DNA of 56,273 nucleotides, taken from assembly GCF_007845675.1 (NCBI RefSeq), contig NZ_VOBR01000027.1, forward strand, positions 77,994-134,266, read 5' to 3'. The DNA is from Lentzea tibetensis (GTDB taxonomy: Bacteria; Actinomycetota; Actinomycetes; Mycobacteriales; Pseudonocardiaceae). Shown here piece after piece: positions 1 to 56,273 of this stretch. Numbering within the stretch: the first letter of the stretch is position 1; each line of letters begins with the position of its first letter. Position numbers and translations under genes: made by a program. Below the pieces are notes generated by a model. It was not told the DNA's origin, made no database searches, and worked only from the letters and a program-made list of their open reading frames with translations.

Positions 1-46
1 GCGTCGTGTGTGCGGCGGTGCGCTTGGCTGTCAATTTTTAACCGGC

Positions 47-77
47 GGCGCGTTGTCGCCAACGGCGACAACGCGCC
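47..77. terminator. 14-bp perfect hairpin downstream of the lamin-tail gene
   Basis: Positions 47-60 and 64-77 are perfect inverted repeats (14 bp) around a 3-nt loop. They lie just beyond the 3' end of the leftward lamin-tail gene that stops at 90. There is no clear U-run on the leftward transcript, which is usual for actinomycete terminators. Inferred to be an intrinsic terminator. Confidence 0.6.
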
Positions 78-89
78 ACGCGTTGCTAC

Positions 90-719
90 TTAGTTGCGCG
101 CACCGAAGGTGCGGTGGTGCAGCGTGAAGTCCACGCGGTTGTTGTTGGTGTCGGTGCTCAGGATGTTGCGCGCGTTGGACGCTTCCAGCTGAGCCGTCGT
201 GATGTTCTCCGGAGCGGCCTGCGTGCCCTCCTTCGGGGTGACCGCACCAGCGCTCATGGCGATGCCGTCCTGCTTGACGGCGGTCGGCGCGGCGGACCCG
301 AAGATCGCGACGCCACCGTTGACCGGGATGCCGACGGTGCCCTGGAAAGCGATCGGCTGCACCTGCGCACCAGGCGCGACCGTGCTGCTGAAGTTGACGC
401 CGGTCAGCACGAGGATGTCGCCGTCGTTGTCGCGCGGTTCGAGCGTGACGCCGGACAGCGGGATCGTCTGCAGCACCTGGTTGGTGCTGCTGTAGAGGCG
501 CACCACGTAGCCCTCGAGGCTGAGCTGGTCGCCCGTCATGTTGCGGATCTCGATGGCCTCGTCCAGCTCACCGTTGGGGCCGATCGCCGAGACCTCGTTG
601 ATCACGACGTTGGAGATGGCCTGCTGGGTGACGTCGGGCTCGTCTGCCGACGCGGAGCCGCTGAGAGCGGCCAGCGCGGACATTCCGAGCGCGATGCCGC
701 CGATGACCAGTCGACGCAT
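90..719 (-). CDS. Secreted lamin-tail-domain (LTD) protein
   Basis: A 209-aa protein with an N-terminal signal peptide (MRRLVIGGIALGMSALAALS, cleavage expected after the ASA near residue 25). The mature part reads as one lamin-tail domain: VVINEVSAIGP opening strand, EIRNMTGDQLSLEGYVVRLY core, and a closing DTNNNRVDF motif near the C-terminus. LTD domains are Ig-like beta-sandwiches common in secreted bacterial proteins, often beside nucleases or adhesins; here the domain stands alone, so the function is unknown. The ATG is preceded by GAAAGG at ribosome-binding distance. The neighbour at 790-1335 has the same domain on the same strand, so the two look like diverged paralogues. The upstream spacer is less GC-rich than the genes. 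Confidence 0.75.
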   Translation of the reverse strand: MRRLVIGGIALGMSALAALSGSASADEPDVTQQAISNVVINEVSAIGPNGELDEAIEIRNMTGDQLSLEGYVVRLYSSTNQVLQTIPLSGVTLEPRDNDGDILVLTGVNFSSTVAPGAQVQPIAFQGTVGIPVNGGVAIFGSAAPTAVKQDGIAMSAGAVTPKEGTQAAPENITTAQLEASNARNILSTDTNNNRVDFTLHHRTFGARN

Positions 720-789
720 GATAATACCTTTCAGAAATTGGATGGAATACCGGCTGCGATTTGTGGCGCGGACCGCTCGCCGGTAAAAC

Positions 790-1335
790 TCATGTTTCCG
801 TCAGGTGTCGTCTGGAGCTAGGGGCCATTTCATTGACCTGGTCCGGCGTTGTCAGTTGACACGTGAAATCGGTGGCGTTGTCGTCCGTGTCACGTGAGAG
901 GGAATCACGCCCGAGGGAGGAGTAAGCGCATTGCTCCGACGGGGTGCCCTCGCGGCACGGTGAATTGTCGGTGAACCCCACGCCATCAATGCGTGCGCCG
1001 TTAGCATTGCGCAATGTCGCACCACTAGGGTCTATGGACTCTGCGAAGAGGAGTCTTTCGGCGGTGCCGGTGAAGTCGCGGCCGACCACCAGGAAGAACG
1101 CGTTCGCGGGCAGTTCCGTGCCCAGCGGGAAGGTCGCCAGCGGGGTGGTTCTGCCGTTCCGGCACGACCTGATGACCCAGCCACCGATGTCGACGGCGGC
1201 GTTGCCGGTGTTGGTGAGTTCGATGAAGCCCGTCGTGCCCGCTGCCATCTCGTTCACCCTGATGGGGGACGATCCTGGGGCAGGTGCGCTGATCATTACG
1301 GCGGTGAGGCACGCGAGCAGGATGCTGCTCGTCAC
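790..1335 (-). CDS. Second secreted lamin-tail-domain protein
   Basis: The GTG at 1335 opens a 181-aa protein with a short hydrophobic leader (VTSSILLACLTAVMISAPA) and then an LTD fold: IRVNEMAAGTTGFIELTNTGNAAVDIGGWV, a strand-rich middle, and DTDDNATDF near the end. The same frame stays open upstream to 1806, but that part reads as arginine-rich out-of-frame translation of the XRE gene, so the GTG before the hydrophobic leader was chosen. No strong ribosome-binding site precedes it; an internal ATG at 1296 is an alternative. Four cysteines in the mature part could form disulfides, unlike its paralogue at 90-719. Role unknown; extracellular by inference. Confidence 0.65.
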   Translation of the reverse strand: MTSSILLACLTAVMISAPAPGSSPIRVNEMAAGTTGFIELTNTGNAAVDIGGWVIRSCRNGRTTPLATFPLGTELPANAFFLVVGRDFTGTAERLLFAESIDPSGATLRNANGARIDGVGFTDNSPCREGTPSEQCAYSSLGRDSLSRDTDDNATDFTCQLTTPDQVNEMAPSSRRHLTET

Positions 1336-1454
1336 GCTTCGGCAGTCTGCTGCAACGGGCGGGTCGGGCGCACGGGGCCAGTTCGAGGGGCGGCCCCGTG
1401 CGCCGTGCCCGCGGGCGGCCGACCCCCTGCCGGTCGGCCGCGACACCGCTCGCG

Positions 1455-1766
1455 CTACCTCACTCGCCGGTGTTCCCTGCGGGTCGTTCGCGCGACGTGA
1501 GCAGCGCGTTCGACATCGGCGCAGGGCATTTCGAGTGCCTTGCTGATCCAGCCTCGCCAGTACGGGCCGGGGATGCGCTTGCCGCGCTCCCAGCGCGAGA
1601 TGTCCTCCCGAGTTATGCTGTCGTTCCGGGAAATTTCGGACAATCTTCGCGCCAGTTCTTCCTGGGTCAGACCACGCTCTCTCCTCGCCTGGGGAATCAG
1701 TGTCGATATCGATTCGGTGGCGTGCACCACACCGCTCCGTTTCTCCAGTGGTGTGTCGATCGACAT
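1455..1766 (-). CDS. XRE-family helix-turn-helix regulator
   Basis: About 103 aa. The DNA-binding domain is clear: ISTLIPQARRERGLTQEELARRLSEI, then ITREDISRWERGKRIPGPYW, the helix-turn-helix of Cro/CI-type repressors, followed by a short basic tail. The frame is open up to an ATG at 1838. The 24 extra codons have low third-position GC and no domain, so the ATG at 1766 is preferred, though neither start has a convincing ribosome-binding site. It lies upstream of and on the same strand as the two LTD genes, so it may regulate them (inference). No sensor domain is present, so any ligand is unknown. Confidence 0.6.
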   Translation of the reverse strand: MSIDTPLEKRSGVVHATESISTLIPQARRERGLTQEELARRLSEISRNDSITREDISRWERGKRIPGPYWRGWISKALEMPCADVERAAHVARTTRREHRRVR

Positions 1767-1952
1767 CAACACAGTGCCCGGTTTTTTCAGGCCGTGCACG
1801 ATGCAAAACGGTGATACCCGTGGTCGTTGAACTGTCATCTAATCGCTGATTGCCTCATTCGGCGCAATGTGACGCAGCGAATGTGCATGGCGGTTGCGCG
1901 AGTCGCTAGGGTTGCGGGTAGTTGATCGCGCAAGGACAGGAGTGAGCCGGAG

Positions 1953-2372
1953 TTGACCAGCCGTGTGCTGTCGACCGTGGAAGTGGTACAGGTCTTGCTC
2001 AGCCGGTTGGCGGCACGTGATGCCGCGGGAATCGCGAGGCTCTTCGCCGCGCGGGTCGACTGGCGGGTGCCCGATCTGGGCGGCACCCGGTGGAGTGACG
2101 GTGCGCGCAACCCCCGCGAGGTCGAGTCGTACTTCCTCACGCTCTTCGACATGCTGGAGCTGGAGCAGCTGACCGTGCGCCAGGTCGTGACCGACGGCGG
2201 GGACGCGGTCGTGCTCGGCTGGACGCGTTGGCGGGTCATCGCGACGGGAGCGTTGCTGGACATGGACTTCGCGATGTCGGTCGCGGTCTACCGCGGCGAG
2301 ATCGAGCAGTACTGGCAGCTGCAGGACACGTTGGCTGTCGCGCTCGCACTGGGCACGGCCACGATGGCCTGA
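1953..2372 (+). CDS. SnoaL-like / NTF2-fold protein
   Basis: A 139-aa protein starting at TTG 1953, preceded by a good AGGAG site. The sequence (VEVVQVLLSRLAARDAAGIARLFAARVDWRVPD, GARNPREVESYFLTLFDML, a terminal IEQYWQLQDTLAVALAL) has the helix-then-sheet pattern of the SnoaL/NTF2-like superfamily, cone-shaped small-molecule pockets that include polyketide cyclases and ketosteroid isomerase-like proteins. Catalytic residues cannot be assigned by eye. It ends 8 bp before a TetR regulator of the gamma-butyrolactone receptor type and is probably co-transcribed with it. This invites the guess of a link to signal or secondary metabolism, but no substrate can be named. Confidence 0.65.
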   Translation: MTSRVLSTVEVVQVLLSRLAARDAAGIARLFAARVDWRVPDLGGTRWSDGARNPREVESYFLTLFDMLELEQLTVRQVVTDGGDAVVLGWTRWRVIATGALLDMDFAMSVAVYRGEIEQYWQLQDTLAVALALGTATMA

Positions 2373-2380
2373 TCGGCTTG

Positions 2381-3001
2381 ATGACGAGAAGCCCCCAGGC
2401 TGCGCGCACCCGGCGCAACCTGTTGCTGGCCGCCGCGGAGGTCTTCGACCGCGACGGCTTCGCCGGCGCCAACCTGCGCACGGTCTGCGCCCGCGCCCGC
2501 GTCACGAAAGGCGCGCTCTACTGCCACTTCCGCTCCAAGGAAGCGCTCGGCGTCGCGATCATCGAGCACCAGTCGCTGCTGTGGCACGAGCTGCGCGACG
2601 AGCTGCTCAAGCGCGAGCTCGGCGCGGTGCAGACGCTCATCGACCTGTCCTTCGAGTTCGCGCGCAGGCTCGAGTCCGACCTCATGGTCCGGGTGAGCAA
2701 CCGGCTGCTGCGGGAGGCCGCGTTCTTCGACCTCGTGGCCTCCGCGCAGTTCGTCGGGTGGATCTCGGTCGTGAGCGACCTGTTGTCGCAGGCTCGGGCG
2801 TGCGGGGAGCTGCTGGACGAGGTCAACCTGCGGTACGCGGCCGAGCAGGTGGTGGCCGAGTTCCTCGGGGTGCAGATGATGTCGCAGGCGCTGACCGGGC
2901 AGCACGACCTCACGTCGCGGCTGCGGAGGCACTGGCGGACCTGGGCGCCCCTGCTCGTCGCCCCGGAAACGTTGCCGGGGCTCAGATTTGACCCGGAGTG
3001 A
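2381..3001 (+). CDS. TetR-family regulator, gamma-butyrolactone-receptor-like
   Basis: A 206-aa protein from ATG 2381; the longer open frame from 2228 overlaps the upstream gene and is not used. The N-terminal HTH (ARTRRNLLLAAAEVFDRDGF, ARVTKGALYCHFRSKEALGVAIIEHQ) and the ligand-domain opening (LIDLSFEFARRLESDLMVRVSNRLL) follow the ArpA/ScbR lineage, in which YFHFxSKE and a conserved Trp in the ligand pocket (WISVV here) are typical. Family members repress secondary-metabolism genes until a gamma-butyrolactone or related hormone binds. No butenolide or GBL synthase (AfsA type) is in the window, so a true receptor cannot be told from a pseudo-receptor. Confidence 0.8.
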   Translation: MTRSPQAARTRRNLLLAAAEVFDRDGFAGANLRTVCARARVTKGALYCHFRSKEALGVAIIEHQSLLWHELRDELLKRELGAVQTLIDLSFEFARRLESDLMVRVSNRLLREAAFFDLVASAQFVGWISVVSDLLSQARACGELLDEVNLRYAAEQVVAEFLGVQMMSQALTGQHDLTSRLRRHWRTWAPLLVAPETLPGLRFDPE

Positions 3002-3118
3002 TCGTGATCTCGCTGTGAGTCCAGTCGAGACGGGAATTCCGGTCATTCACCTCATTGTTGATCCGCTCGACGGTTCGGCAGAATTTCGGACCAAACGAGC
3101 TCAGAGCGGAGTGACCAG

Positions 3119-4366
3119 GTGGCGGATCGCAAGGTCGTCGTGGTGGACCCCTACTCGGCTGGGCGGGGCATCGCGCCCGCGTTCGCCGAGCGCGGTGTGG
3201 GAGCGATTGCAGTGCTCACGACCGCCGAACCGCCCGCGGGTCTCGCCAAGTCCTGGTTCCCGGAGAACTTCACCGAGGTGCACGTCGTCAACGGCGACCT
3301 GAGCGCGCTGGCGGACAAGCTCGCCGGGCACGAGCCGCTGTGCGTCGTCCCCGGCACCGAGACCGGCGTGGAGACCGCGGAGGCGCTGTCCGAGCTCATC
3401 ACGCCCGGACGGAGCAACGCGCTGGAGCGTTCGCACGCGCGGCGCGACAAGTTCCAGATGTACGTGGCGCTGCGCGACGCCGGGGTGCCGCACCTGCGTC
3501 AGATCTCGTCGGACTCCGAGGAGGAGGTCGCGCGGTGGCTCGAGTCCACCGGGCTGATCGACTCGTCGATCGTGTTGAAGCCGCAGGAGAGCGGCGGCAC
3601 CGACGACGTCTTCGTCGCCTCGCCCGGTGACGACTGGCGCGCGCTGTTCCACCGGATCCTCGGCAGCGTCAACAAGCTCGACATCGTCAACGACCGCGTG
3701 CTGGTGCAGGAACTGGCCGTCGGCACCGAGTACGAGGTCGACACCTACTCCATCGACGGGCAGCACGGCCTGGCCGCGGTGTGGCGCTACGCCAAGGAAC
3801 GCAGGGGCGAGCGGCTCGGCATCTACCTCTCCAACACGTTCGTCTCGCCCGAGGACCCCGTGGTGGCCGTGCTCTTCGAGTACGTGCGCCAGGTGCTCGA
3901 CGCGACCGGTGTGCGCAACGGCCCCGCCCACGTGGAGGTCATGGTCACCGAGAACGGCCCCAAGCTGATCGAGATCGGCGCCCGGTGCGCGGGCGCCGAG
4001 CAGCAGGAGCTGTCGTTCGTGGGTGCGGGTGAGAGCCAGATCACGCGCATGGTCGAGCACTGGGTCGACGGCAAGCGCGACGTCGGTCTGTACGCGCGCA
4101 AGCAGTACGTCAAGACGGTCTACCTGTCGTCCCCTCGAAAAGGGGTGCTGCGCAACGCCGAACGCCTCGATCGGCTCGCCGAGCTGATGCCGTCGTTCCA
4201 GCGCGACGTGATTCCGTACCGCGACGGATCACTTGTACCGCGCACCGATGATTTGTGGACCAGTCTGGGTTACGTCGTTCTGGCGACCACGGACGCCGAC
4301 CAGTTGGCCGCAGATGAGGAGCTGGTCCGACGCATTGAGAGCGAACTTGTGATTGTTGACGTTTGA
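3119..4366 (+). CDS. ATP-grasp domain ligase
   Basis: A 415-aa protein from GTG 3119 with GGAG about 10 nt upstream. It has a Rossmann-like preATP-grasp segment (KVVVVDPYSAGRGIAPAFAERG), then the ATP-grasp core: the lysine segment SSIVLKPQESGGTDDVF, VLVQELAVGTEYEVDTYS, and the Mg-binding segment GPAHVEVMVTENGPKLIEIGAR. This pattern is typical of carboxylate-amine ligases such as the BacD/DdaF-like L-amino-acid ligases, which activate a carboxylate as acyl phosphate and join it to an amine. The substrates cannot be read from sequence. It follows the GBL-receptor-like regulator by 117 bp on the same strand, so hormone-type control of a small dipeptide-like metabolite is possible but only inferred. 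Confidence 0.75.
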   Translation: MADRKVVVVDPYSAGRGIAPAFAERGVGAIAVLTTAEPPAGLAKSWFPENFTEVHVVNGDLSALADKLAGHEPLCVVPGTETGVETAEALSELITPGRSNALERSHARRDKFQMYVALRDAGVPHLRQISSDSEEEVARWLESTGLIDSSIVLKPQESGGTDDVFVASPGDDWRALFHRILGSVNKLDIVNDRVLVQELAVGTEYEVDTYSIDGQHGLAAVWRYAKERRGERLGIYLSNTFVSPEDPVVAVLFEYVRQVLDATGVRNGPAHVEVMVTENGPKLIEIGARCAGAEQQELSFVGAGESQITRMVEHWVDGKRDVGLYARKQYVKTVYLSSPRKGVLRNAERLDRLAELMPSFQRDVIPYRDGSLVPRTDDLWTSLGYVVLATTDADQLAADEELVRRIESELVIVDV

Positions 4367-4440
4367 TTTCGGGTACTGCTGTTCCGGCTGCGGTGGGTAA
4401 CCGATAGGTTCCCGCGAGGAGTCGGCACGAGCGGAGGCCC

Positions 4441-5685
4441 ATGACCGAGCCCTGGGACGGCGAACTGACCGGTGCGGTCGTCGCCGGCCGTTACGTCGTC
4501 AGCAGCCTGCTCGGCGCCGGTGGTATGGCCGAGGTCTACCGCGCTTACGACCGCGAGCTGTCCCGCAACGTGGCGCTGAAGGTGTTCCTCGGCACCGCGG
4601 CGCCCGACGACGCGAAGCGGCTCCAGCGCGAGGCTCGCATGTTGTCCGACCTGCGCTGCACCGGTGTCGTCTCGGTATTCGACAGCGGCACGCACGGCGG
4701 CCGCCCGTTCTACGTGATGCAGGAGATCCGCGGCGGCACGCTGCGGCAGCGGATGCGCGACCCGCTGCCGCCCGCGTTCGTCGCGCGGATCGGCGGCCAG
4801 GTCGCGGACAGCCTCAACGACGTGCACGAGTTCGGCGTGGTGCACCGCGACATCAAGCCGTCGAACATCCTGCTCGACGACGAGGCGAAGCAGGCCTACC
4901 TCGCGGACTTCGGCCTCGCGCTGCAGGCGGAGGTCACCCGGTACACGAAGTCCGGCGTGCTCGTCGGCACCGCGGGATACCTGGCGCCGGAACAGGTGCG
5001 CGGCTCGACCGTCTCGTCGAAGGCGGACATCTACGCGCTCGGGCTGGTGCTGCTGGAGTGCCTGAGCGGGAGGCCCGAGTACCCCGGCGGTGACGCGGAG
5101 GCCGCGCTGGCCAGGCTGTCCCGCCCGCCGCGCATCCCGTCGTCGCTGCCCGCCGCGTGGGTCTCGCTGCTCACCGCGATGACCGATCTCGATCCTGATC
5201 GCCGTCCGTCCGCGGCGAAGTGCGCCACCGCACTGTTCGCGGCGAAGGAGGCGAGCAAGGGCATTCCCGCGCTGCTCGCTGCCGCATTCGATGATGATCT
5301 GGACACTGTGGACACTCCGCCGCGGTCGCGTTCGCACCGCGTCGGCTACGCGTTGTCGGCAGCGGCTGCTGCCGCTGTGGCTGCGATCGCCGTCGTCATG
5401 GCGAACATCGGCGGCGGTGCCTCACCCGCGACCGGTGACCCCGGTCCGTCGTCCGATCCTGGTGGTGTGGCACCGGAAACCGTCTCGGTGTCCCTGCCGC
5501 CGGAGACGGTTGCGGTGACTTTGACCGAGCCTGGGGCTCCGCCTCCGCCGGACGACGAGGAGGAGACGGTGGGGCCGTCCACGGTGACGATCACGAAGGT
5601 GAAGCCGTCGAGGGACAAGCCGTCGCGCACCAGGACGCCGAAGCCGAAGCCGTCGGACGGGAGCGTTGTCCCCACCACGACCTGA
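4441..5685 (+). CDS. Membrane-anchored serine/threonine protein kinase
   Basis: A 414-aa PknB-type kinase. The N-terminal catalytic domain (about residues 10-270) has the glycine loop LLGAGGMAEVYRAYD, the ATP lysine in VALKVF, the catalytic loop HRDIKPSN, the DFG motif in LADFGLAL and the APE-like LAPEQV. One transmembrane segment follows (about residues 300-322, alanine/valine-rich), then a roughly 90-aa outer tail rich in Pro, Thr, Ser and Lys. There are no PASTA repeats, so it is not the cell-wall-sensing PknB orthologue, and the tail may be a flexible wall-associated linker. The ATG has GGAGG just upstream. It ends 5 bp from the convergent DUF397 gene. Targets unknown. Confidence 0.88.
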   Translation: MTEPWDGELTGAVVAGRYVVSSLLGAGGMAEVYRAYDRELSRNVALKVFLGTAAPDDAKRLQREARMLSDLRCTGVVSVFDSGTHGGRPFYVMQEIRGGTLRQRMRDPLPPAFVARIGGQVADSLNDVHEFGVVHRDIKPSNILLDDEAKQAYLADFGLALQAEVTRYTKSGVLVGTAGYLAPEQVRGSTVSSKADIYALGLVLLECLSGRPEYPGGDAEAALARLSRPPRIPSSLPAAWVSLLTAMTDLDPDRRPSAAKCATALFAAKEASKGIPALLAAAFDDDLDTVDTPPRSRSHRVGYALSAAAAAAVAAIAVVMANIGGGASPATGDPGPSSDPGGVAPETVSVSLPPETVAVTLTEPGAPPPPDDEEETVGPSTVTITKVKPSRDKPSRTRTPKPKPSDGSVVPTTT

Positions 5686-5690
5686 TGTGG

Positions 5691-5858
5691 CTAGCGGGGG
5701 AGGAATGCTCGCCAGGACGCGGGGGAGAACGTGAGCTGGGGACCGGTGGTGTGTTTCGAGTCGCGGACGTGCACGGTCTGCGTGAACGCCACCTCGACGC
5801 AGGCGCCGTCCGGTTCCGTGCTGTAGCTGCTCTTACGCCACGTGCGATCCTGGGTCAT
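5691..5858 (-). CDS. DUF397-domain small protein
   Basis: A 55-aa frame translated by hand from ATG 5858 to TAG 5691: it starts [20 protein letters not shown], continues [20 protein letters not shown] and ends in [11 protein letters not shown]. The WRKSSYS...CVEVA...VRDSK...FSPxxWxAF signature is the DUF397 family. These proteins are nearly always encoded directly downstream of an XRE/DUF5753 regulator and act with it in actinomycete developmental or antibiotic control (the BldB/WhiJ-type context). Here the start codon lies inside the 3' end of such a regulator (26-bp overlap), which indicates translational coupling. Confidence 0.85.
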
Positions 5859-6687
5859 TCGGGTCCTCTCGCGGGCGGCCGATGTAGCCCATCAGCAGAC
5901 TCCGCGATTGTCCCTCATCCATTGCGATCTGATCCAGGTCGTTGAACAGCTGGGTGCAGCGCGCCACTGCGCGCTTGTCTTGGGAGAAGAGCTGGCCGAT
6001 GAGCGTCTCGGTGTAGACCACCGGTTTGTCCCGCTTGTACTCCCACCGGATGTACGTCCCGCCGATCGCTCCTGCCGCGCCCGCCGAGTCGGGGACGATG
6101 CGGATCGAGTGCGTCTTGAACATCAGCCGCAGCATCTGTTCTTCCATCACCTGGTCGTCGCCGACGTGCAGCCGCAGCGCCTGCTCGTGCACGAAGAAGG
6201 TCCAGGCCGGTCTGTCCTCGCGCTGAAGAACCGCCTGGCGCTGCATGCGGAAGGCCACGAAGGTCTCGAGCTTGTCTTCGGGCATCGGTCGCCGCCGCGC
6301 GAGGTAGGCACGCGCGTAGTTCTCGGTCTGGAGCATTCCGGGTATGACCGTCTGGTCATAGCTCGTGGCCTTGGTGGCCGGGGCTTCGGCGAGGGCCAAC
6401 GTGCGGAGGTTCTCCGGTACTTGCACGAAGTACGCGTCGAAGGCGTGGCGGTACCGGTTGAGGAACTCCTCGACTGAGGCTCGGCTGCGTTTGCACGTGG
6501 TCAGGTACTGGACGATGTCGATCTCGCTGGCCCTGGTCTTGCCGTTCTCGACGTTGGAGACTTTGGTCTGGTGCCAGCCGAGTACGTAGCCCATTTCGGT
6601 GCCGGTGTAGCTGGTGTGTTTTTCGCGCAGGTGCCGCAGCTCGTCGCCGAGGTCTCGGCTGTACGGCGTGGAGGGCGTCGGCGTCAT
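5833..6687 (-). CDS. XRE-family regulator with DUF5753 domain
   Basis: A 284-aa protein from ATG 6687. The N-terminal HTH ([42 protein letters not shown]) is followed by the DUF5753 sensor-like domain with its diagnostic [20 protein letters not shown] segment and [16 protein letters not shown]. This is the WhiJ-like regulator family, paired with the DUF397 gene it overlaps. The frame stays open to 6792, but those 35 codons run into the inverted-repeat element that flanks the neighbouring DUF222-HNH gene. The 6687 start, directly before the HTH, is therefore preferred despite a weak ribosome-binding site. If the element was inserted here, it may have replaced the regulator's original promoter. 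Confidence 0.8.
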
Positions 6688-6739
6688 GGCTTGGAGTTTC
6701 GGGTATGCGCTGGGGACATGGAGCACCCCGTTCGAGTGA

Positions 6740-6915
6740 GGGTTGCCGGGCTTCGCCCGGACCACGAGTGATGCTTCCTTCGTCGGCGTCACGCGTACCG
6801 GATTCTTGGGTGGCTTGGCACCGTGGTCCCGATCCGATGCTTGCCGTGCGAGATTCTCGTTGCGTTGAGTCCGTGGTTACCGGGGCGGTGGCTCGCCTTT
6901 TCATTCTTTCTCTTG
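6740..6915. repeat. Left arm of inverted repeat flanking the DUF222-HNH gene
   Basis: Read on the minus strand, this segment matches the plus strand at about 8090-8262. The core, 6740-6829 against 8173-8262, aligns over 90 nt without gaps and with 6 mismatches by hand count. A looser match extends to the AAAAGGCGAGCCACC motif near the gene. The core holds the short hairpin CCGGGC-TTC-GCCCGG (6746-6760), conserved in the other arm. The arm sits immediately downstream of the DUF222-HNH stop codon. Confidence 0.75.
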
Positions 6916-6919
6916 GTTC

Positions 6920-8044
6920 TTAGTTGAAGCCGGGGAGGACTGGTTCGGGTTCGCGAATGTAGACGCGGCCGGTGGGGCTGACGCACCGGAATGTGCCTGG
7001 GGAGGGTTGCGTGATTTGCCAGGCTGATTCGTGCTTGAGGCGGTGGTCGTGCCCGCACCGCGGTCCGAGGTTGTAGTCGGCGGTCGGGCCGTCGGGGAAC
7101 GGGACCGTGTGGTCGAGGTCGCAGCGGGTGGCTTTCGCGGTGCAGCCGTACTGGGTGCAGGTCTTGTCCCGCGCCCACATGAACCGGCGCAGATGCGCCG
7201 GGGGCCGGTAGGTGCTGGTGCCGACGTCGAGCAGGGCGCCGGAGGCGGGGTCGGTGAGCAGACGGCGCCAGGTCGCGTCTCCGGCGAGTTCGCGGGCGAG
7301 GTCGGCGCTGATCGGCCCGTAGCCGTCCATCTCGCCGGGATGCTCGTCGAGGCCCATCAGGGTGGTGGCGGAGACGGTGACCAGGAGTTCGACCTTGACC
7401 GGGCTGGCGTTGTCCGGGGTCGCGAGCAGCAGGTCGGCGACGACGTCGGCGCGGCGCTGGTTGAGGGTGCGGGTGTCGCCGGGGAACTTCGCGGCGCGGG
7501 CGAGTTTGTCGACGCGCAGCCAGCTGACCATGGCTTTGTCGGCGGGCATGGTGACCCACAGCTTGGCCATGTCGTCCTCGAGGGACTCCATCCCCGCGGC
7601 ACGAGCGGCCTTCTTCTGCTCGGCGCGTTCGCGGGTTCCGTCGGGGTCGACGCTCATCACGATCCGCCGCCCCCGGCGCCGCATCTGCACACTGGTCTGC
7701 TCGGGTGCCTTGGTGAGTACGCGTTGTTCGACCTCGGCCGCCTGCTCAGCACTGAGGGGCAGGGTCTGGGTGTGGATGATCTGTGCTTTGTAGAGGTCGA
7801 TCTCGCCCTTCTCCAGGGCGTCGACCGTCAACGGCAGCCGCGACACGAGATCCCGGGAGACCATCATCCGGTCCTCGGTCCAGTTCCGGGTCCAGTGCAT
7901 CATCGCCGCGATCTCGGAGGACGCGAACTCGTCCTGCCACGTGAGTTCGGCGTATTCACCCAATGCGCGGACCTGCTGGGCTTGCCAGTAGTCGATCTGT
8001 TTCTGGCAGTGCTGGATTGTGTCGAGAGCCCCCTCGATGCTCAT
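6920..8044 (-). CDS. DUF222 / HNH endonuclease-domain protein (13E12-repeat family)
   Basis: A 374-aa protein from ATG 8044; an upstream in-frame TTG at 8065 is less likely. The N-terminal two-thirds is DUF222-like (helical, IEGALDTIQHCQKQIDYWQAQQVRAL, later TLNQRRADVVADLLL). The C-terminus has an HNH nuclease module: CTQYGCTAKATRCDLDHTVPFPDGPTADYNLGPRCGHDHRLKH, with the DH and HDHRLKH residues expected for metal-assisted cleavage. The family corresponds to the multicopy 13E12 repeat proteins of mycobacteria, whose cellular role is unsettled. The gene is flanked on both sides by arms of an imperfect inverted repeat and has an SOS-box-like palindrome 15 bp before its ATG. Together these suggest a DNA-damage-responsive, possibly mobile nuclease unit (inference). 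Confidence 0.85.
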   Translation of the reverse strand: MSIEGALDTIQHCQKQIDYWQAQQVRALGEYAELTWQDEFASSEIAAMMHWTRNWTEDRMMVSRDLVSRLPLTVDALEKGEIDLYKAQIIHTQTLPLSAEQAAEVEQRVLTKAPEQTSVQMRRRGRRIVMSVDPDGTRERAEQKKAARAAGMESLEDDMAKLWVTMPADKAMVSWLRVDKLARAAKFPGDTRTLNQRRADVVADLLLATPDNASPVKVELLVTVSATTLMGLDEHPGEMDGYGPISADLARELAGDATWRRLLTDPASGALLDVGTSTYRPPAHLRRFMWARDKTCTQYGCTAKATRCDLDHTVPFPDGPTADYNLGPRCGHDHRLKHESAWQITQPSPGTFRCVSPTGRVYIREPEPVLPGFN

Positions 8045-8058
8045 AACGAACACATTAC

Positions 8059-8072
8059 CGCACAATTGTTCG
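8059..8072 (-). promoter_or_regulatory. SOS-box-like palindrome before the DUF222-HNH gene
   Basis: On the minus strand this reads CGAACAATTGTGCG, one base off the symmetric CGAAC-N4-GTTCG form of actinobacterial and Gram-positive LexA sites. It lies 15 bp upstream of the ATG at 8044, where a repressor would block transcription. Several 13E12-family genes of Mycobacterium tuberculosis are known to carry SOS boxes, which supports the reading. Binding itself is inferred. Confidence 0.45.
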
Positions 8073-8089
8073 AACAGGCATCACTCATT

Positions 8090-8262
8090 AGGATTAAGAA
8101 CGAAAAGGCGAGCCACCACCCGTCAGCCACGGAGCCAGCGCGACCAGAACAACGAAAGCCGACCACCGGACCGGACCACGGTGCCAAGCCACCCAAGAAT
8201 TCGGTACGGGTGACGCCGACGGAGGAGGCATCACTCGTGGTCCGGGCGCAGCCCGGCAGCCC
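8090..8262. repeat. Right arm of inverted repeat flanking the DUF222-HNH gene
   Basis: This is the partner of 6740-6915 in opposite orientation. The 90-nt core at 8173-8262 matches the left arm at 84 of 90 positions by hand count, including the hairpin CCGGGC-GCA-GCCCGG (8242-8256). The arm lies upstream of the DUF222-HNH start and runs towards the LLM oxidoreductase stop at 8291. Confidence 0.75.
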
Positions 8263-8279
8263 GCGCAGCCCGGCAGCCC
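8246..8279. repeat. 17-bp tandem duplication at the end of the right arm
   Basis: The unit GCGCAGCCCGGCAGCCC occurs twice in direct succession (8246-8262, 8263-8279). The first copy is the end of the inverted-repeat arm, so the second looks like a local slippage duplication at the arm's outer boundary. Confidence 0.8.
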
Positions 8280-8290
8280 GCGAAACCAGG

Positions 8291-9247
8291 CTAGGTCCTG
8301 AGCGCGGGCAGGAGCTCACCCTTGGCGAAGTCGAGGAACTCGTGCTGGTGCTCTCCACCGATCTGCACGAGCGCGAGGTCGGTGAAGCCGGCGTCGCGGA
8401 ACGGTCGCACAGCTTCGAGAATCGGCTCCACGTCGGGTCCGCAGGGAATCGCGTCGGCCACGTCCGACGGACGGACGAACTGCGTCGCACCGGCGAACCC
8501 GGCCGTGCCCGGCAGCTCGGCGTTGACCTTCCAACCGCCACCGAACCAGCGGAACTGGGCGTGCGCGCGTGTCACGGCGGCGTCGACCGAGCGGTCCCAG
8601 CACACCGGGAGCTGGCCGATCTTGCGCGGCGCGCCGCCGGTCTGGTCCCACTGGCGCACCAGTGCCGCGTCGGGTTCGACGGCGACCATCGCGTCCGCGG
8701 CGGGGGAGAAGAGCCGCACGGACTGCGCGCCGGACACCGCGACGGCGATCGGGACGCGCTGCGCGGGCAGGTCCCACAGCTTCGCGGAGTCGACCCGGAA
8801 GTGTTCGCCCGCGTAGTCGACGTACCCGCCGTCGAACAGCAGCGAGATGATCTCGATGGCTTCAGCCAGCATCTCGTGCCGCACGTTCACCGGCGGCCAG
8901 CCGCGCCCGACGACGTGCTCGTTCAGGTTCTCGCCCGCGCCCAGGCCCAGCGTGAACCGGCCGTTCGCCAGTTCCTGCACGGTCGCGGCCTTCTGTGCGA
9001 CGACGGCCGGGTGGTAGCGCATCAGCGGGCACGTCACATACGTCATGAGCTCGACCGCGTCGGTCACCTGCGTGACGGCGCCGAGCACGCTCCACGCGTA
9101 CGGCGCGTGGCCCTGTGCGTCGAGCCACGGGAAGTAGTGGTCGCTCATCACCTCGAAGTCGAACCCGGAGCGTTCACCGGCAGCCGCGTGCGAGACGAGC
9201 GAACGGGGCGCGGTCTGCTCGGTCATCAGCGTGTAGCCGAAGCGCAC
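8291..9247 (-). CDS. LLM-class F420-dependent oxidoreductase
   Basis: A 318-aa protein from GTG 9247 (AAGGATC just upstream). It has the luciferase-like TIM-barrel pattern: VRFGYTLMTEQTAPRSLVSHAAAGERSGFDFEVMSDHYFPW, then YVTCPLMRYHPAVVAQKAATVQELANGRFTLGLGAGENLNEHVVG, the hallmark of the F420-using branch (glucose-6-phosphate-dehydrogenase-like, FGD-like). These enzymes transfer hydride between F420 and organic substrates; the substrate here is unknown. The open frame continues upstream to 10210 only as a shadow of neighbouring genes. Its start overlaps the region next to the HAD gene stop at 9250, so the two are probably co-transcribed. Confidence 0.8.
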   Translation of the reverse strand: MRFGYTLMTEQTAPRSLVSHAAAGERSGFDFEVMSDHYFPWLDAQGHAPYAWSVLGAVTQVTDAVELMTYVTCPLMRYHPAVVAQKAATVQELANGRFTLGLGAGENLNEHVVGRGWPPVNVRHEMLAEAIEIISLLFDGGYVDYAGEHFRVDSAKLWDLPAQRVPIAVAVSGAQSVRLFSPAADAMVAVEPDAALVRQWDQTGGAPRKIGQLPVCWDRSVDAAVTRAHAQFRWFGGGWKVNAELPGTAGFAGATQFVRPSDVADAIPCGPDVEPILEAVRPFRDAGFTDLALVQIGGEHQHEFLDFAKGELLPALRT

Positions 9248-9249
9248 GG

Positions 9250-9900
9250 TCAGATCCTTTCCGCGAAGGGCAGGTCGGTGAGGTCGGCGCGCAGCTCGTC
9301 GAGCGAGGAGTAGACGGTGGTGGCGCCGCTGTCGAGCAGTTCGGCGGCCGACGTGCCGCCGGTGAGCAGACCGACCGACGGCAGGCCCGCGTTGGCGGCG
9401 GCCTCGCAGTCCCAGATCGAGTCGCCGATCATCACGGCCCGCGACGCACCGGCCTTGTTCAGCGCGGTGGTGATCAGGTCCGGGTCGGGTTTGCTCGCAT
9501 CGACGTCGTCCGCGCTGGTCCACGGCACGTCGCCCGCGTCGATGAGCTTGAGGTAGTGCTCGATGTGCTCGCGTTTGCCGGAGCTGGCCAGTACGACCGC
9601 GAACTGGTCGCGCGCGGCGGAGACCAGGCGGTGCGCCCCCTCCAGCGGCTGGATCTCGGGGAGGAGCGGGGCGAACTCCTCCTCCCACGCCGAGCGCAGG
9701 TCGTCGCCGTGCGCGGCCTCGACCCCCTCGCCCGCGAGCGCGGCGACCAGCTTGTCGCCGCCCATGCCGATGGCGCGGTGCACCCGCCAGGCGGGCACCA
9801 CGAGGTCGATCCGCCGGAACGCGCGCACCCACGCCACGGCGTGGTGGTAGTTCGTGTCCACCAGGGTGCCGTCGACGTCGAAGATGACTGTGTTGGTCAC
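9250..9900 (-). CDS. HAD-superfamily phosphatase/hydrolase
   Basis: A 216-aa protein with all haloacid-dehalogenase motifs: motif I VIFDVDGTLVDT (nucleophile Asp and acid Asp), motif II VVLASSGKRE, motif III lysine in DASKPDPD, and motif IV VMIGDSIWDCEAA. The helical cap between motifs I and II makes it a C1-cap phosphoglycolate-phosphatase/beta-phosphoglucomutase-like member. The specific phosphate ester cannot be read. It sits between WS/DGAT and the LLM oxidoreductase on the same strand, separated by 33 bp and 2 bp, so a three-gene unit is likely. Confidence 0.85.
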   Translation of the reverse strand: MTNTVIFDVDGTLVDTNYHHAVAWVRAFRRIDLVVPAWRVHRAIGMGGDKLVAALAGEGVEAAHGDDLRSAWEEEFAPLLPEIQPLEGAHRLVSAARDQFAVVLASSGKREHIEHYLKLIDAGDVPWTSADDVDASKPDPDLITTALNKAGASRAVMIGDSIWDCEAAANAGLPSVGLLTGGTSAAELLDSGATTVYSSLDELRADLTDLPFAERI

Positions 9901-9933
9901 GACTTCGAGTGCCCGGCGGTGCCGGCTCGCAAA

Positions 9934-11232
9934 CTAGCGCACGTCGGCGCCCACCGGCGTCGGCTGCAACGCGGCCAGCTCGCGCCGCAGCACGTTCTCC
10001 AGCCAGTGCGTGTCCGACATCCAGGTCTGGTTGGTGTGCAGGCAGATGTGCACGGCCGACCGGTAGGTCGACAGCGCGACGCCCACCGCGTGCCCGGGAG
10101 CGACCGGCGCGACCGGGTACAGCTCGCACAGCTCGGCGCCGTCCAGAGCCAGCGGAACCGAGGGCAGCGGCACGGACGTCACCAGCGTGTCGAACAGCAG
10201 CGGCGCGCACCGGGCGGCCACCGGAGCGGCGAGGCGGTGCAGCAGGGCGGGGACGCGGTCGGCCAGCAGCGGCAGCGCGCCGGCACCGCGGTCCGAGCCG
10301 GACGCCTTGTTGCGGTCCATCTGCTCGCGGATGATCCGCAACCGCTCCAGCGCGTCGATCTCGCCGACCGGCAGTGAGCAGAGGAAACCGGAGATCTGGT
10401 TGCCCGACGCGCCGTCACCGGACCGGCTGCGCTGGTTCACCGGGATCAGCGCGCGGACGGTCGCGCCCGGCCGGGCGCTGTCGTGCCCGAGCAGCCAGTG
10501 CCGCAACGCGCCCGTCACCAGCGCGAGCAGCACGTCGTTGACGGTGCCGCCGTGCTCGCGGCGGACGCGGTGCACGTCGGTCATGTCCAGCCGGGCCATC
10601 ACCACGCGGCGCGGGCGGGCGGACGACGTCAGCACCGGTGAGCTCAGCGTCGGCGGGCGCGTGTTCATCAGCACCGAGGACGCGATGTCGAAGGTGTCCT
10701 TCACGCCGCGCACCACGTCGTCGAAACCGGGCAGCGAGCGCTGCGCGGGAGGGGCGTCCGGAATGGACAGTCGAGACTCGTCGAACAGGCGCAGGCCGAG
10801 CCCGACGGCCTTCATGCCGTCGCACAGCGAGTGGTGCAGCTTCGCCACGACCGCGAACCGCCCACCTGGGAGGCCGGTGACGACGTGCAGCTCCCACGGC
10901 GGCCGGTTGAGGTCGAGCGGCTGGGCCATGAGGTGCGAGACGAGCGCGCTGAACCGATCCCGCCCGCGCACGTGGTGCGTGAAGACGTGGTCCTCAGGCG
11001 CGAACGCGGGATCCTCGACCCAGCGCGCACCTCCCGGCGGCAGCCAGGACGTGCGAGCCCGCTGGCGCATGCGGGGGATCTCCTGCACGCGTTCGCAGAG
11101 CACCGCGGCGATTCGCGCCGGGTGCACGGGCTGCTTGGGTGCGAAGGTCGCCACCGCACCGAGGTGCAGCGGGTTGCTGTTGCCTTCCATGGCGAGGAAG
11201 GCGACGTCGAGGGGGCTCAGGTGGTCTGTCAT
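9934..11232 (-). CDS. Wax ester synthase / diacylglycerol acyltransferase (WS/DGAT)
   Basis: A 432-aa protein with the family's opening LSPLDVAFLAMEGNSNPLHLGAVATF, the catalytic HHxxxDG motif in LHHSLCDGMKAV (about residue 135), the PLDLNRPPWE-like segment before it (QPLDLNRPPWELHVV), and a C-terminal TSVPLPSVPL region. WS/DGATs transfer acyl chains from acyl-CoA to diacylglycerol or fatty alcohols, building storage lipid at the membrane/lipid-body surface. Actinomycetes carry several, and some act in secondary-metabolite acylation. Length matches the family. The neighbours (HAD hydrolase, LLM oxidoreductase) do not define a pathway. Confidence 0.85.
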   Translation of the reverse strand: MTDHLSPLDVAFLAMEGNSNPLHLGAVATFAPKQPVHPARIAAVLCERVQEIPRMRQRARTSWLPPGGARWVEDPAFAPEDHVFTHHVRGRDRFSALVSHLMAQPLDLNRPPWELHVVTGLPGGRFAVVAKLHHSLCDGMKAVGLGLRLFDESRLSIPDAPPAQRSLPGFDDVVRGVKDTFDIASSVLMNTRPPTLSSPVLTSSARPRRVVMARLDMTDVHRVRREHGGTVNDVLLALVTGALRHWLLGHDSARPGATVRALIPVNQRSRSGDGASGNQISGFLCSLPVGEIDALERLRIIREQMDRNKASGSDRGAGALPLLADRVPALLHRLAAPVAARCAPLLFDTLVTSVPLPSVPLALDGAELCELYPVAPVAPGHAVGVALSTYRSAVHICLHTNQTWMSDTHWLENVLRRELAALQPTPVGADVR

Positions 11233-11293
11233 AGGTGTGCCAGCAGACCAGGTTCCTGTGACAAGCGCATGGCAGTGAAGTGACGGTCACGCC

Positions 11294-12214
11294 CTACCGC
11301 CCCAAGTACACCCGAATGGTGGTCCCGGTGTGACTCATGTGAGTGCGAACCAGGTCACACAACAGGTTCACCATCACGATGCCGAAGCCGCCGAGACCGT
11401 GGAACGTGGACGGAACCCAGCCTCCCGGCGTGCCCTCGTCGGTGACCTCGCACACGACTGTCCTGTTCTCACGCCACATCCGCAGCACTCCGTGACCGGT
11501 CGCGTGCAGGATGCTGTTCGTCGCCAGTTCGTTGACCGCGAGCACGAGGTCCTCGACGAGCGCGCGGCGCAGTCCCGACTCGGTCGCGAACCGCTCGACG
11601 ACCTTGCGCGTGTACGCGAGGTTGCCGACCGCGAACCCGTGCACCGTCGCGTCCCGAGGCGGTGGTGGCAAAGGGATGTTGAACGCCTCCGCCACCACCG
11701 ACGGTTCGGTGTAGTACGGACTGGGCCGTCTGAGGCCTTCGTCGACGACGATCGGGTGCGTCCGCTCCGCGTCCTCCAGCACGTCCTTGTCGAGCCCCGT
11801 GGTGTCGTACGGGCACAGGATCGTCCCGTTCCACCCGGCGAACGCGGTGTTGATCATCGCCTCGTGCTGCACGCACGCCGGGTACTCGAGCTCGCTGCGC
11901 CCCGACCAGATCGGCTCGCCGATGATCCGCATCGGTGACGCGGGTGTGCTGGCGCTGAACGCCATCAGCACACCGGGGATGATCCGGCCGGGGTTGCGTC
12001 CCGCCTCGGTCATGTCCAGGAAGTGCACTTCGTCCGCGTGCCCGCCGAGCTGGTCCCGCAGCAGCGCGATGTTCGGCTCGGGAACCGCCACCAGCACGGG
12101 CTCCCCGGCGGCGACCGCGGCGAACACGAAGGGCACCGTGCCGGCGAGGAACTCTTCCTTGTCGCGGTAGAAGAGCGCTTCGTGCACGAACGGGTCGGCG
12201 GTCTCGGGGCTCAT
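11294..12214 (-). CDS. MEDS-domain / HATPase regulator (RsbA-like anti-sigma factor)
   Basis: A 306-aa protein from ATG 12214, with AGGA upstream. The N-terminal half (FVHEALFYRDKEEFLAGTVPFVFAAVAAGEPVLVAVPE, CPYDTTGLDKDVLEDAERTHP) is a MEDS (methanogen/methylotroph DcmR sensory) domain. The C-terminal half is a GHKL ATPase resembling RsbW-type kinases: LVLAVNELATNSILHATGHG (N-box), VTDEGTPGGW (G1) and GGFGIVMVNLLCD (G2). Such proteins are usually annotated as anti-sigma or sensor regulators that phosphorylate an anti-sigma antagonist. No STAS antagonist or sigma factor is adjacent, so the partner is unknown. The frame open beyond 12214 is a shadow of the next gene. Confidence 0.8.
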   Translation of the reverse strand: MSPETADPFVHEALFYRDKEEFLAGTVPFVFAAVAAGEPVLVAVPEPNIALLRDQLGGHADEVHFLDMTEAGRNPGRIIPGVLMAFSASTPASPMRIIGEPIWSGRSELEYPACVQHEAMINTAFAGWNGTILCPYDTTGLDKDVLEDAERTHPIVVDEGLRRPSPYYTEPSVVAEAFNIPLPPPPRDATVHGFAVGNLAYTRKVVERFATESGLRRALVEDLVLAVNELATNSILHATGHGVLRMWRENRTVVCEVTDEGTPGGWVPSTFHGLGGFGIVMVNLLCDLVRTHMSHTGTTIRVYLGR

Positions 12215-12287
12215 CGGGGTCCTGGGTGTGGTCGGCGACGCGAGGTCCCCGCCATCATGCTCCCCGTAACGATGTTTCGGTGGGGGC

Positions 12288-13118
12288 CTAGAAGGTGAAG
12301 GTGTAGTCGGCCGCGCCACCGCTGAGCGGGTTGCGCAGCTGCCACTGCCTGCCGTCCAGCACGCGCACGATGCCGACGCTGTCCTTGCCGTCGCCGTCCC
12401 AGTCACCGGTGAGCGCGCAGTCGGTCTTGCCGTCGCCGAACGTGAAGCTCTTGTTGGGCGAACCGGCGTTCGCGCTGTCGCGCAGCTGCCAGTCCATCCC
12501 GGTGCCGCGGTGCGACGTGCCGACGCCGTCGCCGTTCTTGCCGTCCCAGTCACCGGTCGCCGGGCGGTCCGTCTTGGCGCCGAAGCTGAAGATCGACGTC
12601 GGTGAGCCCGCGTTCGCGCTGTTGCGGATGTGCCACTGGATGTTGTTGCCGGAGATCCGCCACGCGCCGACCCCGTCACCGTCCTTGCCGTCCCAGTCGC
12701 CCGTCACCGGCAGGTCGCTCGACGTCCCGAACGTGAACGACGAGTCGGCCGGCCCGGTGGTCAACGTGTTGCGCAGCTGCCAGCGCAGGTCCTTGCCGCT
12801 CGTCTTGACCGCGGCGACGCCGTCACCGTTCTTGCCGTCCCAGTCGCCCACCATCGGGAACTCGCCCTTGGCGCCGAACTTGAGGTTGATGTCGACGGCG
12901 CCGGAGCCGGGTTCGTTGCGCAGGAACCACTCCAGCCCCGCGTCGGTCTCCTGGACGATGCCGACGCCGTCACCGCCGGTGCCGTCCCAGTTGCCGGACA
13001 CGACCCACTGGTTGCCGAACCTGCACAGCCCCGACGTGTACGCGCCGACCTCGTCGGCGGACGCGGGCGCGACCGTCAGCCCGGCGGCGACCGCGATCGA
13101 CAGCAACAACCTGAACAT
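12288..13118 (-). CDS. Secreted repeat protein with five GDWDGKxGDGVG units
   Basis: A 276-aa protein. A signal peptide (MFRLLLSIAVAAGLTVAPASA) is followed by five repeats of about 48-50 aa, each opening with GDWDG..GDGVG (first copy GNWDGTGGDGVG) and closing with WxLRNxxxxGxxxxxFxFG. The Asp/Gly-rich loops resemble calcium-binding FG-GAP/VCBS-type blades, so a small beta-propeller or solenoid outside the cell is likely. In longer proteins the same repeat is commonly appended to hydrolases; here it stands alone. Function unknown; possible surface or carbohydrate binding. It faces away from the pca operon across a 253-bp spacer. Confidence 0.75.
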   Translation of the reverse strand: MFRLLLSIAVAAGLTVAPASADEVGAYTSGLCRFGNQWVVSGNWDGTGGDGVGIVQETDAGLEWFLRNEPGSGAVDINLKFGAKGEFPMVGDWDGKNGDGVAAVKTSGKDLRWQLRNTLTTGPADSSFTFGTSSDLPVTGDWDGKDGDGVGAWRISGNNIQWHIRNSANAGSPTSIFSFGAKTDRPATGDWDGKNGDGVGTSHRGTGMDWQLRDSANAGSPNKSFTFGDGKTDCALTGDWDGDGKDSVGIVRVLDGRQWQLRNPLSGGAADYTFTF

Positions 13119-13239
13119 GAGTGCTTCCCTTCGAAGTGGACCCCCTGGGAAGCATCAGAGCGCACCTCGATCGTCTTGTTTCGATGACTGGACCTTGGAT
13201 ACGCACCGTCACGCGTCCGGCTCACATCGTTCAGGCTAT

Positions 13240-13254
13240 GTTCGACATACGGAT
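13240..13254 (+). promoter_or_regulatory. Candidate PcaR/IclR box 1
   Basis: GTTCGACATACGGAT resembles the 15-bp site of the form GTTCG-N5-CGCAC known for PcaR-type IclR regulators: the left half-site is exact, the right half partial. It lies 118 bp upstream of pcaD and 4 bp from an inverted second copy. Confidence 0.4.
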
Positions 13255-13258
13255 TGCT

Positions 13259-13273
13259 GTGCGTATTGCGAAC
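13259..13273 (-). promoter_or_regulatory. Candidate PcaR/IclR box 2
   Basis: On the minus strand this reads GTTCGCAATACGCAC, with exact GTTCG and CGCAC half-sites and the 5-nt spacing of the PcaR-type operator. Together with box 1 it forms a divergent pair in the pcaD leader. The rest of the 253-bp spacer (13119-13371) shows nothing else recognisable. Confidence 0.5.
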
Positions 13274-13371
13274 CGGATGCACCGAGTGGTTTCGTGATGG
13301 CGGAGCGTCTCGCAGCTGCGCTCGGAGGTGTGAAAGCGCAGGATGTCGTGACCAAGGCGGAAGGAGTCGCC

Positions 13372-14118
13372 GTGATCCCGCATCACCTGCTGGACGGACC
13401 CGAAGACGCACCGGTGCTGGTGCTCGGGAACTCGCTGGGCACCACGACGGAACTCTGGGACGGCTACGAGCTGCCGTTCCGGACGCTGCGCTTCGACCAC
13501 CGCGGCCACGGCGGGTCGGAGGCGCCACCCGGACCGTACGACATCAAGAGCCTCGCGGTGGACGTGCTGGAGCTGCTCGACCACCTCCAGCTGAAGCGCG
13601 TCCTCTACTGCGGGGTGTCGCTCGGCGGCATGATCGGCATGTGGCTCGCCGCGCACACCGACCGGATCTCCCGGCTCGCGCTGGTGTGCACGACCGCCTA
13701 CTTCCCGGACAAGTCCTCGTGGGACAGCAGGATCGACGCCGTCGAGAACCACGGGCTCGAGTCCATCGCGGACAAGGTCGTCGACCGCTGGTTCACGCCG
13801 CACTTCGACCAGACGCGCAAGCAGAAGTTCCGCGAACAGCTGACGCGGGTCGACCCGCGCGCGTACGTGGCGTCCTGCGAGGCGATCCGCGCGATGGACC
13901 TGCGGCCAGAGCTGCACCGGATCAAGGCGCCGACCGTGGTGATCGCGGCCGCGCAGGACCAGTCGACACCGACGGAGTTCGCGCGCGTGATCAGCAGCGC
14001 CGTCCCCGACGCCGAGCTCTACGTGGTCGGCGACGCCGCCCACCTCGCGAACGTCGAGGCGCGCCAAGCCGTCTCGGTCATCCTCGACGGTCACCTGGGA
14101 GGTGTGGATGTTCGATGA
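13372..14118 (+). CDS. pcaD: 3-oxoadipate enol-lactonase
   Basis: A 248-aa alpha/beta hydrolase from GTG 13372, preceded by a perfect GGAAGGAG site. An in-frame ATG at 13297 has no such site and would add residues not seen in the family. PcaD features: VIPHHLLDGPEDAPVLVLGNSLGTTTELWD (oxyanion region), LRFDHRGHGGS, the nucleophile elbow GVSLGG, and a C-terminal GDAAHLANVE that supplies the His. It hydrolyses beta-ketoadipate enol-lactone to beta-ketoadipate in protocatechuate/catechol degradation. Its stop lies inside pcaC (11-bp overlap), so the genes are coupled. Confidence 0.88.
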   Translation: MIPHHLLDGPEDAPVLVLGNSLGTTTELWDGYELPFRTLRFDHRGHGGSEAPPGPYDIKSLAVDVLELLDHLQLKRVLYCGVSLGGMIGMWLAAHTDRISRLALVCTTAYFPDKSSWDSRIDAVENHGLESIADKVVDRWFTPHFDQTRKQKFREQLTRVDPRAYVASCEAIRAMDLRPELHRIKAPTVVIAAAQDQSTPTEFARVISSAVPDAELYVVGDAAHLANVEARQAVSVILDGHLGGVDVR

Positions 14119-14464
14119 AGGCATGAAGGTCCGGCGGGAGGTGCTCGGTGACGAGTACGTCGACCAGGTGCCGGTCGACGAGTTCACCAAGGAGTTCCAG
14201 GACCTCATCACCCGGTACGCGTGGGGCGAAATCTGGTCGAGGGACGGGCTCGACCGGCGAACGCGGAGCTGCATCACCCTCGCGATGCTGGCCGCGCTGC
14301 ACCACGACGACGAGCTGGCGCTGCACGTGCGGGCCGCCCTGCGCAACGGGCTGACCCGCGACGACATCAAGGAAATCCTGCTGCAGGTCGCGATCTACGC
14401 TGGAGTGCCCGCCGCCAACCGGGCGTTCGCCGTCGCGGCACGAGTGTTCGCCACCCTGGAGTGA
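14108..14464 (+). CDS. pcaC: 4-carboxymuconolactone decarboxylase
   Basis: A 118-aa protein from ATG 14108 with GGGAGG correctly spaced; GTG 14102 is a weaker alternative. Family signatures: VRREVLGDEYVDQ, WGEIWSRDGLDRRTRSCITLAMLAAL, and HVRAALRNGLTRDDIKEILLQVAIYAGVPAANRAF, which covers the conserved His and the Cys/Glu region of AhpD-like CMD folds. It decarboxylates gamma-carboxymuconolactone to the enol-lactone that PcaD hydrolyses. In many actinomycetes pcaC and pcaD are fused as pcaL; here they are separate overlapping genes. Confidence 0.88.
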   Translation: MFDEGMKVRREVLGDEYVDQVPVDEFTKEFQDLITRYAWGEIWSRDGLDRRTRSCITLAMLAALHHDDELALHVRAALRNGLTRDDIKEILLQVAIYAGVPAANRAFAVAARVFATLE

Positions 14465-14466
14465 TC

Positions 14467-15225
14467 ATGTCCGAGTTCGTCCAGTCCCTCGACCGCGGAC
14501 TAGCCGTGATCAGAGCGTTCGACGCCGAGCACCCCGCGCTGACGCTGAGCGACGTCGCTCGCATCACCGGCCTCACCCGCGCGGCCGCCCGCCGGTTCCT
14601 GCTGACCCTGGTCGAGCTCGGCTACGTGCGCACCGACGGCAAGCTGTTCTCGTTGCGGCCGCGGATACTCGAGCTCGGCTTCTCCTACCTGTCCGCGCTC
14701 ACCCTGCCCGAGGTCGCCCAGCCGCACATGGAGAAGCTCGTCGCCACGGTCCACGAGTCCTGCTCGATGTCGGTGCTCGACGACGAGGACGTCGTCTACG
14801 TCGCCCGCGTGCCGACCAAGCGGATCATGACCGTGTCGATCACCGTCGGCACCCGGTTCCCGGCCTACGCCACCGCCATGGGCCGCGTGCTGCTCGCCGC
14901 CCAGCCCCGCGAGCGACTGGACGGCTACCTGCGCGACGTCCGGCTGAAGCCGTTGACCCGCGCCACGATCACCGACCCGGCGGTGCTGCGCGCGACGCTG
15001 AGCGAGGTCGGTGCGCAGGGCTGGGCGCTGGTAGACCAGGAGCTCGAAGAAGGCCTGCGCTCGGTCGCGGTGCCCGTGCACGGCGCGGACGGTCATGTCG
15101 TCGCGGCGGTCAACGTGTCCGCGCACGCCAACCGCGGCAACGCGACGACGGTGCTCGAGGACCTGCTCCCGCACCTGCGGGCCACCGCGAAGCTGATCGA
15201 GGAAGACCTGCTCACACCGGCTTGA
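14467..15225 (+). CDS. pcaR: IclR-family regulator of the pca operon
   Basis: A 252-aa protein from ATG 14467, 2 bp after the pcaC stop. A winged HTH (SLDRGLAVIRAFDAEHPALTLSDVARITGLTRAAARRFLLTLVELGYV) is followed by the IclR effector domain (ESCSMSVLDDEDVVYVARV, GTRFPAYATAMGRVLLA, GWALVDQELEEGLRSVAVPV), with the PcaR/PobR-type signature. PcaR proteins respond to beta-ketoadipate pathway intermediates and activate pca genes. Candidate boxes are present upstream of pcaD. The gene overlaps the convergent MOSC gene by 14 bp. Confidence 0.85.
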   Translation: MSEFVQSLDRGLAVIRAFDAEHPALTLSDVARITGLTRAAARRFLLTLVELGYVRTDGKLFSLRPRILELGFSYLSALTLPEVAQPHMEKLVATVHESCSMSVLDDEDVVYVARVPTKRIMTVSITVGTRFPAYATAMGRVLLAAQPRERLDGYLRDVRLKPLTRATITDPAVLRATLSEVGAQGWALVDQELEEGLRSVAVPVHGADGHVVAAVNVSAHANRGNATTVLEDLLPHLRATAKLIEEDLLTPA

Positions 15226-15751
15226 GCGGCGAGTGCGGCTCGGCGGGCAGCTCCACCCGGATCTCGTCACCCGGCTTGATCTCGCCGCCGGTCACGACGA
15301 TCCCCATGATCCCGGCCCTGCGGACGAGCTCGCCCGCGGCGTCCCGGTGCACCACCTGCTTGAGCAGGCCGTTGGAGAACAGGTCGATCTGCACGCACGG
15401 GTTGCGCAGCCCGGTCACCTCGACGACGGCCTCCGGCCCGAGGTGCAGCAGCGTCCCGGTCGGCAGCCCGAGCAGGTCGACTCCGCGCGTGGTGACGTTC
15501 TCGCCGATCTGGCCCGGCCCCACCTCGAAGCCGGACTCGCGCAGCTCGTCGTGCAGCTCGGCGTGGATCAGGTGCACCTGCCGCAGGTTCGGCTGGGTCG
15601 GGTCCTTGAAGACGCGTGAACGGTGCTTCACCGTGACGCCCTGGTGCACGTCGCCCTCGACGCCGAGCCCGGCGAGCAGCCGGATGCTGCCCGCGTTGGG
15701 CTTGCTGAACGTGTACTCCGCGCTGCGACTGACCGCGATCACTTCCCCCAT
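15212..15751 (-). CDS. MOSC-domain protein
   Basis: A 179-aa single-domain MOSC protein (molybdenum-cofactor sulfurase C-terminal fold). Features: MGEVIAVSRSAEYTFSKPN opening, GVEGDVHQGVTVKHRSR, RQVHLIHAELHDEL, GQIGENVTTRGVDL, and LRNPCVQIDLFSNGLL with the conserved cysteine. MOSC proteins bind sulfur or molybdopterin through that cysteine and are used for sulfur delivery or N-hydroxylated compound reduction (YiiM/mARC-like). No molybdoenzyme is adjacent, so the partner is unknown. It is convergent with pcaR. Confidence 0.85.
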   Translation of the reverse strand: MGEVIAVSRSAEYTFSKPNAGSIRLLAGLGVEGDVHQGVTVKHRSRVFKDPTQPNLRQVHLIHAELHDELRESGFEVGPGQIGENVTTRGVDLLGLPTGTLLHLGPEAVVEVTGLRNPCVQIDLFSNGLLKQVVHRDAAGELVRRAGIMGIVVTGGEIKPGDEIRVELPAEPHSPLKPV

Positions 15752-15764
15752 GCGACCGATTATG

Positions 15765-15926
15765 TCAGCAGGCCAGGCGGTACGCGTCGAGATCGTCCCA
15801 GGTCGCCTCGCCGGACAGCACGTCGAGAACGGACACCTCGGCGACGGGTGCGACCGGTTCGGGCTCGGTGCGGGCGATCGCGTCGGCCACGATTTCCTGC
15901 AGCTGCGCCCAGGTGATGTCGTTCAT
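15765..15926 (-). CDS. Small acidic hypothetical protein (53 aa)
   Basis: Translated by hand from ATG 15926 to TGA 15765: it begins MNDITWAQLQEIVADAIART and ends DLDAYRLAC, with an acidic middle (EPEPVAPVAEVSVLDVLSGEATWDDL). GAGAGG lies 8 nt before the ATG, and codon third positions are strongly GC-biased as in real genes here. No family is recognised. The amphipathic N-terminal helix, TW pairs and terminal cysteine are the visible features; it could be a small regulatory peptide or a RiPP-like precursor, neither supported by a modifying enzyme nearby. It is divergent from the LacI regulator. Confidence 0.5.
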   Translation of the reverse strand: MNDITWAQLQEIVADAIARTEPEPVAPVAEVSVLDVLSGEATWDDLDAYRLAC

Positions 15927-16035
15927 GGGTGTGCCTCTCGTCGTGAGCGGTTCTCACGGCAGGCACGTCGTTCGGTGTCGAACAGTTCGGCGTCTCAGTT
16001 CGGTTCACCCGACCAGTGCAGGCGACCAGGGGTTA

Positions 16036-16049
16036 TGTAAGCGCTCTCA
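16036..16049. promoter_or_regulatory. LacI/CebR-type operator-like site upstream of the regulator
   Basis: GTAAGCGCTCTCAC has the AGCGCT centre of the CebR-class box (consensus form TGGGAGCGCTCCCA) with partial flanking symmetry. It sits in the 260-bp divergent spacer between the 53-aa ORF and the LacI-type gene, so it could serve autoregulation. Confidence 0.4.
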
Positions 16050-16186
16050 CGCGATTGAGCAAGTCTCGTGAAATCGCTCCCACGAAGGTCTTGACCACTC
16101 CTGTGACGGACCGGTTAACTGCTGCCACCTCGTCCGCGTAACCGGTTTCGGTACCGGTGCCGGAGAGCCGTCGGAGGGAGTTCGGC

Positions 16187-17182
16187 ATGCGTGTCACGAT
16201 CGCTGAGGTCGCCCAACGCGCCCAGGTGTCCAAGGCGACCGTGTCACGCGTGCTGAACGGAAAACCCGACGTGGACGCCTCCACGGCGCAACGCGTCCGG
16301 CGCGTGATCGACGAGATCGGCTACGTGCCGAGCGCTCGCGCCGTCGGCCTGGCCCGCGGTCGCACCCGGACGGTGGGCATGCTCGCCCCGTCGCTCACCT
16401 GGCCGTGGATGGGCGAGGTGCTCCAGGGCGTCGTCGACACGCTCGAGGCCGACGGGTACGGGCTGCTGCTCTACACCGTCAACCGCGGCCCCGAGTCGCT
16501 CAACCAGTTCGCGAACCACGTGTCCGCCAACGCGTTCGACGGGCTGCTCGTGATCGAGCCGCCCGACGCGCTGCACTACATCTCCACGCTGTACCGGGCG
16601 GGCCTGCCGGTCGTCATGATCGACGACCGGGGCACGCACCCGGAGTTCCCGTCGGTGGCGACGACGAACCGGCAGGGTGGCGCGGACGCCGCGCGGCACC
16701 TGGTCGCGAGCGGGCGCACCAGGTTCGCCGTCGTCACCGGCCCACTGCACTTCGGGTGCACGCAGGCGAGACTCGACGGCTTCCGCGAGGTGCTGTCGTC
16801 GTCCGGCTTCCCGCTGCACCCGGACCTGGTGGTGGAGAGCGACTTCACCACCACCGGGGGAGGCGTCGCCGTCGAGAAGCTGGTCAACAGCGGACTCGAG
16901 TTCGACGCGCTGTTCGCCCACAACGACCTGTCCGCGGTCGGCGCCATGCGCGCGCTGCGGGAGAACGGCCGGCGCGTGCCGGAAGACGTCGCCGTGGTCG
17001 GCTTCGACGACGTGCCGGTCGCGTCGCACTGCGAGCCGCTGCTGACGACCGTCCGCCAGCCGCTGCAGGAGATGGGCGCCGCCGCGGCGCGCATGCTGAT
17101 CTCCACTCTCGAAGGCAGGCAGCTGCCCGACCACCCGACCGTGCTGCCGACCTCGCTCATCGTGCGCGAATCCGCGCCGTAG
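16187..17182 (+). CDS. LacI-family transcriptional repressor (beta-glucoside operon, CebR/BglR-like)
   Basis: A 331-aa protein from ATG 16187 behind GGAGGGAG. The HTH VTIAEVAQRAQVSKATVSRVLNGK with hinge RARAVGLARGRT-like sequence (PSARAVGLARGRTRTVGML) is followed by the periplasmic-binding-protein-like sugar domain (FDGLLVIEPP, VVMIDDRG, FDALFAHNDLSAVGAM, VAVVGFDDVPVA). It precedes the transporter/beta-glucosidase operon by 100 bp, and a near-palindromic GGGAGCGCTCTC box lies in that gap. The obvious model is repression relieved by a beta-glucoside such as cellobiose. The identity of the inducer is inferred. Confidence 0.85.
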   Translation: MRVTIAEVAQRAQVSKATVSRVLNGKPDVDASTAQRVRRVIDEIGYVPSARAVGLARGRTRTVGMLAPSLTWPWMGEVLQGVVDTLEADGYGLLLYTVNRGPESLNQFANHVSANAFDGLLVIEPPDALHYISTLYRAGLPVVMIDDRGTHPEFPSVATTNRQGGADAARHLVASGRTRFAVVTGPLHFGCTQARLDGFREVLSSSGFPLHPDLVVESDFTTTGGGVAVEKLVNSGLEFDALFAHNDLSAVGAMRALRENGRRVPEDVAVVGFDDVPVASHCEPLLTTVRQPLQEMGAAAARMLISTLEGRQLPDHPTVLPTSLIVRESAP

Positions 17183-17240
17183 CACCGAAAACCTCGACCA
17201 TCGCCGTCCGCGTAGCGCGGATCGGTCAGTTCGCCATGCC

Positions 17241-17262
17241 GCGCGAGGGAGCGCTCTCGCGC
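17241..17262. promoter_or_regulatory. LacI/CebR-type operator upstream of the beta-glucoside operon
   Basis: A 22-bp near-perfect palindrome: arms GCGCGAG and CTCGCGC around GGGAGCGCTCTC, matching the 14-bp CebR-class box at all but the edge positions. It ends 20 bp before the start of the substrate-binding protein gene, so a bound repressor would cover the promoter or the 5' UTR. Confidence 0.65.
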
Positions 17263-17282
17263 AGACGTACCGGGAGAGTCCC

Positions 17283-18920
17283 ATGCGCAGGACAACTCTT
17301 TTCGTGCTGGCAGCCGTGCTCGCAGTGGCCGGGTGCGCGCCCAGCGGGGCGTCGAAGGCGGGCGCGGGCGTGCTGACGGTCGGCATGCCCAACGGCCCCA
17401 TGACGGAGAACCACAACCCGTACCTGCCGACCTCGGCCGCGTCGTCGCTCGGCTACCGCTACGTCATCTACGAGCCGCTCGTGCAGACGAACCCGGTGCG
17501 GCCGACCGACAAGGGCACGCCGTGGCTCGCGACCGCGTGGGAGTGGGCGCCGGACTACCGCAAGGTCACGTTCACGCCGCGCGAGAACGTGAAGTGGTCC
17601 GACGGCAAGCCGATGACCCCGGCGGACGTCGCGTTCTCGTTCACGCTGCTGAAGGAGTTCCCCGCGCTCGACGTGCACTCGCTGCCGATCGACACCGCGA
17701 CCGTCGTGGACGGCAAGGTCGAGGTGACGTTCACGCGGGCGCAGTTCGTCAACGAGCTCAAGGTGCTCCAGACGATCGTGGTGCCCGAGCACGTGTGGGC
17801 GGCGGTGCCCGACCCGGCGACGTACGTGAACCCCGACCCGGTCGGCACCGGGCCGTACAAGCTCAAGACGTTCACGCCGCAGACCACCACCGTGGTGCGC
17901 CGCGACGCGTACTGGCAGGAGCTGCCGAAGGTCCCGGAGATCCAGTACACGTCCTACAACGACAACAGCGCGCAGACGACCGCGCTGGCCAGCGGCACGA
18001 GCCAGTGGTCGTACGTGTTCATGCCGAACTACAAGACGCTCTACGTCGACAAGGACCCGGCGAACAACAAGCTGTGGTTCCCGTCCGGACTCGGCATCCA
18101 CGGCCTGTGGATCAACCACACCGTCGCGCCGTTCGACAACGTCGCGCTGCGCCAGGCGATGAACGACGTGATCGACCGCGACGCGATCTTCCAGCGCGGC
18201 GAGGCCGGGCTGTTCCCGAAGCTCGAGAGCCCGACCGGGCTGCCGCGGCCGGCCGGTGACCCGTTCCTCGCACCGGAGTACGTCGATGCCAAGCACGAGG
18301 TGGACGTGCCGAAGGCCAAGGAACGTCTGACGGCGGCCGGGTTCAAGCTCGACGGCGGCGCGTTGAAGGACCCGTCCGGCAAGGCGGTGACGATCGAGCT
18401 CACCAACCCGGCCGGCTGGTCGGACTACCTCACCGACCTCGACATCATCAAGAACGACCTCAAGCAGATCGGCGTCGAGGCGACCGTCCGCACGCAGACC
18501 GCGGACGCGTGGACCACCGACTTCTCGAACGGCAAGTTCCAGGGCTCGATGCGCTGGACCGACACCGGCGGCACGCCGGACGACATCTACACCGACGTCA
18601 TGAACGGCAACCAGCTGCGCCCGATCGGCGAGGCCGCGGGCGGCAACCAGGGGCGCTACAACAACCCCGAGGCCACGAAGGCGCTGGAGGCGTACGAGAA
18701 CGCCACCGACGACGCCACCCGCAAGGCGAGCCTTGCCGTGCTGCAGAAGATCATGGTCGAGCAGGTGCCGATGATCCCGACGTCGGCCGCGCCGATCGGC
18801 GCCGAGTACACGACGAAGCACTGGACGGGCTGGCCGTCGGAGGCCGACCCGTACGCGCCGCCGCAGGCGACCCTGCCGAACGCGATCCAGATCGTCATGC
18901 GACTGAGCCCGGCATCATGA
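17283..18920 (+). CDS. ABC transporter substrate-binding lipoprotein (SBP_bac_5 class)
   Basis: A 545-aa protein with a lipoprotein signal ([18 protein letters not shown], lipid-anchored Cys18). The body is a family-5 extracellular solute-binding protein, the class used for oligopeptides, nickel and some beta-linked oligosaccharides ([59 protein letters not shown]). The operon ends in a GH1 beta-glucosidase and is headed by a LacI repressor, so the ligand is more likely cellobiose or another beta-glucoside than a peptide, as known for some thermophile oligosaccharide transporters of this class. The next gene starts within its stop codon (ATGA). Confidence 0.85.
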
Positions 18921-19831
18921 ACGAGGTCGTGCTGGAGGCCCGCGGCCTCACCAAGCACTACCGGCGCGGCGCCCGCGCCGTCGAGGACGTGTCGCTGGTG
19001 CTGCGCCGGGGCCGGGTGACGGCACTGGTCGGCGAGTCGGGATCGGGCAAGTCGACGGTGGCGAAGCTGCTGGCGCGCCTGGTCCCGGCCACCAGCGGCG
19101 AGATCCTGCTGCGCGGCGAGAAGCCGGGTCGGTTCCGCGAGTACTGCCGGTCCGTGCAGATGATCTTCCAGGACCCGTTCGCGTCGCTGAACCCGGTGCA
19201 CCGCATCCGGTACACGCTCACCAGGCCGTTGAAGATCCACCGCCGGAGCGAGACGCCGGAGCAGCTGCTGGAGGCGGTGCAGCTCCCGGCCGACTTCCTC
19301 GACCGGTACCCGCACGAGCTGTCGGGCGGGCAGCGCCAGCGCGTGGCGATCGCCCGCGCGCTGGCCGCCCAGCCGTCGGTGCTGCTGGCCGACGAACCGG
19401 TGTCGATGCTCGACGTGTCGATCCGGCTCGGCGTGCTGAACCTGTTGCGGGACCTGAAGGAACGGCTGCACCTGGCCGTCCTGTACATCACGCACGACAT
19501 CGCGTCCGCGCGCTACTTCGCGGACGAGACGTTCGTGATGTACGGCGGTCAGGTCGTCGAGGGCGGCGACAGCGAGACCGTCACGCAGCACCCCGCGCAC
19601 CCGTACACGCAGCTGCTCATCGCGTCCGCGCCCGACCCGGACCGGCCCGCGACCAGCACGCCGACACCGCTCGGTGAGCCGCCGTCGCTGGGCTCGCCGC
19701 CCGACGGCTGCCGGTTCAGCCCGCGCTGCCCGCAGGCCACGCCGCGGTGCTGGACGGACGCGCCGCCGCGGTGCTCGCTCGGCGACGGCCACTGGGCCGC
19801 CTGCTGGCTGTACGAAGAGGTCGTCGCATGA
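18917..19831 (+). CDS. Oligopeptide-class ABC transporter ATPase (DppF/OppF type)
   Basis: A 304-aa protein from ATG 18917, overlapping the upstream stop by 4 bp. Walker [10 protein letters not shown], signature LSGGQRQR, Walker [13 protein letters not shown] and H-loop ITHDIA are intact, so it is a working ATPase. The C-terminal oligo_HPY extension with [15 protein letters not shown] is typical of the peptide/nickel/oligosaccharide transporter subclass. It pairs with the ATPase at 21656-22618 to drive the two permeases between them. Confidence 0.88.
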
Positions 19832-20811
19832 GGTTCCTCCTGCGGCGCACGGTGTTCTACCTCGTCACGGCGTGGGCCGCGATCACGGTCAACTTCCTGC
19901 TGCCGCGACTGCTGCCTGGCGACCCGGTGCAGGCGATGATCACGCGGTTCCAGGGCAGGCTGAGCGGTGACGCCGTCCAGTCGCTGTACGTCCTCTTCGG
20001 ACTGGACCAGAACACGAGCGTGCTGGAGCAGTACCTGTCGTACTGGGGGAACCTGCTGACCGGTGACCTCGGGCTGTCGTTCACGTTCTTCCCGACGCCG
20101 GTGTCCGAGGTGCTGGGGCAGAGCATGCCGTGGACGCTCGGGCTGATGGGCGTCACCACGGTGATCAGCTTCGGGCTGGGCACCGTGATCGGCGTCTACG
20201 CGGGATGGCGGCGCGGCACGTGGGTCGACGCGCTGGTGCCGGTGACGACGTTCTTCTCGGCGATCCCGTACTTCTGGCTCGGGCTGATCGCGATCGCGGT
20301 GTTCGCGGTCAACTGGCAGGTGTTCCCGGCGGCGGGCGGGTACCCGGCGGGCATGGAGCCGGGGTTCAGCGGCGAGTTCGCCGGCGCGGTGCTGTACCAC
20401 GCGGTGCTGCCGGCGGTGACGATCGTGGTCAGCTCGGTCGCGGGCTGGATCCTCGGCATGCGGAACATGATGGTGACGGTGTCGGCCGAGGACTACGTGC
20501 TCGTCGCGCACGCCAAGGGCCTGTCGCAGCGGCGCGTGATGATCTCCTACGCCGCGCGCAACGCCATCCTGCCGAGCGTGTCGGGTTTCGCGCTGTCACT
20601 GGGTTTCGTGGTCGGCGGCACGCTGCTGGTGGAGATGGTGTTCTCCTATCCGGGCATCGGGTACGTGCTGTTCCAGGGCGTCAACGCGAAGGACTACCCG
20701 CTGATGCAGGGCGTGTTCCTGGTCGTGACGCTCGCCGTGCTGGTGGCGAACCTGCTCGCGGACGTCGGCTACCTGCTGCTCGACCCGCGCACCCGGCGGG
20801 AGGCCTGGTGA
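19828..20811 (+). CDS. Oligopeptide-class ABC permease (DppB type)
   Basis: A 327-aa membrane protein from ATG 19828, coupled by an ATGA overlap. It has the DppB-type N-terminus ([33 protein letters not shown]) and about six membrane segments. The EAA-like cytoplasmic loop that contacts the ATPase is near [30 protein letters not shown]. It forms the translocation pore with the next permease and imports the ligand captured by the lipoprotein. Confidence 0.88.
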
Positions 20812-21659
20812 ACGCCAAGACCCGCGCCGGGCTCGCGCTGCTGGGCTTCTTCGGTCTGATCGCGGTGGTCGGGCCGTGGATCGCGCCGTACGACCCGTCC
20901 GCGATGGGACCGGACCTGCTGCAGCCGCCGTCCGGCGCGCACTGGTTCGGCACGACCATGACCGGGCAGGACGTGTTCTCACAGGTGCTGGTCGGCACCA
21001 GGGGCGTGCTCGTGGTCGGCCTGGTCGCCGGGGTGCTCGCGACCGTGCTGTCGATCGTGATCGGGGTGAGCGCCGGGTTCCTCGGCGGTGCCGCGGACGA
21101 GCTGCTGTCCGCGCTGAGCAACATCTTCCTGGTCGTGCCCGCGTTGCCGCTGATCATCATCGTGGCGTCGTTCCTGCCCGACTCCGGTGACCTGCTGATC
21201 GCGGTCGTGATCAGCCTGACCGCGTGGGCGTGGGGCGCGCGGGTGCTGCGCGCGCAGACGTTGTCGTTGCGCAACAGGGACTACGTGCTCGCCGCGCGCG
21301 CCACCGGTGAGCGCACGTGGCGGCTGATCGTGTTCGAGGTGCTGCCGAACCTGACCGCGGTGATCGCGTCCGGGTTCGTCGGGACGGTCATCTTCGCGGT
21401 GCTGCTGGAGATCACGCTGTCGTTCATCGGCGTGGCCAGCATCTCGAACTGGAACTGGGGCACGGTCCTGTTCTGGGCGCAGAGCAATCAGGCGCTGTCG
21501 CAGGGCGCGTGGTGGTGGTTCGTGCCCGCGGGCCTGTGCATCGCTTTCCTCGGCACCGCGCTCGCGCTGGTCAACTTCGGCATCGACGAGTACGCCAACC
21601 CGCGGCTGCGTTCCGCCGGGCGCGGAAAGGTCGGGTTCACCCCGGTGGAGCGGTCATGA
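20808..21659 (+). CDS. Oligopeptide-class ABC permease (DppC type)
   Basis: A 283-aa membrane protein from GTG 20808 (GTGA overlap with the previous stop). It has the DppC hallmark [40 protein letters not shown] after the first membrane helix, several further helices, and an EAA-type loop ([27 protein letters not shown]). It is the second half of the pore. Compact operon order is binding protein, ATPase, permease, permease, ATPase, glucosidase. Confidence 0.88.
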
Positions 21660-22618
21660 GCGTTCTCGAGGTCCGCGGCCTCTCGGTCGACTACGGCACG
21701 TTGCGCGCTGTGCACGACGTCGACCTGACGCTGGAGCGCGGAGAGGTGCTCGGGCTCGCGGGGGAGAGCGGCAGCGGCAAGTCGACGCTCGCGTACGCGA
21801 TGACCCGGCTGCTGCCGCCGCCCGGCGTGATCCGCTCGGGAACGGTGCGCTACAAGGGTTTCGACCTGCTGTCGCTGGCACCGGAGCAGCTGCGGACGTT
21901 GCGCTGGAACGACATCGCGATCGTGTTCCAGGGCGCCATGAACGCGCTGAACCCGGTCGCATCGGTGGCCACGCAGCTGCTGGACGTGTTCCGCGCTCAT
22001 CGCCCGTCGATGCCGCGCGCCGCCCGGCTGGCGCGGTGCCGCGAGCTGCTGCACCTGGTCGGCATCTCGCCGGACCGGCTGGACAGCTACCCGCACCAGC
22101 TGTCCGGCGGCATGCGGCAGCGCGTGATGATCGCGATGGCGCTCGCGCTCGAACCCGAGATCGTGATCATGGACGAGCCGACCACCGCGCTGGACGTCGT
22201 GATGCAGCGGCAGATCCTCGAGCAGATGATGGAGCTGCGGGCCGCGCTCGGGTTCTCGGTCGTGTTCATCACGCACGACATCTCGCTGCTGGTCGAGTTC
22301 TCCGACCGCATCGCGATCATGTACTCGGGCCGGGTCGTCGAGGAGGCACCCGCCCAGTCGCTCTACCGCGCCGCACGGCACCCGTACGCGACCGGGCTGC
22401 TCGGCTCGTTCCCCGCGCTCCGCGGACCGCGCCGCCCGTTGCGCGGGATCCCCGGCTCCCCGCCGGATCTGCGGCACGTGCCGTCCGGCTGTCCCTTCCA
22501 CCCGCGCTGCGCCAGCGCCATGGACGTGTGCACCGCACGCACGCCCGTGCTGGCGCCGGTTGATCAGCACCGCAGCGTCGCGTGCTGGCTGGAACACGAG
22601 AACAGAGGAGCCACATGA
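21656..22618 (+). CDS. Oligopeptide-class ABC transporter ATPase (DppD/OppD type)
   Basis: A 320-aa protein from ATG 21656, coupled to the permease by ATGA. Walker [10 protein letters not shown], signature LSGGMRQR, Walker B IVIMDEPTTALD and H-loop ITHDIS are all intact. The C-terminal GCPFHPRCASAMDVC segment is the oligo_HPY extension. It is the partner of the ATPase at 18917-19831. The beta-glucosidase start overlaps its stop codon by 4 bp. Confidence 0.88.
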   Translation: MSVLEVRGLSVDYGTLRAVHDVDLTLERGEVLGLAGESGSGKSTLAYAMTRLLPPPGVIRSGTVRYKGFDLLSLAPEQLRTLRWNDIAIVFQGAMNALNPVASVATQLLDVFRAHRPSMPRAARLARCRELLHLVGISPDRLDSYPHQLSGGMRQRVMIAMALALEPEIVIMDEPTTALDVVMQRQILEQMMELRAALGFSVVFITHDISLLVEFSDRIAIMYSGRVVEEAPAQSLYRAARHPYATGLLGSFPALRGPRRPLRGIPGSPPDLRHVPSGCPFHPRCASAMDVCTARTPVLAPVDQHRSVACWLEHENRGAT

Positions 22619-23979
22619 CCATCGTCGGGCAGGAAGCCACGTCGGCCGACGTGACCGCCGGGCTGCCGGCAGACTTCTTCTGGGGGGTCGCGACGTCGGC
22701 GTACCAGATCGAGGGCGGGGCAGCAGAGGACGGACGCACACCGTCCATCTGGGACACCTTCGCCCGCAGGCCGGGTGCCGTGGTCAACGGCGAGCACGGC
22801 GACCTGGCGTGCGACCACTACCACCGGATGCCCAGCGACGTCGCCATGATCGCGGATCTCGGCGTCGACTCGTACCGGTTCTCGATCTCGTGGCCGCGGG
22901 TGCAGCCCGGAGGCAGCGGTCCGGTCAACCGGATCGGCATGGACTTCTACAAGCGGCTCGTGGACCTGTTGCTGGCCAAGGGCGTCCAGCCGTGGATCAC
23001 GCTGTACCACTGGGACCTGCCGCAGGAGCTGGAGGACGCGGGCGGCTGGCCGGAGCGCGACACCGCGCTGCGCTTCGCCGAGTACGCGACCCTGGTGCAC
23101 GACGCGCTGGGCGACCGCGTCGACACCTGGACCACGCTGAACGAGCCGTGGTGCTCCGCGATGCTCGGCTACGACCAGGGCGTGCACGCGCCGGGCCGCA
23201 AGAACTTCGGTGCCGCGATGCACTCCGTGCACCACCTGCTGCTGGGACACGGCCTGGCCGCGCGGGAGCTGCGCGCGCGGGGTGTCTCGGACCTCGGCAT
23301 CACCCTCAACATGGGGGTGGCGACACCGTTCTCCGACGACCCGCGCGACGTGGACGCCGCCCGCCGCGCCGACGGCCTGGCGACGCGGATCTACCTGGAC
23401 CCGTTGGTGCACGGGCACTACCCGGCGGACGTGCTGGAGGACATCGCGGCTCGCGGTGTGACCATGCCCGTGCGGGACGGCGACCTGTCGGCCATCTCGA
23501 CGCCGCTGGACGTGCTCGGGATCAACTACTACTCGTCGCACACGTTCCGGGGTGGTGCGGATCCCGCCTTCCCGGTCGTGGTGCCGCAGTCGTTGCCGGT
23601 CACCGCGATGGGCTGGGAGATCGTGCCGTCCGGGCTCACGTCACTGCTGGTGCGGTTGCACGAGGACTACCACCTGCCCATCGTGATCACCGAGAACGGC
23701 GCGGCGTTCGACGACGTCGCCGACGCGGACGGGTTCGTCTCGGATGACGACCGGGTCGCGTTCATCTCCTCGCACATCGCCGCGGTCGGTGCCGCTTGTG
23801 AGGCCGGAGCCGACATTCGCGGGTACTTCGCGTGGTCGTTGATGGACAACTTCGAGTGGGCCTACGGGTACGCCAAGCGGTTCGGGCTGGTGCGGGTCGA
23901 CTACGACACCTTGGAGCGGACTTTGAAGCAGAGCGCCCTCTGGTACCGGGACGTGATCCAGGAGCACCGCGGGCGGTGA
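22615..23979 (+). CDS. GH1 beta-glucosidase
   Basis: A 454-aa glycoside hydrolase family 1 enzyme from ATG 22615 (GAGGAG upstream, ATGA coupling). The substrate-binding start FFWGVATSAYQIEG, acid/base glutamate in TLNEP (Glu177), nucleophile in ITENG (Glu360) and the aglycone-site WSLMDNFEWAYGY are all present. There is no signal peptide, so it acts in the cytoplasm on imported cellobiose or aryl-beta-glucosides, releasing glucose. Length matches bacterial GH1. It is the last gene of the LacI-controlled operon and is followed by a strong hairpin terminator. Confidence 0.92.
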   Translation: MTIVGQEATSADVTAGLPADFFWGVATSAYQIEGGAAEDGRTPSIWDTFARRPGAVVNGEHGDLACDHYHRMPSDVAMIADLGVDSYRFSISWPRVQPGGSGPVNRIGMDFYKRLVDLLLAKGVQPWITLYHWDLPQELEDAGGWPERDTALRFAEYATLVHDALGDRVDTWTTLNEPWCSAMLGYDQGVHAPGRKNFGAAMHSVHHLLLGHGLAARELRARGVSDLGITLNMGVATPFSDDPRDVDAARRADGLATRIYLDPLVHGHYPADVLEDIAARGVTMPVRDGDLSAISTPLDVLGINYYSSHTFRGGADPAFPVVVPQSLPVTAMGWEIVPSGLTSLLVRLHEDYHLPIVITENGAAFDDVADADGFVSDDDRVAFISSHIAAVGAACEAGADIRGYFAWSLMDNFEWAYGYAKRFGLVRVDYDTLERTLKQSALWYRDVIQEHRGR

Positions 23980-23983
23980 GCTG

Positions 23984-24023
23984 AGGATCCGGTGGTGCAC
24001 CCCTGCGGACACCACCGGATCCT
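23984..24023. terminator. 14-bp perfect hairpin after the beta-glucosidase operon
   Basis: AGGATCCGGTGGTG (23984-23997) and CACCACCGGATCCT (24010-24023) form a perfect 14-bp stem with a 12-nt loop. It starts 5 bp after the beta-glucosidase stop. There is no U-run. Intrinsic terminator by position and stability. Confidence 0.75.
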
Positions 24024-24038
24024 GGCGCTCGGAGTGAC

Positions 24039-24806
24039 ATGATCGGTCACATGCCTTCGGCGAGGGAACGAGTCGCGCTCGTGACGGGGAGCTCGCGCGG
24101 CCTCGGCGCCACCATCGCACGACGCCTGGCCCGAGACGGCCTCGCCGTCGCGGTCAACGGCCTCCGCGGCGACGCGCAGGCACTCGAGGTCGCCCGCACC
24201 ATCCGCGACGACGGCGGGACCGGTGACGCCTTCACCGCTGACATCACCGACGAGCAGCAGGTCGCCGAGCTGGTGGGTGCGATCACCGACCGGTTCGGCC
24301 CCGTCGATGTACTGGTGTTCAACGCCACCGGCCCGCAGCCGGAGGGCGAGGTGACCGAGGTGACGTGGGCCGATCACCTCGCCCAGCTGGACTTCTTCGT
24401 CAAGAGTCCCGTGCTGCTCGGCCGCGCGGTGCTGCCGGGGATGCGGACCAGGCGGTTCGGTCGCATCGTCCACGTGGACTCCGAGGTCGTCCACCGGCCG
24501 CCGCCCGGCAGGTCCGCCTACGTCGCCGCCAAGAGCGCGCAGGTCGGACTCACCCGCGGCTGGGCCCGCGAGCTCGCCCCGTTCGGCATCACCGTGAACA
24601 CCGTCGCGCCCGGCTTCGTCCCCGTGGAGCGCCACGCGGACGTGTCCGCTGAGATCAGAAACGCTTATCTCGCTTCAGTTCCCGCCGGACGCATGGGAAC
24701 CCCCGACGACGTCGCGCACGCGGTGAGCTTCCTCGCGTCCGAGGGAGCCGGCTTCGTGACCGGTCAGCGCATCGTCGTCGACGGTGGCCGCGGCCTCGGC
24801 AGTTAG
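24039..24806 (+). CDS. Short-chain dehydrogenase/reductase (FabG-like SDR)
   Basis: A 255-aa SDR from ATG 24039 (GGAG nearby; ATG 24051 possible). NAD(P) motif LVTGSSRGLGATIA, cofactor-loop NATG in place of the usual NNAG, catalytic Ser in VHVDSEVV, YVAAK (Tyr and Lys), and the C-terminal FVTGQRIVVDGG typical of classical FabG-type oxidoreductases. Substrate unknown. It is separated from the beta-glucosidase operon by the terminator and its stop overlaps that of a convergent secreted protein gene. Confidence 0.85.
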   Translation: MIGHMPSARERVALVTGSSRGLGATIARRLARDGLAVAVNGLRGDAQALEVARTIRDDGGTGDAFTADITDEQQVAELVGAITDRFGPVDVLVFNATGPQPEGEVTEVTWADHLAQLDFFVKSPVLLGRAVLPGMRTRRFGRIVHVDSEVVHRPPPGRSAYVAAKSAQVGLTRGWARELAPFGITVNTVAPGFVPVERHADVSAEIRNAYLASVPAGRMGTPDDVAHAVSFLASEGAGFVTGQRIVVDGGRGLGS

Positions 24807-25339
24807 GACCAGTTGCCCCTGATGGGTCCCGAGACGAAGGTGCCCCTGACCGTGTTGGTGTCGGTGTCGGTCAGGGTGACGACGGCGCGGACCTCGTCCT
24901 GGTCGGCTCCTCGGTCCTCGTCGAGGAGCCTGCCGGGCACGATCGTGTCGAAGTCGGCTCCGAGCCCGAACTCGGGATCCGCTCCGAGGTGGACGAGCGG
25001 GAGTCCGAAGAGGAGCTCGGCGAGCCTGCCGCTGTCGTCGCCGCGGATCACGGCCGTCAGCGGGTCACCGGGGTCGTCGATGTACTCCTGGGCTTCTTCG
25101 AAGCTCATGTGCACGTCGATGCCGACGTGGACCCGGTAGAACCCGTTGCCGAGCCCTTCGATCGTCAGGCACAGGTTGGCGTCGCGCGCGCCGGTGCACG
25201 TCCGTTCCGCGGACGCCGGCCCCGCGGTCAGGCCGATGGTGCCGAGGGTCATCGCGGCGGCGAGCGCCGCCTGCAGCCATCGGCGCCTGGTGCGGCCGCG
25301 GGGCCGGACGGTCGCCGCGGACGGTTCGATGACGGCCAT
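24803..25339 (-). CDS. Secreted hypothetical protein
   Basis: A 178-aa protein from ATG 25339 with GAGGAG upstream. A long basic N-region with RGRTRRRW, a hydrophobic stretch (LQAALAAAMTLGTIGLTA) and PASA form a signal peptide; the twin arginines could suggest Tat export, but the motif is not canonical. The mature part starts ERTCTGARDANLCLTIEGLGNGFYRVHVGIDVHM (two cysteines, likely a disulfide) and ends VVTLTDTDTNTVRGTFVSGPIRGNW. No family is recognised; beta-rich and extracellular by inference. A 20-bp palindrome lies 26 bp upstream of the start. Confidence 0.65.
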   Translation of the reverse strand: MAVIEPSAATVRPRGRTRRRWLQAALAAAMTLGTIGLTAGPASAERTCTGARDANLCLTIEGLGNGFYRVHVGIDVHMSFEEAQEYIDDPGDPLTAVIRGDDSGRLAELLFGLPLVHLGADPEFGLGADFDTIVPGRLLDEDRGADQDEVRAVVTLTDTDTNTVRGTFVSGPIRGNWS

Positions 25340-25364
25340 GCTGGTCTCCTCGTGAACTGGTGCT

Positions 25365-25384
25365 GTTGCGGGCATGCCGGCAAC
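25365..25384. promoter_or_regulatory. 20-bp palindrome upstream of the secreted protein gene
   Basis: GTTGCGGGCATGCCGGCAAC is symmetric except for one mismatched pair (positions 6/15). It is 26 bp upstream of the ATG at 25339 of a leftward gene, so it lies in or near the promoter and could be a dimeric repressor site. A hairpin role in the leader is the alternative. Confidence 0.35.
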
Positions 25385-25450
25385 ACTCCGATGCCGAGGG
25401 GCCGTACTGGCGGATCCCGAACGAATCCGAACGCGGAGAAGGTGCCGGGC

Positions 25451-26695
25451 TCAACGCGGCCACGGTGACCGCGCTGACCGCGGAGGCTTCGGGAAGGGAG
25501 AAGGCCGCGCGAAACCCCGAACACCCATCCCGACCGCGGCGACGGCGGCCACGCACAACACCCCGCCGCTGACCAGTGCGAAACCGCCGGAGGACAGCCC
25601 GGCCACCAGCCCGCCACGCAGGTTGCCGAGATCCGGTCCGGCCTGTCCCACGATCTGCTCGGCGGCGGAAACCCGCCCCAGCAACGAATCCGGCGTGTGC
25701 AACTGGACCAGGGTTCCCCTGGACACGACGGCGACGGTGTCGGCGGCCCCGGCCACGACGAGAAACCCGAGCCCGGCCCAGGGGTTCGACGACAACCCGA
25801 ACAAGGCCAGGGACACGCCCCACAGAGCCGAACCGGCCAGCATCACCAGCCCAGGACGAGTCCCGCTGGTGAACGCTCCGGAGAAGAAGGACGCCACCAC
25901 GCCGCCCACGGCGATGGCGGACAGGAACAACCCGAGCGTGCGCGGGTCGTTGCCGAACCGCTCGGCGTTGATCAGCGGGAACAGGCTGATCGGCATCGAC
26001 AGCACGGTGGCGGCGAGGTCCGTCAGCAACGCACCGCGCACCACGGGGTTGCGGGCCATGAACGCCAGGCCGTCCAGTACCCCGTGCAGTCCGGGCCGCG
26101 CGGGTGCGCCGGACGGCCGCAGCTCCGGCAACCGGAACGCGCCGTACAGGGCGACCGCGAACGTGGCCGCGTCGATCAGGTAGCAGCCGCCGACGCCGAC
26201 CCACCCCACGACCAGGCCACCCGCGGCGGGGCCTGCCAGCATCGCGCCCTGGAACGCGATCCGGTTCAGCGCGAGCCCGGCCGCCAGCTGCTCGCGGGGG
26301 AGCAGCGCGCTGACGAACGTCCTGGCGGCCGGTCCGCCTCCCGCCACGAAACACGACTGCGCGGCGACCATCACCAGCACCACGGCGGGCGGGGAGCCGA
26401 GAAACCCCTGCACCGCCAGCAGAACCGCGCACACGGCCTGGCCCGTCGTCGTCAACAGGTAGAAGCGGCGGCGGTCGACGCGATCGACCAGCGACCCGGC
26501 GAACAGACCGAACGCGATCAGCGGCACCGCCTGCGCCAGACCGACCGCGCCGGTCCACACGGTGCTCCCGGTCGACTGCCACACCTGGAACATCACCGCG
26601 ACCAGTGCCATCTGGCCACCCAGGCCGGAGATCGTGCGGCCGATCCACAGGCGGCGGAAGGCGCGGACGCGCAGCGGAGCCAGGTCGATCAGCAC
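25451..26695 (-). CDS. MFS transporter (EntS-like exporter family)
   Basis: A 414-aa membrane protein from GTG 26695. The opening LAPLRVRAFRRLWIGRTISGLGGQMALVAVMFQVWQSTGS and the loop AGSLVDRVDRRRFYLLTTT (MFS motif A, DRxxRR) are typical of the drug/siderophore exporter group that includes EntS. About 12 helices and a basic C-terminal tail. The frame stays open upstream to 27661, but those codons read as antisense of the DinB genes. It lies near the siderophore island and could export the product, though an ABC exporter is also present. Its start is close to a TAACAG-CA-CTGTTA palindrome. Confidence 0.8.
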   Translation of the reverse strand: MLIDLAPLRVRAFRRLWIGRTISGLGGQMALVAVMFQVWQSTGSTVWTGAVGLAQAVPLIAFGLFAGSLVDRVDRRRFYLLTTTGQAVCAVLLAVQGFLGSPPAVVLVMVAAQSCFVAGGGPAARTFVSALLPREQLAAGLALNRIAFQGAMLAGPAAGGLVVGWVGVGGCYLIDAATFAVALYGAFRLPELRPSGAPARPGLHGVLDGLAFMARNPVVRGALLTDLAATVLSMPISLFPLINAERFGNDPRTLGLFLSAIAVGGVVASFFSGAFTSGTRPGLVMLAGSALWGVSLALFGLSSNPWAGLGFLVVAGAADTVAVVSRGTLVQLHTPDSLLGRVSAAEQIVGQAGPDLGNLRGGLVAGLSSGGFALVSGGVLCVAAVAAVGMGVRGFARPSPFPKPPRSARSPWPR

Positions 26696-26706
26696 ACCGA
26701 GAATTC

Positions 26707-26720
26707 TAACAGCACTGTTA
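26707..26720. promoter_or_regulatory. 14-bp palindrome at the MFS transporter start
   Basis: TAACAG-CA-CTGTTA lies 12 bp upstream of the GTG at 26695 in a short AT-richer patch. The position suits an operator over the transcription start, as expected for a TetR/MarR-type repressor of an efflux gene. No such regulator is adjacent. Confidence 0.4.
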
Positions 26721-26730
26721 CATTCCGGTT

Positions 26731-27273
26731 TTACATGCCGGTGGCCCCGTCGATCCGCTCGCGCAGCAGGTCCGCATGGCCGTTGTGACGGGCGTACTCG
26801 ACGATCATGTGGATCATGATCCGGCGCAGCGACACCGGCAGGTCGTGCCTGAGCACGGTGCCTTCGTCGTCGAGCGACGCGGCGGCCACGATCTCTCGGG
26901 AGCGGGCCACCTGCTCGTGCCACGCCGCCCAGGCCTCCTCGACGGGCCCGTCGAGGTGCTCGAAGTCCTGGTCCGGGTCGTCGTCGGAGTAGTAGATCAT
27001 CGGTTCGTCGGAACCGAGGAACTGCGTGCTGAACCACCACTGCTCCGTGCCCGCGAGGTGCCGCAACAGGCCGTGCAGCGACAGGCCGGACGGCGGCACC
27101 GCCATCGTCGACATCTGCGCCTGGTCGAGGCCGCGGCACTTCAGCTCGAACGTCTGCCGGTGGTGGTCGAGGAACGCGATCAGCAGGTCGCGTTCGGACC
27201 CCGTGTACGGCACCGGCGGGCGCGTGTCGTCGGTGACGGTCTGGGCGTAGTTCTCCTCCGGGATGTGCACCAT
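26731..27273 (-). CDS. DinB-superfamily protein (DUF664-like), copy 1
   Basis: A 180-aa four-helix protein: GSERDLLIAFLDHHRQTFELKCRGL, LSLHGLLRHLAGTEQWWF with the first metal-site His, and IHMIVEYARHNGHADLLRERIDG with the C-terminal His pair. This is the DUF664/mycothiol-dependent DinB fold used by actinomycete thiol-dependent S-transferases and detoxification enzymes. The HxxxHxxH metal site appears intact. The neighbour at 27313-27873 shows the same fold with limited sequence identity. Substrate unknown. Confidence 0.8.
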   Translation of the reverse strand: MVHIPEENYAQTVTDDTRPPVPYTGSERDLLIAFLDHHRQTFELKCRGLDQAQMSTMAVPPSGLSLHGLLRHLAGTEQWWFSTQFLGSDEPMIYYSDDDPDQDFEHLDGPVEEAWAAWHEQVARSREIVAAASLDDEGTVLRHDLPVSLRRIMIHMIVEYARHNGHADLLRERIDGATGM

Positions 27274-27312
27274 GGCCCGAGCATCGCAGAGGGGTCTGAC
27301 AGTCGCGTGCGG

Positions 27313-27873
27313 TCAGGCCCCGGCCGCCCTGGCGGCCCGCTCGATCTCCGCGCGCCGGTTCTCCCAGTAGGCCGCGTCCCGGCCCGCCGCGTCCACGCTC
27401 ACCGCACCGTCGATCTGTTCGCGCAGGATGTCGGCGTGCCCGGCGTGCCGGTTGGTCTCGGTGAGCAGGTGGACCAGGACGTTGAACAGCGTCACGTCGG
27501 GGCGCGGCCACCACGGCACGTGGCCGGGAGCGTCGATGTCGAGTGCGTTGATCGTCGCGTCGGCGTGGTCGCACGCGCGCCGGTAGCGGTCGACGATCTC
27601 GGCGCGCGTCTCGTGCTCGGCCGCCCAGTTGTCGGCGCGGCGCGCGGCCACGTCGTCCCAATGGAACAGGGGTTCGGGGAACGGACGCCCGAAGACCTCG
27701 CCGAAGTACCTCGCCTCCGAGGTCGCCAGGTGCTTGATCAGGCCGAGCAGGTTGGTGCCGGTGCGGGTCAGCGGGCGACGGGCGTCGTACTCACCGAGCC
27801 CGTCGATCTTCGAGAGCATCGCCTCGCGTATCCAGCGCAGGTCGTCGTGCAGCAGCGTCTTCGCATCGATCAT
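27313..27873 (-). CDS. DinB-superfamily protein (DUF664-like), copy 2
   Basis: A 186-aa protein: LLHDDLRWIREAMLSKIDGLGEYDARRPLTRTGTNLLGLIKHLATSEARYFGEVFG, then FNVLVHLLTETNRHAGHADILREQIDGAV. It has the same DinB/DUF664 layout as its neighbour, with the metal-binding His residues in LIKHLA and NRHAGHAD. It lies 20 bp downstream of the ABC exporter gene on the same strand and may share its transcript. Catalytic role unknown; a mycothiol-dependent transferase is the usual guess for this family. Confidence 0.8.
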   Translation of the reverse strand: MIDAKTLLHDDLRWIREAMLSKIDGLGEYDARRPLTRTGTNLLGLIKHLATSEARYFGEVFGRPFPEPLFHWDDVAARRADNWAAEHETRAEIVDRYRRACDHADATINALDIDAPGHVPWWPRPDVTLFNVLVHLLTETNRHAGHADILREQIDGAVSVDAAGRDAAYWENRRAEIERAARAAGA

Positions 27874-27892
27874 GAGTACGAGAGTGCCTGAA

Positions 27893-29599
27893 TCAGCGCG
27901 AACCCGACCAGGCAGCCCACAGCGTCGCGTACTTGCCGCCCGCCGCGAGCAGGTCGGCGTGCGTGCCCGACTCGACGACGCGGCCGTCCTCCAGCACGAC
28001 CACGCGGTCGGCGGACTCGGCCTGCGTCAGGCGGTGTGCCACCAGCAGGCCGGTCCGGCCCTCCAGAGCCGACGAAGCGGCGGCCTCCAGGGCGCGGGCG
28101 CCCGCGCTGCCCGCGTCGGCGGTGGCCTCGTCGAGGATCGCGACCGGGCGGTCGGCGAGCACCAACCGCGCCAACGCGAGCTGCTGGGCCTGGGCGACGG
28201 TCAGCCGGTGACCGCCCTCGCCGACCACGGTCGAGAGTCCGGACGGCAGCGCGGACGCCCACGCCAGCGCGTCCACCCGTGCCAGCGCGGCCTCGACCTC
28301 GTCGACCGAGGCGGACGGGCGGGCCAGGCGCAGGTCGTCGATCAGCGGACCGGCGAACACGTGCACCTCCTGCGAGATCAGCGCCACCGAGTCGCGCGGA
28401 TCGCCGCCCACGTCGACGGTTCCGGCCGACGGCGTGTGCACGCCGGCGATCAGCTTCGCCAGTGTCGTCTTGCCCGCGCCGGAAGCGCCGACCAGCGCCA
28501 CCCGCTCGCCGGGCGACAGGTCGATGTCCACATCGGACAGCACGGGCCTGCCGGTGACGTACGAGTGGCCGACGCCGGACACCTTCACCGAGCCGTCCGC
28601 GACGCCGTCGAACGTGCCGCGGTCCGGGACCGGGCAGTCGACCACGCCGACGATGCGCGACAGGCTCGCGGTCGCGGACTGCACGTCGTCGGCCAGCGCC
28701 AGCGCCTGGTTGATCGGGTTGAACAGGCTGTGGAAGTACAACGCGGCCGCGGTGGCCGTGCCCAGCGTGGCGGAACCGTTGCCCACCAGGATGAAACCGG
28801 TCACCAGCACGCCGACGAGCCCGACGACCTCGGCCACGTTCAGGCGGCCGTAGAACTGGCTGAGCAGCTTGATCCCGCGCAGCGTCAACGACACCGCGGC
28901 CTCGGAACGCGTGCGCACGCGGGACAGGTGGTCCTCGCCGAGCCGGAACGCGCGGACGGTCGACGCGCCGCCGATGGTGTCGAGCAGTTGTTGCTGCTGC
29001 TCGCCGACGGCCGTGCGCTGCGCCGTGTAGACCTTCATCGCGCGGCCGCCGTACCAGCGCACCGTGTACGCCTGGATCGGCGCGGCGAGCAGCGCGGCCA
29101 GCAGGAACCGCCAGTCCAGCACCAGCAGCCCGACCAGGGTGAGCACGATCGTCAGCGACGCGCGCGCCATCGTCGGCAACGCGATGCGCACGGCGTCCGC
29201 GACCACCTGCACGTCACGGGTCACGCGGGACGTCAGGTCGCCGGCACCGGCCTTCTCGACCTGTTCCAGCGGCAGCCGCAACACCCTCGTGACGAAGCGT
29301 TCGCGCAATTCCGCCAGCACGCCCTCGCCGACCTTCGCCACCAGTGAGATGCCGAGCGCGGTGAGACCACCTTGCAGCAGTGCGACGACCACCAGCACCG
29401 CCACCGGCAGCAGGAACTCGTCGCGGCGCGCGGTGACCAGGTCGACCACGTGACCGAGCACCGGCGGCGCGACCATGCCCGCGCCGGTTCCGGCCACCAG
29501 CACGCCGAACGCCAGCAGCGTCAGCTTCACGGGCGCCAGCGAGCGCAGCACGGCCCAGGTTCGTGCGCCCGACGCGATCGGGAGCAGTTCGCGAGTCAC
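27893..29599 (-). CDS. Siderophore-type ABC exporter half (permease-ATPase fusion), catalytic subunit
   Basis: A 568-aa protein from GTG 29599. The N-terminal six-helix exporter domain is followed by an ATPase with intact Walker A (VGASGAGKTT), Walker B with catalytic Glu (VAILDEATAD) and H-loop (LLVAHRLTQ), but a changed signature LTVAQAQQ in place of LSGGQ. Its partner at 29610-31235 has the opposite defects. The pair therefore resembles asymmetric heterodimeric exporters with one competent ATP site. Its position beside the ornithine monooxygenase suggests siderophore export, or IrtAB-like transport, by inference. Confidence 0.85.
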   Translation of the reverse strand: MTRELLPIASGARTWAVLRSLAPVKLTLLAFGVLVAGTGAGMVAPPVLGHVVDLVTARRDEFLLPVAVLVVVALLQGGLTALGISLVAKVGEGVLAELRERFVTRVLRLPLEQVEKAGAGDLTSRVTRDVQVVADAVRIALPTMARASLTIVLTLVGLLVLDWRFLLAALLAAPIQAYTVRWYGGRAMKVYTAQRTAVGEQQQQLLDTIGGASTVRAFRLGEDHLSRVRTRSEAAVSLTLRGIKLLSQFYGRLNVAEVVGLVGVLVTGFILVGNGSATLGTATAAALYFHSLFNPINQALALADDVQSATASLSRIVGVVDCPVPDRGTFDGVADGSVKVSGVGHSYVTGRPVLSDVDIDLSPGERVALVGASGAGKTTLAKLIAGVHTPSAGTVDVGGDPRDSVALISQEVHVFAGPLIDDLRLARPSASVDEVEAALARVDALAWASALPSGLSTVVGEGGHRLTVAQAQQLALARLVLADRPVAILDEATADAGSAGARALEAAASSALEGRTGLLVAHRLTQAESADRVVVLEDGRVVESGTHADLLAAGGKYATLWAAWSGSR

Positions 29600-29609
29600 A
29601 GGGATCCCC

Positions 29610-31235
29610 TCAGCTCAGCACCGCTGCGCGGTACGTCTCGTGGTCGCGGACCAGGTCCGAGTGCGTGCCGGACGCGACGAACCGGCCGTCCGACAGCAGC
29701 ACCACGCGGTCCGCGGCACCCAGCAGCGCGGGGGAGGAGGCGACGACGATCGTCGTCCTATCCCGGCGCATCTCCCGGATGCCCGCGGCGAGCGACACCT
29801 CGGTGACCGCGTCCACCGCGGTCGACGGGTCGTGCAGCACCAGCACCGGTGGTGCCAGCGCCAAAGCCCGTGCGAGAGCGACGCGTTGCCGCTGCCCGCC
29901 GGACAGCGACCGGCCGCGTTCGGACACCGGCGTCTCCAGCGGCAGCGTCAACGCGGACGCGTCCAGCGCGCCGTCGACGTCACCGACCACGTTGGACGCC
30001 ACGGTTCCCTCGAACAGATCGGCGTCGTGCGCGGCGACCACCACCGAGCCGCGCAACGAGGACACGTCCACAGTGGACACGCACACGCCGTCCAGCTCGA
30101 CGGACCCGGCCGTGGGGTCGACCTCGCGGCCCAGCAGCCGCAGCAGCGCGGCGGCGTCCGCCGGATCCGGTGCCACGACACCGAGCAGCTCGCCCGGCCG
30201 CACCTCGAGATCCAGTGACCGCAACGAGTCCGAGCTCACGCCGGACAACCGCAGGTGCCCGCGCACGTCGGACGGCAGCGAGCCAGCAGCGGGCGGAACC
30301 GCGTACGGGGCCGAGAGGACCTCGGTCACCCGCTTCGCGGAAGCCCTGCCCTGCGCGAACAAGCCGTTCACCCACGAGAAGATGGTCAACGGCCACAACA
30401 GGAACTGCGCGAGCCCGACGGCCGCCACGAGCTGACCGACGGTGATGTCGCCCTGCACGGCCAGCTTGCCGCCGACCAGTGCGATCAGTGCCAGGAACAA
30501 CCCGGTCAGCGTCAGCACGGAGCCTTCGAGCAACGACTGCGCCCGCGCGGCGCGCACGGCCGCGACCAGCGAGCCCTGGCTGGTGAGGTGGTAGCGGGAC
30601 GCGGCGGTCGACTCGGCGCCGATGCCCTTCAACGCCCGCAGCCCGCTCACCAGGTCCGCTGCGATGCCGGACGCCTGCGCGGCGCGGTCCTGCTCGGCCT
30701 CGCTGCGCCGTTCCAGCGGCTTGCCGAGCAGGTGCGCGAGCACCAGCATCAGCGGTGCCACGACGAGGATCAGCAGGCCGAGCGGCACGGACACCCGCAG
30801 CAGCGCGACCGCGCCGACGACCAGCCCGACGACCGCGGCGAACGCGATCGGCAGCGCCAGGTTCACCGAGCCGACGCGCTTCGCGTCACCGGTCGCGATG
30901 CTGGCCAGCTCACCGGACAGCCGCCCGTTCTCCGCACCGCCACCGCTGTGCAGGACGCGCGCGGTCAGCTCCATCCGAATCGCATGTGAGGCCCGCTCGG
31001 ATCCGCGTTCGCCGAGCCGCAGGGAGAACCGGAAGCTCAGCGACAGCACCACGAACAGTCCGATCAGCACCGCGACCAACCGCGCCAGCGCGCCCGCGTC
31101 GCCGGTGGCCACCGCCTCGTCGATGATCACGCCGATCAGTACCGGGACGAGTGCCTCTCCTGTCTGGTGCATCGCGCCGAGCGCGGAAGCCGCGCTGACA
31201 CAACGCCATTGGCCGGCGATCGCACGCCACAGCAC
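29610..31235 (-). CDS. ABC exporter half with degenerate ATP-binding site
   Basis: A 541-aa permease-ATPase fusion from GTG 31235 behind AGGAGGTGG. The six-helix membrane domain is normal. In the ATPase part, Walker A is lost (VVAPDPADAAALL instead of GxxGxGKST), the Walker B glutamate is Pro (VLVLHDPSTAVD) and the H-loop His is missing (IVVASSPAL). The LSGGQRQR signature is intact and can complete the active site of the partner at 27893-29599. Ten bp separate the genes. An iron-box palindrome lies upstream, shared with the divergent monooxygenase, so iron repression of export is expected. Confidence 0.85.
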   Translation of the reverse strand: MLWRAIAGQWRCVSAASALGAMHQTGEALVPVLIGVIIDEAVATGDAGALARLVAVLIGLFVVLSLSFRFSLRLGERGSERASHAIRMELTARVLHSGGGAENGRLSGELASIATGDAKRVGSVNLALPIAFAAVVGLVVGAVALLRVSVPLGLLILVVAPLMLVLAHLLGKPLERRSEAEQDRAAQASGIAADLVSGLRALKGIGAESTAASRYHLTSQGSLVAAVRAARAQSLLEGSVLTLTGLFLALIALVGGKLAVQGDITVGQLVAAVGLAQFLLWPLTIFSWVNGLFAQGRASAKRVTEVLSAPYAVPPAAGSLPSDVRGHLRLSGVSSDSLRSLDLEVRPGELLGVVAPDPADAAALLRLLGREVDPTAGSVELDGVCVSTVDVSSLRGSVVVAAHDADLFEGTVASNVVGDVDGALDASALTLPLETPVSERGRSLSGGQRQRVALARALALAPPVLVLHDPSTAVDAVTEVSLAAGIREMRRDRTTIVVASSPALLGAADRVVLLSDGRFVASGTHSDLVRDHETYRAAVLS

Positions 31236-31282
31236 GTTCGTCCACCTCCTGGGGCGGTGTAGATCACGTCCGAATGCACTAG

Positions 31283-31298
31283 CTAAGGCGTGCCTTAG
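31283..31298. promoter_or_regulatory. Iron box (DtxR/IdeR/DmdR-type) between exporter and monooxygenase
   Basis: CTAAGGCGTGCCTTAG contains TAAGG-N4-CCTTA, the inner palindrome of the IdeR/DmdR consensus TTAGGTTAGGCTAACCTAA. A second weaker 19-nt match (14 of 19 by hand) starts at 31299. The site lies in the 109-bp spacer between two divergent units, so one regulator dimer pair could control both. Confidence 0.75.
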
Positions 31299-31344
31299 TT
31301 AAGTTAGGGTTACTTTACAACTGACCCCGAGGAGTCGAACAGCC

Positions 31345-32619
31345 ATGCCGTCTGAGCCCGTGCACGACCTCGTCGGAATTGGTTTCGGTCCGTCCAACCT
31401 CGCGCTGGCGATCGCCGTTCACGAGCACGAACGGCCTGTCACCGCGCGGTTCTTCGAGAAGCAGCCCGCATTCGGGTGGCACCGGGGCATGCTGCTCGAG
31501 GATGCCACGATGCAGGTCTCGTTCCTCAAGGACCTCGTCACACTCCGCAACCCGCGCAGCGAGTTCAGCTTCCTCTGCTACCTGCGCGACCGGGGCAGGC
31601 TGATCGACTTCGTCAACCACAAGAACCTCTTCCCGCTGCGCGTGGAGTTCCACGACTACTTCGAGTGGGCGGCGGAAAAGGTCGCGCACCTCGTGTCCTA
31701 CGGCACGGAAGTGGTTCAGGTCACAAGTGACGGTGACGTATTCGAGGTCACCACGAACGACGGCCAGGTGACGGTGGCGCGCAATCTCGTGATGGCGACG
31801 GGACTCGAGCCGAACCTGCCGGAGGGAATCGAGACCGGCGAACGGATCTGGCACAACCGGGAACTGCTGCACCGCGTCGAGCAGGTGAACGACCCGCAAC
31901 GATTCGTCGTCGTCGGCGCCGGCCAGAGCGCGGCCGAGGTGACCGCGTTCCTGCACGACCGCTTCCCCGCGGCCGAGGTGTGCGGTGTGTTCGCCCGCTA
32001 CGGCTACAGCCCGGCCGACGACAGCTCGTTCGCGAACCGCATCTTCGACCCCGCGGCCGTCGACGACTTCTACTCCGCGCCCGAGGACGTCAAGCGCAAG
32101 CTGATGGCGTACCACGGGAACACGAACTTCGCGGTGGTCGACCTCGATCTCATCCAGGAGCTGTACCGGCGCGTCTACCGCGAGAAGGTGCTGAACCGCC
32201 AGCGGTTGCGGCTCTACAACACGTCCAGGCTCGTCGATGTCGCCGACGACGGCGCGAAGGTCAGCGCGACGGTCGAATCGCTCGCCGACGGCAGCCGGCG
32301 GAATGTCGAAGCCGATGTCGTTGTGTATTCGACCGGTTACCGTCCGGCGAATCCGGTCAGGTTGCTGGGAAGTCTCGCCGAACATTGTCGCCGCGACGCC
32401 GACACGCGACTGAAGATCGACCGCGACTACCGCGTCGTCACGTCGCCTGACCTGCGGTGCGGCATCTACCTGCAGGGCGGCACGGAACACACGCACGGCA
32501 TCACGTCCTCGCTCTTGTCGAACACCGCGGTGCGCGTGGGTGAGATCTTGGGCTCAATTCTTGATCACGGCGCAGCTGTGACCGTTCCGCAGTCGCGCAT
32601 CGCCGTCAGCGTGGGTTAG
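31345..32619 (+). CDS. L-ornithine N5-monooxygenase
   Basis: A 424-aa flavoprotein of the SidA/PvdA/IucD family. FAD site VGIGFGPSNLALA, the family-diagnostic MQVSFLKDLVTLRNPRSEFSFLCYL, NADPH site VVGAGQSAAE, and the C-terminal YSTGY motif are present. The FLKDLVTLRNP form is that of ornithine rather than lysine hydroxylases. It hydroxylates the side-chain amine of free L-ornithine with FAD, NADPH and O2, supplying the hydroxyornithine units demanded by the NRPS downstream. Transcription starts next to iron boxes, so it should be repressed in iron-replete cells. Confidence 0.92.
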   Translation: MPSEPVHDLVGIGFGPSNLALAIAVHEHERPVTARFFEKQPAFGWHRGMLLEDATMQVSFLKDLVTLRNPRSEFSFLCYLRDRGRLIDFVNHKNLFPLRVEFHDYFEWAAEKVAHLVSYGTEVVQVTSDGDVFEVTTNDGQVTVARNLVMATGLEPNLPEGIETGERIWHNRELLHRVEQVNDPQRFVVVGAGQSAAEVTAFLHDRFPAAEVCGVFARYGYSPADDSSFANRIFDPAAVDDFYSAPEDVKRKLMAYHGNTNFAVVDLDLIQELYRRVYREKVLNRQRLRLYNTSRLVDVADDGAKVSATVESLADGSRRNVEADVVVYSTGYRPANPVRLLGSLAEHCRRDADTRLKIDRDYRVVTSPDLRCGIYLQGGTEHTHGITSSLLSNTAVRVGEILGSILDHGAAVTVPQSRIAVSVG

Positions 32620-32634
32620 GGTGCCCTCAATTCG

Positions 32635-32650
32635 GTTAGGTTTACCTAAC
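32635..32650. promoter_or_regulatory. Iron box upstream of the siderophore-binding protein
   Basis: GTTAGGTTTACCTAAC is symmetric apart from the central pair and contains TTAGG-N4-CCTAA of the DtxR/IdeR/DmdR consensus. It lies 30 bp before the ATG at 32680. Confidence 0.85.
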
Positions 32651-32679
32651 TCTTTGGGTCCGTCGCTGAAGGGAAGACG

Positions 32680-33684
32680 ATGTCTCGGATGAGAGGGCTG
32701 CCGATCGTGGCGGTCTCGCTGGCCGCCGCGATGGCGCTGGCTGCGTGCGGTGGGGGCAGCAGTGCCCAGCCTGGTGGCAACACGACCGCGCAGACCGGTG
32801 CTTTCCCGGTCACCGTCGAGCACAAGCTCGGCAAGACCGAGATCAAGTCCGAGCCGAAGCGGGTCGTCACCCTCGGCCTGTCGGACCACGACGCCGTGGT
32901 GGCGCTCGGCGTCAAGCCGGTCGGCGTCATCGACTGGTTCAAGGAGCGCCCGTGGGGCAACTGGCCGTGGCTGGCCGGCAAGCTCGGTGACACGCCGCCG
33001 GAGATCGTCGGCGAGCGCGACGAGTACAACGTCGAGAAGATCGCGTCGCTGAAGCCGGACCTGATCCTGGCGCACTACTCCGGCATCAAGAAGGAGCAGT
33101 ACGACACGCTGTCGCAGATCGCTCCGGTCGTCGCGCAGGTCCCCGGCTTCGAGGACTACGGCGCCCCGATGCAGGAGATGGCCAAGCTGACGGCCAAGGC
33201 GCTCGGCCGCTCCGCCGAGATGGACAGGCTCATCGCCGAGATGGACGGCAAGTTCAAGGCCGTCCGCGACAAGCACCCCGAGTGGGCAGGCAAGACGGCT
33301 CTCGTGGCCGACTCGTTCCAGGCGGGCAACTTCGCGGTCTTCGCGGACCACGACCCGAAGATGAAGTTCATGCTGGACCTCGGCTTCAAGCTGCCGGAGA
33401 GCATCAAGAAGGAAGTCGGCAAGTCGAACGTCGTCGACTACAGCTACGAGAAGCTGGACGTGCTGGAGGCGGACCGCCTCGTCTGGCTGATGAGCAGCCC
33501 GCAGGTGGTCGAGGGGATCAAGGGCCAGGAGCTGTACAAGCGCACGAACGTGGTGAAGGACGACCACGTTCTGTACCTGACCTACCAGGACCCGCCCGTC
33601 GGTGCCGCCATGTCGTTCAACACGGTGCTGAGCATCCCCTACGCGCTCGACAACGTGGTGCCGAAGCTCGAAGCGATCAAGTAG
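32680..33684 (+). CDS. Iron-siderophore ABC transporter binding lipoprotein
   Basis: A 334-aa protein from ATG 32680 (GAAGGGAAG before it). The lipoprotein signal ends LAAC with Cys23. The mature part is a FepB/FhuD-type class III binding protein: SEPKRVVTLGLSDHDAVVALGVKPVGV, VGERDEYNVEKIASLKPDLILAHYSG, YDTLSQIAPVV, and a long central helix. It captures ferric hydroxamate outside the membrane and passes it to the FecCD permeases at 50722-52766. It has its own iron box and is followed by a hairpin terminator, so it is a short transcript or the leader of the NRPS operon with attenuation. Confidence 0.9.
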   Translation: MSRMRGLPIVAVSLAAAMALAACGGGSSAQPGGNTTAQTGAFPVTVEHKLGKTEIKSEPKRVVTLGLSDHDAVVALGVKPVGVIDWFKERPWGNWPWLAGKLGDTPPEIVGERDEYNVEKIASLKPDLILAHYSGIKKEQYDTLSQIAPVVAQVPGFEDYGAPMQEMAKLTAKALGRSAEMDRLIAEMDGKFKAVRDKHPEWAGKTALVADSFQAGNFAVFADHDPKMKFMLDLGFKLPESIKKEVGKSNVVDYSYEKLDVLEADRLVWLMSSPQVVEGIKGQELYKRTNVVKDDHVLYLTYQDPPVGAAMSFNTVLSIPYALDNVVPKLEAIK

Positions 33685-33700
33685 CAGTTGTGAAGTGGTA

Positions 33701-33726
33701 GCGGGGACGCCTCCGTGCGTCCCCGC
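33701..33726. terminator. 10-bp hairpin between binding protein and NRPS genes
   Basis: GCGGGGACGC and GCGTCCCCGC (33701-33710, 33717-33726) form a perfect 10-bp GC-rich stem with a 6-nt loop, 16 bp after the lipoprotein stop and 44 bp before the NRPS start. No U-run. It may terminate most transcripts and lower NRPS expression relative to the binding protein. Confidence 0.6.
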
Positions 33727-33770
33727 AGCCATGTCCGAGCCCTGTCGTAGTCTCGCGGAAGGCAGTCGTT

Positions 33771-36700
33771 GTGATGTTCGGTGGTTCCCACGCTCTGCCT
33801 CTCACCGGTGCGCAGACGGGGATCTGGCTGGCCCAGCAGATCGAGCCGGAGAACCCGGTCTACAACATCGCGTGGTGCCTCGAACTGCGCGGCGACGTCG
33901 ACCTCGCGCTGCTGGAGAAGTCGGTGTGCCAGGCCGTTCTCGAGACCGGCAGCCTGCACGTCGAGTTCGCCGAGCACGACGGCGTTCCGGTGCAGATCCC
34001 GGTTCCCCCGACGTGCCCGTTCACGCTGCTCGACCTGCGCGGTGAGTCCGATCCGGACAGTGCGGCGGACGAGCTCATGTGGGCGGACCTGGACACCATC
34101 GGCCGCCCGGTGTTCCACCAGATGATCATCCGGCTCGCCGACGACCGCGTGCTGTGGTTCCAGCGCTACCACCACCTCGTGATGGACGCGCGCGGCAACC
34201 TGATGCTCGTCGCGCGCGCCGCCGAGCTGTACAGCGCGTGCGGCGGTGAGCACGTCGACCGCCCGGTCTCCGCGCTCGTCGAGCACGACCAGATGTACCG
34301 CACGTCGCACCTGCACGACGACGACCGGGCCTACTGGCTCGACCTGCTCGCCGACCACCCCGAGCCGGTGCGGCTCGTCGAACGGTCCTCCGGCCAGGCC
34401 CGTGAGGTCGTGCGCCGCCGGGTCGAGGTGCCCGGCCACCACCGCGCGTCCCGTCAGGTGATCGCCGCGATGGCCGTGTACCTGCACCGGGTCTCCGGTG
34501 CCACCGACCTCGTGCTCGGTCTCCCGGTCACCTCGCGGCTCGACGAGGCGACGGTCACGACGCCCGGCATGTGCTCGACCGTGCTGCCGCTGCGGCTCAC
34601 CGTGCGGCCCGGCACGACGCCGGCCGAGCTGGTTCCCCAGGTGAACGACCAGGTTCGCGCGCTCGTGCGGCACAGCCGGTACCGCGGCGAGGACATCGCC
34701 CGCGACCTCGGCGTCGCCGACGGCATTCCGCAGCTCGTCGGCCCCACGCTCAACTACGTGCGCGTCGACAGCTACATCCACTTCGGCGACCTGGCGGTCG
34801 TGCCGAACACGTTGTCGCTCGGTCCCGTCAACGACCTCTCGCTGTCCGTGCTGGAGATGCCGGACGGCGTGCTGGTGCTGGAGTTCGAGGCGAACGCGCG
34901 GCTGTGCTCGCCGCGCGACCTCGCCGAGCACGACCGCCGCTTCCGCGCCGTGCTGGCCGCGATGAAGGAACACCCCGACCGCTCGGTCGGGCTGATCGAC
35001 CTCGCGACGGAGTCCGAGAAGGAGCTGGTGCTCGACGAGTTCGGCACCGCGTCGCGCATCGTCGACGAGGTCAGCTGGACCGGCGCGTTCGAACGTCAGG
35101 CCGCCGCACATCCGGACAAGACGGCCGTGGTGTGCGAGGAGAAGAGTCTCACCTACGCCGAGCTGAACGCGGCGGCGAACCGGCTGGCCCGTCTGCTGCA
35201 CTCTCGGGGTGTGCGGCAGGAGGACGTCGTCGGCGTCGCGCTGCCGCGGTCGATCGACCTCGTGGTCGCGTTGCTGGGCGTGATGAAGGCGGGCGCCGCC
35301 TACCTGCCGCTCGACCTCGACCACCCGGCCGACCGCGTCGAGTTCATGCTGACCGACGCGGGCGCGCAGCTGGTGATCGACGAGGAGTTCCTGCGGGACA
35401 ACGACCCCAGCGAGTTCGAGTCGTCCGATGTGGAGGGCCCAGGGGGTGTTCACCACGCGGCGTACGTGATCTACACGTCGGGGTCGACCGGCCAGCCCAA
35501 GGGCGTCGTCGTGACGCACGAGGGCATCGGCAGCCTGGTCGCCACGGCGACCGACCGCATCGGCATCACGCCGGAGAGCCGCGTCGTGCAGTTCGCGTCC
35601 GTCGGTTTCGACGTGACGGTGTGGGACCTGGTGATGTCCCTGTGCGTCGGTGGCACCGCGATCGTCGTGCCGTCCGAACGCCGGGTCGCCGGTGCCGCGC
35701 TCACCGACTACATCAACGCGCACGACGCCACGCACATGATCCTGCCGCCGTCGCTGGTGGCGGCGCTGCCGCCGGAGTGCGAGCTGCCCGAGGGCGCGGT
35801 GCTGGTCGTCGGCACCGAGACCGTCCCGACCGAGTTGATCGCGCGCTGGGCGCGTCGCATGCGCGTCGTGGCCGCGTACGGGCTCACCGAGGCCACGGTC
35901 AACTCGACGCTGTGGCGCGCTTCGCCGGACTGGACCGAAGCCGTTCCCATCGGCGTGCCGGACCCCAACACCCGGTGCTACGTGCTGGACTCCGCGCTGC
36001 GCCCGGTGCCGGTCGGCGTCGAGGGCGAGCTGTACGTCGCCGGTCGCGGACTCGCTCGCGGCTACCTCGGCAGGCACGCGCTCACGGCTGAGCGGTTCGT
36101 CGCCGACCCGTTCGGCGGCGCCGGTGAGCGCATGTACCGCACCGGTGACCGCGCGCGCTGGCGCGAGGACGGCGACCTCGACTTCCTCGGCCGCGCCGAC
36201 GGCCAGGTCAAGATCCGCGGTTTCCGCATCGAGCCCGGGGAGGTCGAGAGCGTCCTGATGGCGCACCCGGACATCTCGCAGGCCGCCGTGGTGGTGCTGG
36301 CGGACCACCGTCGCGCCAAGCGGCTCGTCGCGTACGTCGTCGGCTCGGCTGACACGGGCACGGCCCGCGCGCACGTCGCCAGGTCGTTGCCGGAGTACAT
36401 GGTCCCGTCGGTGGTCGTGCGCGTCGACGGCCCGCTTCCGCTGACGCCCAACGGAAAGCTCGACCGCAAGGCGCTGCCCGCCCCGGACTGGACCGCGACC
36501 GCGGGTGACGCCCCGCCCACCAACGACACCGAGCGCACGCTGGCCGGCCTGTTCGCCGACGTGCTGAAGCTCGACGCCGTCGGCATCCACGACAGCTTCT
36601 TCGAGCTGGGTGGCGACAGCATCGTCGCCATGCAGCTCGTTGGGCGGGCGCACCAAGCCGGTCTGGTGATCACGCCGCGCGAGGTGTTCACGCTCCGGAC

Positions 36701-39700
36701 GGTCGCCGGGTTGGCCGCTGTCGCCGGTGCTCCTGTCGCCGCGGCCGGCGAGGTCGAACTGGTCGACCCCGCGCTGGTCGCCCTGTTCGGGGACGCCGGT
36801 GAGGTGCTGCCGGTTTCGCCGCTGCAGGAAGGGTTCTACTTCCACGCGCAGTTCGACGAGGACGACTCGTACGTCGTGCAGGAGGTGCTCACGCTCGGCG
36901 CGACGGTGGATGTCGCCGAGGTGCGCGCGGCCGTGCAGGGGCTGCTGGACCGGCATCCGTTGTTGCGGGCCGGGTTCCGGCAGAGCGACGACGGCCGGAT
37001 CGTGCAGGTGGTGCCGGGGGCGGCCGAGCTGCCGTGGACCGAGTACGACGGCGAGCTCGACGCCGGGCTCGAGGCTGAGCGCGCCAAGGGCTTCGACCTC
37101 GCCCGGCCGCCGCTGATCCGCGCCGCCCTGATCAAGCTGGGGGAGACGGACCGGCGGCTGGTGCTGACGCTGCACCACATCCTGGTCGACGGCTGGTCGG
37201 TCGCCCTGTTGCAGCAGGAGCTGGCCGGTGGGGTCGCTGTCGCCGACTCCGCGGGCACGGACTACTTCCGCTGGCTCGTCACCCGTGACCGCGACGCCGC
37301 GCGCACCGCGTGGCGCACCGCGCTGTCCGACGTCGACGAGCCGACCGTCCTCGTCCCCGAGCCGGGGGACCGGCACGGCCAGCACAGCGTCTCCCTCACC
37401 CCGGAGCTGACCAAGGCGCTGACCACCAGGGCGAGGCAGCTCGGCCTGACCCTCGGCACGGTCCTGCACGGTGCGTGGGGTCTTCTGCTGGGCGGCATGA
37501 CAGGCCGCGCGGACGTCGTGTTCGGCAGCACGGTCGCCGGACGTCCCGCCGAGGTCGCGGGCATCGAGTCCGCGGTGGGCCTGTTCATCAACACGGTCCC
37601 CGTGCGGCAGCGCTGGACCGGCACCGACACCCTGACCGACGTGCTGCGCCGCCTGCAGGACGAGCAAGCCGACCTGCTGGAGCACCAGCACCTCGGTCTG
37701 GCGGAGATCCAAAAGGCGGCCCAGAACCGAAATTCGGGGGGCGACCTGTTCGACACGCTCGTCGTGGTCGAGAACTTCCCCGAGGCACCCATCACCACCG
37801 GCGGCCTGGAGATCACGGCCGTCCAGGTCGATGATGCGGTGCACTACCCGCTCGCGCTCGTCGCGCTGCCGGGCGAGTGCCTGGAGCTGCGCCTCAAGCA
37901 CCGGATCGCGGACGAGGACGCCGAGGAGCTGAGTGCGCGCCTGGTGCGCGTGCTGGAGGCGTTCATCGAGAACCCCCAGCACCCGGTGGCGCGTCTGGAC
38001 CTGGTGTCGCAGCAGGAGAAGAACTGGCTGGGCGAGCTGAACGCGACCGACGTCGCCGTGCCGGAAGGCACGCTGGTCAGCCGCATCGCCGCGCAGACGA
38101 AGCGCACCCCGGACGCCACGGCGGTCACGTACGAGGGTGAGCAGGTCACCTACGCCGAGCTGGACCAGCGGGCCGAGCAACTCGCCCGCAGTCTGCGCGC
38201 ACGGGGCGCGGGCCCCGAGCAGGTGATCGCGGTCGCCGTGCCGCGCTCCGTCGAGCTCGAGGTCGCGCTGCTGGGTGTGCTCAAGTCCGGCGCCGCCTAC
38301 CTGCCGCTGGACCTGGACTACCCGGCCGACCGGCTGGCGTTCATGCTCGCGGACTCCGGCGCGAAGATCGTCGTCACCGCGGGCGACGTCGAGCTGCCGG
38401 ACGGCGTGACACCTGTCCGGATCGGCGTCGCCGAAGAAGTACCCGACTCCGAAGTGGTTGCGGCGCAACCGGACCACCCCGCGTACCTGATCTACACGTC
38501 CGGGTCGACCGGACGTCCCAAGGGCGTTGTGGTGACGCACCGGGCGATCGTGAACCGGCTCGCGTGGATGCAGCACGAGTACGGGCTCACCGCCGACGAC
38601 CGGGTGCTGCAGAAGACGCCGTCGAGCTTCGACGTCTCGGTGTGGGAGTTCTTCTGGGCTCTGTGCGAGGGTGCGTCGATCGTGTTCGCGAAGCCGGAAG
38701 GCCACCGCGATCCGGCCTACCTGGCCGAGCTGATCAAGACCGCGGGCGTTACCACGCTGCACTTCGTGCCGTCGATGCTGGGTGCGTTCCTGGAGGTCGT
38801 GGGGGAGGACGCGAGCTGGTCGGCCAGCCTGCGGCGGATCTTCAGCAGCGGTGAGGCGCTGACCGGTGACGTGGCAGGCCGCTGGTACGAGCTGACGGCC
38901 GTGCCGCTGCACAACCTGTACGGGCCGACCGAGGCCGCGGTCGACGTCACGTACCACCGGTACGACGGCGGGCGCGAGATCGCCGTGCCGATCGGTGCGC
39001 CGGTCTGGAACACCCGGCTGCACGTGCTGGACGCCTTCCTCCGTCCGGTGCCCGCCGGTGTGCCGGGCGAGCTGTACCTCGGGGGTGTGCAGCTCGCCCG
39101 CGGCTACCACGCGCGGCCGGGACTCACCGCTGAACGGTTCGTCGCGAACCCGTTCGACGGTGGGCGCATGTATCGCACCGGCGACCTGGTCCTGCGCCGC
39201 GAAGACGGTCAGATCGTCTACCTGGGACGGACGGACCGTCAGGTCAAGGTGCGCGGCAACCGCGTGGAGCTCGGCGAGATCGAGGCCGCGCTCGCCCAGC
39301 TGCCCGGTGTCGCCCGCGCGGCCGTGATCGCGCGGTCCAACCAGCTGCTCGGCTACGTCACGCCGAGCACGCTCGACACCGCCGAACTGCTGGCAGCACT
39401 CACCGAGGCACTGCCCGCCGCGATGGTGCCGACGCACGTGCTCGCGCTGGACGACTTCCCGCTCAGCCCGAGCGGCAAGCTCGACCAGAACGCACTGCCC
39501 TCACCGGCGGCCGCCGTGACCGCCGGCCGGGCACCGGCGACCGAACGCGAGCGCCTGCTGTGCGGGATCGTCCGGGAGGTGCTCGGGCTGCCGGAGATCG
39601 GCGCGGACGACGACTTCTTCGTGCTCGGCGGCGACAGCATCACGTCGATCGCCGTCTCCACCCGCGCCCGGCGCGCCGGGCTGGAGATCACCCCGCGCGA

Positions 39701-42700
39701 CGTCTTCGCGCTGCGCACGCCCGCGGCACTGGCCGCGCACGTGCCGGTCGACCGGTCCGATGTGGACGACCAGGAGATCGACGAGAAGCTCTGGCCGTTG
39801 TCTCCGCTGCAGGAGGGCCTGTACTTCCACTCCAGCTTCGACACGACCGAGCTGGACGTCTACCAGTCGCAGGAGACCGTCGACTTCGCCGGGCGGATCG
39901 ACGCCGACCGGCTGCGTGCGGCGGGCCGGGCGCTGCTGGAGCGCAACCCCAGCCTCCGCGCGGGTTTCACGAGCGAGCCGATGCAGGTCATCGCGGACGA
40001 CCTGGAGATCCCGCTGCGCGAGGTGGACCTCCGCGACCACCCCGACGAGCTGGCCGAGCTGCTCGCCGCGGACCGCAGGCACCGCTTCGACCTGGCGAAC
40101 CCGCCGCTGTGCCGGTTCATCCTGGTGCACCTCCCCGACCACGACCAGCTCGTCGTCACGCACCACCTGATCCTGTGGGACGGCTGGTCGGCGTGGCTGT
40201 TCTTCGAGCAGCTGTTCGGGCTCTACCAGGGCGAGACCGAGCTGCGCACGCCCGGCTCGTACCGCGACTACCTGTCGTGGTTGGGCCGCCAGGACTTCGA
40301 CGCGGCGCGTGCGGCGTGGCGCAGGGCGTTGTCCCGACTGGCCGAGCCGACGCTCGTCGCGACGGTCGACCGCTCCGGTGAACCCGTCATCCCGGACGAG
40401 CGCCACACCGAGCTCCCGGCCGAGCTCACCGACCGCGTGCGCGAGGAGACCCGCAAGCACGGGCTCACCGCGAACGCCGTCTACAGCGCGGCGTGGGGCT
40501 TCGTGCTCGCCAGCGCGGTCGGCCGCACGGACGTGGTGTTCGGCACCGCGATCGCCGGCCGCCCGGTCGAGGTCGACGACGTCGAGAACGTCATCGGCAT
40601 GTTCCTCAACACCATCCCGACCAGGCTCGCGCTGAACCCGCGCGAGTCGGTGGTGGAGCTGTTGCGGCGCACCCAGGACGAGCGCACGGAGCTGATGCCG
40701 CACGAGTACCTCGGTCTCGGTGAGGTGCAACGCGAGTCCGGCCACCGCACGTTGTTCGACACGCTGTTCGTGCTGCGCACCGCCGACGGCGACGACCGGC
40801 TCGCCGAGCTGACCAAGCGGTTCGGCATCACCGGACTGTCCAACGTGGACGGCACGCACTTCCCGCTGACGCTGATCGTCACGCCGGGGGAGCGGACCAG
40901 GATCACCATCGCGTCGCGGCCCGACCTCGTGACCGCTGACACCGTCACCGCGCTCATGGACCGCTACACGACCGCGCTCGAACGGCTGGTCGCGGACCTG
41001 GACGCGAGCGTCGGCACCCTTGACGTGGTGCCGGGCGACGAACGCGAGCAGCTCGCCGCGCAGTGGGACGCCTCGGCGAACCCGTTGCCGGACCGCACGA
41101 TCGCGGACCTGCTCGCCGACCAGGTGGCCCGCACTCCGGACGCGACCGCGCTGGTGTTCGGCGACCTGGTGCTCACCTACGCCGAGCTGGACGCGCGGAT
41201 CAACCGGCTCGCCCGCTTCCTGATCGCTCGCGGTGCAGGCCCGGAGAAGGTCGTGGCGCTGGCGTTGCCGCGTTCGGTCGAGATGGTCGTGGCGCTGTTC
41301 GCGGTGCTGCGCACGGGTGCCGCGTACCTGCCGCTCGACCTGGACCACCCGTTCGACCGGCTGCGGTTGATGATCTCCGACACCGGTCCGCTGTGCGTGC
41401 TGTCGACCTCGACGGTGGGGCTCGTGGACGACGCGGTGTGCCTGGACACCACCGAGATCGACTTCCCGAGCGACCCGGTCGAGGTGCGGTTCTCGCTGGA
41501 GCACCCGGCGTACGTGATCTACACGTCCGGCTCGACCGGCAGGCCGAAGGGCGTCGTCACGCCGTACCGCGGCCTGACGAACATGCACCTCAACCACCAG
41601 CAGGAGATCTTCGCCCCGGCCATCGCGAAGGCGGGCGGCAGGCGGCTGCGCATCGCGCACACCGTGTCGTTCGCGTTCGACATGTCGTGGGAAGAGCTGC
41701 TGTGGCTGGTGGAAGGCCACGAGGTGCACGTGTGCGACGAGGAGCTGCGGCGCGACGCCGAGGCGCTGGTCGCGTACTGCGACGCGCACGAGATCGACGT
41801 CGTCAACGTGACGCCGACCTACGCGCAGCTGCTCATCGAGGAAGGGCTGCTCGACGGGCACGTGCCGCCGGTGGTGCTGCTCGGCGGCGAGGCCGTGTCG
41901 GACACGGTGTGGTCGCGGCTGCGCGACACCGAAGGCACCTACGGCTACAACCTCTACGGCCCGACCGAGTACACGATCAACACACTGGGCGCGTCGACCG
42001 ACGACAGCAGGACTCCCGCTGTCGGCAGGGCGATCTGGAACACCCGTGCGTACGTGCTGGACGCGCACCTGCGTCCCGCCGCGCCGGGCACGCCCGGTGA
42101 GCTGTACATCGCCGGTGTAGGCCTGGCGCGCGGTTATCACGAGCGGTTCGGGCTCACGGCGGAACGCTTCGTCGCCGACCCGTTCGGTGAGCCGGGCGGC
42201 CGGATGTACCGCACCGGCGACCTCGTCTGCGCACGCCCGGACGGCATCCTGGACTTCCTCGGCCGCACCGACGACCAGGTGAAGATCCGCGGCTACCGGG
42301 TCGAGCTGGGCGAGATCTCCAGCGCCCTGATGGTCCGCCCGGACGTCGCGCAGGCCGCGGTCGTCCTGCGGGACAAGCGACTCGTCGCGTACGTGGTGTC
42401 CGATGTGGACACCGCTGAGCTGCGGGACGAGCTGAAGACGCGGCTGCCGGACTACATGGTCCCCAGGGTGATCATGCCGGTGGACGCGATCCCGCTGACC
42501 GTCAACGGCAAGCTCGACGTGACCGCGCTGCCCAAGCCCGAGATCGCGGTGGGTGCGGGCCGGGAGCCGTCCACCGAGCAGGAACGGGTGCTGTGCGGCC
42601 TGTTCGCCGAGGTGCTCGGCGTCGCGTCGGCCGGGCCGGACGACAACTTCTTCGACCTCGGCGGCCACTCGCTGCTCGCGACCAGGCTGGTCGGCAGGGC

Positions 42701-45700
42701 CCGCACGGCGCTGGGTGCCGAGCTGGCGATCCGCGACCTGTTCGAGGCGCCGACGCCCGCCGAGCTGGCGTTGCGCGGCACCGGTCCGGCGCGCCCCCGC
42801 CTCGTGCCGGTCGAACGGCCGGAGGAGCTGCCGCTGTCCGCCGCGCAGCAGCGGTTGTGGCTCATCCAGCAGATGGAAGGCACGTCGTCGGCGTACAACT
42901 TCCCGCTGGTGTTCACGTTGCGCGGCGACTTCTCGGTCGATGCTTTCACGCTGGCACTGGCGGACGTGGCCGGGCGGCACGAGGCGCTGCGCACGGTCTT
43001 CGGTGAACGCGAGGGCGTGCCGTTCCAGCGCGTGCTGGCCGGCGCGGAGCCGGTCGTCGAGGTGGTGGAGTCCGAGCAGGAGGTGTTCGACGCGGTCGAG
43101 CGCCCGTTCGAGCTCGGCACCGAGCTGCCGCTGCGGGCGGTGGTGACGCCTGTCGACGGCGGCCACCTGGTCGCGATCGTGCTGCACCACATCACCACCG
43201 ACGAGTGGTCGGACGTGCCGTTCCTGCGCGACCTCGAAGACGCCTACCTCGCGCGGGTTTCCGGGGCGGTACCGGTGTGGGAGCCGCTGACGGTCCAGTA
43301 CGCGGACTACACGGTGTGGCAGGACCTCCTGCTGGCGCAGGTCGGTTCCCAGCAGCTGGACCACTGGCAGCGGGCGCTGGCGGGCGCGCCGGAGGAGCTG
43401 GAGCTGCCGGTCGACCGGCCACGCCCGGCGCGGCCGACGTTCCACGGCGCGGACGTGACGGTGGAGCTCGCCGCGGACGTGGTCGCGGGCCTGCGCGAGC
43501 TCACCGGTGGCGCGTCGATGTTCATGGTGCTGCAGGCCGCGGTGGCCGCGCTGCTGCACCGGATGGGCGCCGGTGAGGACATCCCGCTGGGCGCGCCGAT
43601 CGCGGGCCGCACGGACTCGGCGCTCGACGACCTGGTCGGCTTCTTCGTCAACACGCTGGTGCTGCGCAACGACGTCTCGGGCGACCCGTCGTTCACCGAG
43701 CTGGTCGGCCGGGTGAAGGACCACGCGCTGGCCGCGTTCTCGAACTCGGACGTGCCGTTCGAGTCGGTCGTCGAGCGGATCAACCCGACCCGCTCGCTGG
43801 CGCGCAACCCGCTGTTCCAGGTGATGGTCGGCTACCACAGCCGGTCCGGCGAGTGGACCTCGTTCGCCGGGCTCGACCTGGAGGCGCGCGACGTCGAGAC
43901 GCGGACCGCCAAGTTCGACCTGGTGTTCAGCTTCACCGACTCCACCGACCGGATCTCCTGCCGGCTGGAGTACGCGACCGACCTGTTCGACGCCGTCACG
44001 GTCGAACGGCTGGGGGAGCGGCTGAACCTGCTGCTGGCGGCCGTGGTCGCCGACCCGGACGCGCCGATCAGCGACGTCGACCTGCTCGCCGACGACGAAC
44101 GGCAGCGCGTGCTGGAGGAGTTCAACGACACGCGCCGCGCGGTCGAGGAGAAGACGTTCCCGGAGCTGTTCGCCTCGTGCGTCGAGCGGTTCCCCGACTC
44201 CGTCGCGGTCGTCGACCGGGCCCGGTCGATCGACTACCGGTCGCTCGACCTGCTGTCGAACCGGGTCGCGCACCTGTTGGCCGGCAAGGGAGTTCAGCGG
44301 GAGAGCGTCGTCGGCATCGCGGTGCCGAAGTCGGTCGAGATGGTCGCGACCGTGCTCGCCGCGCTGAAGCTCGGCGCCGCGTACCTGCCGCTCGACTCGG
44401 CGCACCCGCGGGACCGGATCGACTACATGGTCGCGGACTCCGGCGCGGTGCTCGTGGTCGACGAGACCACGCTGACCGAGCTCGGTACCGACGAGTCCCC
44501 TGTGGACAGCGGTCCGGTCGGGCAGGGCAGCGCGGCGTACGTGATCTACACGTCCGGCTCGACCGGGCGGCCCAAGGGTGTGGTGGTACCGCACGACGGC
44601 ATCGCGTCGCTGGCCGCCACCGCGATCGACCGGATGAAGCTCACCTCCGACAGCCGGGTGCTGCAGTTCGCGTCGGTCGGTTTCGACGTGGCGGTGTTCG
44701 AGCTGACCATGGCGCTGACCGTCGGCGGACGGCTCGTGTTCGCACCGGACGAGGTGCGCGTCGCGGGGCCCGCGTTGACGGACTTCCTGCGCGACCGGCG
44801 GATCACGCACATGATCCTGCCGCCGTCGCTGGTGTCGGCGCTGCCACCGGACTGCGAGCTGCCCGAAGGCGGCACGATCCTGGTCGGCACCGAGACCGTG
44901 CCGCCGGACGTGATCAGCCGGTGGGCAGGCCACATGAACGTGCTGGCCGCGTACGGGCTCACCGAGGCCACGGTCAACTCGACGTTGTGGCAGGCGGATC
45001 CGGCGTGGGACAGCGCGGTGCCCATCGGCATCCCGGACCCGAACACCACGGTGTACGTGCTGGACGCGCGGCTGCGTCCCGTGCCGCCCGGTGTGGTCGG
45101 CGAGCTGTACGTCGGTGGACGCGGTCTGGCCCGTGGGTACATGGGCAAGCCCGCGCTCACGTCCGAGCGGTTCGTCGCGAATCCCTTCGACGGCGGCCGG
45201 ATGTACCGAACAGGTGACCGGGCTCGCTGGCGGGCCGACGGCAACCTCGACTTCCTCGGCCGGGTCGACACCCAGGTGAAGATCCGCGGTTTCCGCATCG
45301 AGCTCGGCGAGATCGAGGCTGCGCTGGCCCGGCACCCGGCGGTCACCCAGGCGGCCGTCGTCGCCGACCGGGATCGCGACATCACGCGGCTCGTCGCGTA
45401 CGTCGTGGGTGAGGACGAGGACCTCCGGGCGTTCGTGGCGGCGCAGCTGCCGGACTACATGGTCCCGGCGCTGGTGATCGAGCTGGACGGGCCGCTTCCG
45501 TTGACGCCCAACGGGAAGCTGGACCGCAAGGCGCTGCCCGCGCCGGACTGGTCCCGCCTCGCGGGTGACGACAAGCCGGTCACACCCGAGCAGAAGGCCG
45601 TCGCCGAGCTGTTCGCGGAGCTCCTCGGCCTCGAGTCGGTCGGCGTCCACGACAACTTCTTCGCGCTGGGCGGCCACTCCATGGCGTCCATGCGCCTGGT

Positions 45701-47039
45701 CGGCAAGCTGCGCGCGGCGTTCGGCGTCGATCTGGCGCTGCGCGACGTGTTCGACTCGCCGACGGTGGCGGCGCTGGCCGGGCGGCTCGGTTCCGGCGGG
45801 TCGCGGCGTCCGTTGCTGCGCAAGGCGGAACGGCCGGTGACGCTGCCGCTGTCGCCCGCGCAGCACTGGCAGTGGACGCGTGCCGAGGCGCACCCGTACT
45901 ACGACCACGCGCTCGCGTTGCGGTCGACAGGCTTCGACGTCGCCGCACTGGCGGCGGCGTGGGCTGACGTCGCCGAGCGGCACGAGCCGCTGCGCACGGT
46001 GTTCGTCGACGGGATGTCGGCGCGGACGGTTCCCGCGCCGGGGCTGGAGATCGTGCAGGTCGACGACCTGGACGCGCGGATGGCGGCGTACGCGGCCGAG
46101 CGGGTCGACCTGTCGGTCGCACCGGTGCGCGCCCGGCTGCTCGTCGGGCCGACCGAGCAGGCGATCCTGCTGACCATGCACTACGCGGTGGTCGACGAGT
46201 GGTCGGTCGTGCCGTTGTTCCGCGACCTCCAGGTCGCCTACGCGGCACGGCGTGAGGGGCAGGAGCCCGCCTTCACGCCGCTGCCCGTGGACTACGCGGA
46301 CTACGCGCTGTGGGCGCACGAGGTGCTCGCGTCGGTCGGTGAGGAACAGCTGGCGTTCTGGCGGCAGACGCTGCGCGGGCTGCCCACGCCGTTCGGTCCA
46401 TCCACATCGGACCGCACCGCGGGCGTCGTCGGCTTCGCACTGGACTCGGCGCTGCACGTGGCCGTCGACCAGCTGGCCCGCGACACCGGGACGAGCATGT
46501 TCATGGTGCTGCAGGCAGCACTCGCGGCCGTGCTCACCCGGCGCGGCTTCGGCACCGACGTCCCGGTCGGCACGCTGGTCGCGGGACGCACCGAGGAGGC
46601 GCTGGCCGACCTGGTCGGCACGTTCTTCACCACGGTCGTCCTGCGCACCGACACCGGGGGAGCGCCGAGCTTCACCGAGCTGCTGTCGCGGGTGCGCGAG
46701 ACCAACCTGACCGCGCTGTCGCACGCCGACGTGCCGTTCGACGCGCTCGGCATTCCCGCACCGCAGATCATGGTGGTGCACCACGAGCAGGCTCAGCTCG
46801 AGGCGCTGGAGGGTGGCATCGGGACGCTCGACGGTGTCCCGGTCGGGTCGTCCGGCACCGACCTGACCCTGAGCTTCTACGAACCGTTCGGCGACGAACC
46901 GGTACCGTGCTTCCTGATCCACGCTGCCGCTGTGTTCGACCACCAGACCGCGCGGGGCATCGCGGACGAGCTGCTCGGCTTGCTGCGTGCCGCCGTCACC
47001 GACCCGGCAGTTCCCATCACCAGGAGGATCGAGTCATGA
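33771..47039 (+). CDS. Four-module NRPS (hydroxamate siderophore synthetase)
   Basis: A 4422-aa enzyme from GTG 33771 (GGAAGG 8 nt upstream; ATG 33774 possible). Order: C1 about 5-430 (HHLVMDA at 134); A1 440-920; T1 (Ser950); C2 (HHILVDG at 1135); A2; T2 (Ser1956); C3 (HHLILWDG at 2131); A3; T3 (Ser2967); C4 (HHITTDE at 3139); A4; T4 (Ser3970); C5 4015-4420 with HYAVVDE at 4137. No epimerase or thioesterase motif was seen. Hand-read ten-residue codes: A2 DVWHFSLVDK (Ser), A3 DMENLGLINK (N5-hydroxyornithine), A1 DVWILVAVNK, A4 DVFIIVAVNK (unassigned, alike). The X-Ser-hOrn-X order and terminal C domain resemble erythrochelin/foroxymithine-type synthetases that release a diketopiperazine. Acyl-hydroxyornithine for A1 and A4 is inference. 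It is coupled to MbtH by ATGA. Confidence 0.93.
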
Positions 47040-47230
47040 CCAACCCGTTCGAGGACCCGCAGGGCCGGTTCTTCGTGCTCGTGAACGACGAGCAGCAGCA
47101 CTCGCTGTGGCCGTCGTTCGCCGAGGTGCCCGCGGGCTGGACCAAGGTGTTCGGCGACGACACCCGCGAGGCGTGCCTGGCCTACGTCGAGGAGAACTGG
47201 ACCGACATGAGGCCGGCCTCTATTCGCTGA
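47036..47230 (+). CDS. MbtH-family NRPS chaperone
   Basis: A 64-aa protein from ATG 47036, overlapping the NRPS stop by 4 bp, with AGGAGG inside the NRPS end. The MbtH signature is complete: [33 protein letters not shown], ending [14 protein letters not shown]. MbtH proteins bind adenylation domains and are needed for their solubility or activity. It therefore serves the upstream synthetase. It overlaps the convergent NAD(P)-binding gene by 11 bp. Confidence 0.95.
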
Positions 47231-47900
47231 GGTACTGCTCGAACGTTCGCCGGCCCACCGCGCGGTGTGGGGTGAGGTTGCCGCCCGCGCGGTAGGCCGC
47301 GAACGTCTTGCCGGGCAGCCGGAGCGGTACGACCTTGCGCCGCTTTCCGGAAGCCGTCAGGAACAGGCGAGCCAGATCGGTGGCCCGGTGCACTTCCGGG
47401 CCGCCCATCTCCGGCGCCATGCCCGCCGGTTCACCCTGCGCCAGCCGTGCCAGCACGGCGGCGACCTCGGCCGGATCGATGGGCTGGAACCGGAAGTCGG
47501 GGATCATCATCAGCGGCAACCGCGCCGAGGCCTCGAAGATCGAGCGCAGCAGCGGGTGGAACTGGGTGGCCCGCAGGATGGTCCACGGCACGCCGGAGTC
47601 GATGATCAGGCGTTCGGCGGCCAGTTTCTGCCGGTAGTAGGGCAGCGGCACCTGGTCGACGCCGACGATCGACACGTAGACGAGGTGTCCCGGCCGTGCG
47701 GCCAGCACCGTCCGCGCCAGGTTGACCTCCCGGCGGAACGACGTCGCGCAGTGCACGACGACGTCGGCTTTCAGCGCCTCGAGCCCGGTCCCCTTCAACA
47801 GGTCCGTGCCGGTGGCACGGGACACCGCACGCGCGTCCGGCAGTCCGGCCATCACGTGCCGGCCCAAGCGGCCGCGGCCGCCGGTGACAACAACCTTCAT
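47220..47900 (-). CDS. NAD(P)-binding NmrA/SDR-like protein
   Basis: A 226-aa protein from ATG 47900. The Rossmann start [63 protein letters not shown] (YYRxK in place of YxxxK) and [13 protein letters not shown] mark the atypical SDR group of NmrA/YesF-like NAD(P)H-binding proteins. Members act as redox sensors or reductases; activity here is unknown. The start overlaps the stop of the DMT transporter gene (4 bp), so the two form an operon. It opposes the siderophore operon and is probably not part of it. Confidence 0.8.
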
Positions 47901-48715
47901 GTGACCACTCTGGACCGGTGGAACTGGGCCAGCGCGATGATCCCGGTCACGGCGACCACGGCGCTCGTCACGAGCGCGACCTCGGTCCACGCACCGGCGC
48001 CCTGCGTCTCGTCGAGCAGCACCATCCCGATCCACGACGCGACGATCGGGTTGGTCACGGTCTGCCCGGCCACCACGAGGTCCGCGGCTCCCGCCGTGTA
48101 CCCGAGCTGGATGAACCACGCCCCGATCAGGAAAGCCACGACGACTCCGGCCAGCGAGCTCCACGCGATCGACGGCAGTGAGGTCGTCACGTCCCGCACC
48201 AGCACGGCGACCAGCCCGTAGGCGGCGCCGGCGCCGACGGCGAACGCGAGGCAGCGGATCGTGCCGCTCTGGAACGTCGCGATCACGCCGAACACGCACA
48301 CCGCGGCCGCGACCAGCTGACTGGCCTGCAGCGCCACGTTGGTCGGCACGTCCGTCGGCACCGCCGACCCGGCCGCGATCCACACGAACACCGCGACGCC
48401 CAGCGTCGCCGTGAACACCGCGCCCGCCAGCTTGGGCGTGAAGCGCCCGAAGTCGATCACCGTGATGATGGGTAGCGACAGCACCGCTATGGGTGCGACG
48501 ACGGTGACCGGCGCGAACGTCCACGCGAGCACCTGCAGGATCGCGGCGACGAACAGGATCGAGAAGCCGGTCAGCCACCGCCGGTTGCCGGGGAGGCGGT
48601 GGGCGCGCCGCAACGTCAGGTCGCCGACCTCCCGGACACCGGCGTGCTGCATCGCGGCGCCGACCGCGCTGCACACGGCGCCGAGCACCGCGCAGAGGAT
48701 CGCGATCCCGACCAC
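47897..48715 (-). CDS. DMT-superfamily membrane transporter
   Basis: A 272-aa protein from GTG 48715 with about nine or ten hydrophobic helices (VGIAILCAVLGAVCSAVGAAMQHAGV opening, then LTGFSILFVAAILQVLAWTFAPVTVVAPIAVLSLPIITVI, ending in SAVVAVTGIIALAQF). The fold resembles DMT/EamA-like or magnesium-transporter-like (NIPA-type) proteins of actinomycetes. Substrate unknown. It starts close to the divergent GntR operon and overlaps the NmrA-like gene downstream. Confidence 0.75.
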   Translation of the reverse strand: MVGIAILCAVLGAVCSAVGAAMQHAGVREVGDLTLRRAHRLPGNRRWLTGFSILFVAAILQVLAWTFAPVTVVAPIAVLSLPIITVIDFGRFTPKLAGAVFTATLGVAVFVWIAAGSAVPTDVPTNVALQASQLVAAAVCVFGVIATFQSGTIRCLAFAVGAGAAYGLVAVLVRDVTTSLPSIAWSSLAGVVVAFLIGAWFIQLGYTAGAADLVVAGQTVTNPIVASWIGMVLLDETQGAGAWTEVALVTSAVVAVTGIIALAQFHRSRVVT

Positions 48716-48743
48716 ATGGCCAAGCGTACTTCTCTAGTGCTAG

Positions 48744-48767
48744 GGTTCATTACTCAAGTAACGAACC
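48744..48767. promoter_or_regulatory. 24-bp inverted repeat, probable GntR operator
   Basis: Left arm GGTTCATTACT and right arm AGTAACGAACC around CA are symmetric at all but one arm position. It ends 13 bp before the GntR start codon and overlaps the likely promoter. YtrA-subfamily regulators usually repress their own ABC operon from such a site. Confidence 0.65.
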
Positions 48768-48780
48768 AAGGATGTAGCTG

Positions 48781-49146
48781 ATGTTCGACGACCGGAGCCC
48801 GATCTACCGGCAGATCGCCGAGCGGATCAAGGCGGACGTGCTCAGCGGGGCGCTGGAGGCGGACGAACAGGTCATGTCGACCAACCAGTACGCGGCCTTC
48901 TACCGGATCAACCCGGCGACGGCGGCGAAGGCCTTTCAGCAGCTCGTGGACGAGAAGGTGCTCTACAAGAAGCGGGGGATCGGGATGTTCGTGAGCACGG
49001 AGGCTCGCGAGATGTTGCGGGTGCAGGGGAGGGAGACGTTCTTCGGCGAGGTCGTCGACCCGATGGTGGCCGAGGCCAAGGCCATCGGGATCCCGTTGAC
49101 GGACGTGATCCGCAGGATCGAACTGCTCGAGAACGGGGACATCTGA
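48781..49146 (+). CDS. GntR-family regulator (YtrA subfamily)
   Basis: A 121-aa protein from ATG 48781 (AAGGA upstream). The winged HTH (SPIYRQIAERIKADVLSGALEADEQVMSTNQYAAFYRINPATAAKAFQQLVDEKVLYKKRGIGMFVS) is followed by only a short C-terminal helix pair, the size typical of YtrA-type regulators, which control adjacent ABC transporters in response to cell-envelope antibiotics. The ABC ATPase starts within its stop codon. Here serine and asparagine replace the usual PSVRxLA residues (STNQYA), a slight deviation. Confidence 0.88.
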   Translation: MFDDRSPIYRQIAERIKADVLSGALEADEQVMSTNQYAAFYRINPATAAKAFQQLVDEKVLYKKRGIGMFVSTEAREMLRVQGRETFFGEVVDPMVAEAKAIGIPLTDVIRRIELLENGDI

Positions 49147-50024
49147 TGCGCGTCGACGTGACCGGCCTGACCGTGCGCTACGGCGATGTCACCGCCGTGG
49201 ACGACATGAGCTTCTCCTTGGAGAGCGACAAGATCTACGGTCTGTTGGGCAGAAACGGGTCGGGCAAGACCAGCCTCATGTCGGTGCTCGCCGGCTACCG
49301 CAAGCCGTCCGGCGGCACGGTGCTCGTCGGCGGCGAGCCGGTGTTCGAGAACCGGCGGGCCACGGCGGGGATCTCACTCGTCCGGCACGTCGCGGACGCG
49401 GCCGACAAGTCCGACAAGATCAGCGAGGCGCTGACGTACGCGGCGTGGTGGCGCGACTCGTGGGACGCCAGGTACGCCGACGAGCTGCTGGAGCTGTTCA
49501 AGCTGTCGCGCGACGAGAAGATCGGTGCGCTGTCGCTCGGCCAGCGCTCGGCGTTCGGCGTCACGATCGGGCTCGCCAGCCGTGCGCCGCTGACGATGCT
49601 CGACGAGTCACACCTCGGCATGGACACACCTACCCGCTACAAGTTCTACGACGCGCTGCTCCAGGACTTCATGCGCAACCCGCGCACGTTCATCCTCTCG
49701 ACGCACCTGATCGAGGAGCTGGCCGCGTTGCTGGAGGAGGTCGTCATCATCGACGGCGGCAAGCTCGTCCTGCACGAGGAGACGGACTCGTTGCGGTCGC
49801 GGGGGATCGAGGTCACCGGCGTCGCGGACGACGTCGACGGGTTCGTCGCCGGGCTCACCGTGCTGTCCGAGAAGACGTTGGGGCGCACCAAGTCCGCGAT
49901 GGTCTACGGCTCGCTCGACGACGAGCAGCTCGCCGCGGCGCGGCGCGCGGGGCTGGAACTGGGGCCGATCGCCTTGCAGGACCTGTTCGTCCACCTCACC
50001 GAACCCGTGGGGGAGACCCGATGA
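49146..50024 (+). CDS. ABC transporter ATPase of the GntR-controlled operon
   Basis: A 292-aa protein from ATG 49146 (TGATG overlap). Walker A GLLGRNGSGKTSL, signature LSLGQRSAFG (close to LSxGQ), Walker B LTMLDESHLGMD (Glu present, but DES in place of DEP) and H-loop STHLIEE. It is the single-domain exporter ATPase type (YtrB/CcmA-like) and energises the membrane protein encoded next. The C-terminal about 70 aa are an accessory domain. Likely function: efflux or immunity to a membrane-active compound, as for Ytr systems (inference). Confidence 0.85.
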   Translation: MRVDVTGLTVRYGDVTAVDDMSFSLESDKIYGLLGRNGSGKTSLMSVLAGYRKPSGGTVLVGGEPVFENRRATAGISLVRHVADAADKSDKISEALTYAAWWRDSWDARYADELLELFKLSRDEKIGALSLGQRSAFGVTIGLASRAPLTMLDESHLGMDTPTRYKFYDALLQDFMRNPRTFILSTHLIEELAALLEEVVIIDGGKLVLHEETDSLRSRGIEVTGVADDVDGFVAGLTVLSEKTLGRTKSAMVYGSLDDEQLAAARRAGLELGPIALQDLFVHLTEPVGETR

Positions 50025-50683
50025 GGATCATGACCTCGCTGTCCAGGACGTTGCTGCCGTTCCTCGTGCTCGTGTGGGCCGGGGCGCTGGTGGTCGTGCT
50101 GGCGCTGACGTTCGTCGTGTCCGTCTGGAAGGGCGTGAGCATCAGCGGGTGGAACATCGCGGCCGCGCAGATCTCCCGGTGGGTGCTGTTCTGGGTCGGT
50201 GTCTACCTGATCAGCAACTTCCTCTCGATCGCGGTCGCACACGGCCGCACGCGGCGCGAGTTCCTGTGGCAGGCAGCGGCTTTCGCGCTGCTGATCTCGG
50301 TCGTGCTCGCGGCCGTGACGCGGTTCGGGTTCCTCGTCGAGTCGCTCGTGTACCGCGGGATGGACTGGAGCACCGGTGACGCGGGCGGGGGGATTCTCGA
50401 GTACTCGCTGGTGTACGCGGTGTGGAGCGCGGTCGGCGCGTTCATGGCGGCGTCGTTCATCCGGTTCTCCTCGGCGGCGCTGGTCACGATCCCGATCGGC
50501 GTCGTGCTCATCGTCCCGGCCGGATCGCTGGTGTCCGGCGCGAACTCGTTGCCGTTCCTCGGTTCGCTGCCGGGTTTCACGCACGGGCAGGCCATGTTGC
50601 TCACGCTCGGCACCGTCGTGGTCGCGCTGGGTCTCGCGTGGGCGGTGGCGCGGGAGATGCCGATCAGAACCAAAGCCGGGTGA
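50021..50683 (+). CDS. Membrane permease partner of the GntR/ABC operon
   Basis: A 220-aa protein from ATG 50021, coupled by ATGA. It has about six hydrophobic segments (LLPFLVLVWAGALVVVLALTFVVSV, ISRWVLFWVGVYLISNFLSIAVAHG, a polar loop GRTRREFLWQA, and four more) and no recognised family beyond ABC-2-like permeases. The gene pair is complete and separate from the FecCD importer that follows, which has its own iron box. Confidence 0.75.
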   Translation: MRIMTSLSRTLLPFLVLVWAGALVVVLALTFVVSVWKGVSISGWNIAAAQISRWVLFWVGVYLISNFLSIAVAHGRTRREFLWQAAAFALLISVVLAAVTRFGFLVESLVYRGMDWSTGDAGGGILEYSLVYAVWSAVGAFMAASFIRFSSAALVTIPIGVVLIVPAGSLVSGANSLPFLGSLPGFTHGQAMLLTLGTVVVALGLAWAVAREMPIRTKAG

Positions 50684-50690
50684 GATACGG

Positions 50691-50704
50691 TTAGGCTCAC
50701 CTAA
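50691..50704. promoter_or_regulatory. Iron box upstream of the FecCD importer operon
   Basis: TTAGGCTCACCTAA is TTAGG-N4-CCTAA, matching the other two iron boxes of the island. It lies 17 bp before the GTG at 50722, so iron-loaded DtxR/IdeR/DmdR would block the start of the operon. Confidence 0.85.
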
Positions 50705-50721
50705 TCGGCAGGGGGAACTCG

Positions 50722-51741
50722 GTGAGCACGGCGGTCAGGACTGAAGCGCGCGCTCTGCGCGGTGCCGGCCTGGTCGTCGCGCTCGCCGTGCTCGTGCTGA
50801 CGTGCCTGCTGAGCCTGTGGATCGGCTCGCGGGACATCCCGTTCACGGACACGCTCAGCGTGCTGTTGAGCGACGACGGGTCCGTCGAGTCGCTGATCAT
50901 CCGCGACCACCGGCTGCCGCGCACGATCATCGGCGTCCTCGTCGGTGCCTCGCTCGGGCTGGCGGGCGCGCTGATGCAGTCGCTGACCCGCAACCCCCTC
51001 GCCGACCCCGGACTGCTCGGTGTCCAGTTCGGCGCGTCCGCGGCCGTGGTCGTCGGCATCGCGTTCCTCGGCATCGGGTCGATCACCGGCTACCTGTGGC
51101 TCGGGCTCTTGGGCGCCGCCGCCGCGTCGGTCGTGGTGTACGTGCTCGGCGCGGCCGGGAGCGGCGCCGCCTCGCCGGACCGGCTGGTGCTCGCGGGTGC
51201 CGCGATCAGCGCCGTGCTGCTCGCGTTCGTGTCGGCCGTGCTGCTGCTCTACCCGATGTCGTTCATGTCGTTCCGCTTCTGGAACGTCGGCTCCATCGCC
51301 GGCCGCCAGATGGACGTCGTCCTGCGCATCGCGCCGGTGATGCTGGCGGGCATCCTGCTGACGCTCGGGCTGACTCGGTCGCTGAACATCCTCGCGCTCG
51401 GCGAGGAGACCGGCAGCGCGCTCGGCGCGAACGTCGGCCGCATCCGGCTGCTCGGCGGCATCGCGGTGACCTTGCTGTGCGGCGCGGCGACCGCGGCGGC
51501 CGGGCCCATCGGGTTCATCGGGCTGACCGTCCCGCACGCCGCGCGTGCACTCGGCGGCTCGGACCACCGCTGGGTGCTGCCGTACTCGATGGTGCTCGCG
51601 CCGATCCTCCTGGTGGGTGCGGACATCCTGGGCCGCGTGATCGCGCGGCCCGGTGAGGTGGAGGTCGGGATCGTGACGGCCGTGCTGGGCGCGCCCGTGT
51701 TCATCGCGCTGGTGCGGCGCAGGAAGCTGGCGCAGCTGTGA
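50722..51741 (+). CDS. FecCD-family iron-siderophore ABC permease 1
   Basis: A 339-aa protein from GTG 50722 with AGGGGG upstream. Typical FecCD pattern: RDHRLPRTIIGVLVGASLGLAGALMQSLTRNPLADPGLLGVQFGASAAV after the first helix and GPIGFIGLTVPHAARAL near the ATPase-contact loop. About ten membrane helices. It forms, with the next gene, the pore for import of the ferric siderophore delivered by the lipoprotein at 32680-33684. Coupled to the next gene by GTGA. Confidence 0.9.
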   Translation: MSTAVRTEARALRGAGLVVALAVLVLTCLLSLWIGSRDIPFTDTLSVLLSDDGSVESLIIRDHRLPRTIIGVLVGASLGLAGALMQSLTRNPLADPGLLGVQFGASAAVVVGIAFLGIGSITGYLWLGLLGAAAASVVVYVLGAAGSGAASPDRLVLAGAAISAVLLAFVSAVLLLYPMSFMSFRFWNVGSIAGRQMDVVLRIAPVMLAGILLTLGLTRSLNILALGEETGSALGANVGRIRLLGGIAVTLLCGAATAAAGPIGFIGLTVPHAARALGGSDHRWVLPYSMVLAPILLVGADILGRVIARPGEVEVGIVTAVLGAPVFIALVRRRKLAQL

Positions 51742-52766
51742 CGGCCGTGCTGCGCACCGGACCGGTGTCCCTGCGGGTGGTGCCGCGCGTCGCCGTCGTG
51801 TCGGCGGTGCTCCTGCTCGCGGTGCTCGCGGTCGGGGTCGCCAGCCTGATGACCGGTGACATCGAGCTGACCGCGTCCGAGGTGATCGCCTCGCTGGTCG
51901 GTCATGGCGACCGCGCGTCGGACTTCATCGTGCTGCGCCTGCGGTTGCCGCGCGTGCTGTGCGCGTTGTTCGTCGGCGCCGCGCTGGCCGCCAGTGGCGC
52001 GATCCTGCAGTCGCTGACGCGCAACCCGCTGGGCAGCCCCGAGTTCATCGGCATGACCAACGGTGCCGCGACCGGCGCCATCTGCGTCATGTTCTTCCTG
52101 CAGGGCAGCATGATGATGATCGCGGCCGGCGCATTCGTCGGCGGCGTGGTGACGACGGTCGTGGTGTACCTGCTCGCGATGAAACGCGGCGTGCAGGGGT
52201 TCCGGCTGGTGCTGGTCGGCATCGGCGTGTCGTTCATCCTGGTCGCGGTCAACCACTTCCTGATCACCCGTGCGTCGATCTACGAGGCGCTGCAGGCGCA
52301 GGCGTGGCTCGTCGGCGGGCTCAACCTCCGCACGTGGGGCCACGTCACGACCGCGGGCGTCGGCCTCGCGGTGCTGCTGCCGGTGGCGGTGTCGCTCGGC
52401 AGACGTCTCGCCCTGCTGGAGATGGGCGACCAGGCCGCGCAGGGGCTCGGCGTGAACGTCGAGCGCAGCCGGTTCTTCCTGCTGGGCACGAGCGTAGGGC
52501 TGGCGTCCGTCGCGACGGCGGCGGCGGGCCCGATCTCGTTCGTCGCGCTCGCCGCGCCTCAGCTGGCGCGCAAGCTGACCCGGTCCGCCGGGCCTGGCGT
52601 GTTCGCGGCGGCGCTGATGGGCGCTGTCCTGTTGATGGCGAGTGATCTGCTGTTGCAGCGCGTGTTCTCGGTCCAGCTCCCGGTCGGCATCGTGACCGGT
52701 GCGGTCGGCGGCGTGTACCTGGCGTGGCTGCTGGCGCACGAATGGCGAAAGGGCATCGCACGATGA
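51738..52766 (+). CDS. FecCD-family iron-siderophore ABC permease 2
   Basis: A 342-aa protein from GTG 51738. The same signature as its partner appears: LRLPRVLCALFVGAALAASGAILQSLTRNPLGSPEFIGMTNGA, and GPISFVALAAPQLARKL. The pair matches FepD/FepG-type heterodimers. The downstream ATPase starts inside its last codons (ATGA overlap). Confidence 0.9.
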   Translation: MTAVLRTGPVSLRVVPRVAVVSAVLLLAVLAVGVASLMTGDIELTASEVIASLVGHGDRASDFIVLRLRLPRVLCALFVGAALAASGAILQSLTRNPLGSPEFIGMTNGAATGAICVMFFLQGSMMMIAAGAFVGGVVTTVVVYLLAMKRGVQGFRLVLVGIGVSFILVAVNHFLITRASIYEALQAQAWLVGGLNLRTWGHVTTAGVGLAVLLPVAVSLGRRLALLEMGDQAAQGLGVNVERSRFFLLGTSVGLASVATAAAGPISFVALAAPQLARKLTRSAGPGVFAAALMGAVLLMASDLLLQRVFSVQLPVGIVTGAVGGVYLAWLLAHEWRKGIAR

Positions 52767-53551
52767 CGCGGCTGCGCGGGGAGAACCTGACGCTCGCCTA
52801 CGACGAGCGCACCGTTGCGTCCACTTTGGACGTCTCCGTCCCCGACGGCTCGTTCACCGTGATCGTCGGGCCGAACGCGTGCGGCAAGTCGACGCTGCTG
52901 AAGGCGTTGGCGCGCATGCTGAAGCCCACCGAGGGCACGGTGTACCTCGACGGCGCGGCCATCGCGTCGTACCGGTCGAAGGAGGTCGCGCGCAGGCTCG
53001 GCCTGCTGCCGCAGACGTCCATCTCGCCGAACGGCATCACGGTCGGGGAGCTGGTCGCGCGCGGCCGGTACCCGCATCAGAAGCTGTTCCGCCAGTGGTC
53101 GCCCGAGGACGAGGCGGTCGTCGCCGAGTCCATGCGCAAGACCGGCGTGGACGACCTCACCGACCGGCTCGTCGACGAGCTGTCCGGCGGGCAGCGGCAG
53201 CGCGTGTGGCTCGCCATGGTGCTCGCGCAGCAGACGTCGATCCTGCTGCTCGACGAGCCGACGACGTTCCTCGACATCGCCCACCAGCACGAGGTGCTGG
53301 ACCTGTGCGCGGACCTGCACGAGGACGGCGCGCACACGCTCGTCGCCGTGCTGCACGACCTCAACCAGGCCTGCCGCTACGCCACGCACCTGATCGTCAT
53401 GAAACCGGGCGAGGGCATCGCCGCCGAGGGTGACCCGGTGCGGATCATGACGGCGGAGCTGGTGGAGGACGCGTTCGGCCTGCCGTGCCGCGTCGTCGAC
53501 GACCCGGAGACCGGCACGCCGCTCATCGTGCCGCTCAAGCGCCAGCGCTAG
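52763..53551 (+). CDS. Iron-siderophore ABC transporter ATPase (FepC type)
   Basis: A 262-aa protein from ATG 52763. Walker A GPNACGKSTL, Q-loop LLPQTSISPNGITVGELVARGRYPH (FepC/FhuC-characteristic), signature LSGGQRQR, Walker B LLLDEPTTFLDIAHQ and H-loop VLHDLNQA are all intact. It powers the two FecCD permeases and completes the importer. Last gene of the iron-regulated operon. Confidence 0.92.
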   Translation: MTRLRGENLTLAYDERTVASTLDVSVPDGSFTVIVGPNACGKSTLLKALARMLKPTEGTVYLDGAAIASYRSKEVARRLGLLPQTSISPNGITVGELVARGRYPHQKLFRQWSPEDEAVVAESMRKTGVDDLTDRLVDELSGGQRQRVWLAMVLAQQTSILLLDEPTTFLDIAHQHEVLDLCADLHEDGAHTLVAVLHDLNQACRYATHLIVMKPGEGIAAEGDPVRIMTAELVEDAFGLPCRVVDDPETGTPLIVPLKRQR

Positions 53552-53605
53552 TTTCGCTGGGCTGGATTCCATTCACCTTCCATTCGCGCCGTCCAGCCTG
53601 GCGCG

Positions 53606-55549
53606 ATGATCTGGGCACTGATCTCCTCGTTGGCACTGGTGATGACCGTGCCGGCACTCCAGCCGATGCCGCTGGACACCGCGATCACCGTCGACCCGGC
53701 GTCGGGCGGCAGGACGTTCGACGGCGTCGGCGCGATCAGCGGCGGTGGCGGCAACTCGCGCCTGCTGTACGACTACCCGGAGCCGCAGCGCGGCCAGATA
53801 CTCGACTACCTGTTCAAACCGGGCTACGGCGCGGCACTGCAGATGTTGAAGGTCGAGATCGGCGGCGACACCAACTCCACCGACGGCGCCGAGCACAGCC
53901 ACATGCACACCGCCACCGACCTCAACTGCGACCGCGGCTACGAGTGGTGGCTGATGGAGCAGGCGAAGGCGCGCAACCCGCGCATCAAGCTGGCCGCGCT
54001 GGCGTGGGGCGCCCCCGGCTGGCTCGGGACGTTCTGGAGCTCGAAGACCGTCGACTACCACATCAAGTGGCTCGACTGCGCCCGCTCGCGGGGCCTCACC
54101 ATCGACTACATGGGAGGGTGGAACGAGAAGGGCTACGACAAGGCCTGGTACAAGACCTTCCACGCGGCCCTGCGCTCCCACGGCTACCAGGCTCTCCTGG
54201 TCGGCGACGACGGCAACAAGGGCTGGCTCGCAGCCGACGACATGGTGGCCGATCCCTCGTTCGCCGCGGCCGTCGACGTGGTCGGCATCCACTACTCGTG
54301 CGGCTACCAGGGCACCGACAAGGGCAAGTCCTGTCTGAACAGCGCCAACGCACGTTCACTCGGGAAACCCTTGTGGGCCAGCGAAACCGGCTCGCAGGAC
54401 CTGAACACCGGCGCGTTCGCCTCCACGCGCAGCTTCAACCGCGGCTACATCGACGCGCGGATGACCGGGTACTTCAACTGGCCCCTGATCGCCGCCATCT
54501 CACCCAACCTGCGGTGGAACACCACCGGGTTGATGCGCGCCCACCAGCCGTGGGCCGGGTCGTACCAGGTCGGCAAGCAGGTGTGGGCGATCGCGCACAC
54601 CACGCAGTTCACCGCGCCGGGGTGGAAGTACCTCGACTCGGCTTCCGGCTACCTCGGTGGCAACCGCGACAACGGTTCCTACGTGTCCCTGCGGTCCGGG
54701 TCCGACTACTCCACTGTCTTGGAAACCATTGACGCTGTTGCTGATCAGAAGGTTTCGGTGTCCGTTGCCTCCGGGTTGAAGCAGGGGGCTGTGCGCGTGT
54801 ACGCCACCAACCTGCGGTCGGACAACCCCGCCGACCACTTCGTCCGGCAGCCCGATGTCACACCGGTGGCGGGGAAGTACTCGCTCGTTCTCCGGCCGGG
54901 CTACGTCTACTCGATCTCCACCGCCGGTGGCCAGGGCCACGGCACCGCCGCGGGGAAGCCAGGTAAGCCACTCGCTCTGCCGTACCAGGACAACTTCGAC
55001 GCCTCTCCGGTCGGCAAGCAGGCCCGGTACCTGGCCGACATGGACGGCGCGTTCGAGGTCGTGCCGTGCGGGGCTGGGCGGTGTGTGCGGCAGGTCATGT
55101 CTCAGGCGCCCATCGTGTGGCGCAACGGGAAGCGGAATCCCTCCGCGTTGATCGGTGACGTGTCGTGGGCCGACTACACGGTGCGGGTCGACGTCTTGTT
55201 GGAGCAGAAGGGGTTTGTCGAGTTGCAGGGGCGGGTCGGGTCGCAGGGGTTGGCTCCTGACCGGGTCAACGCCTACTTCCTGCGGGTCACCGATGGTGGG
55301 GCGTGGTCGTTGTTGAAGTCCGATACTTCGCCCAAGTTGACCACGCTCGCTTCTGGGACTGTTGGTGCGTTGGGGGTGAACAAGTGGCACAAGTTGGCGC
55401 TCACGTTCGCCGGTACGTCTGTGGCCGCGTCGATTGACGGGGTGAAGGTGGGGGCTGTGGTTGACGCGAGTTATGCGGCTGGGCAGGTGGGGATCGCGGT
55501 GAGTCAGACGATCAACGCTCGGTTCGACAACCTGTCGGTGGCTCGCTGA
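53606..55549 (+). CDS. Secreted GH59-type galactosylceramidase-like glycoside hydrolase
   Basis: A 647-aa protein with a short signal peptide (MIWALISSLALVMTVPALQP). The catalytic barrel starts FDGVGAISGGGGNSRLLYDYPEPQRGQILDYLFKPGYGAALQMLKVEIGGD, the galactocerebrosidase pattern. The acid/base is Glu174 in GGWNEKG and the nucleophile Glu260 in ASETGS. A beta-sandwich follows, and then a C-terminal lectin-like/laminin-G-type domain (about 470-647). GH59 enzymes remove galactose from galactosylceramide in animals; the natural substrate of the bacterial members is unsettled. The region downstream is non-coding. The gene is unrelated to the siderophore operon. Confidence 0.88.
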   Translation: MIWALISSLALVMTVPALQPMPLDTAITVDPASGGRTFDGVGAISGGGGNSRLLYDYPEPQRGQILDYLFKPGYGAALQMLKVEIGGDTNSTDGAEHSHMHTATDLNCDRGYEWWLMEQAKARNPRIKLAALAWGAPGWLGTFWSSKTVDYHIKWLDCARSRGLTIDYMGGWNEKGYDKAWYKTFHAALRSHGYQALLVGDDGNKGWLAADDMVADPSFAAAVDVVGIHYSCGYQGTDKGKSCLNSANARSLGKPLWASETGSQDLNTGAFASTRSFNRGYIDARMTGYFNWPLIAAISPNLRWNTTGLMRAHQPWAGSYQVGKQVWAIAHTTQFTAPGWKYLDSASGYLGGNRDNGSYVSLRSGSDYSTVLETIDAVADQKVSVSVASGLKQGAVRVYATNLRSDNPADHFVRQPDVTPVAGKYSLVLRPGYVYSISTAGGQGHGTAAGKPGKPLALPYQDNFDASPVGKQARYLADMDGAFEVVPCGAGRCVRQVMSQAPIVWRNGKRNPSALIGDVSWADYTVRVDVLLEQKGFVELQGRVGSQGLAPDRVNAYFLRVTDGGAWSLLKSDTSPKLTTLASGTVGALGVNKWHKLALTFAGTSVAASIDGVKVGAVVDASYAAGQVGIAVSQTINARFDNLSVAR

Positions 55550-55568
55550 GCTTGGGGTTTTGGTGGTG

Positions 55569-55697
55569 GGTGGGGAGGTCCTCGCTGATCACCAGAGGTC
55601 GCCACATTTTGAAGTCCCCGTCAAGGCGGAAAAGCTGCCTTGACGGGGACTTCAAAATGTGGCAAGGCTGCGCCTGATCAGCGAGGACCTCCCCACC
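55569..55697. repeat. 129-bp nested palindrome downstream of the GH59 gene
   Basis: Two nested perfect inverted repeats: outer arms 55569-55591 and 55675-55697 (23 bp each), inner arms 55601-55627 and 55637-55663 (27 bp each), with a 9-nt apical loop and an asymmetric internal loop (9 and 11 nt). It starts 20 bp after the GH59 stop. It could terminate transcription from the left, but the size exceeds ordinary terminators; a MITE-like insertion or a structured-RNA element is possible. Confidence 0.85.
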
Positions 55698-55807
55698 CCT
55701 GCCCTCCGGGAAAGTTTGTCCTGATTATTCGGCTGCCGGTTTGTGCTCGGGGGCCGCGCCCGTTGGGCAGTGCGGGGGTCGCTGGTGCGGCGGGCGCTCT
55801 TTTCCTT

Positions 55808-55853
55808 TGGTATCTGCCGGTTTTCGCTGTGCTCTCCTGGTATCTGCCGGTTT
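55808..55853. repeat. Direct repeat with 30-bp period
   Basis: TGGTATCTGCCGGTTT occurs at 55808-55823 and 55838-55853, exactly 30 bp apart, with partly similar spacer sequence. Two copies only; no coding frame with convincing codon use covers it. Confidence 0.75.
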
Positions 55854-55997
55854 CGTGGTGGGTTGCTTGGTGTGCTGGCTTCGCTTCGCTCGCGGGGGCT
55901 ACGCCGCGCCGTAGATGTTGCGGGCTTCCGCACCCCGGTTCGTGCTGGGCAGGGTCGAGGTGTGTCGTACCGGGCGGAAGGCGGGCACGGCGGGTGT

Positions 55998-56124
55998 GTC
56001 GGTGCATCTACGGAAGGCGAGTCCGACGGCAAGTGGGTCGGTGTGTCTAAGGAAGGCGGGCCCGACGGCAGGCGGGTTGGTGCGTCTAAGGAAGGCGGGC
56101 CCGGCGGCAGGCGGGTCGGTGTGA
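55998..56124. repeat. 39-bp tandem repeat, three copies plus a partial fourth
   Basis: Units at 55998-56036, 56037-56075 and 56076-56114 begin GTCGGTG or GTTGGTG and contain GGAAGGCGGGCCCGACGGCA with a few substitutions; a fourth is truncated after about 10 nt. The 39-nt period keeps frame, so every frame reads as a 13-aa repeat, but no start, ribosome-binding site or homologous domain supports a gene. Confidence 0.8.
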
Positions 56125-56184
56125 TCAGGCAAGGAGTGTGCGTGTCCGCAGTGAGCGGGGTGGTGGGCACCTGGCGATTGGGCC

Positions 56185-56273
56185 TTGACTTGGGGTGCGG
56201 CGTGGTACCCCTATCGGGCCGGCAGGTGCTCTTCCTGCCGGCGGAGCCGGCCCCACCACGCCGCGAGGGGCCC
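56185..56273. other. Foldable element at the right window edge
   Basis: A 10-bp stem (GCGGCGTGGT 56197-56206 with ACCACGCCGC 56255-56264) encloses a 9-bp hairpin (56218-56226 with 56234-56242). CCCCT at 56208-56212 could additionally pair with AGGGG at 56266-56270 as a pseudoknot. TTGACT at 56185-56190 resembles a -35 hexamer. The rest of the 55550-56273 stretch shows no gene. The element is cut by the window edge, so its nature is open. Confidence 0.4.

What the first reader, a model, noticed from the sequence alone, without database searches (positions are those of the whole stretch)
33771..47039. Four-module NRPS whose codes read X-Ser-hOrn-X and that ends in a condensation domain
Reading the pocket residues by eye gives DVWHFSLVDK for A2 (a serine code) and DMENLGLINK for A3 (the N5-hydroxyornithine code). 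A1 and A4 share another code. With C-A-T four times, a terminal C and no thioesterase, this parallels the known erythrochelin/foroxymithine logic: hydroxamate at residues 1 and 4, Ser at 2, hOrn at 3, release by cyclising to a diketopiperazine. The island also has ornithine N5-monooxygenase, MbtH, importer and exporter. The exact product may be new because the A1/A4 code is not one I can assign.
Basis: partly seen in the sequence, partly recalled or inferred. Interest (0 to 1): 0.8.

Follow-up and report, generated by a model that had tools for sequence, protein, structure and literature searches.

The report
Foroxymithine-type iron-siderophore assembly line
This is the giant enzyme by which a soil bacterium most likely makes a known kind of iron-scavenging molecule (foroxymithine type), and two of its bond-forming domains lack the histidine usually thought essential, which makes an open question about such enzymes testable.

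Summary
One 4422-aa gene (33771-47039 +) encodes C-A-T x4 plus a terminal C, no thioesterase. By alignment the codes are DVWIVGAVNK, DVWHFSLVDK (Ser), DMENLGLINK (hOrn), DVFILGAVNK; A1 and A4 are close, not identical. Exporters, ornithine monooxygenase, binding protein, MbtH and FecCD importer flank it, with two iron-box-like sites. It belongs to the foroxymithine/erythrochelin family; codes and E-less layout equal those of Streptomyces gardneri. The NRPS I take for EtcD has Ala, not Ile, at pocket position 278 and carries epimerases. All 30 genomes checked with Ile/Val-278 at A4 hold a siderophore-type formyltransferase; here it lies in trans and is core to the genus (25 of 25), whereas the NRPS is in 1 of 25. 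Expected product: foroxymithine or a stereoisomer, probably not new. Unexpected: over 106 distinct family NRPSs the second His of HHxxxDG is kept in C2 and C4 (and in 42 of 42 C1), never in C3, which should acylate the N5-hydroxylamine, and in only 8 of 105 assignable C5, the presumed diketopiperazine-release domain. Coelichelin-type C3 domains share the loss (30 of 30 loci).

The parts
33771..47039 (+). NRPS, 4422 aa, C-A-T x4 plus terminal C, no thioesterase, no epimerisation domain
33774..35030 (+). C1, starter-type condensation domain (HHLVMDARG; second His present)
35037..36482 (+). A1, code DVWIVGAVNK, predicted N5-formyl-N5-hydroxyornithine
36606..36623 (+). T1 carrier-protein LGGDSI motif
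36765..38030 (+). C2, groups with C domains that follow E domains; HHILVDGWS intact
38034..39503 (+). A2, code DVWHFSLVDK, serine
   Evidence: code called Ser-activating in PMC3795760
39624..39641 (+). T2 carrier-protein motif
39786..41054 (+). C3, predicted to acylate the N5-hydroxylamine of hOrn; [10 protein letters not shown], position of the second catalytic His is Leu (codon 40167-40169)
41061..42536 (+). A3, code DMENLGLINK, N5-hydroxyornithine
42657..42674 (+). T3 carrier-protein motif
42792..44111 (+). C4, L-to-L type; HHITTDEWS intact
44118..45542 (+). A4, code DVFILGAVNK, predicted N5-formyl-N5-hydroxyornithine
45597..45788 (+). T4 carrier protein
45804..47024 (+). C5, terminal condensation-like domain, predicted site of diketopiperazine release; HYAVVDEWS (position of the second His is Tyr, codon 46182-46184), C7 motif lost, HHE at 46779-46787
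47036..47230 (+). MbtH-like protein, start overlaps the NRPS stop
31345..32619 (+). L-ornithine N5-monooxygenase
32680..33684 (+). siderophore-binding lipoprotein (Peripla_BP_2)
29610..31235 (-). ABC exporter half 1
27893..29599 (-). ABC exporter half 2
50722..51741 (+). FecCD permease
51738..52766 (+). FecCD permease
52760..53551 (+). siderophore ABC-importer ATPase
32631..32649 (+). iron-box-like palindrome before the binding protein and NRPS (2 mismatches to a recalled consensus)
50686..50704 (+). iron-box-like palindrome before the importer (3 mismatches)

Best explanation
An iron-regulated siderophore assembly line of the foroxymithine type. Inferred order of events: ornithine is N5-hydroxylated by the island's monooxygenase; part of it is N5-formylated by a formyltransferase encoded elsewhere in the genome; A1 and A4 load N5-formyl-hydroxyornithine, A2 Ser, A3 hydroxyornithine; C1 acetylates residue 1; C2 joins residue 1 to Ser; C3 joins the Ser carboxyl to the N5-hydroxylamine of residue 3, creating the third hydroxamate; C4 joins residue 3 to residue 4; the free alpha-amine of residue 3 then attacks the T4 thioester to release a diketopiperazine, with C5 as the platform. 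Shown here: architecture, codes, family, neighbours, in-trans formyltransferase gene, His pattern. Inferred: substrates, bond positions, iron control, product and stereochemistry.
For: Architecture and codes. All four codes equal those of S. gardneri (L199). Module 3-4 + C5 tree: window inside the family, sister to an 11-row Saccharothrix-group clade (support 100). A4 position 278 is Ile/Val in 30 checked genomes, all with the formyltransferase; it is Ala in 3 (putative EtcD and two others), 1 of 3 with it. The gene is beside the ornithine monooxygenase in 15 of 39 fetched family loci and unlinked in the window's clade. Own copy C55:77773-78708; present in 25 of 25 genus genomes. Iron-box-like sites: two, with a mean of 0.00 in 100 shuffles.
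Against: No formyltransferase in the island. The in-trans copy is a genus core gene that 24 genomes without this NRPS also carry, so its presence is only weak evidence for formyl and it may serve another pathway. C2 and C3 fall with domains that follow epimerases, yet there is no E domain, so configuration cannot be read. Salinispora (L198) and G256 (L060) have Ala-278 in A1 together with a formyltransferase, so the 278 rule is not strict for A1.
Confidence: 0.8

Rival explanations
1. An erythrochelin-type (N5-acetyl) product: A1 and A4 load N5-acetyl-hydroxyornithine made by an acetyltransferase in trans.
For: Same family; erythrochelin assembly also uses enzymes from more than one cluster (PMC4519757 passage). 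The genome holds a strong Acetyltransf_8 gene at C2:44165 (152 bits); its surroundings (L214) were fetched but not analysed.
Against: The putative EtcD has Ala-278 in A1 and A4 and E domains after modules 1 and 2; the window has Ile-278 and no E. The one family locus with an acetyltransferase-like gene nearby (L084, 65 bits) has DVFALGCVNK at A4.
Confidence: 0.1
2. A new stereoisomer or congener: same residues as foroxymithine but D-residues, another N-terminal acyl group, or linear or hydrolysed release.
For: C2 and C3 belong to the branch of C domains that usually take D-donors although no E domain is present; configuration and N-terminal acyl group cannot be read from the sequence.
Against: The Streptomyces foroxymithine-type NRPSs have the same E-less layout and the same kind of C2 and C3.
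Confidence: 0.2
3. A silent or non-functional relic acquired horizontally.
For: NRPS found in 1 of 25 genomes of the genus.
Against: Intact 13-kb frame with all expected domains, complete transport set, iron-box-like sites.
Confidence: 0.05

Closest known systems
Foroxymithine synthetase (Streptomyces venezuelae and relatives)
   Same: C-A-T x4 + terminal C without E or TE; Ser-hOrn middle; Ile-278 in A1 and A4; S. gardneri has identical codes
   Different: Formyltransferase lies about 3 kb upstream of the NRPS in S. zaomyceticus and S. gardneri but is unlinked here; separate branch of the module 3-4 tree
Erythrochelin synthetase EtcD (Saccharopolyspora erythraea; here L077, identity inferred)
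   Same: Same four-module logic, Ser and hOrn codes, terminal C with HYxxxDEWS, C3 with HHLxLWDGWS
   Different: E domains after modules 1 and 2; Ala-278 in A1 and A4
Coelichelin synthetase CchH type (identified here by frame length and identity, inferred)
   Same: Its hOrn module is preceded by a C domain of the same clade lacking the second His (30 of 30 loci; tree with 3 of them)
   Different: Frames of about 3650 aa; three modules (PMC9854754 passage); no terminal C (recalled)
NRPS of Thermocrispum agreste (L078), probably for thermochelin (siderophore named in PMC7347517 passage; link to this NRPS inferred)
   Same: Same family, hOrn at 3, DVFILGAVNK at 4
   Different: E domains after modules 1 and 2; A2 DPEDLGTVQK

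Membership tests
foroxymithine/erythrochelin-type NRPS | four C-A-T modules, terminal C, no TE | tested here: met
foroxymithine/erythrochelin-type NRPS | A2 Ser, A3 N5-hydroxyornithine | tested here: met
   by code only
foroxymithine/erythrochelin-type NRPS | A1 and A4 codes of the family | tested here: met
   DVWIVGAVNK in 33 of 51 and DVFILGAVNK in 45 of 51 family NRPSs, window included
foroxymithine/erythrochelin-type NRPS | phylogenetic placement with these synthetases | tested here: met
   51-row tree; 83-domain tree
foroxymithine subtype | no E domains | tested here: met
   23 of 51 family members have no gap long enough for an E
foroxymithine subtype | N5-hydroxyornithine formyltransferase available | tested here: met
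   gene present in trans only, C55:77773-78708; activity and use by this pathway not tested
foroxymithine subtype | tri-hydroxamate diketopiperazine product with N-acetyl | not testable with these tools
   needs LC-MS/NMR
erythrochelin subtype (EtcD) | E domains after modules 1 and 2 | tested here: not met
erythrochelin subtype (EtcD) | Ala-278 in A1 and A4 | tested here: not met
   Ile in both
canonical condensation domain (C3, C5) | HHxxxDG with second His | tested here: not met
   Leu in C3, Tyr in C5

The most novel reading that the evidence does not exclude
Hydroxamate-forming condensation domains are a distinct, so far unnamed C-domain subtype: C domains that acylate the N5-hydroxylamine of hydroxyornithine (foroxymithine, erythrochelin and coelichelin lines and their relatives) have discarded the second catalytic His (Leu, Phe, Met or Thr in front of a WDGWS motif) because a hydroxylamine needs no general base, and the terminal diketopiperazine domain has mostly lost it too (Tyr), with a remodelled C-terminal lobe (C7 lost, HHE gained). 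The motif would predict side-chain versus backbone linkage from sequence.
Probability: 0.6. Interest if true: 0.65.

Novelty: new member of a known kind. Interest (0 to 1): 0.5.

Why it matters
As a siderophore cluster it is a new host and another genomic arrangement (formyltransferase in trans) of a known pathway. The wider point is the natural experiment inside one protein: five C domains, three predicted to make bonds with alpha-amines and keeping the second His, one predicted to acylate a hydroxylamine and one to cyclise, both without it. What that His does is described as still debated in a 2024 review (PMC11546977, passages), and this family offers matched domains in one enzyme on which it can be tested. 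A motif that tells N5-linked from alpha-linked hydroxyornithine would also improve structure prediction from genomes.

Tried and rejected
A formyl- or acetyltransferase inside the window: looked for by phmmer with the two own-genome proteins, none. Two of the genome's three Formyl_trans_N hits (C34, C52) look by eye like Fmt (beside a deformylase-like ORF) and PurN and were set aside; C55 matches formyltransferase models but no NCBIfam model over its cut-off. NCBIfam on the NRPS was uninformative (best 25 of 106 shown): siderophore-synthetase models (EntF, MxcG) stayed below cut-off, while scores summed over four A domains lifted unrelated adenylation models (DltA, MenE) over theirs. A dual epimerase/condensation reading of C2 and C3: no HH(I/L)xxxxGD motif seen by eye in their N-termini (motif recalled, no call). 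That C3 keeps a working His through a one-residue shift: not excluded for most members, since the His at the first position is nearly invariant (101 of 106), but excluded for two domains from another family of the host's order with no His at either place (NRQFLVWDGWS, SRRFLLWDGWS). A search for the code strings found only the Ser code in one paper. Searches joining hydroxamate chemistry with C-domain motifs brought up no paper that I recognised as describing the His loss (one search listed 15 of 56 papers; of these papers I read passages of PMC8097023, PMC11546977, PMC10212144 and PMC9854754 only). Structure predictions of C5 (mean pLDDT 90.2) and C3 (83.6) give complete-looking C folds but no coordinates, so active-site geometry was not tested; only C5 was compared with the PDB. 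Rfam (gathering threshold) and tRNA scans of the window were empty.

Rows dropped or corrected: own-genome NRPS L086 left out of code tallies and family counts; 131 NRPSs reduce to 106 distinct ones by a stretch around the motif. In one search, C2 of L048, L050 and L052 (and their named duplicates) were mis-picked C3 domains, and the C5 of L085 was a mis-picked C4 (order check); the real C2 of the three reads HHILLDGWS, and L085 is set aside, which gives 8 of 105 for C5. A first count of C1 (40 of 40) contained mis-picks and left out the named loci; the corrected count is 42 of 42, with 9 of 51 NRPSs lacking a recognisable C1. G089, G298 and G068 were left out of the formyltransferase-versus-278 count because their codes were not determined; G068 has no such formyltransferase; L087 was not held. 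Codes printed show W or E at position 239 for some A domains because of alignment slips; one search is the reference reading. Fetched and not used: L212, L213, L214.
Full report
What is there. The window holds one uninterrupted NRPS gene, 33771-47039 (+), 4422 aa, with strongly biased codon GC. Pfam finds five Condensation, four AMP-binding and four PP-binding stretches and no thioesterase; placement by profiles built from the window gives C1 A1 T1 C2 A2 T2 C3 A3 T3 C4 A4 T4 C5. There is no room for an epimerisation domain in any inter-A gap (517, 519, 527 aa). Flanks by Pfam: two ABC exporters on the minus strand, ornithine N5-monooxygenase, siderophore-binding protein, MbtH overlapping the NRPS stop, and, after other genes, two FecCD permeases and an ATPase. 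Two iron-box-like palindromes lie before the binding protein and before the importer; 100 shuffles give a mean of 0.00 (consensus recalled).

Codes. The window reads DVWIVGAVNK, DVWHFSLVDK, DMENLGLINK, DVFILGAVNK (final Lys taken as given). DVWHFSLVDK is given as a Ser-activating code in PMC3795760 (one passage seen); that DMENLGLINK means N5-hydroxyornithine is recalled.

Family. With A4-T4-C5 as query, 55 of 298 genomes of the host's family match at E <= 1e-230. Among 51 NRPSs read in full (window, 39 of the host's family, 11 others) A3 is DMENLGLINK in 51, A2 is DVWHFSLVDK in 32, A1 is DVWIVGAVNK in 33, A4 is DVFILGAVNK in 45. A tree of modules 3-4 plus C5 places the window as sister to an 11-row Saccharothrix-group clade (support 100), with the EtcD-like pair and the Streptomyces foroxymithine-type group in other branches (quick method, 13 of 48 inner branches open, some long branches). 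E-less members (23 of 51 by gap length; some gaps are distorted by split A hits) occur in at least two separate parts of that tree, so loss of E has probably happened more than once (inference).

Which acyl group. L077 comes from a contig of 8,212,805 bases, which I recall as the S. erythraea chromosome; its NRPS has E domains after modules 1 and 2 and DVWALGAVNK / DVFALGAVNK, as expected for erythrochelin synthetase EtcD. S. gardneri has the window's four codes exactly and, with S. zaomyceticus, the E-less layout. A Streptomyces NRPS of 4817 aa on an 8,223,505-base contig (L275) fits S. venezuelae (inferred), in which foroxymithine was identified and tentatively matched to an NRPS cluster (PMC9769785 passages) and for which mutants exist (PMC11005364 passages). 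A4 position 278 is thus Ala in the putative acetyl line and Ile (Val in three) in the foroxymithine-type group. A siderophore-type formyltransferase is present in 30 of 30 checked genomes with Ile/Val-278 at A4 and in 1 of 3 with Ala. The only family locus with an acetyltransferase-like gene nearby, L084, has Ala-278 at A4. Against a strict rule: A1 is Ala-278 in Salinispora (L198) and in G256 (L060), both with formyltransferase; and the formyltransferase is also in 24 genus genomes without this NRPS, so its presence alone proves little.

Formyltransferase in trans. It is next to the ornithine monooxygenase in 15 of 39 fetched family loci, two of them partial at the stretch end; in three more (G009, G036, G295) it lies within about 1 kb of the fetched stretch. 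In the window's clade the exporters sit beside the monooxygenase instead, and the formyltransferase lies far away: for example NRPS at 2.18 Mb and formyltransferase at 3.97 Mb in G172. In the host it is at C55:77773-78708, beside a second ornithine monooxygenase (67% identical to the window's) and an amidohydrolase. It is found in 25 of 25 genomes of the genus (in two pieces in G170), the NRPS in 1 of 25; the second monooxygenase is adjacent in 9 of 9 genus loci looked at. The NRPS therefore looks like an addition to a genus that already makes formyl-hydroxyornithine for something else (inference). Assembly from more than one cluster is reported for erythrochelin and rhodochelin (PMC4519757 passage).

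The catalytic histidines. HMMER alignments to solved C domains put the window's C5 in register as HYxxxDE and C3 as HLxxxDG. Over 131 NRPSs, 106 distinct (corrected): second His kept in C4 106 of 106; in C2 103 of 103 assigned by profile, and the three mis-picked ones read HHILLDGWS; in C3 0 of 106 (97 Leu, 6 Phe, 3 Met); in C5 8 of 105 (96 Tyr, 1 Trp); in C1 42 of 42 that have one. C3 is the domain that, from the structures of erythrochelin and foroxymithine (recalled), must join Ser to the N5-hydroxylamine rather than to an alpha-amine. Independent test: C domains before other DMENLGLINK modules. Coelichelin-type loci (named by frame length and identity; same N5 linkage, recalled) lack it in 30 of 30, as do 7 loci from 6294-7390-aa Streptomyces NRPSs (L216, L255-L260), L274 from a 4153-aa frame, and two NRPSs from another family of the host's order. 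Against a simple link to the hOrn substrate, of 17 fetched non-coelichelin loci with that code, 11 lack it and 6 keep it (L264, L265, L267-L270). I do not know the products of those six; an alpha-linked hydroxyornithine, as in kineochelin (PMC13238742 passages) or amychelin, is a guess.

Trees of C domains. In an 83-domain tree, 17 of 18 His-less hOrn-type C domains form one clade (100/99); the eighteenth lies just outside beside two His-bearing ones; 11 of 11 terminal C domains form one clade (100/100) inside the half that holds C4. The window's C2 and C3 fall in the other half, with domains that follow epimerases. C5 has also lost the C7 region (NPxR..RNPLF) and gained a conserved HHE, yet is predicted as a complete C fold (mean pLDDT 90.2), closest by Foldseek to DhbF and to PCP-C didomain entries (fuscachelin, recalled), with X domains of glycopeptide synthetases also high.

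Interpretation. A hydroxylamine is largely unprotonated at neutral pH and a strong nucleophile, so a base may be dispensable in C3; in C5 the attack is intramolecular, by the free alpha-amine of residue 3. This is inference from general chemistry. PMC11546977 (passages) calls the role of the second His debated, notes that its mutation does not always abolish activity, and cites a C domain with HQxxxDM, so loss of that His is not without precedent. PMC8097023 (passages) reports an HHxxxDE variant whose Glu helps but is not essential. The C-domain subtypes in the passages of PMC10212144 that I saw include none for hydroxamate formation. My searches for a prior description brought up none that I recognised, in an open-access library only.

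Verdict. Real, almost entirely correctly read, and ordinary as a product prediction: a foroxymithine-type siderophore line in a new host with a formyltransferase in trans. The His pattern is the part worth following.

Noticed in passing
G000:C55, L208:6897-10708: Genus-core locus with a second ornithine N5-monooxygenase divergent from the formyltransferase, plus an amidohydrolase; its own product is unknown.
   Followed up: partly
window 26731-27873 (-): Two adjacent mycothiol-S-transferase (DinB-like, PF04978) genes directly beside the exporters.
   Followed up: no
window 53606-55549 (+): Family 59 glycoside hydrolase (galactocerebrosidase-like) right after the siderophore importer.
   Followed up: no
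window 3119-4366 (+): ATP-grasp protein with a weak match to an L-amino-acid-ligase C-terminal domain, possibly a dipeptide-making enzyme.
   Followed up: no
window 16157-23979 (+): LacI-like regulator (by eye), SBP_bac_5 binding protein with permease-like genes (by eye) and a family 1 glycosidase, possibly one operon.
   Followed up: no
L280, L283 and other Streptomyces loci: Giant NRPSs (6294-7390-aa frames) with a His-less C domain before an hOrn module; products not identified.
   Followed up: partly
L055, L068, L071, L072, L075, L078, L079, L081, L082, L198, L200-L205, L207: Family members whose second module does not read the usual Ser code (such as DPQDFGVVQK, DAWDFGCIQK), so the residue-2 position varies naturally, often with an E domain.
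   Followed up: partly
L086 (G000:C23:22001-42000): Another 4827-aa NRPS of the host with codes DVPNLALVEK twice and DVADVGVVVK twice; unassigned.
   Followed up: no
window 33639-39437 (-) and 39501-46943 (-): Very long antisense open frames (1932 and 2480 aa) opposite the NRPS, probably an artefact of high GC at third positions.
   Followed up: no
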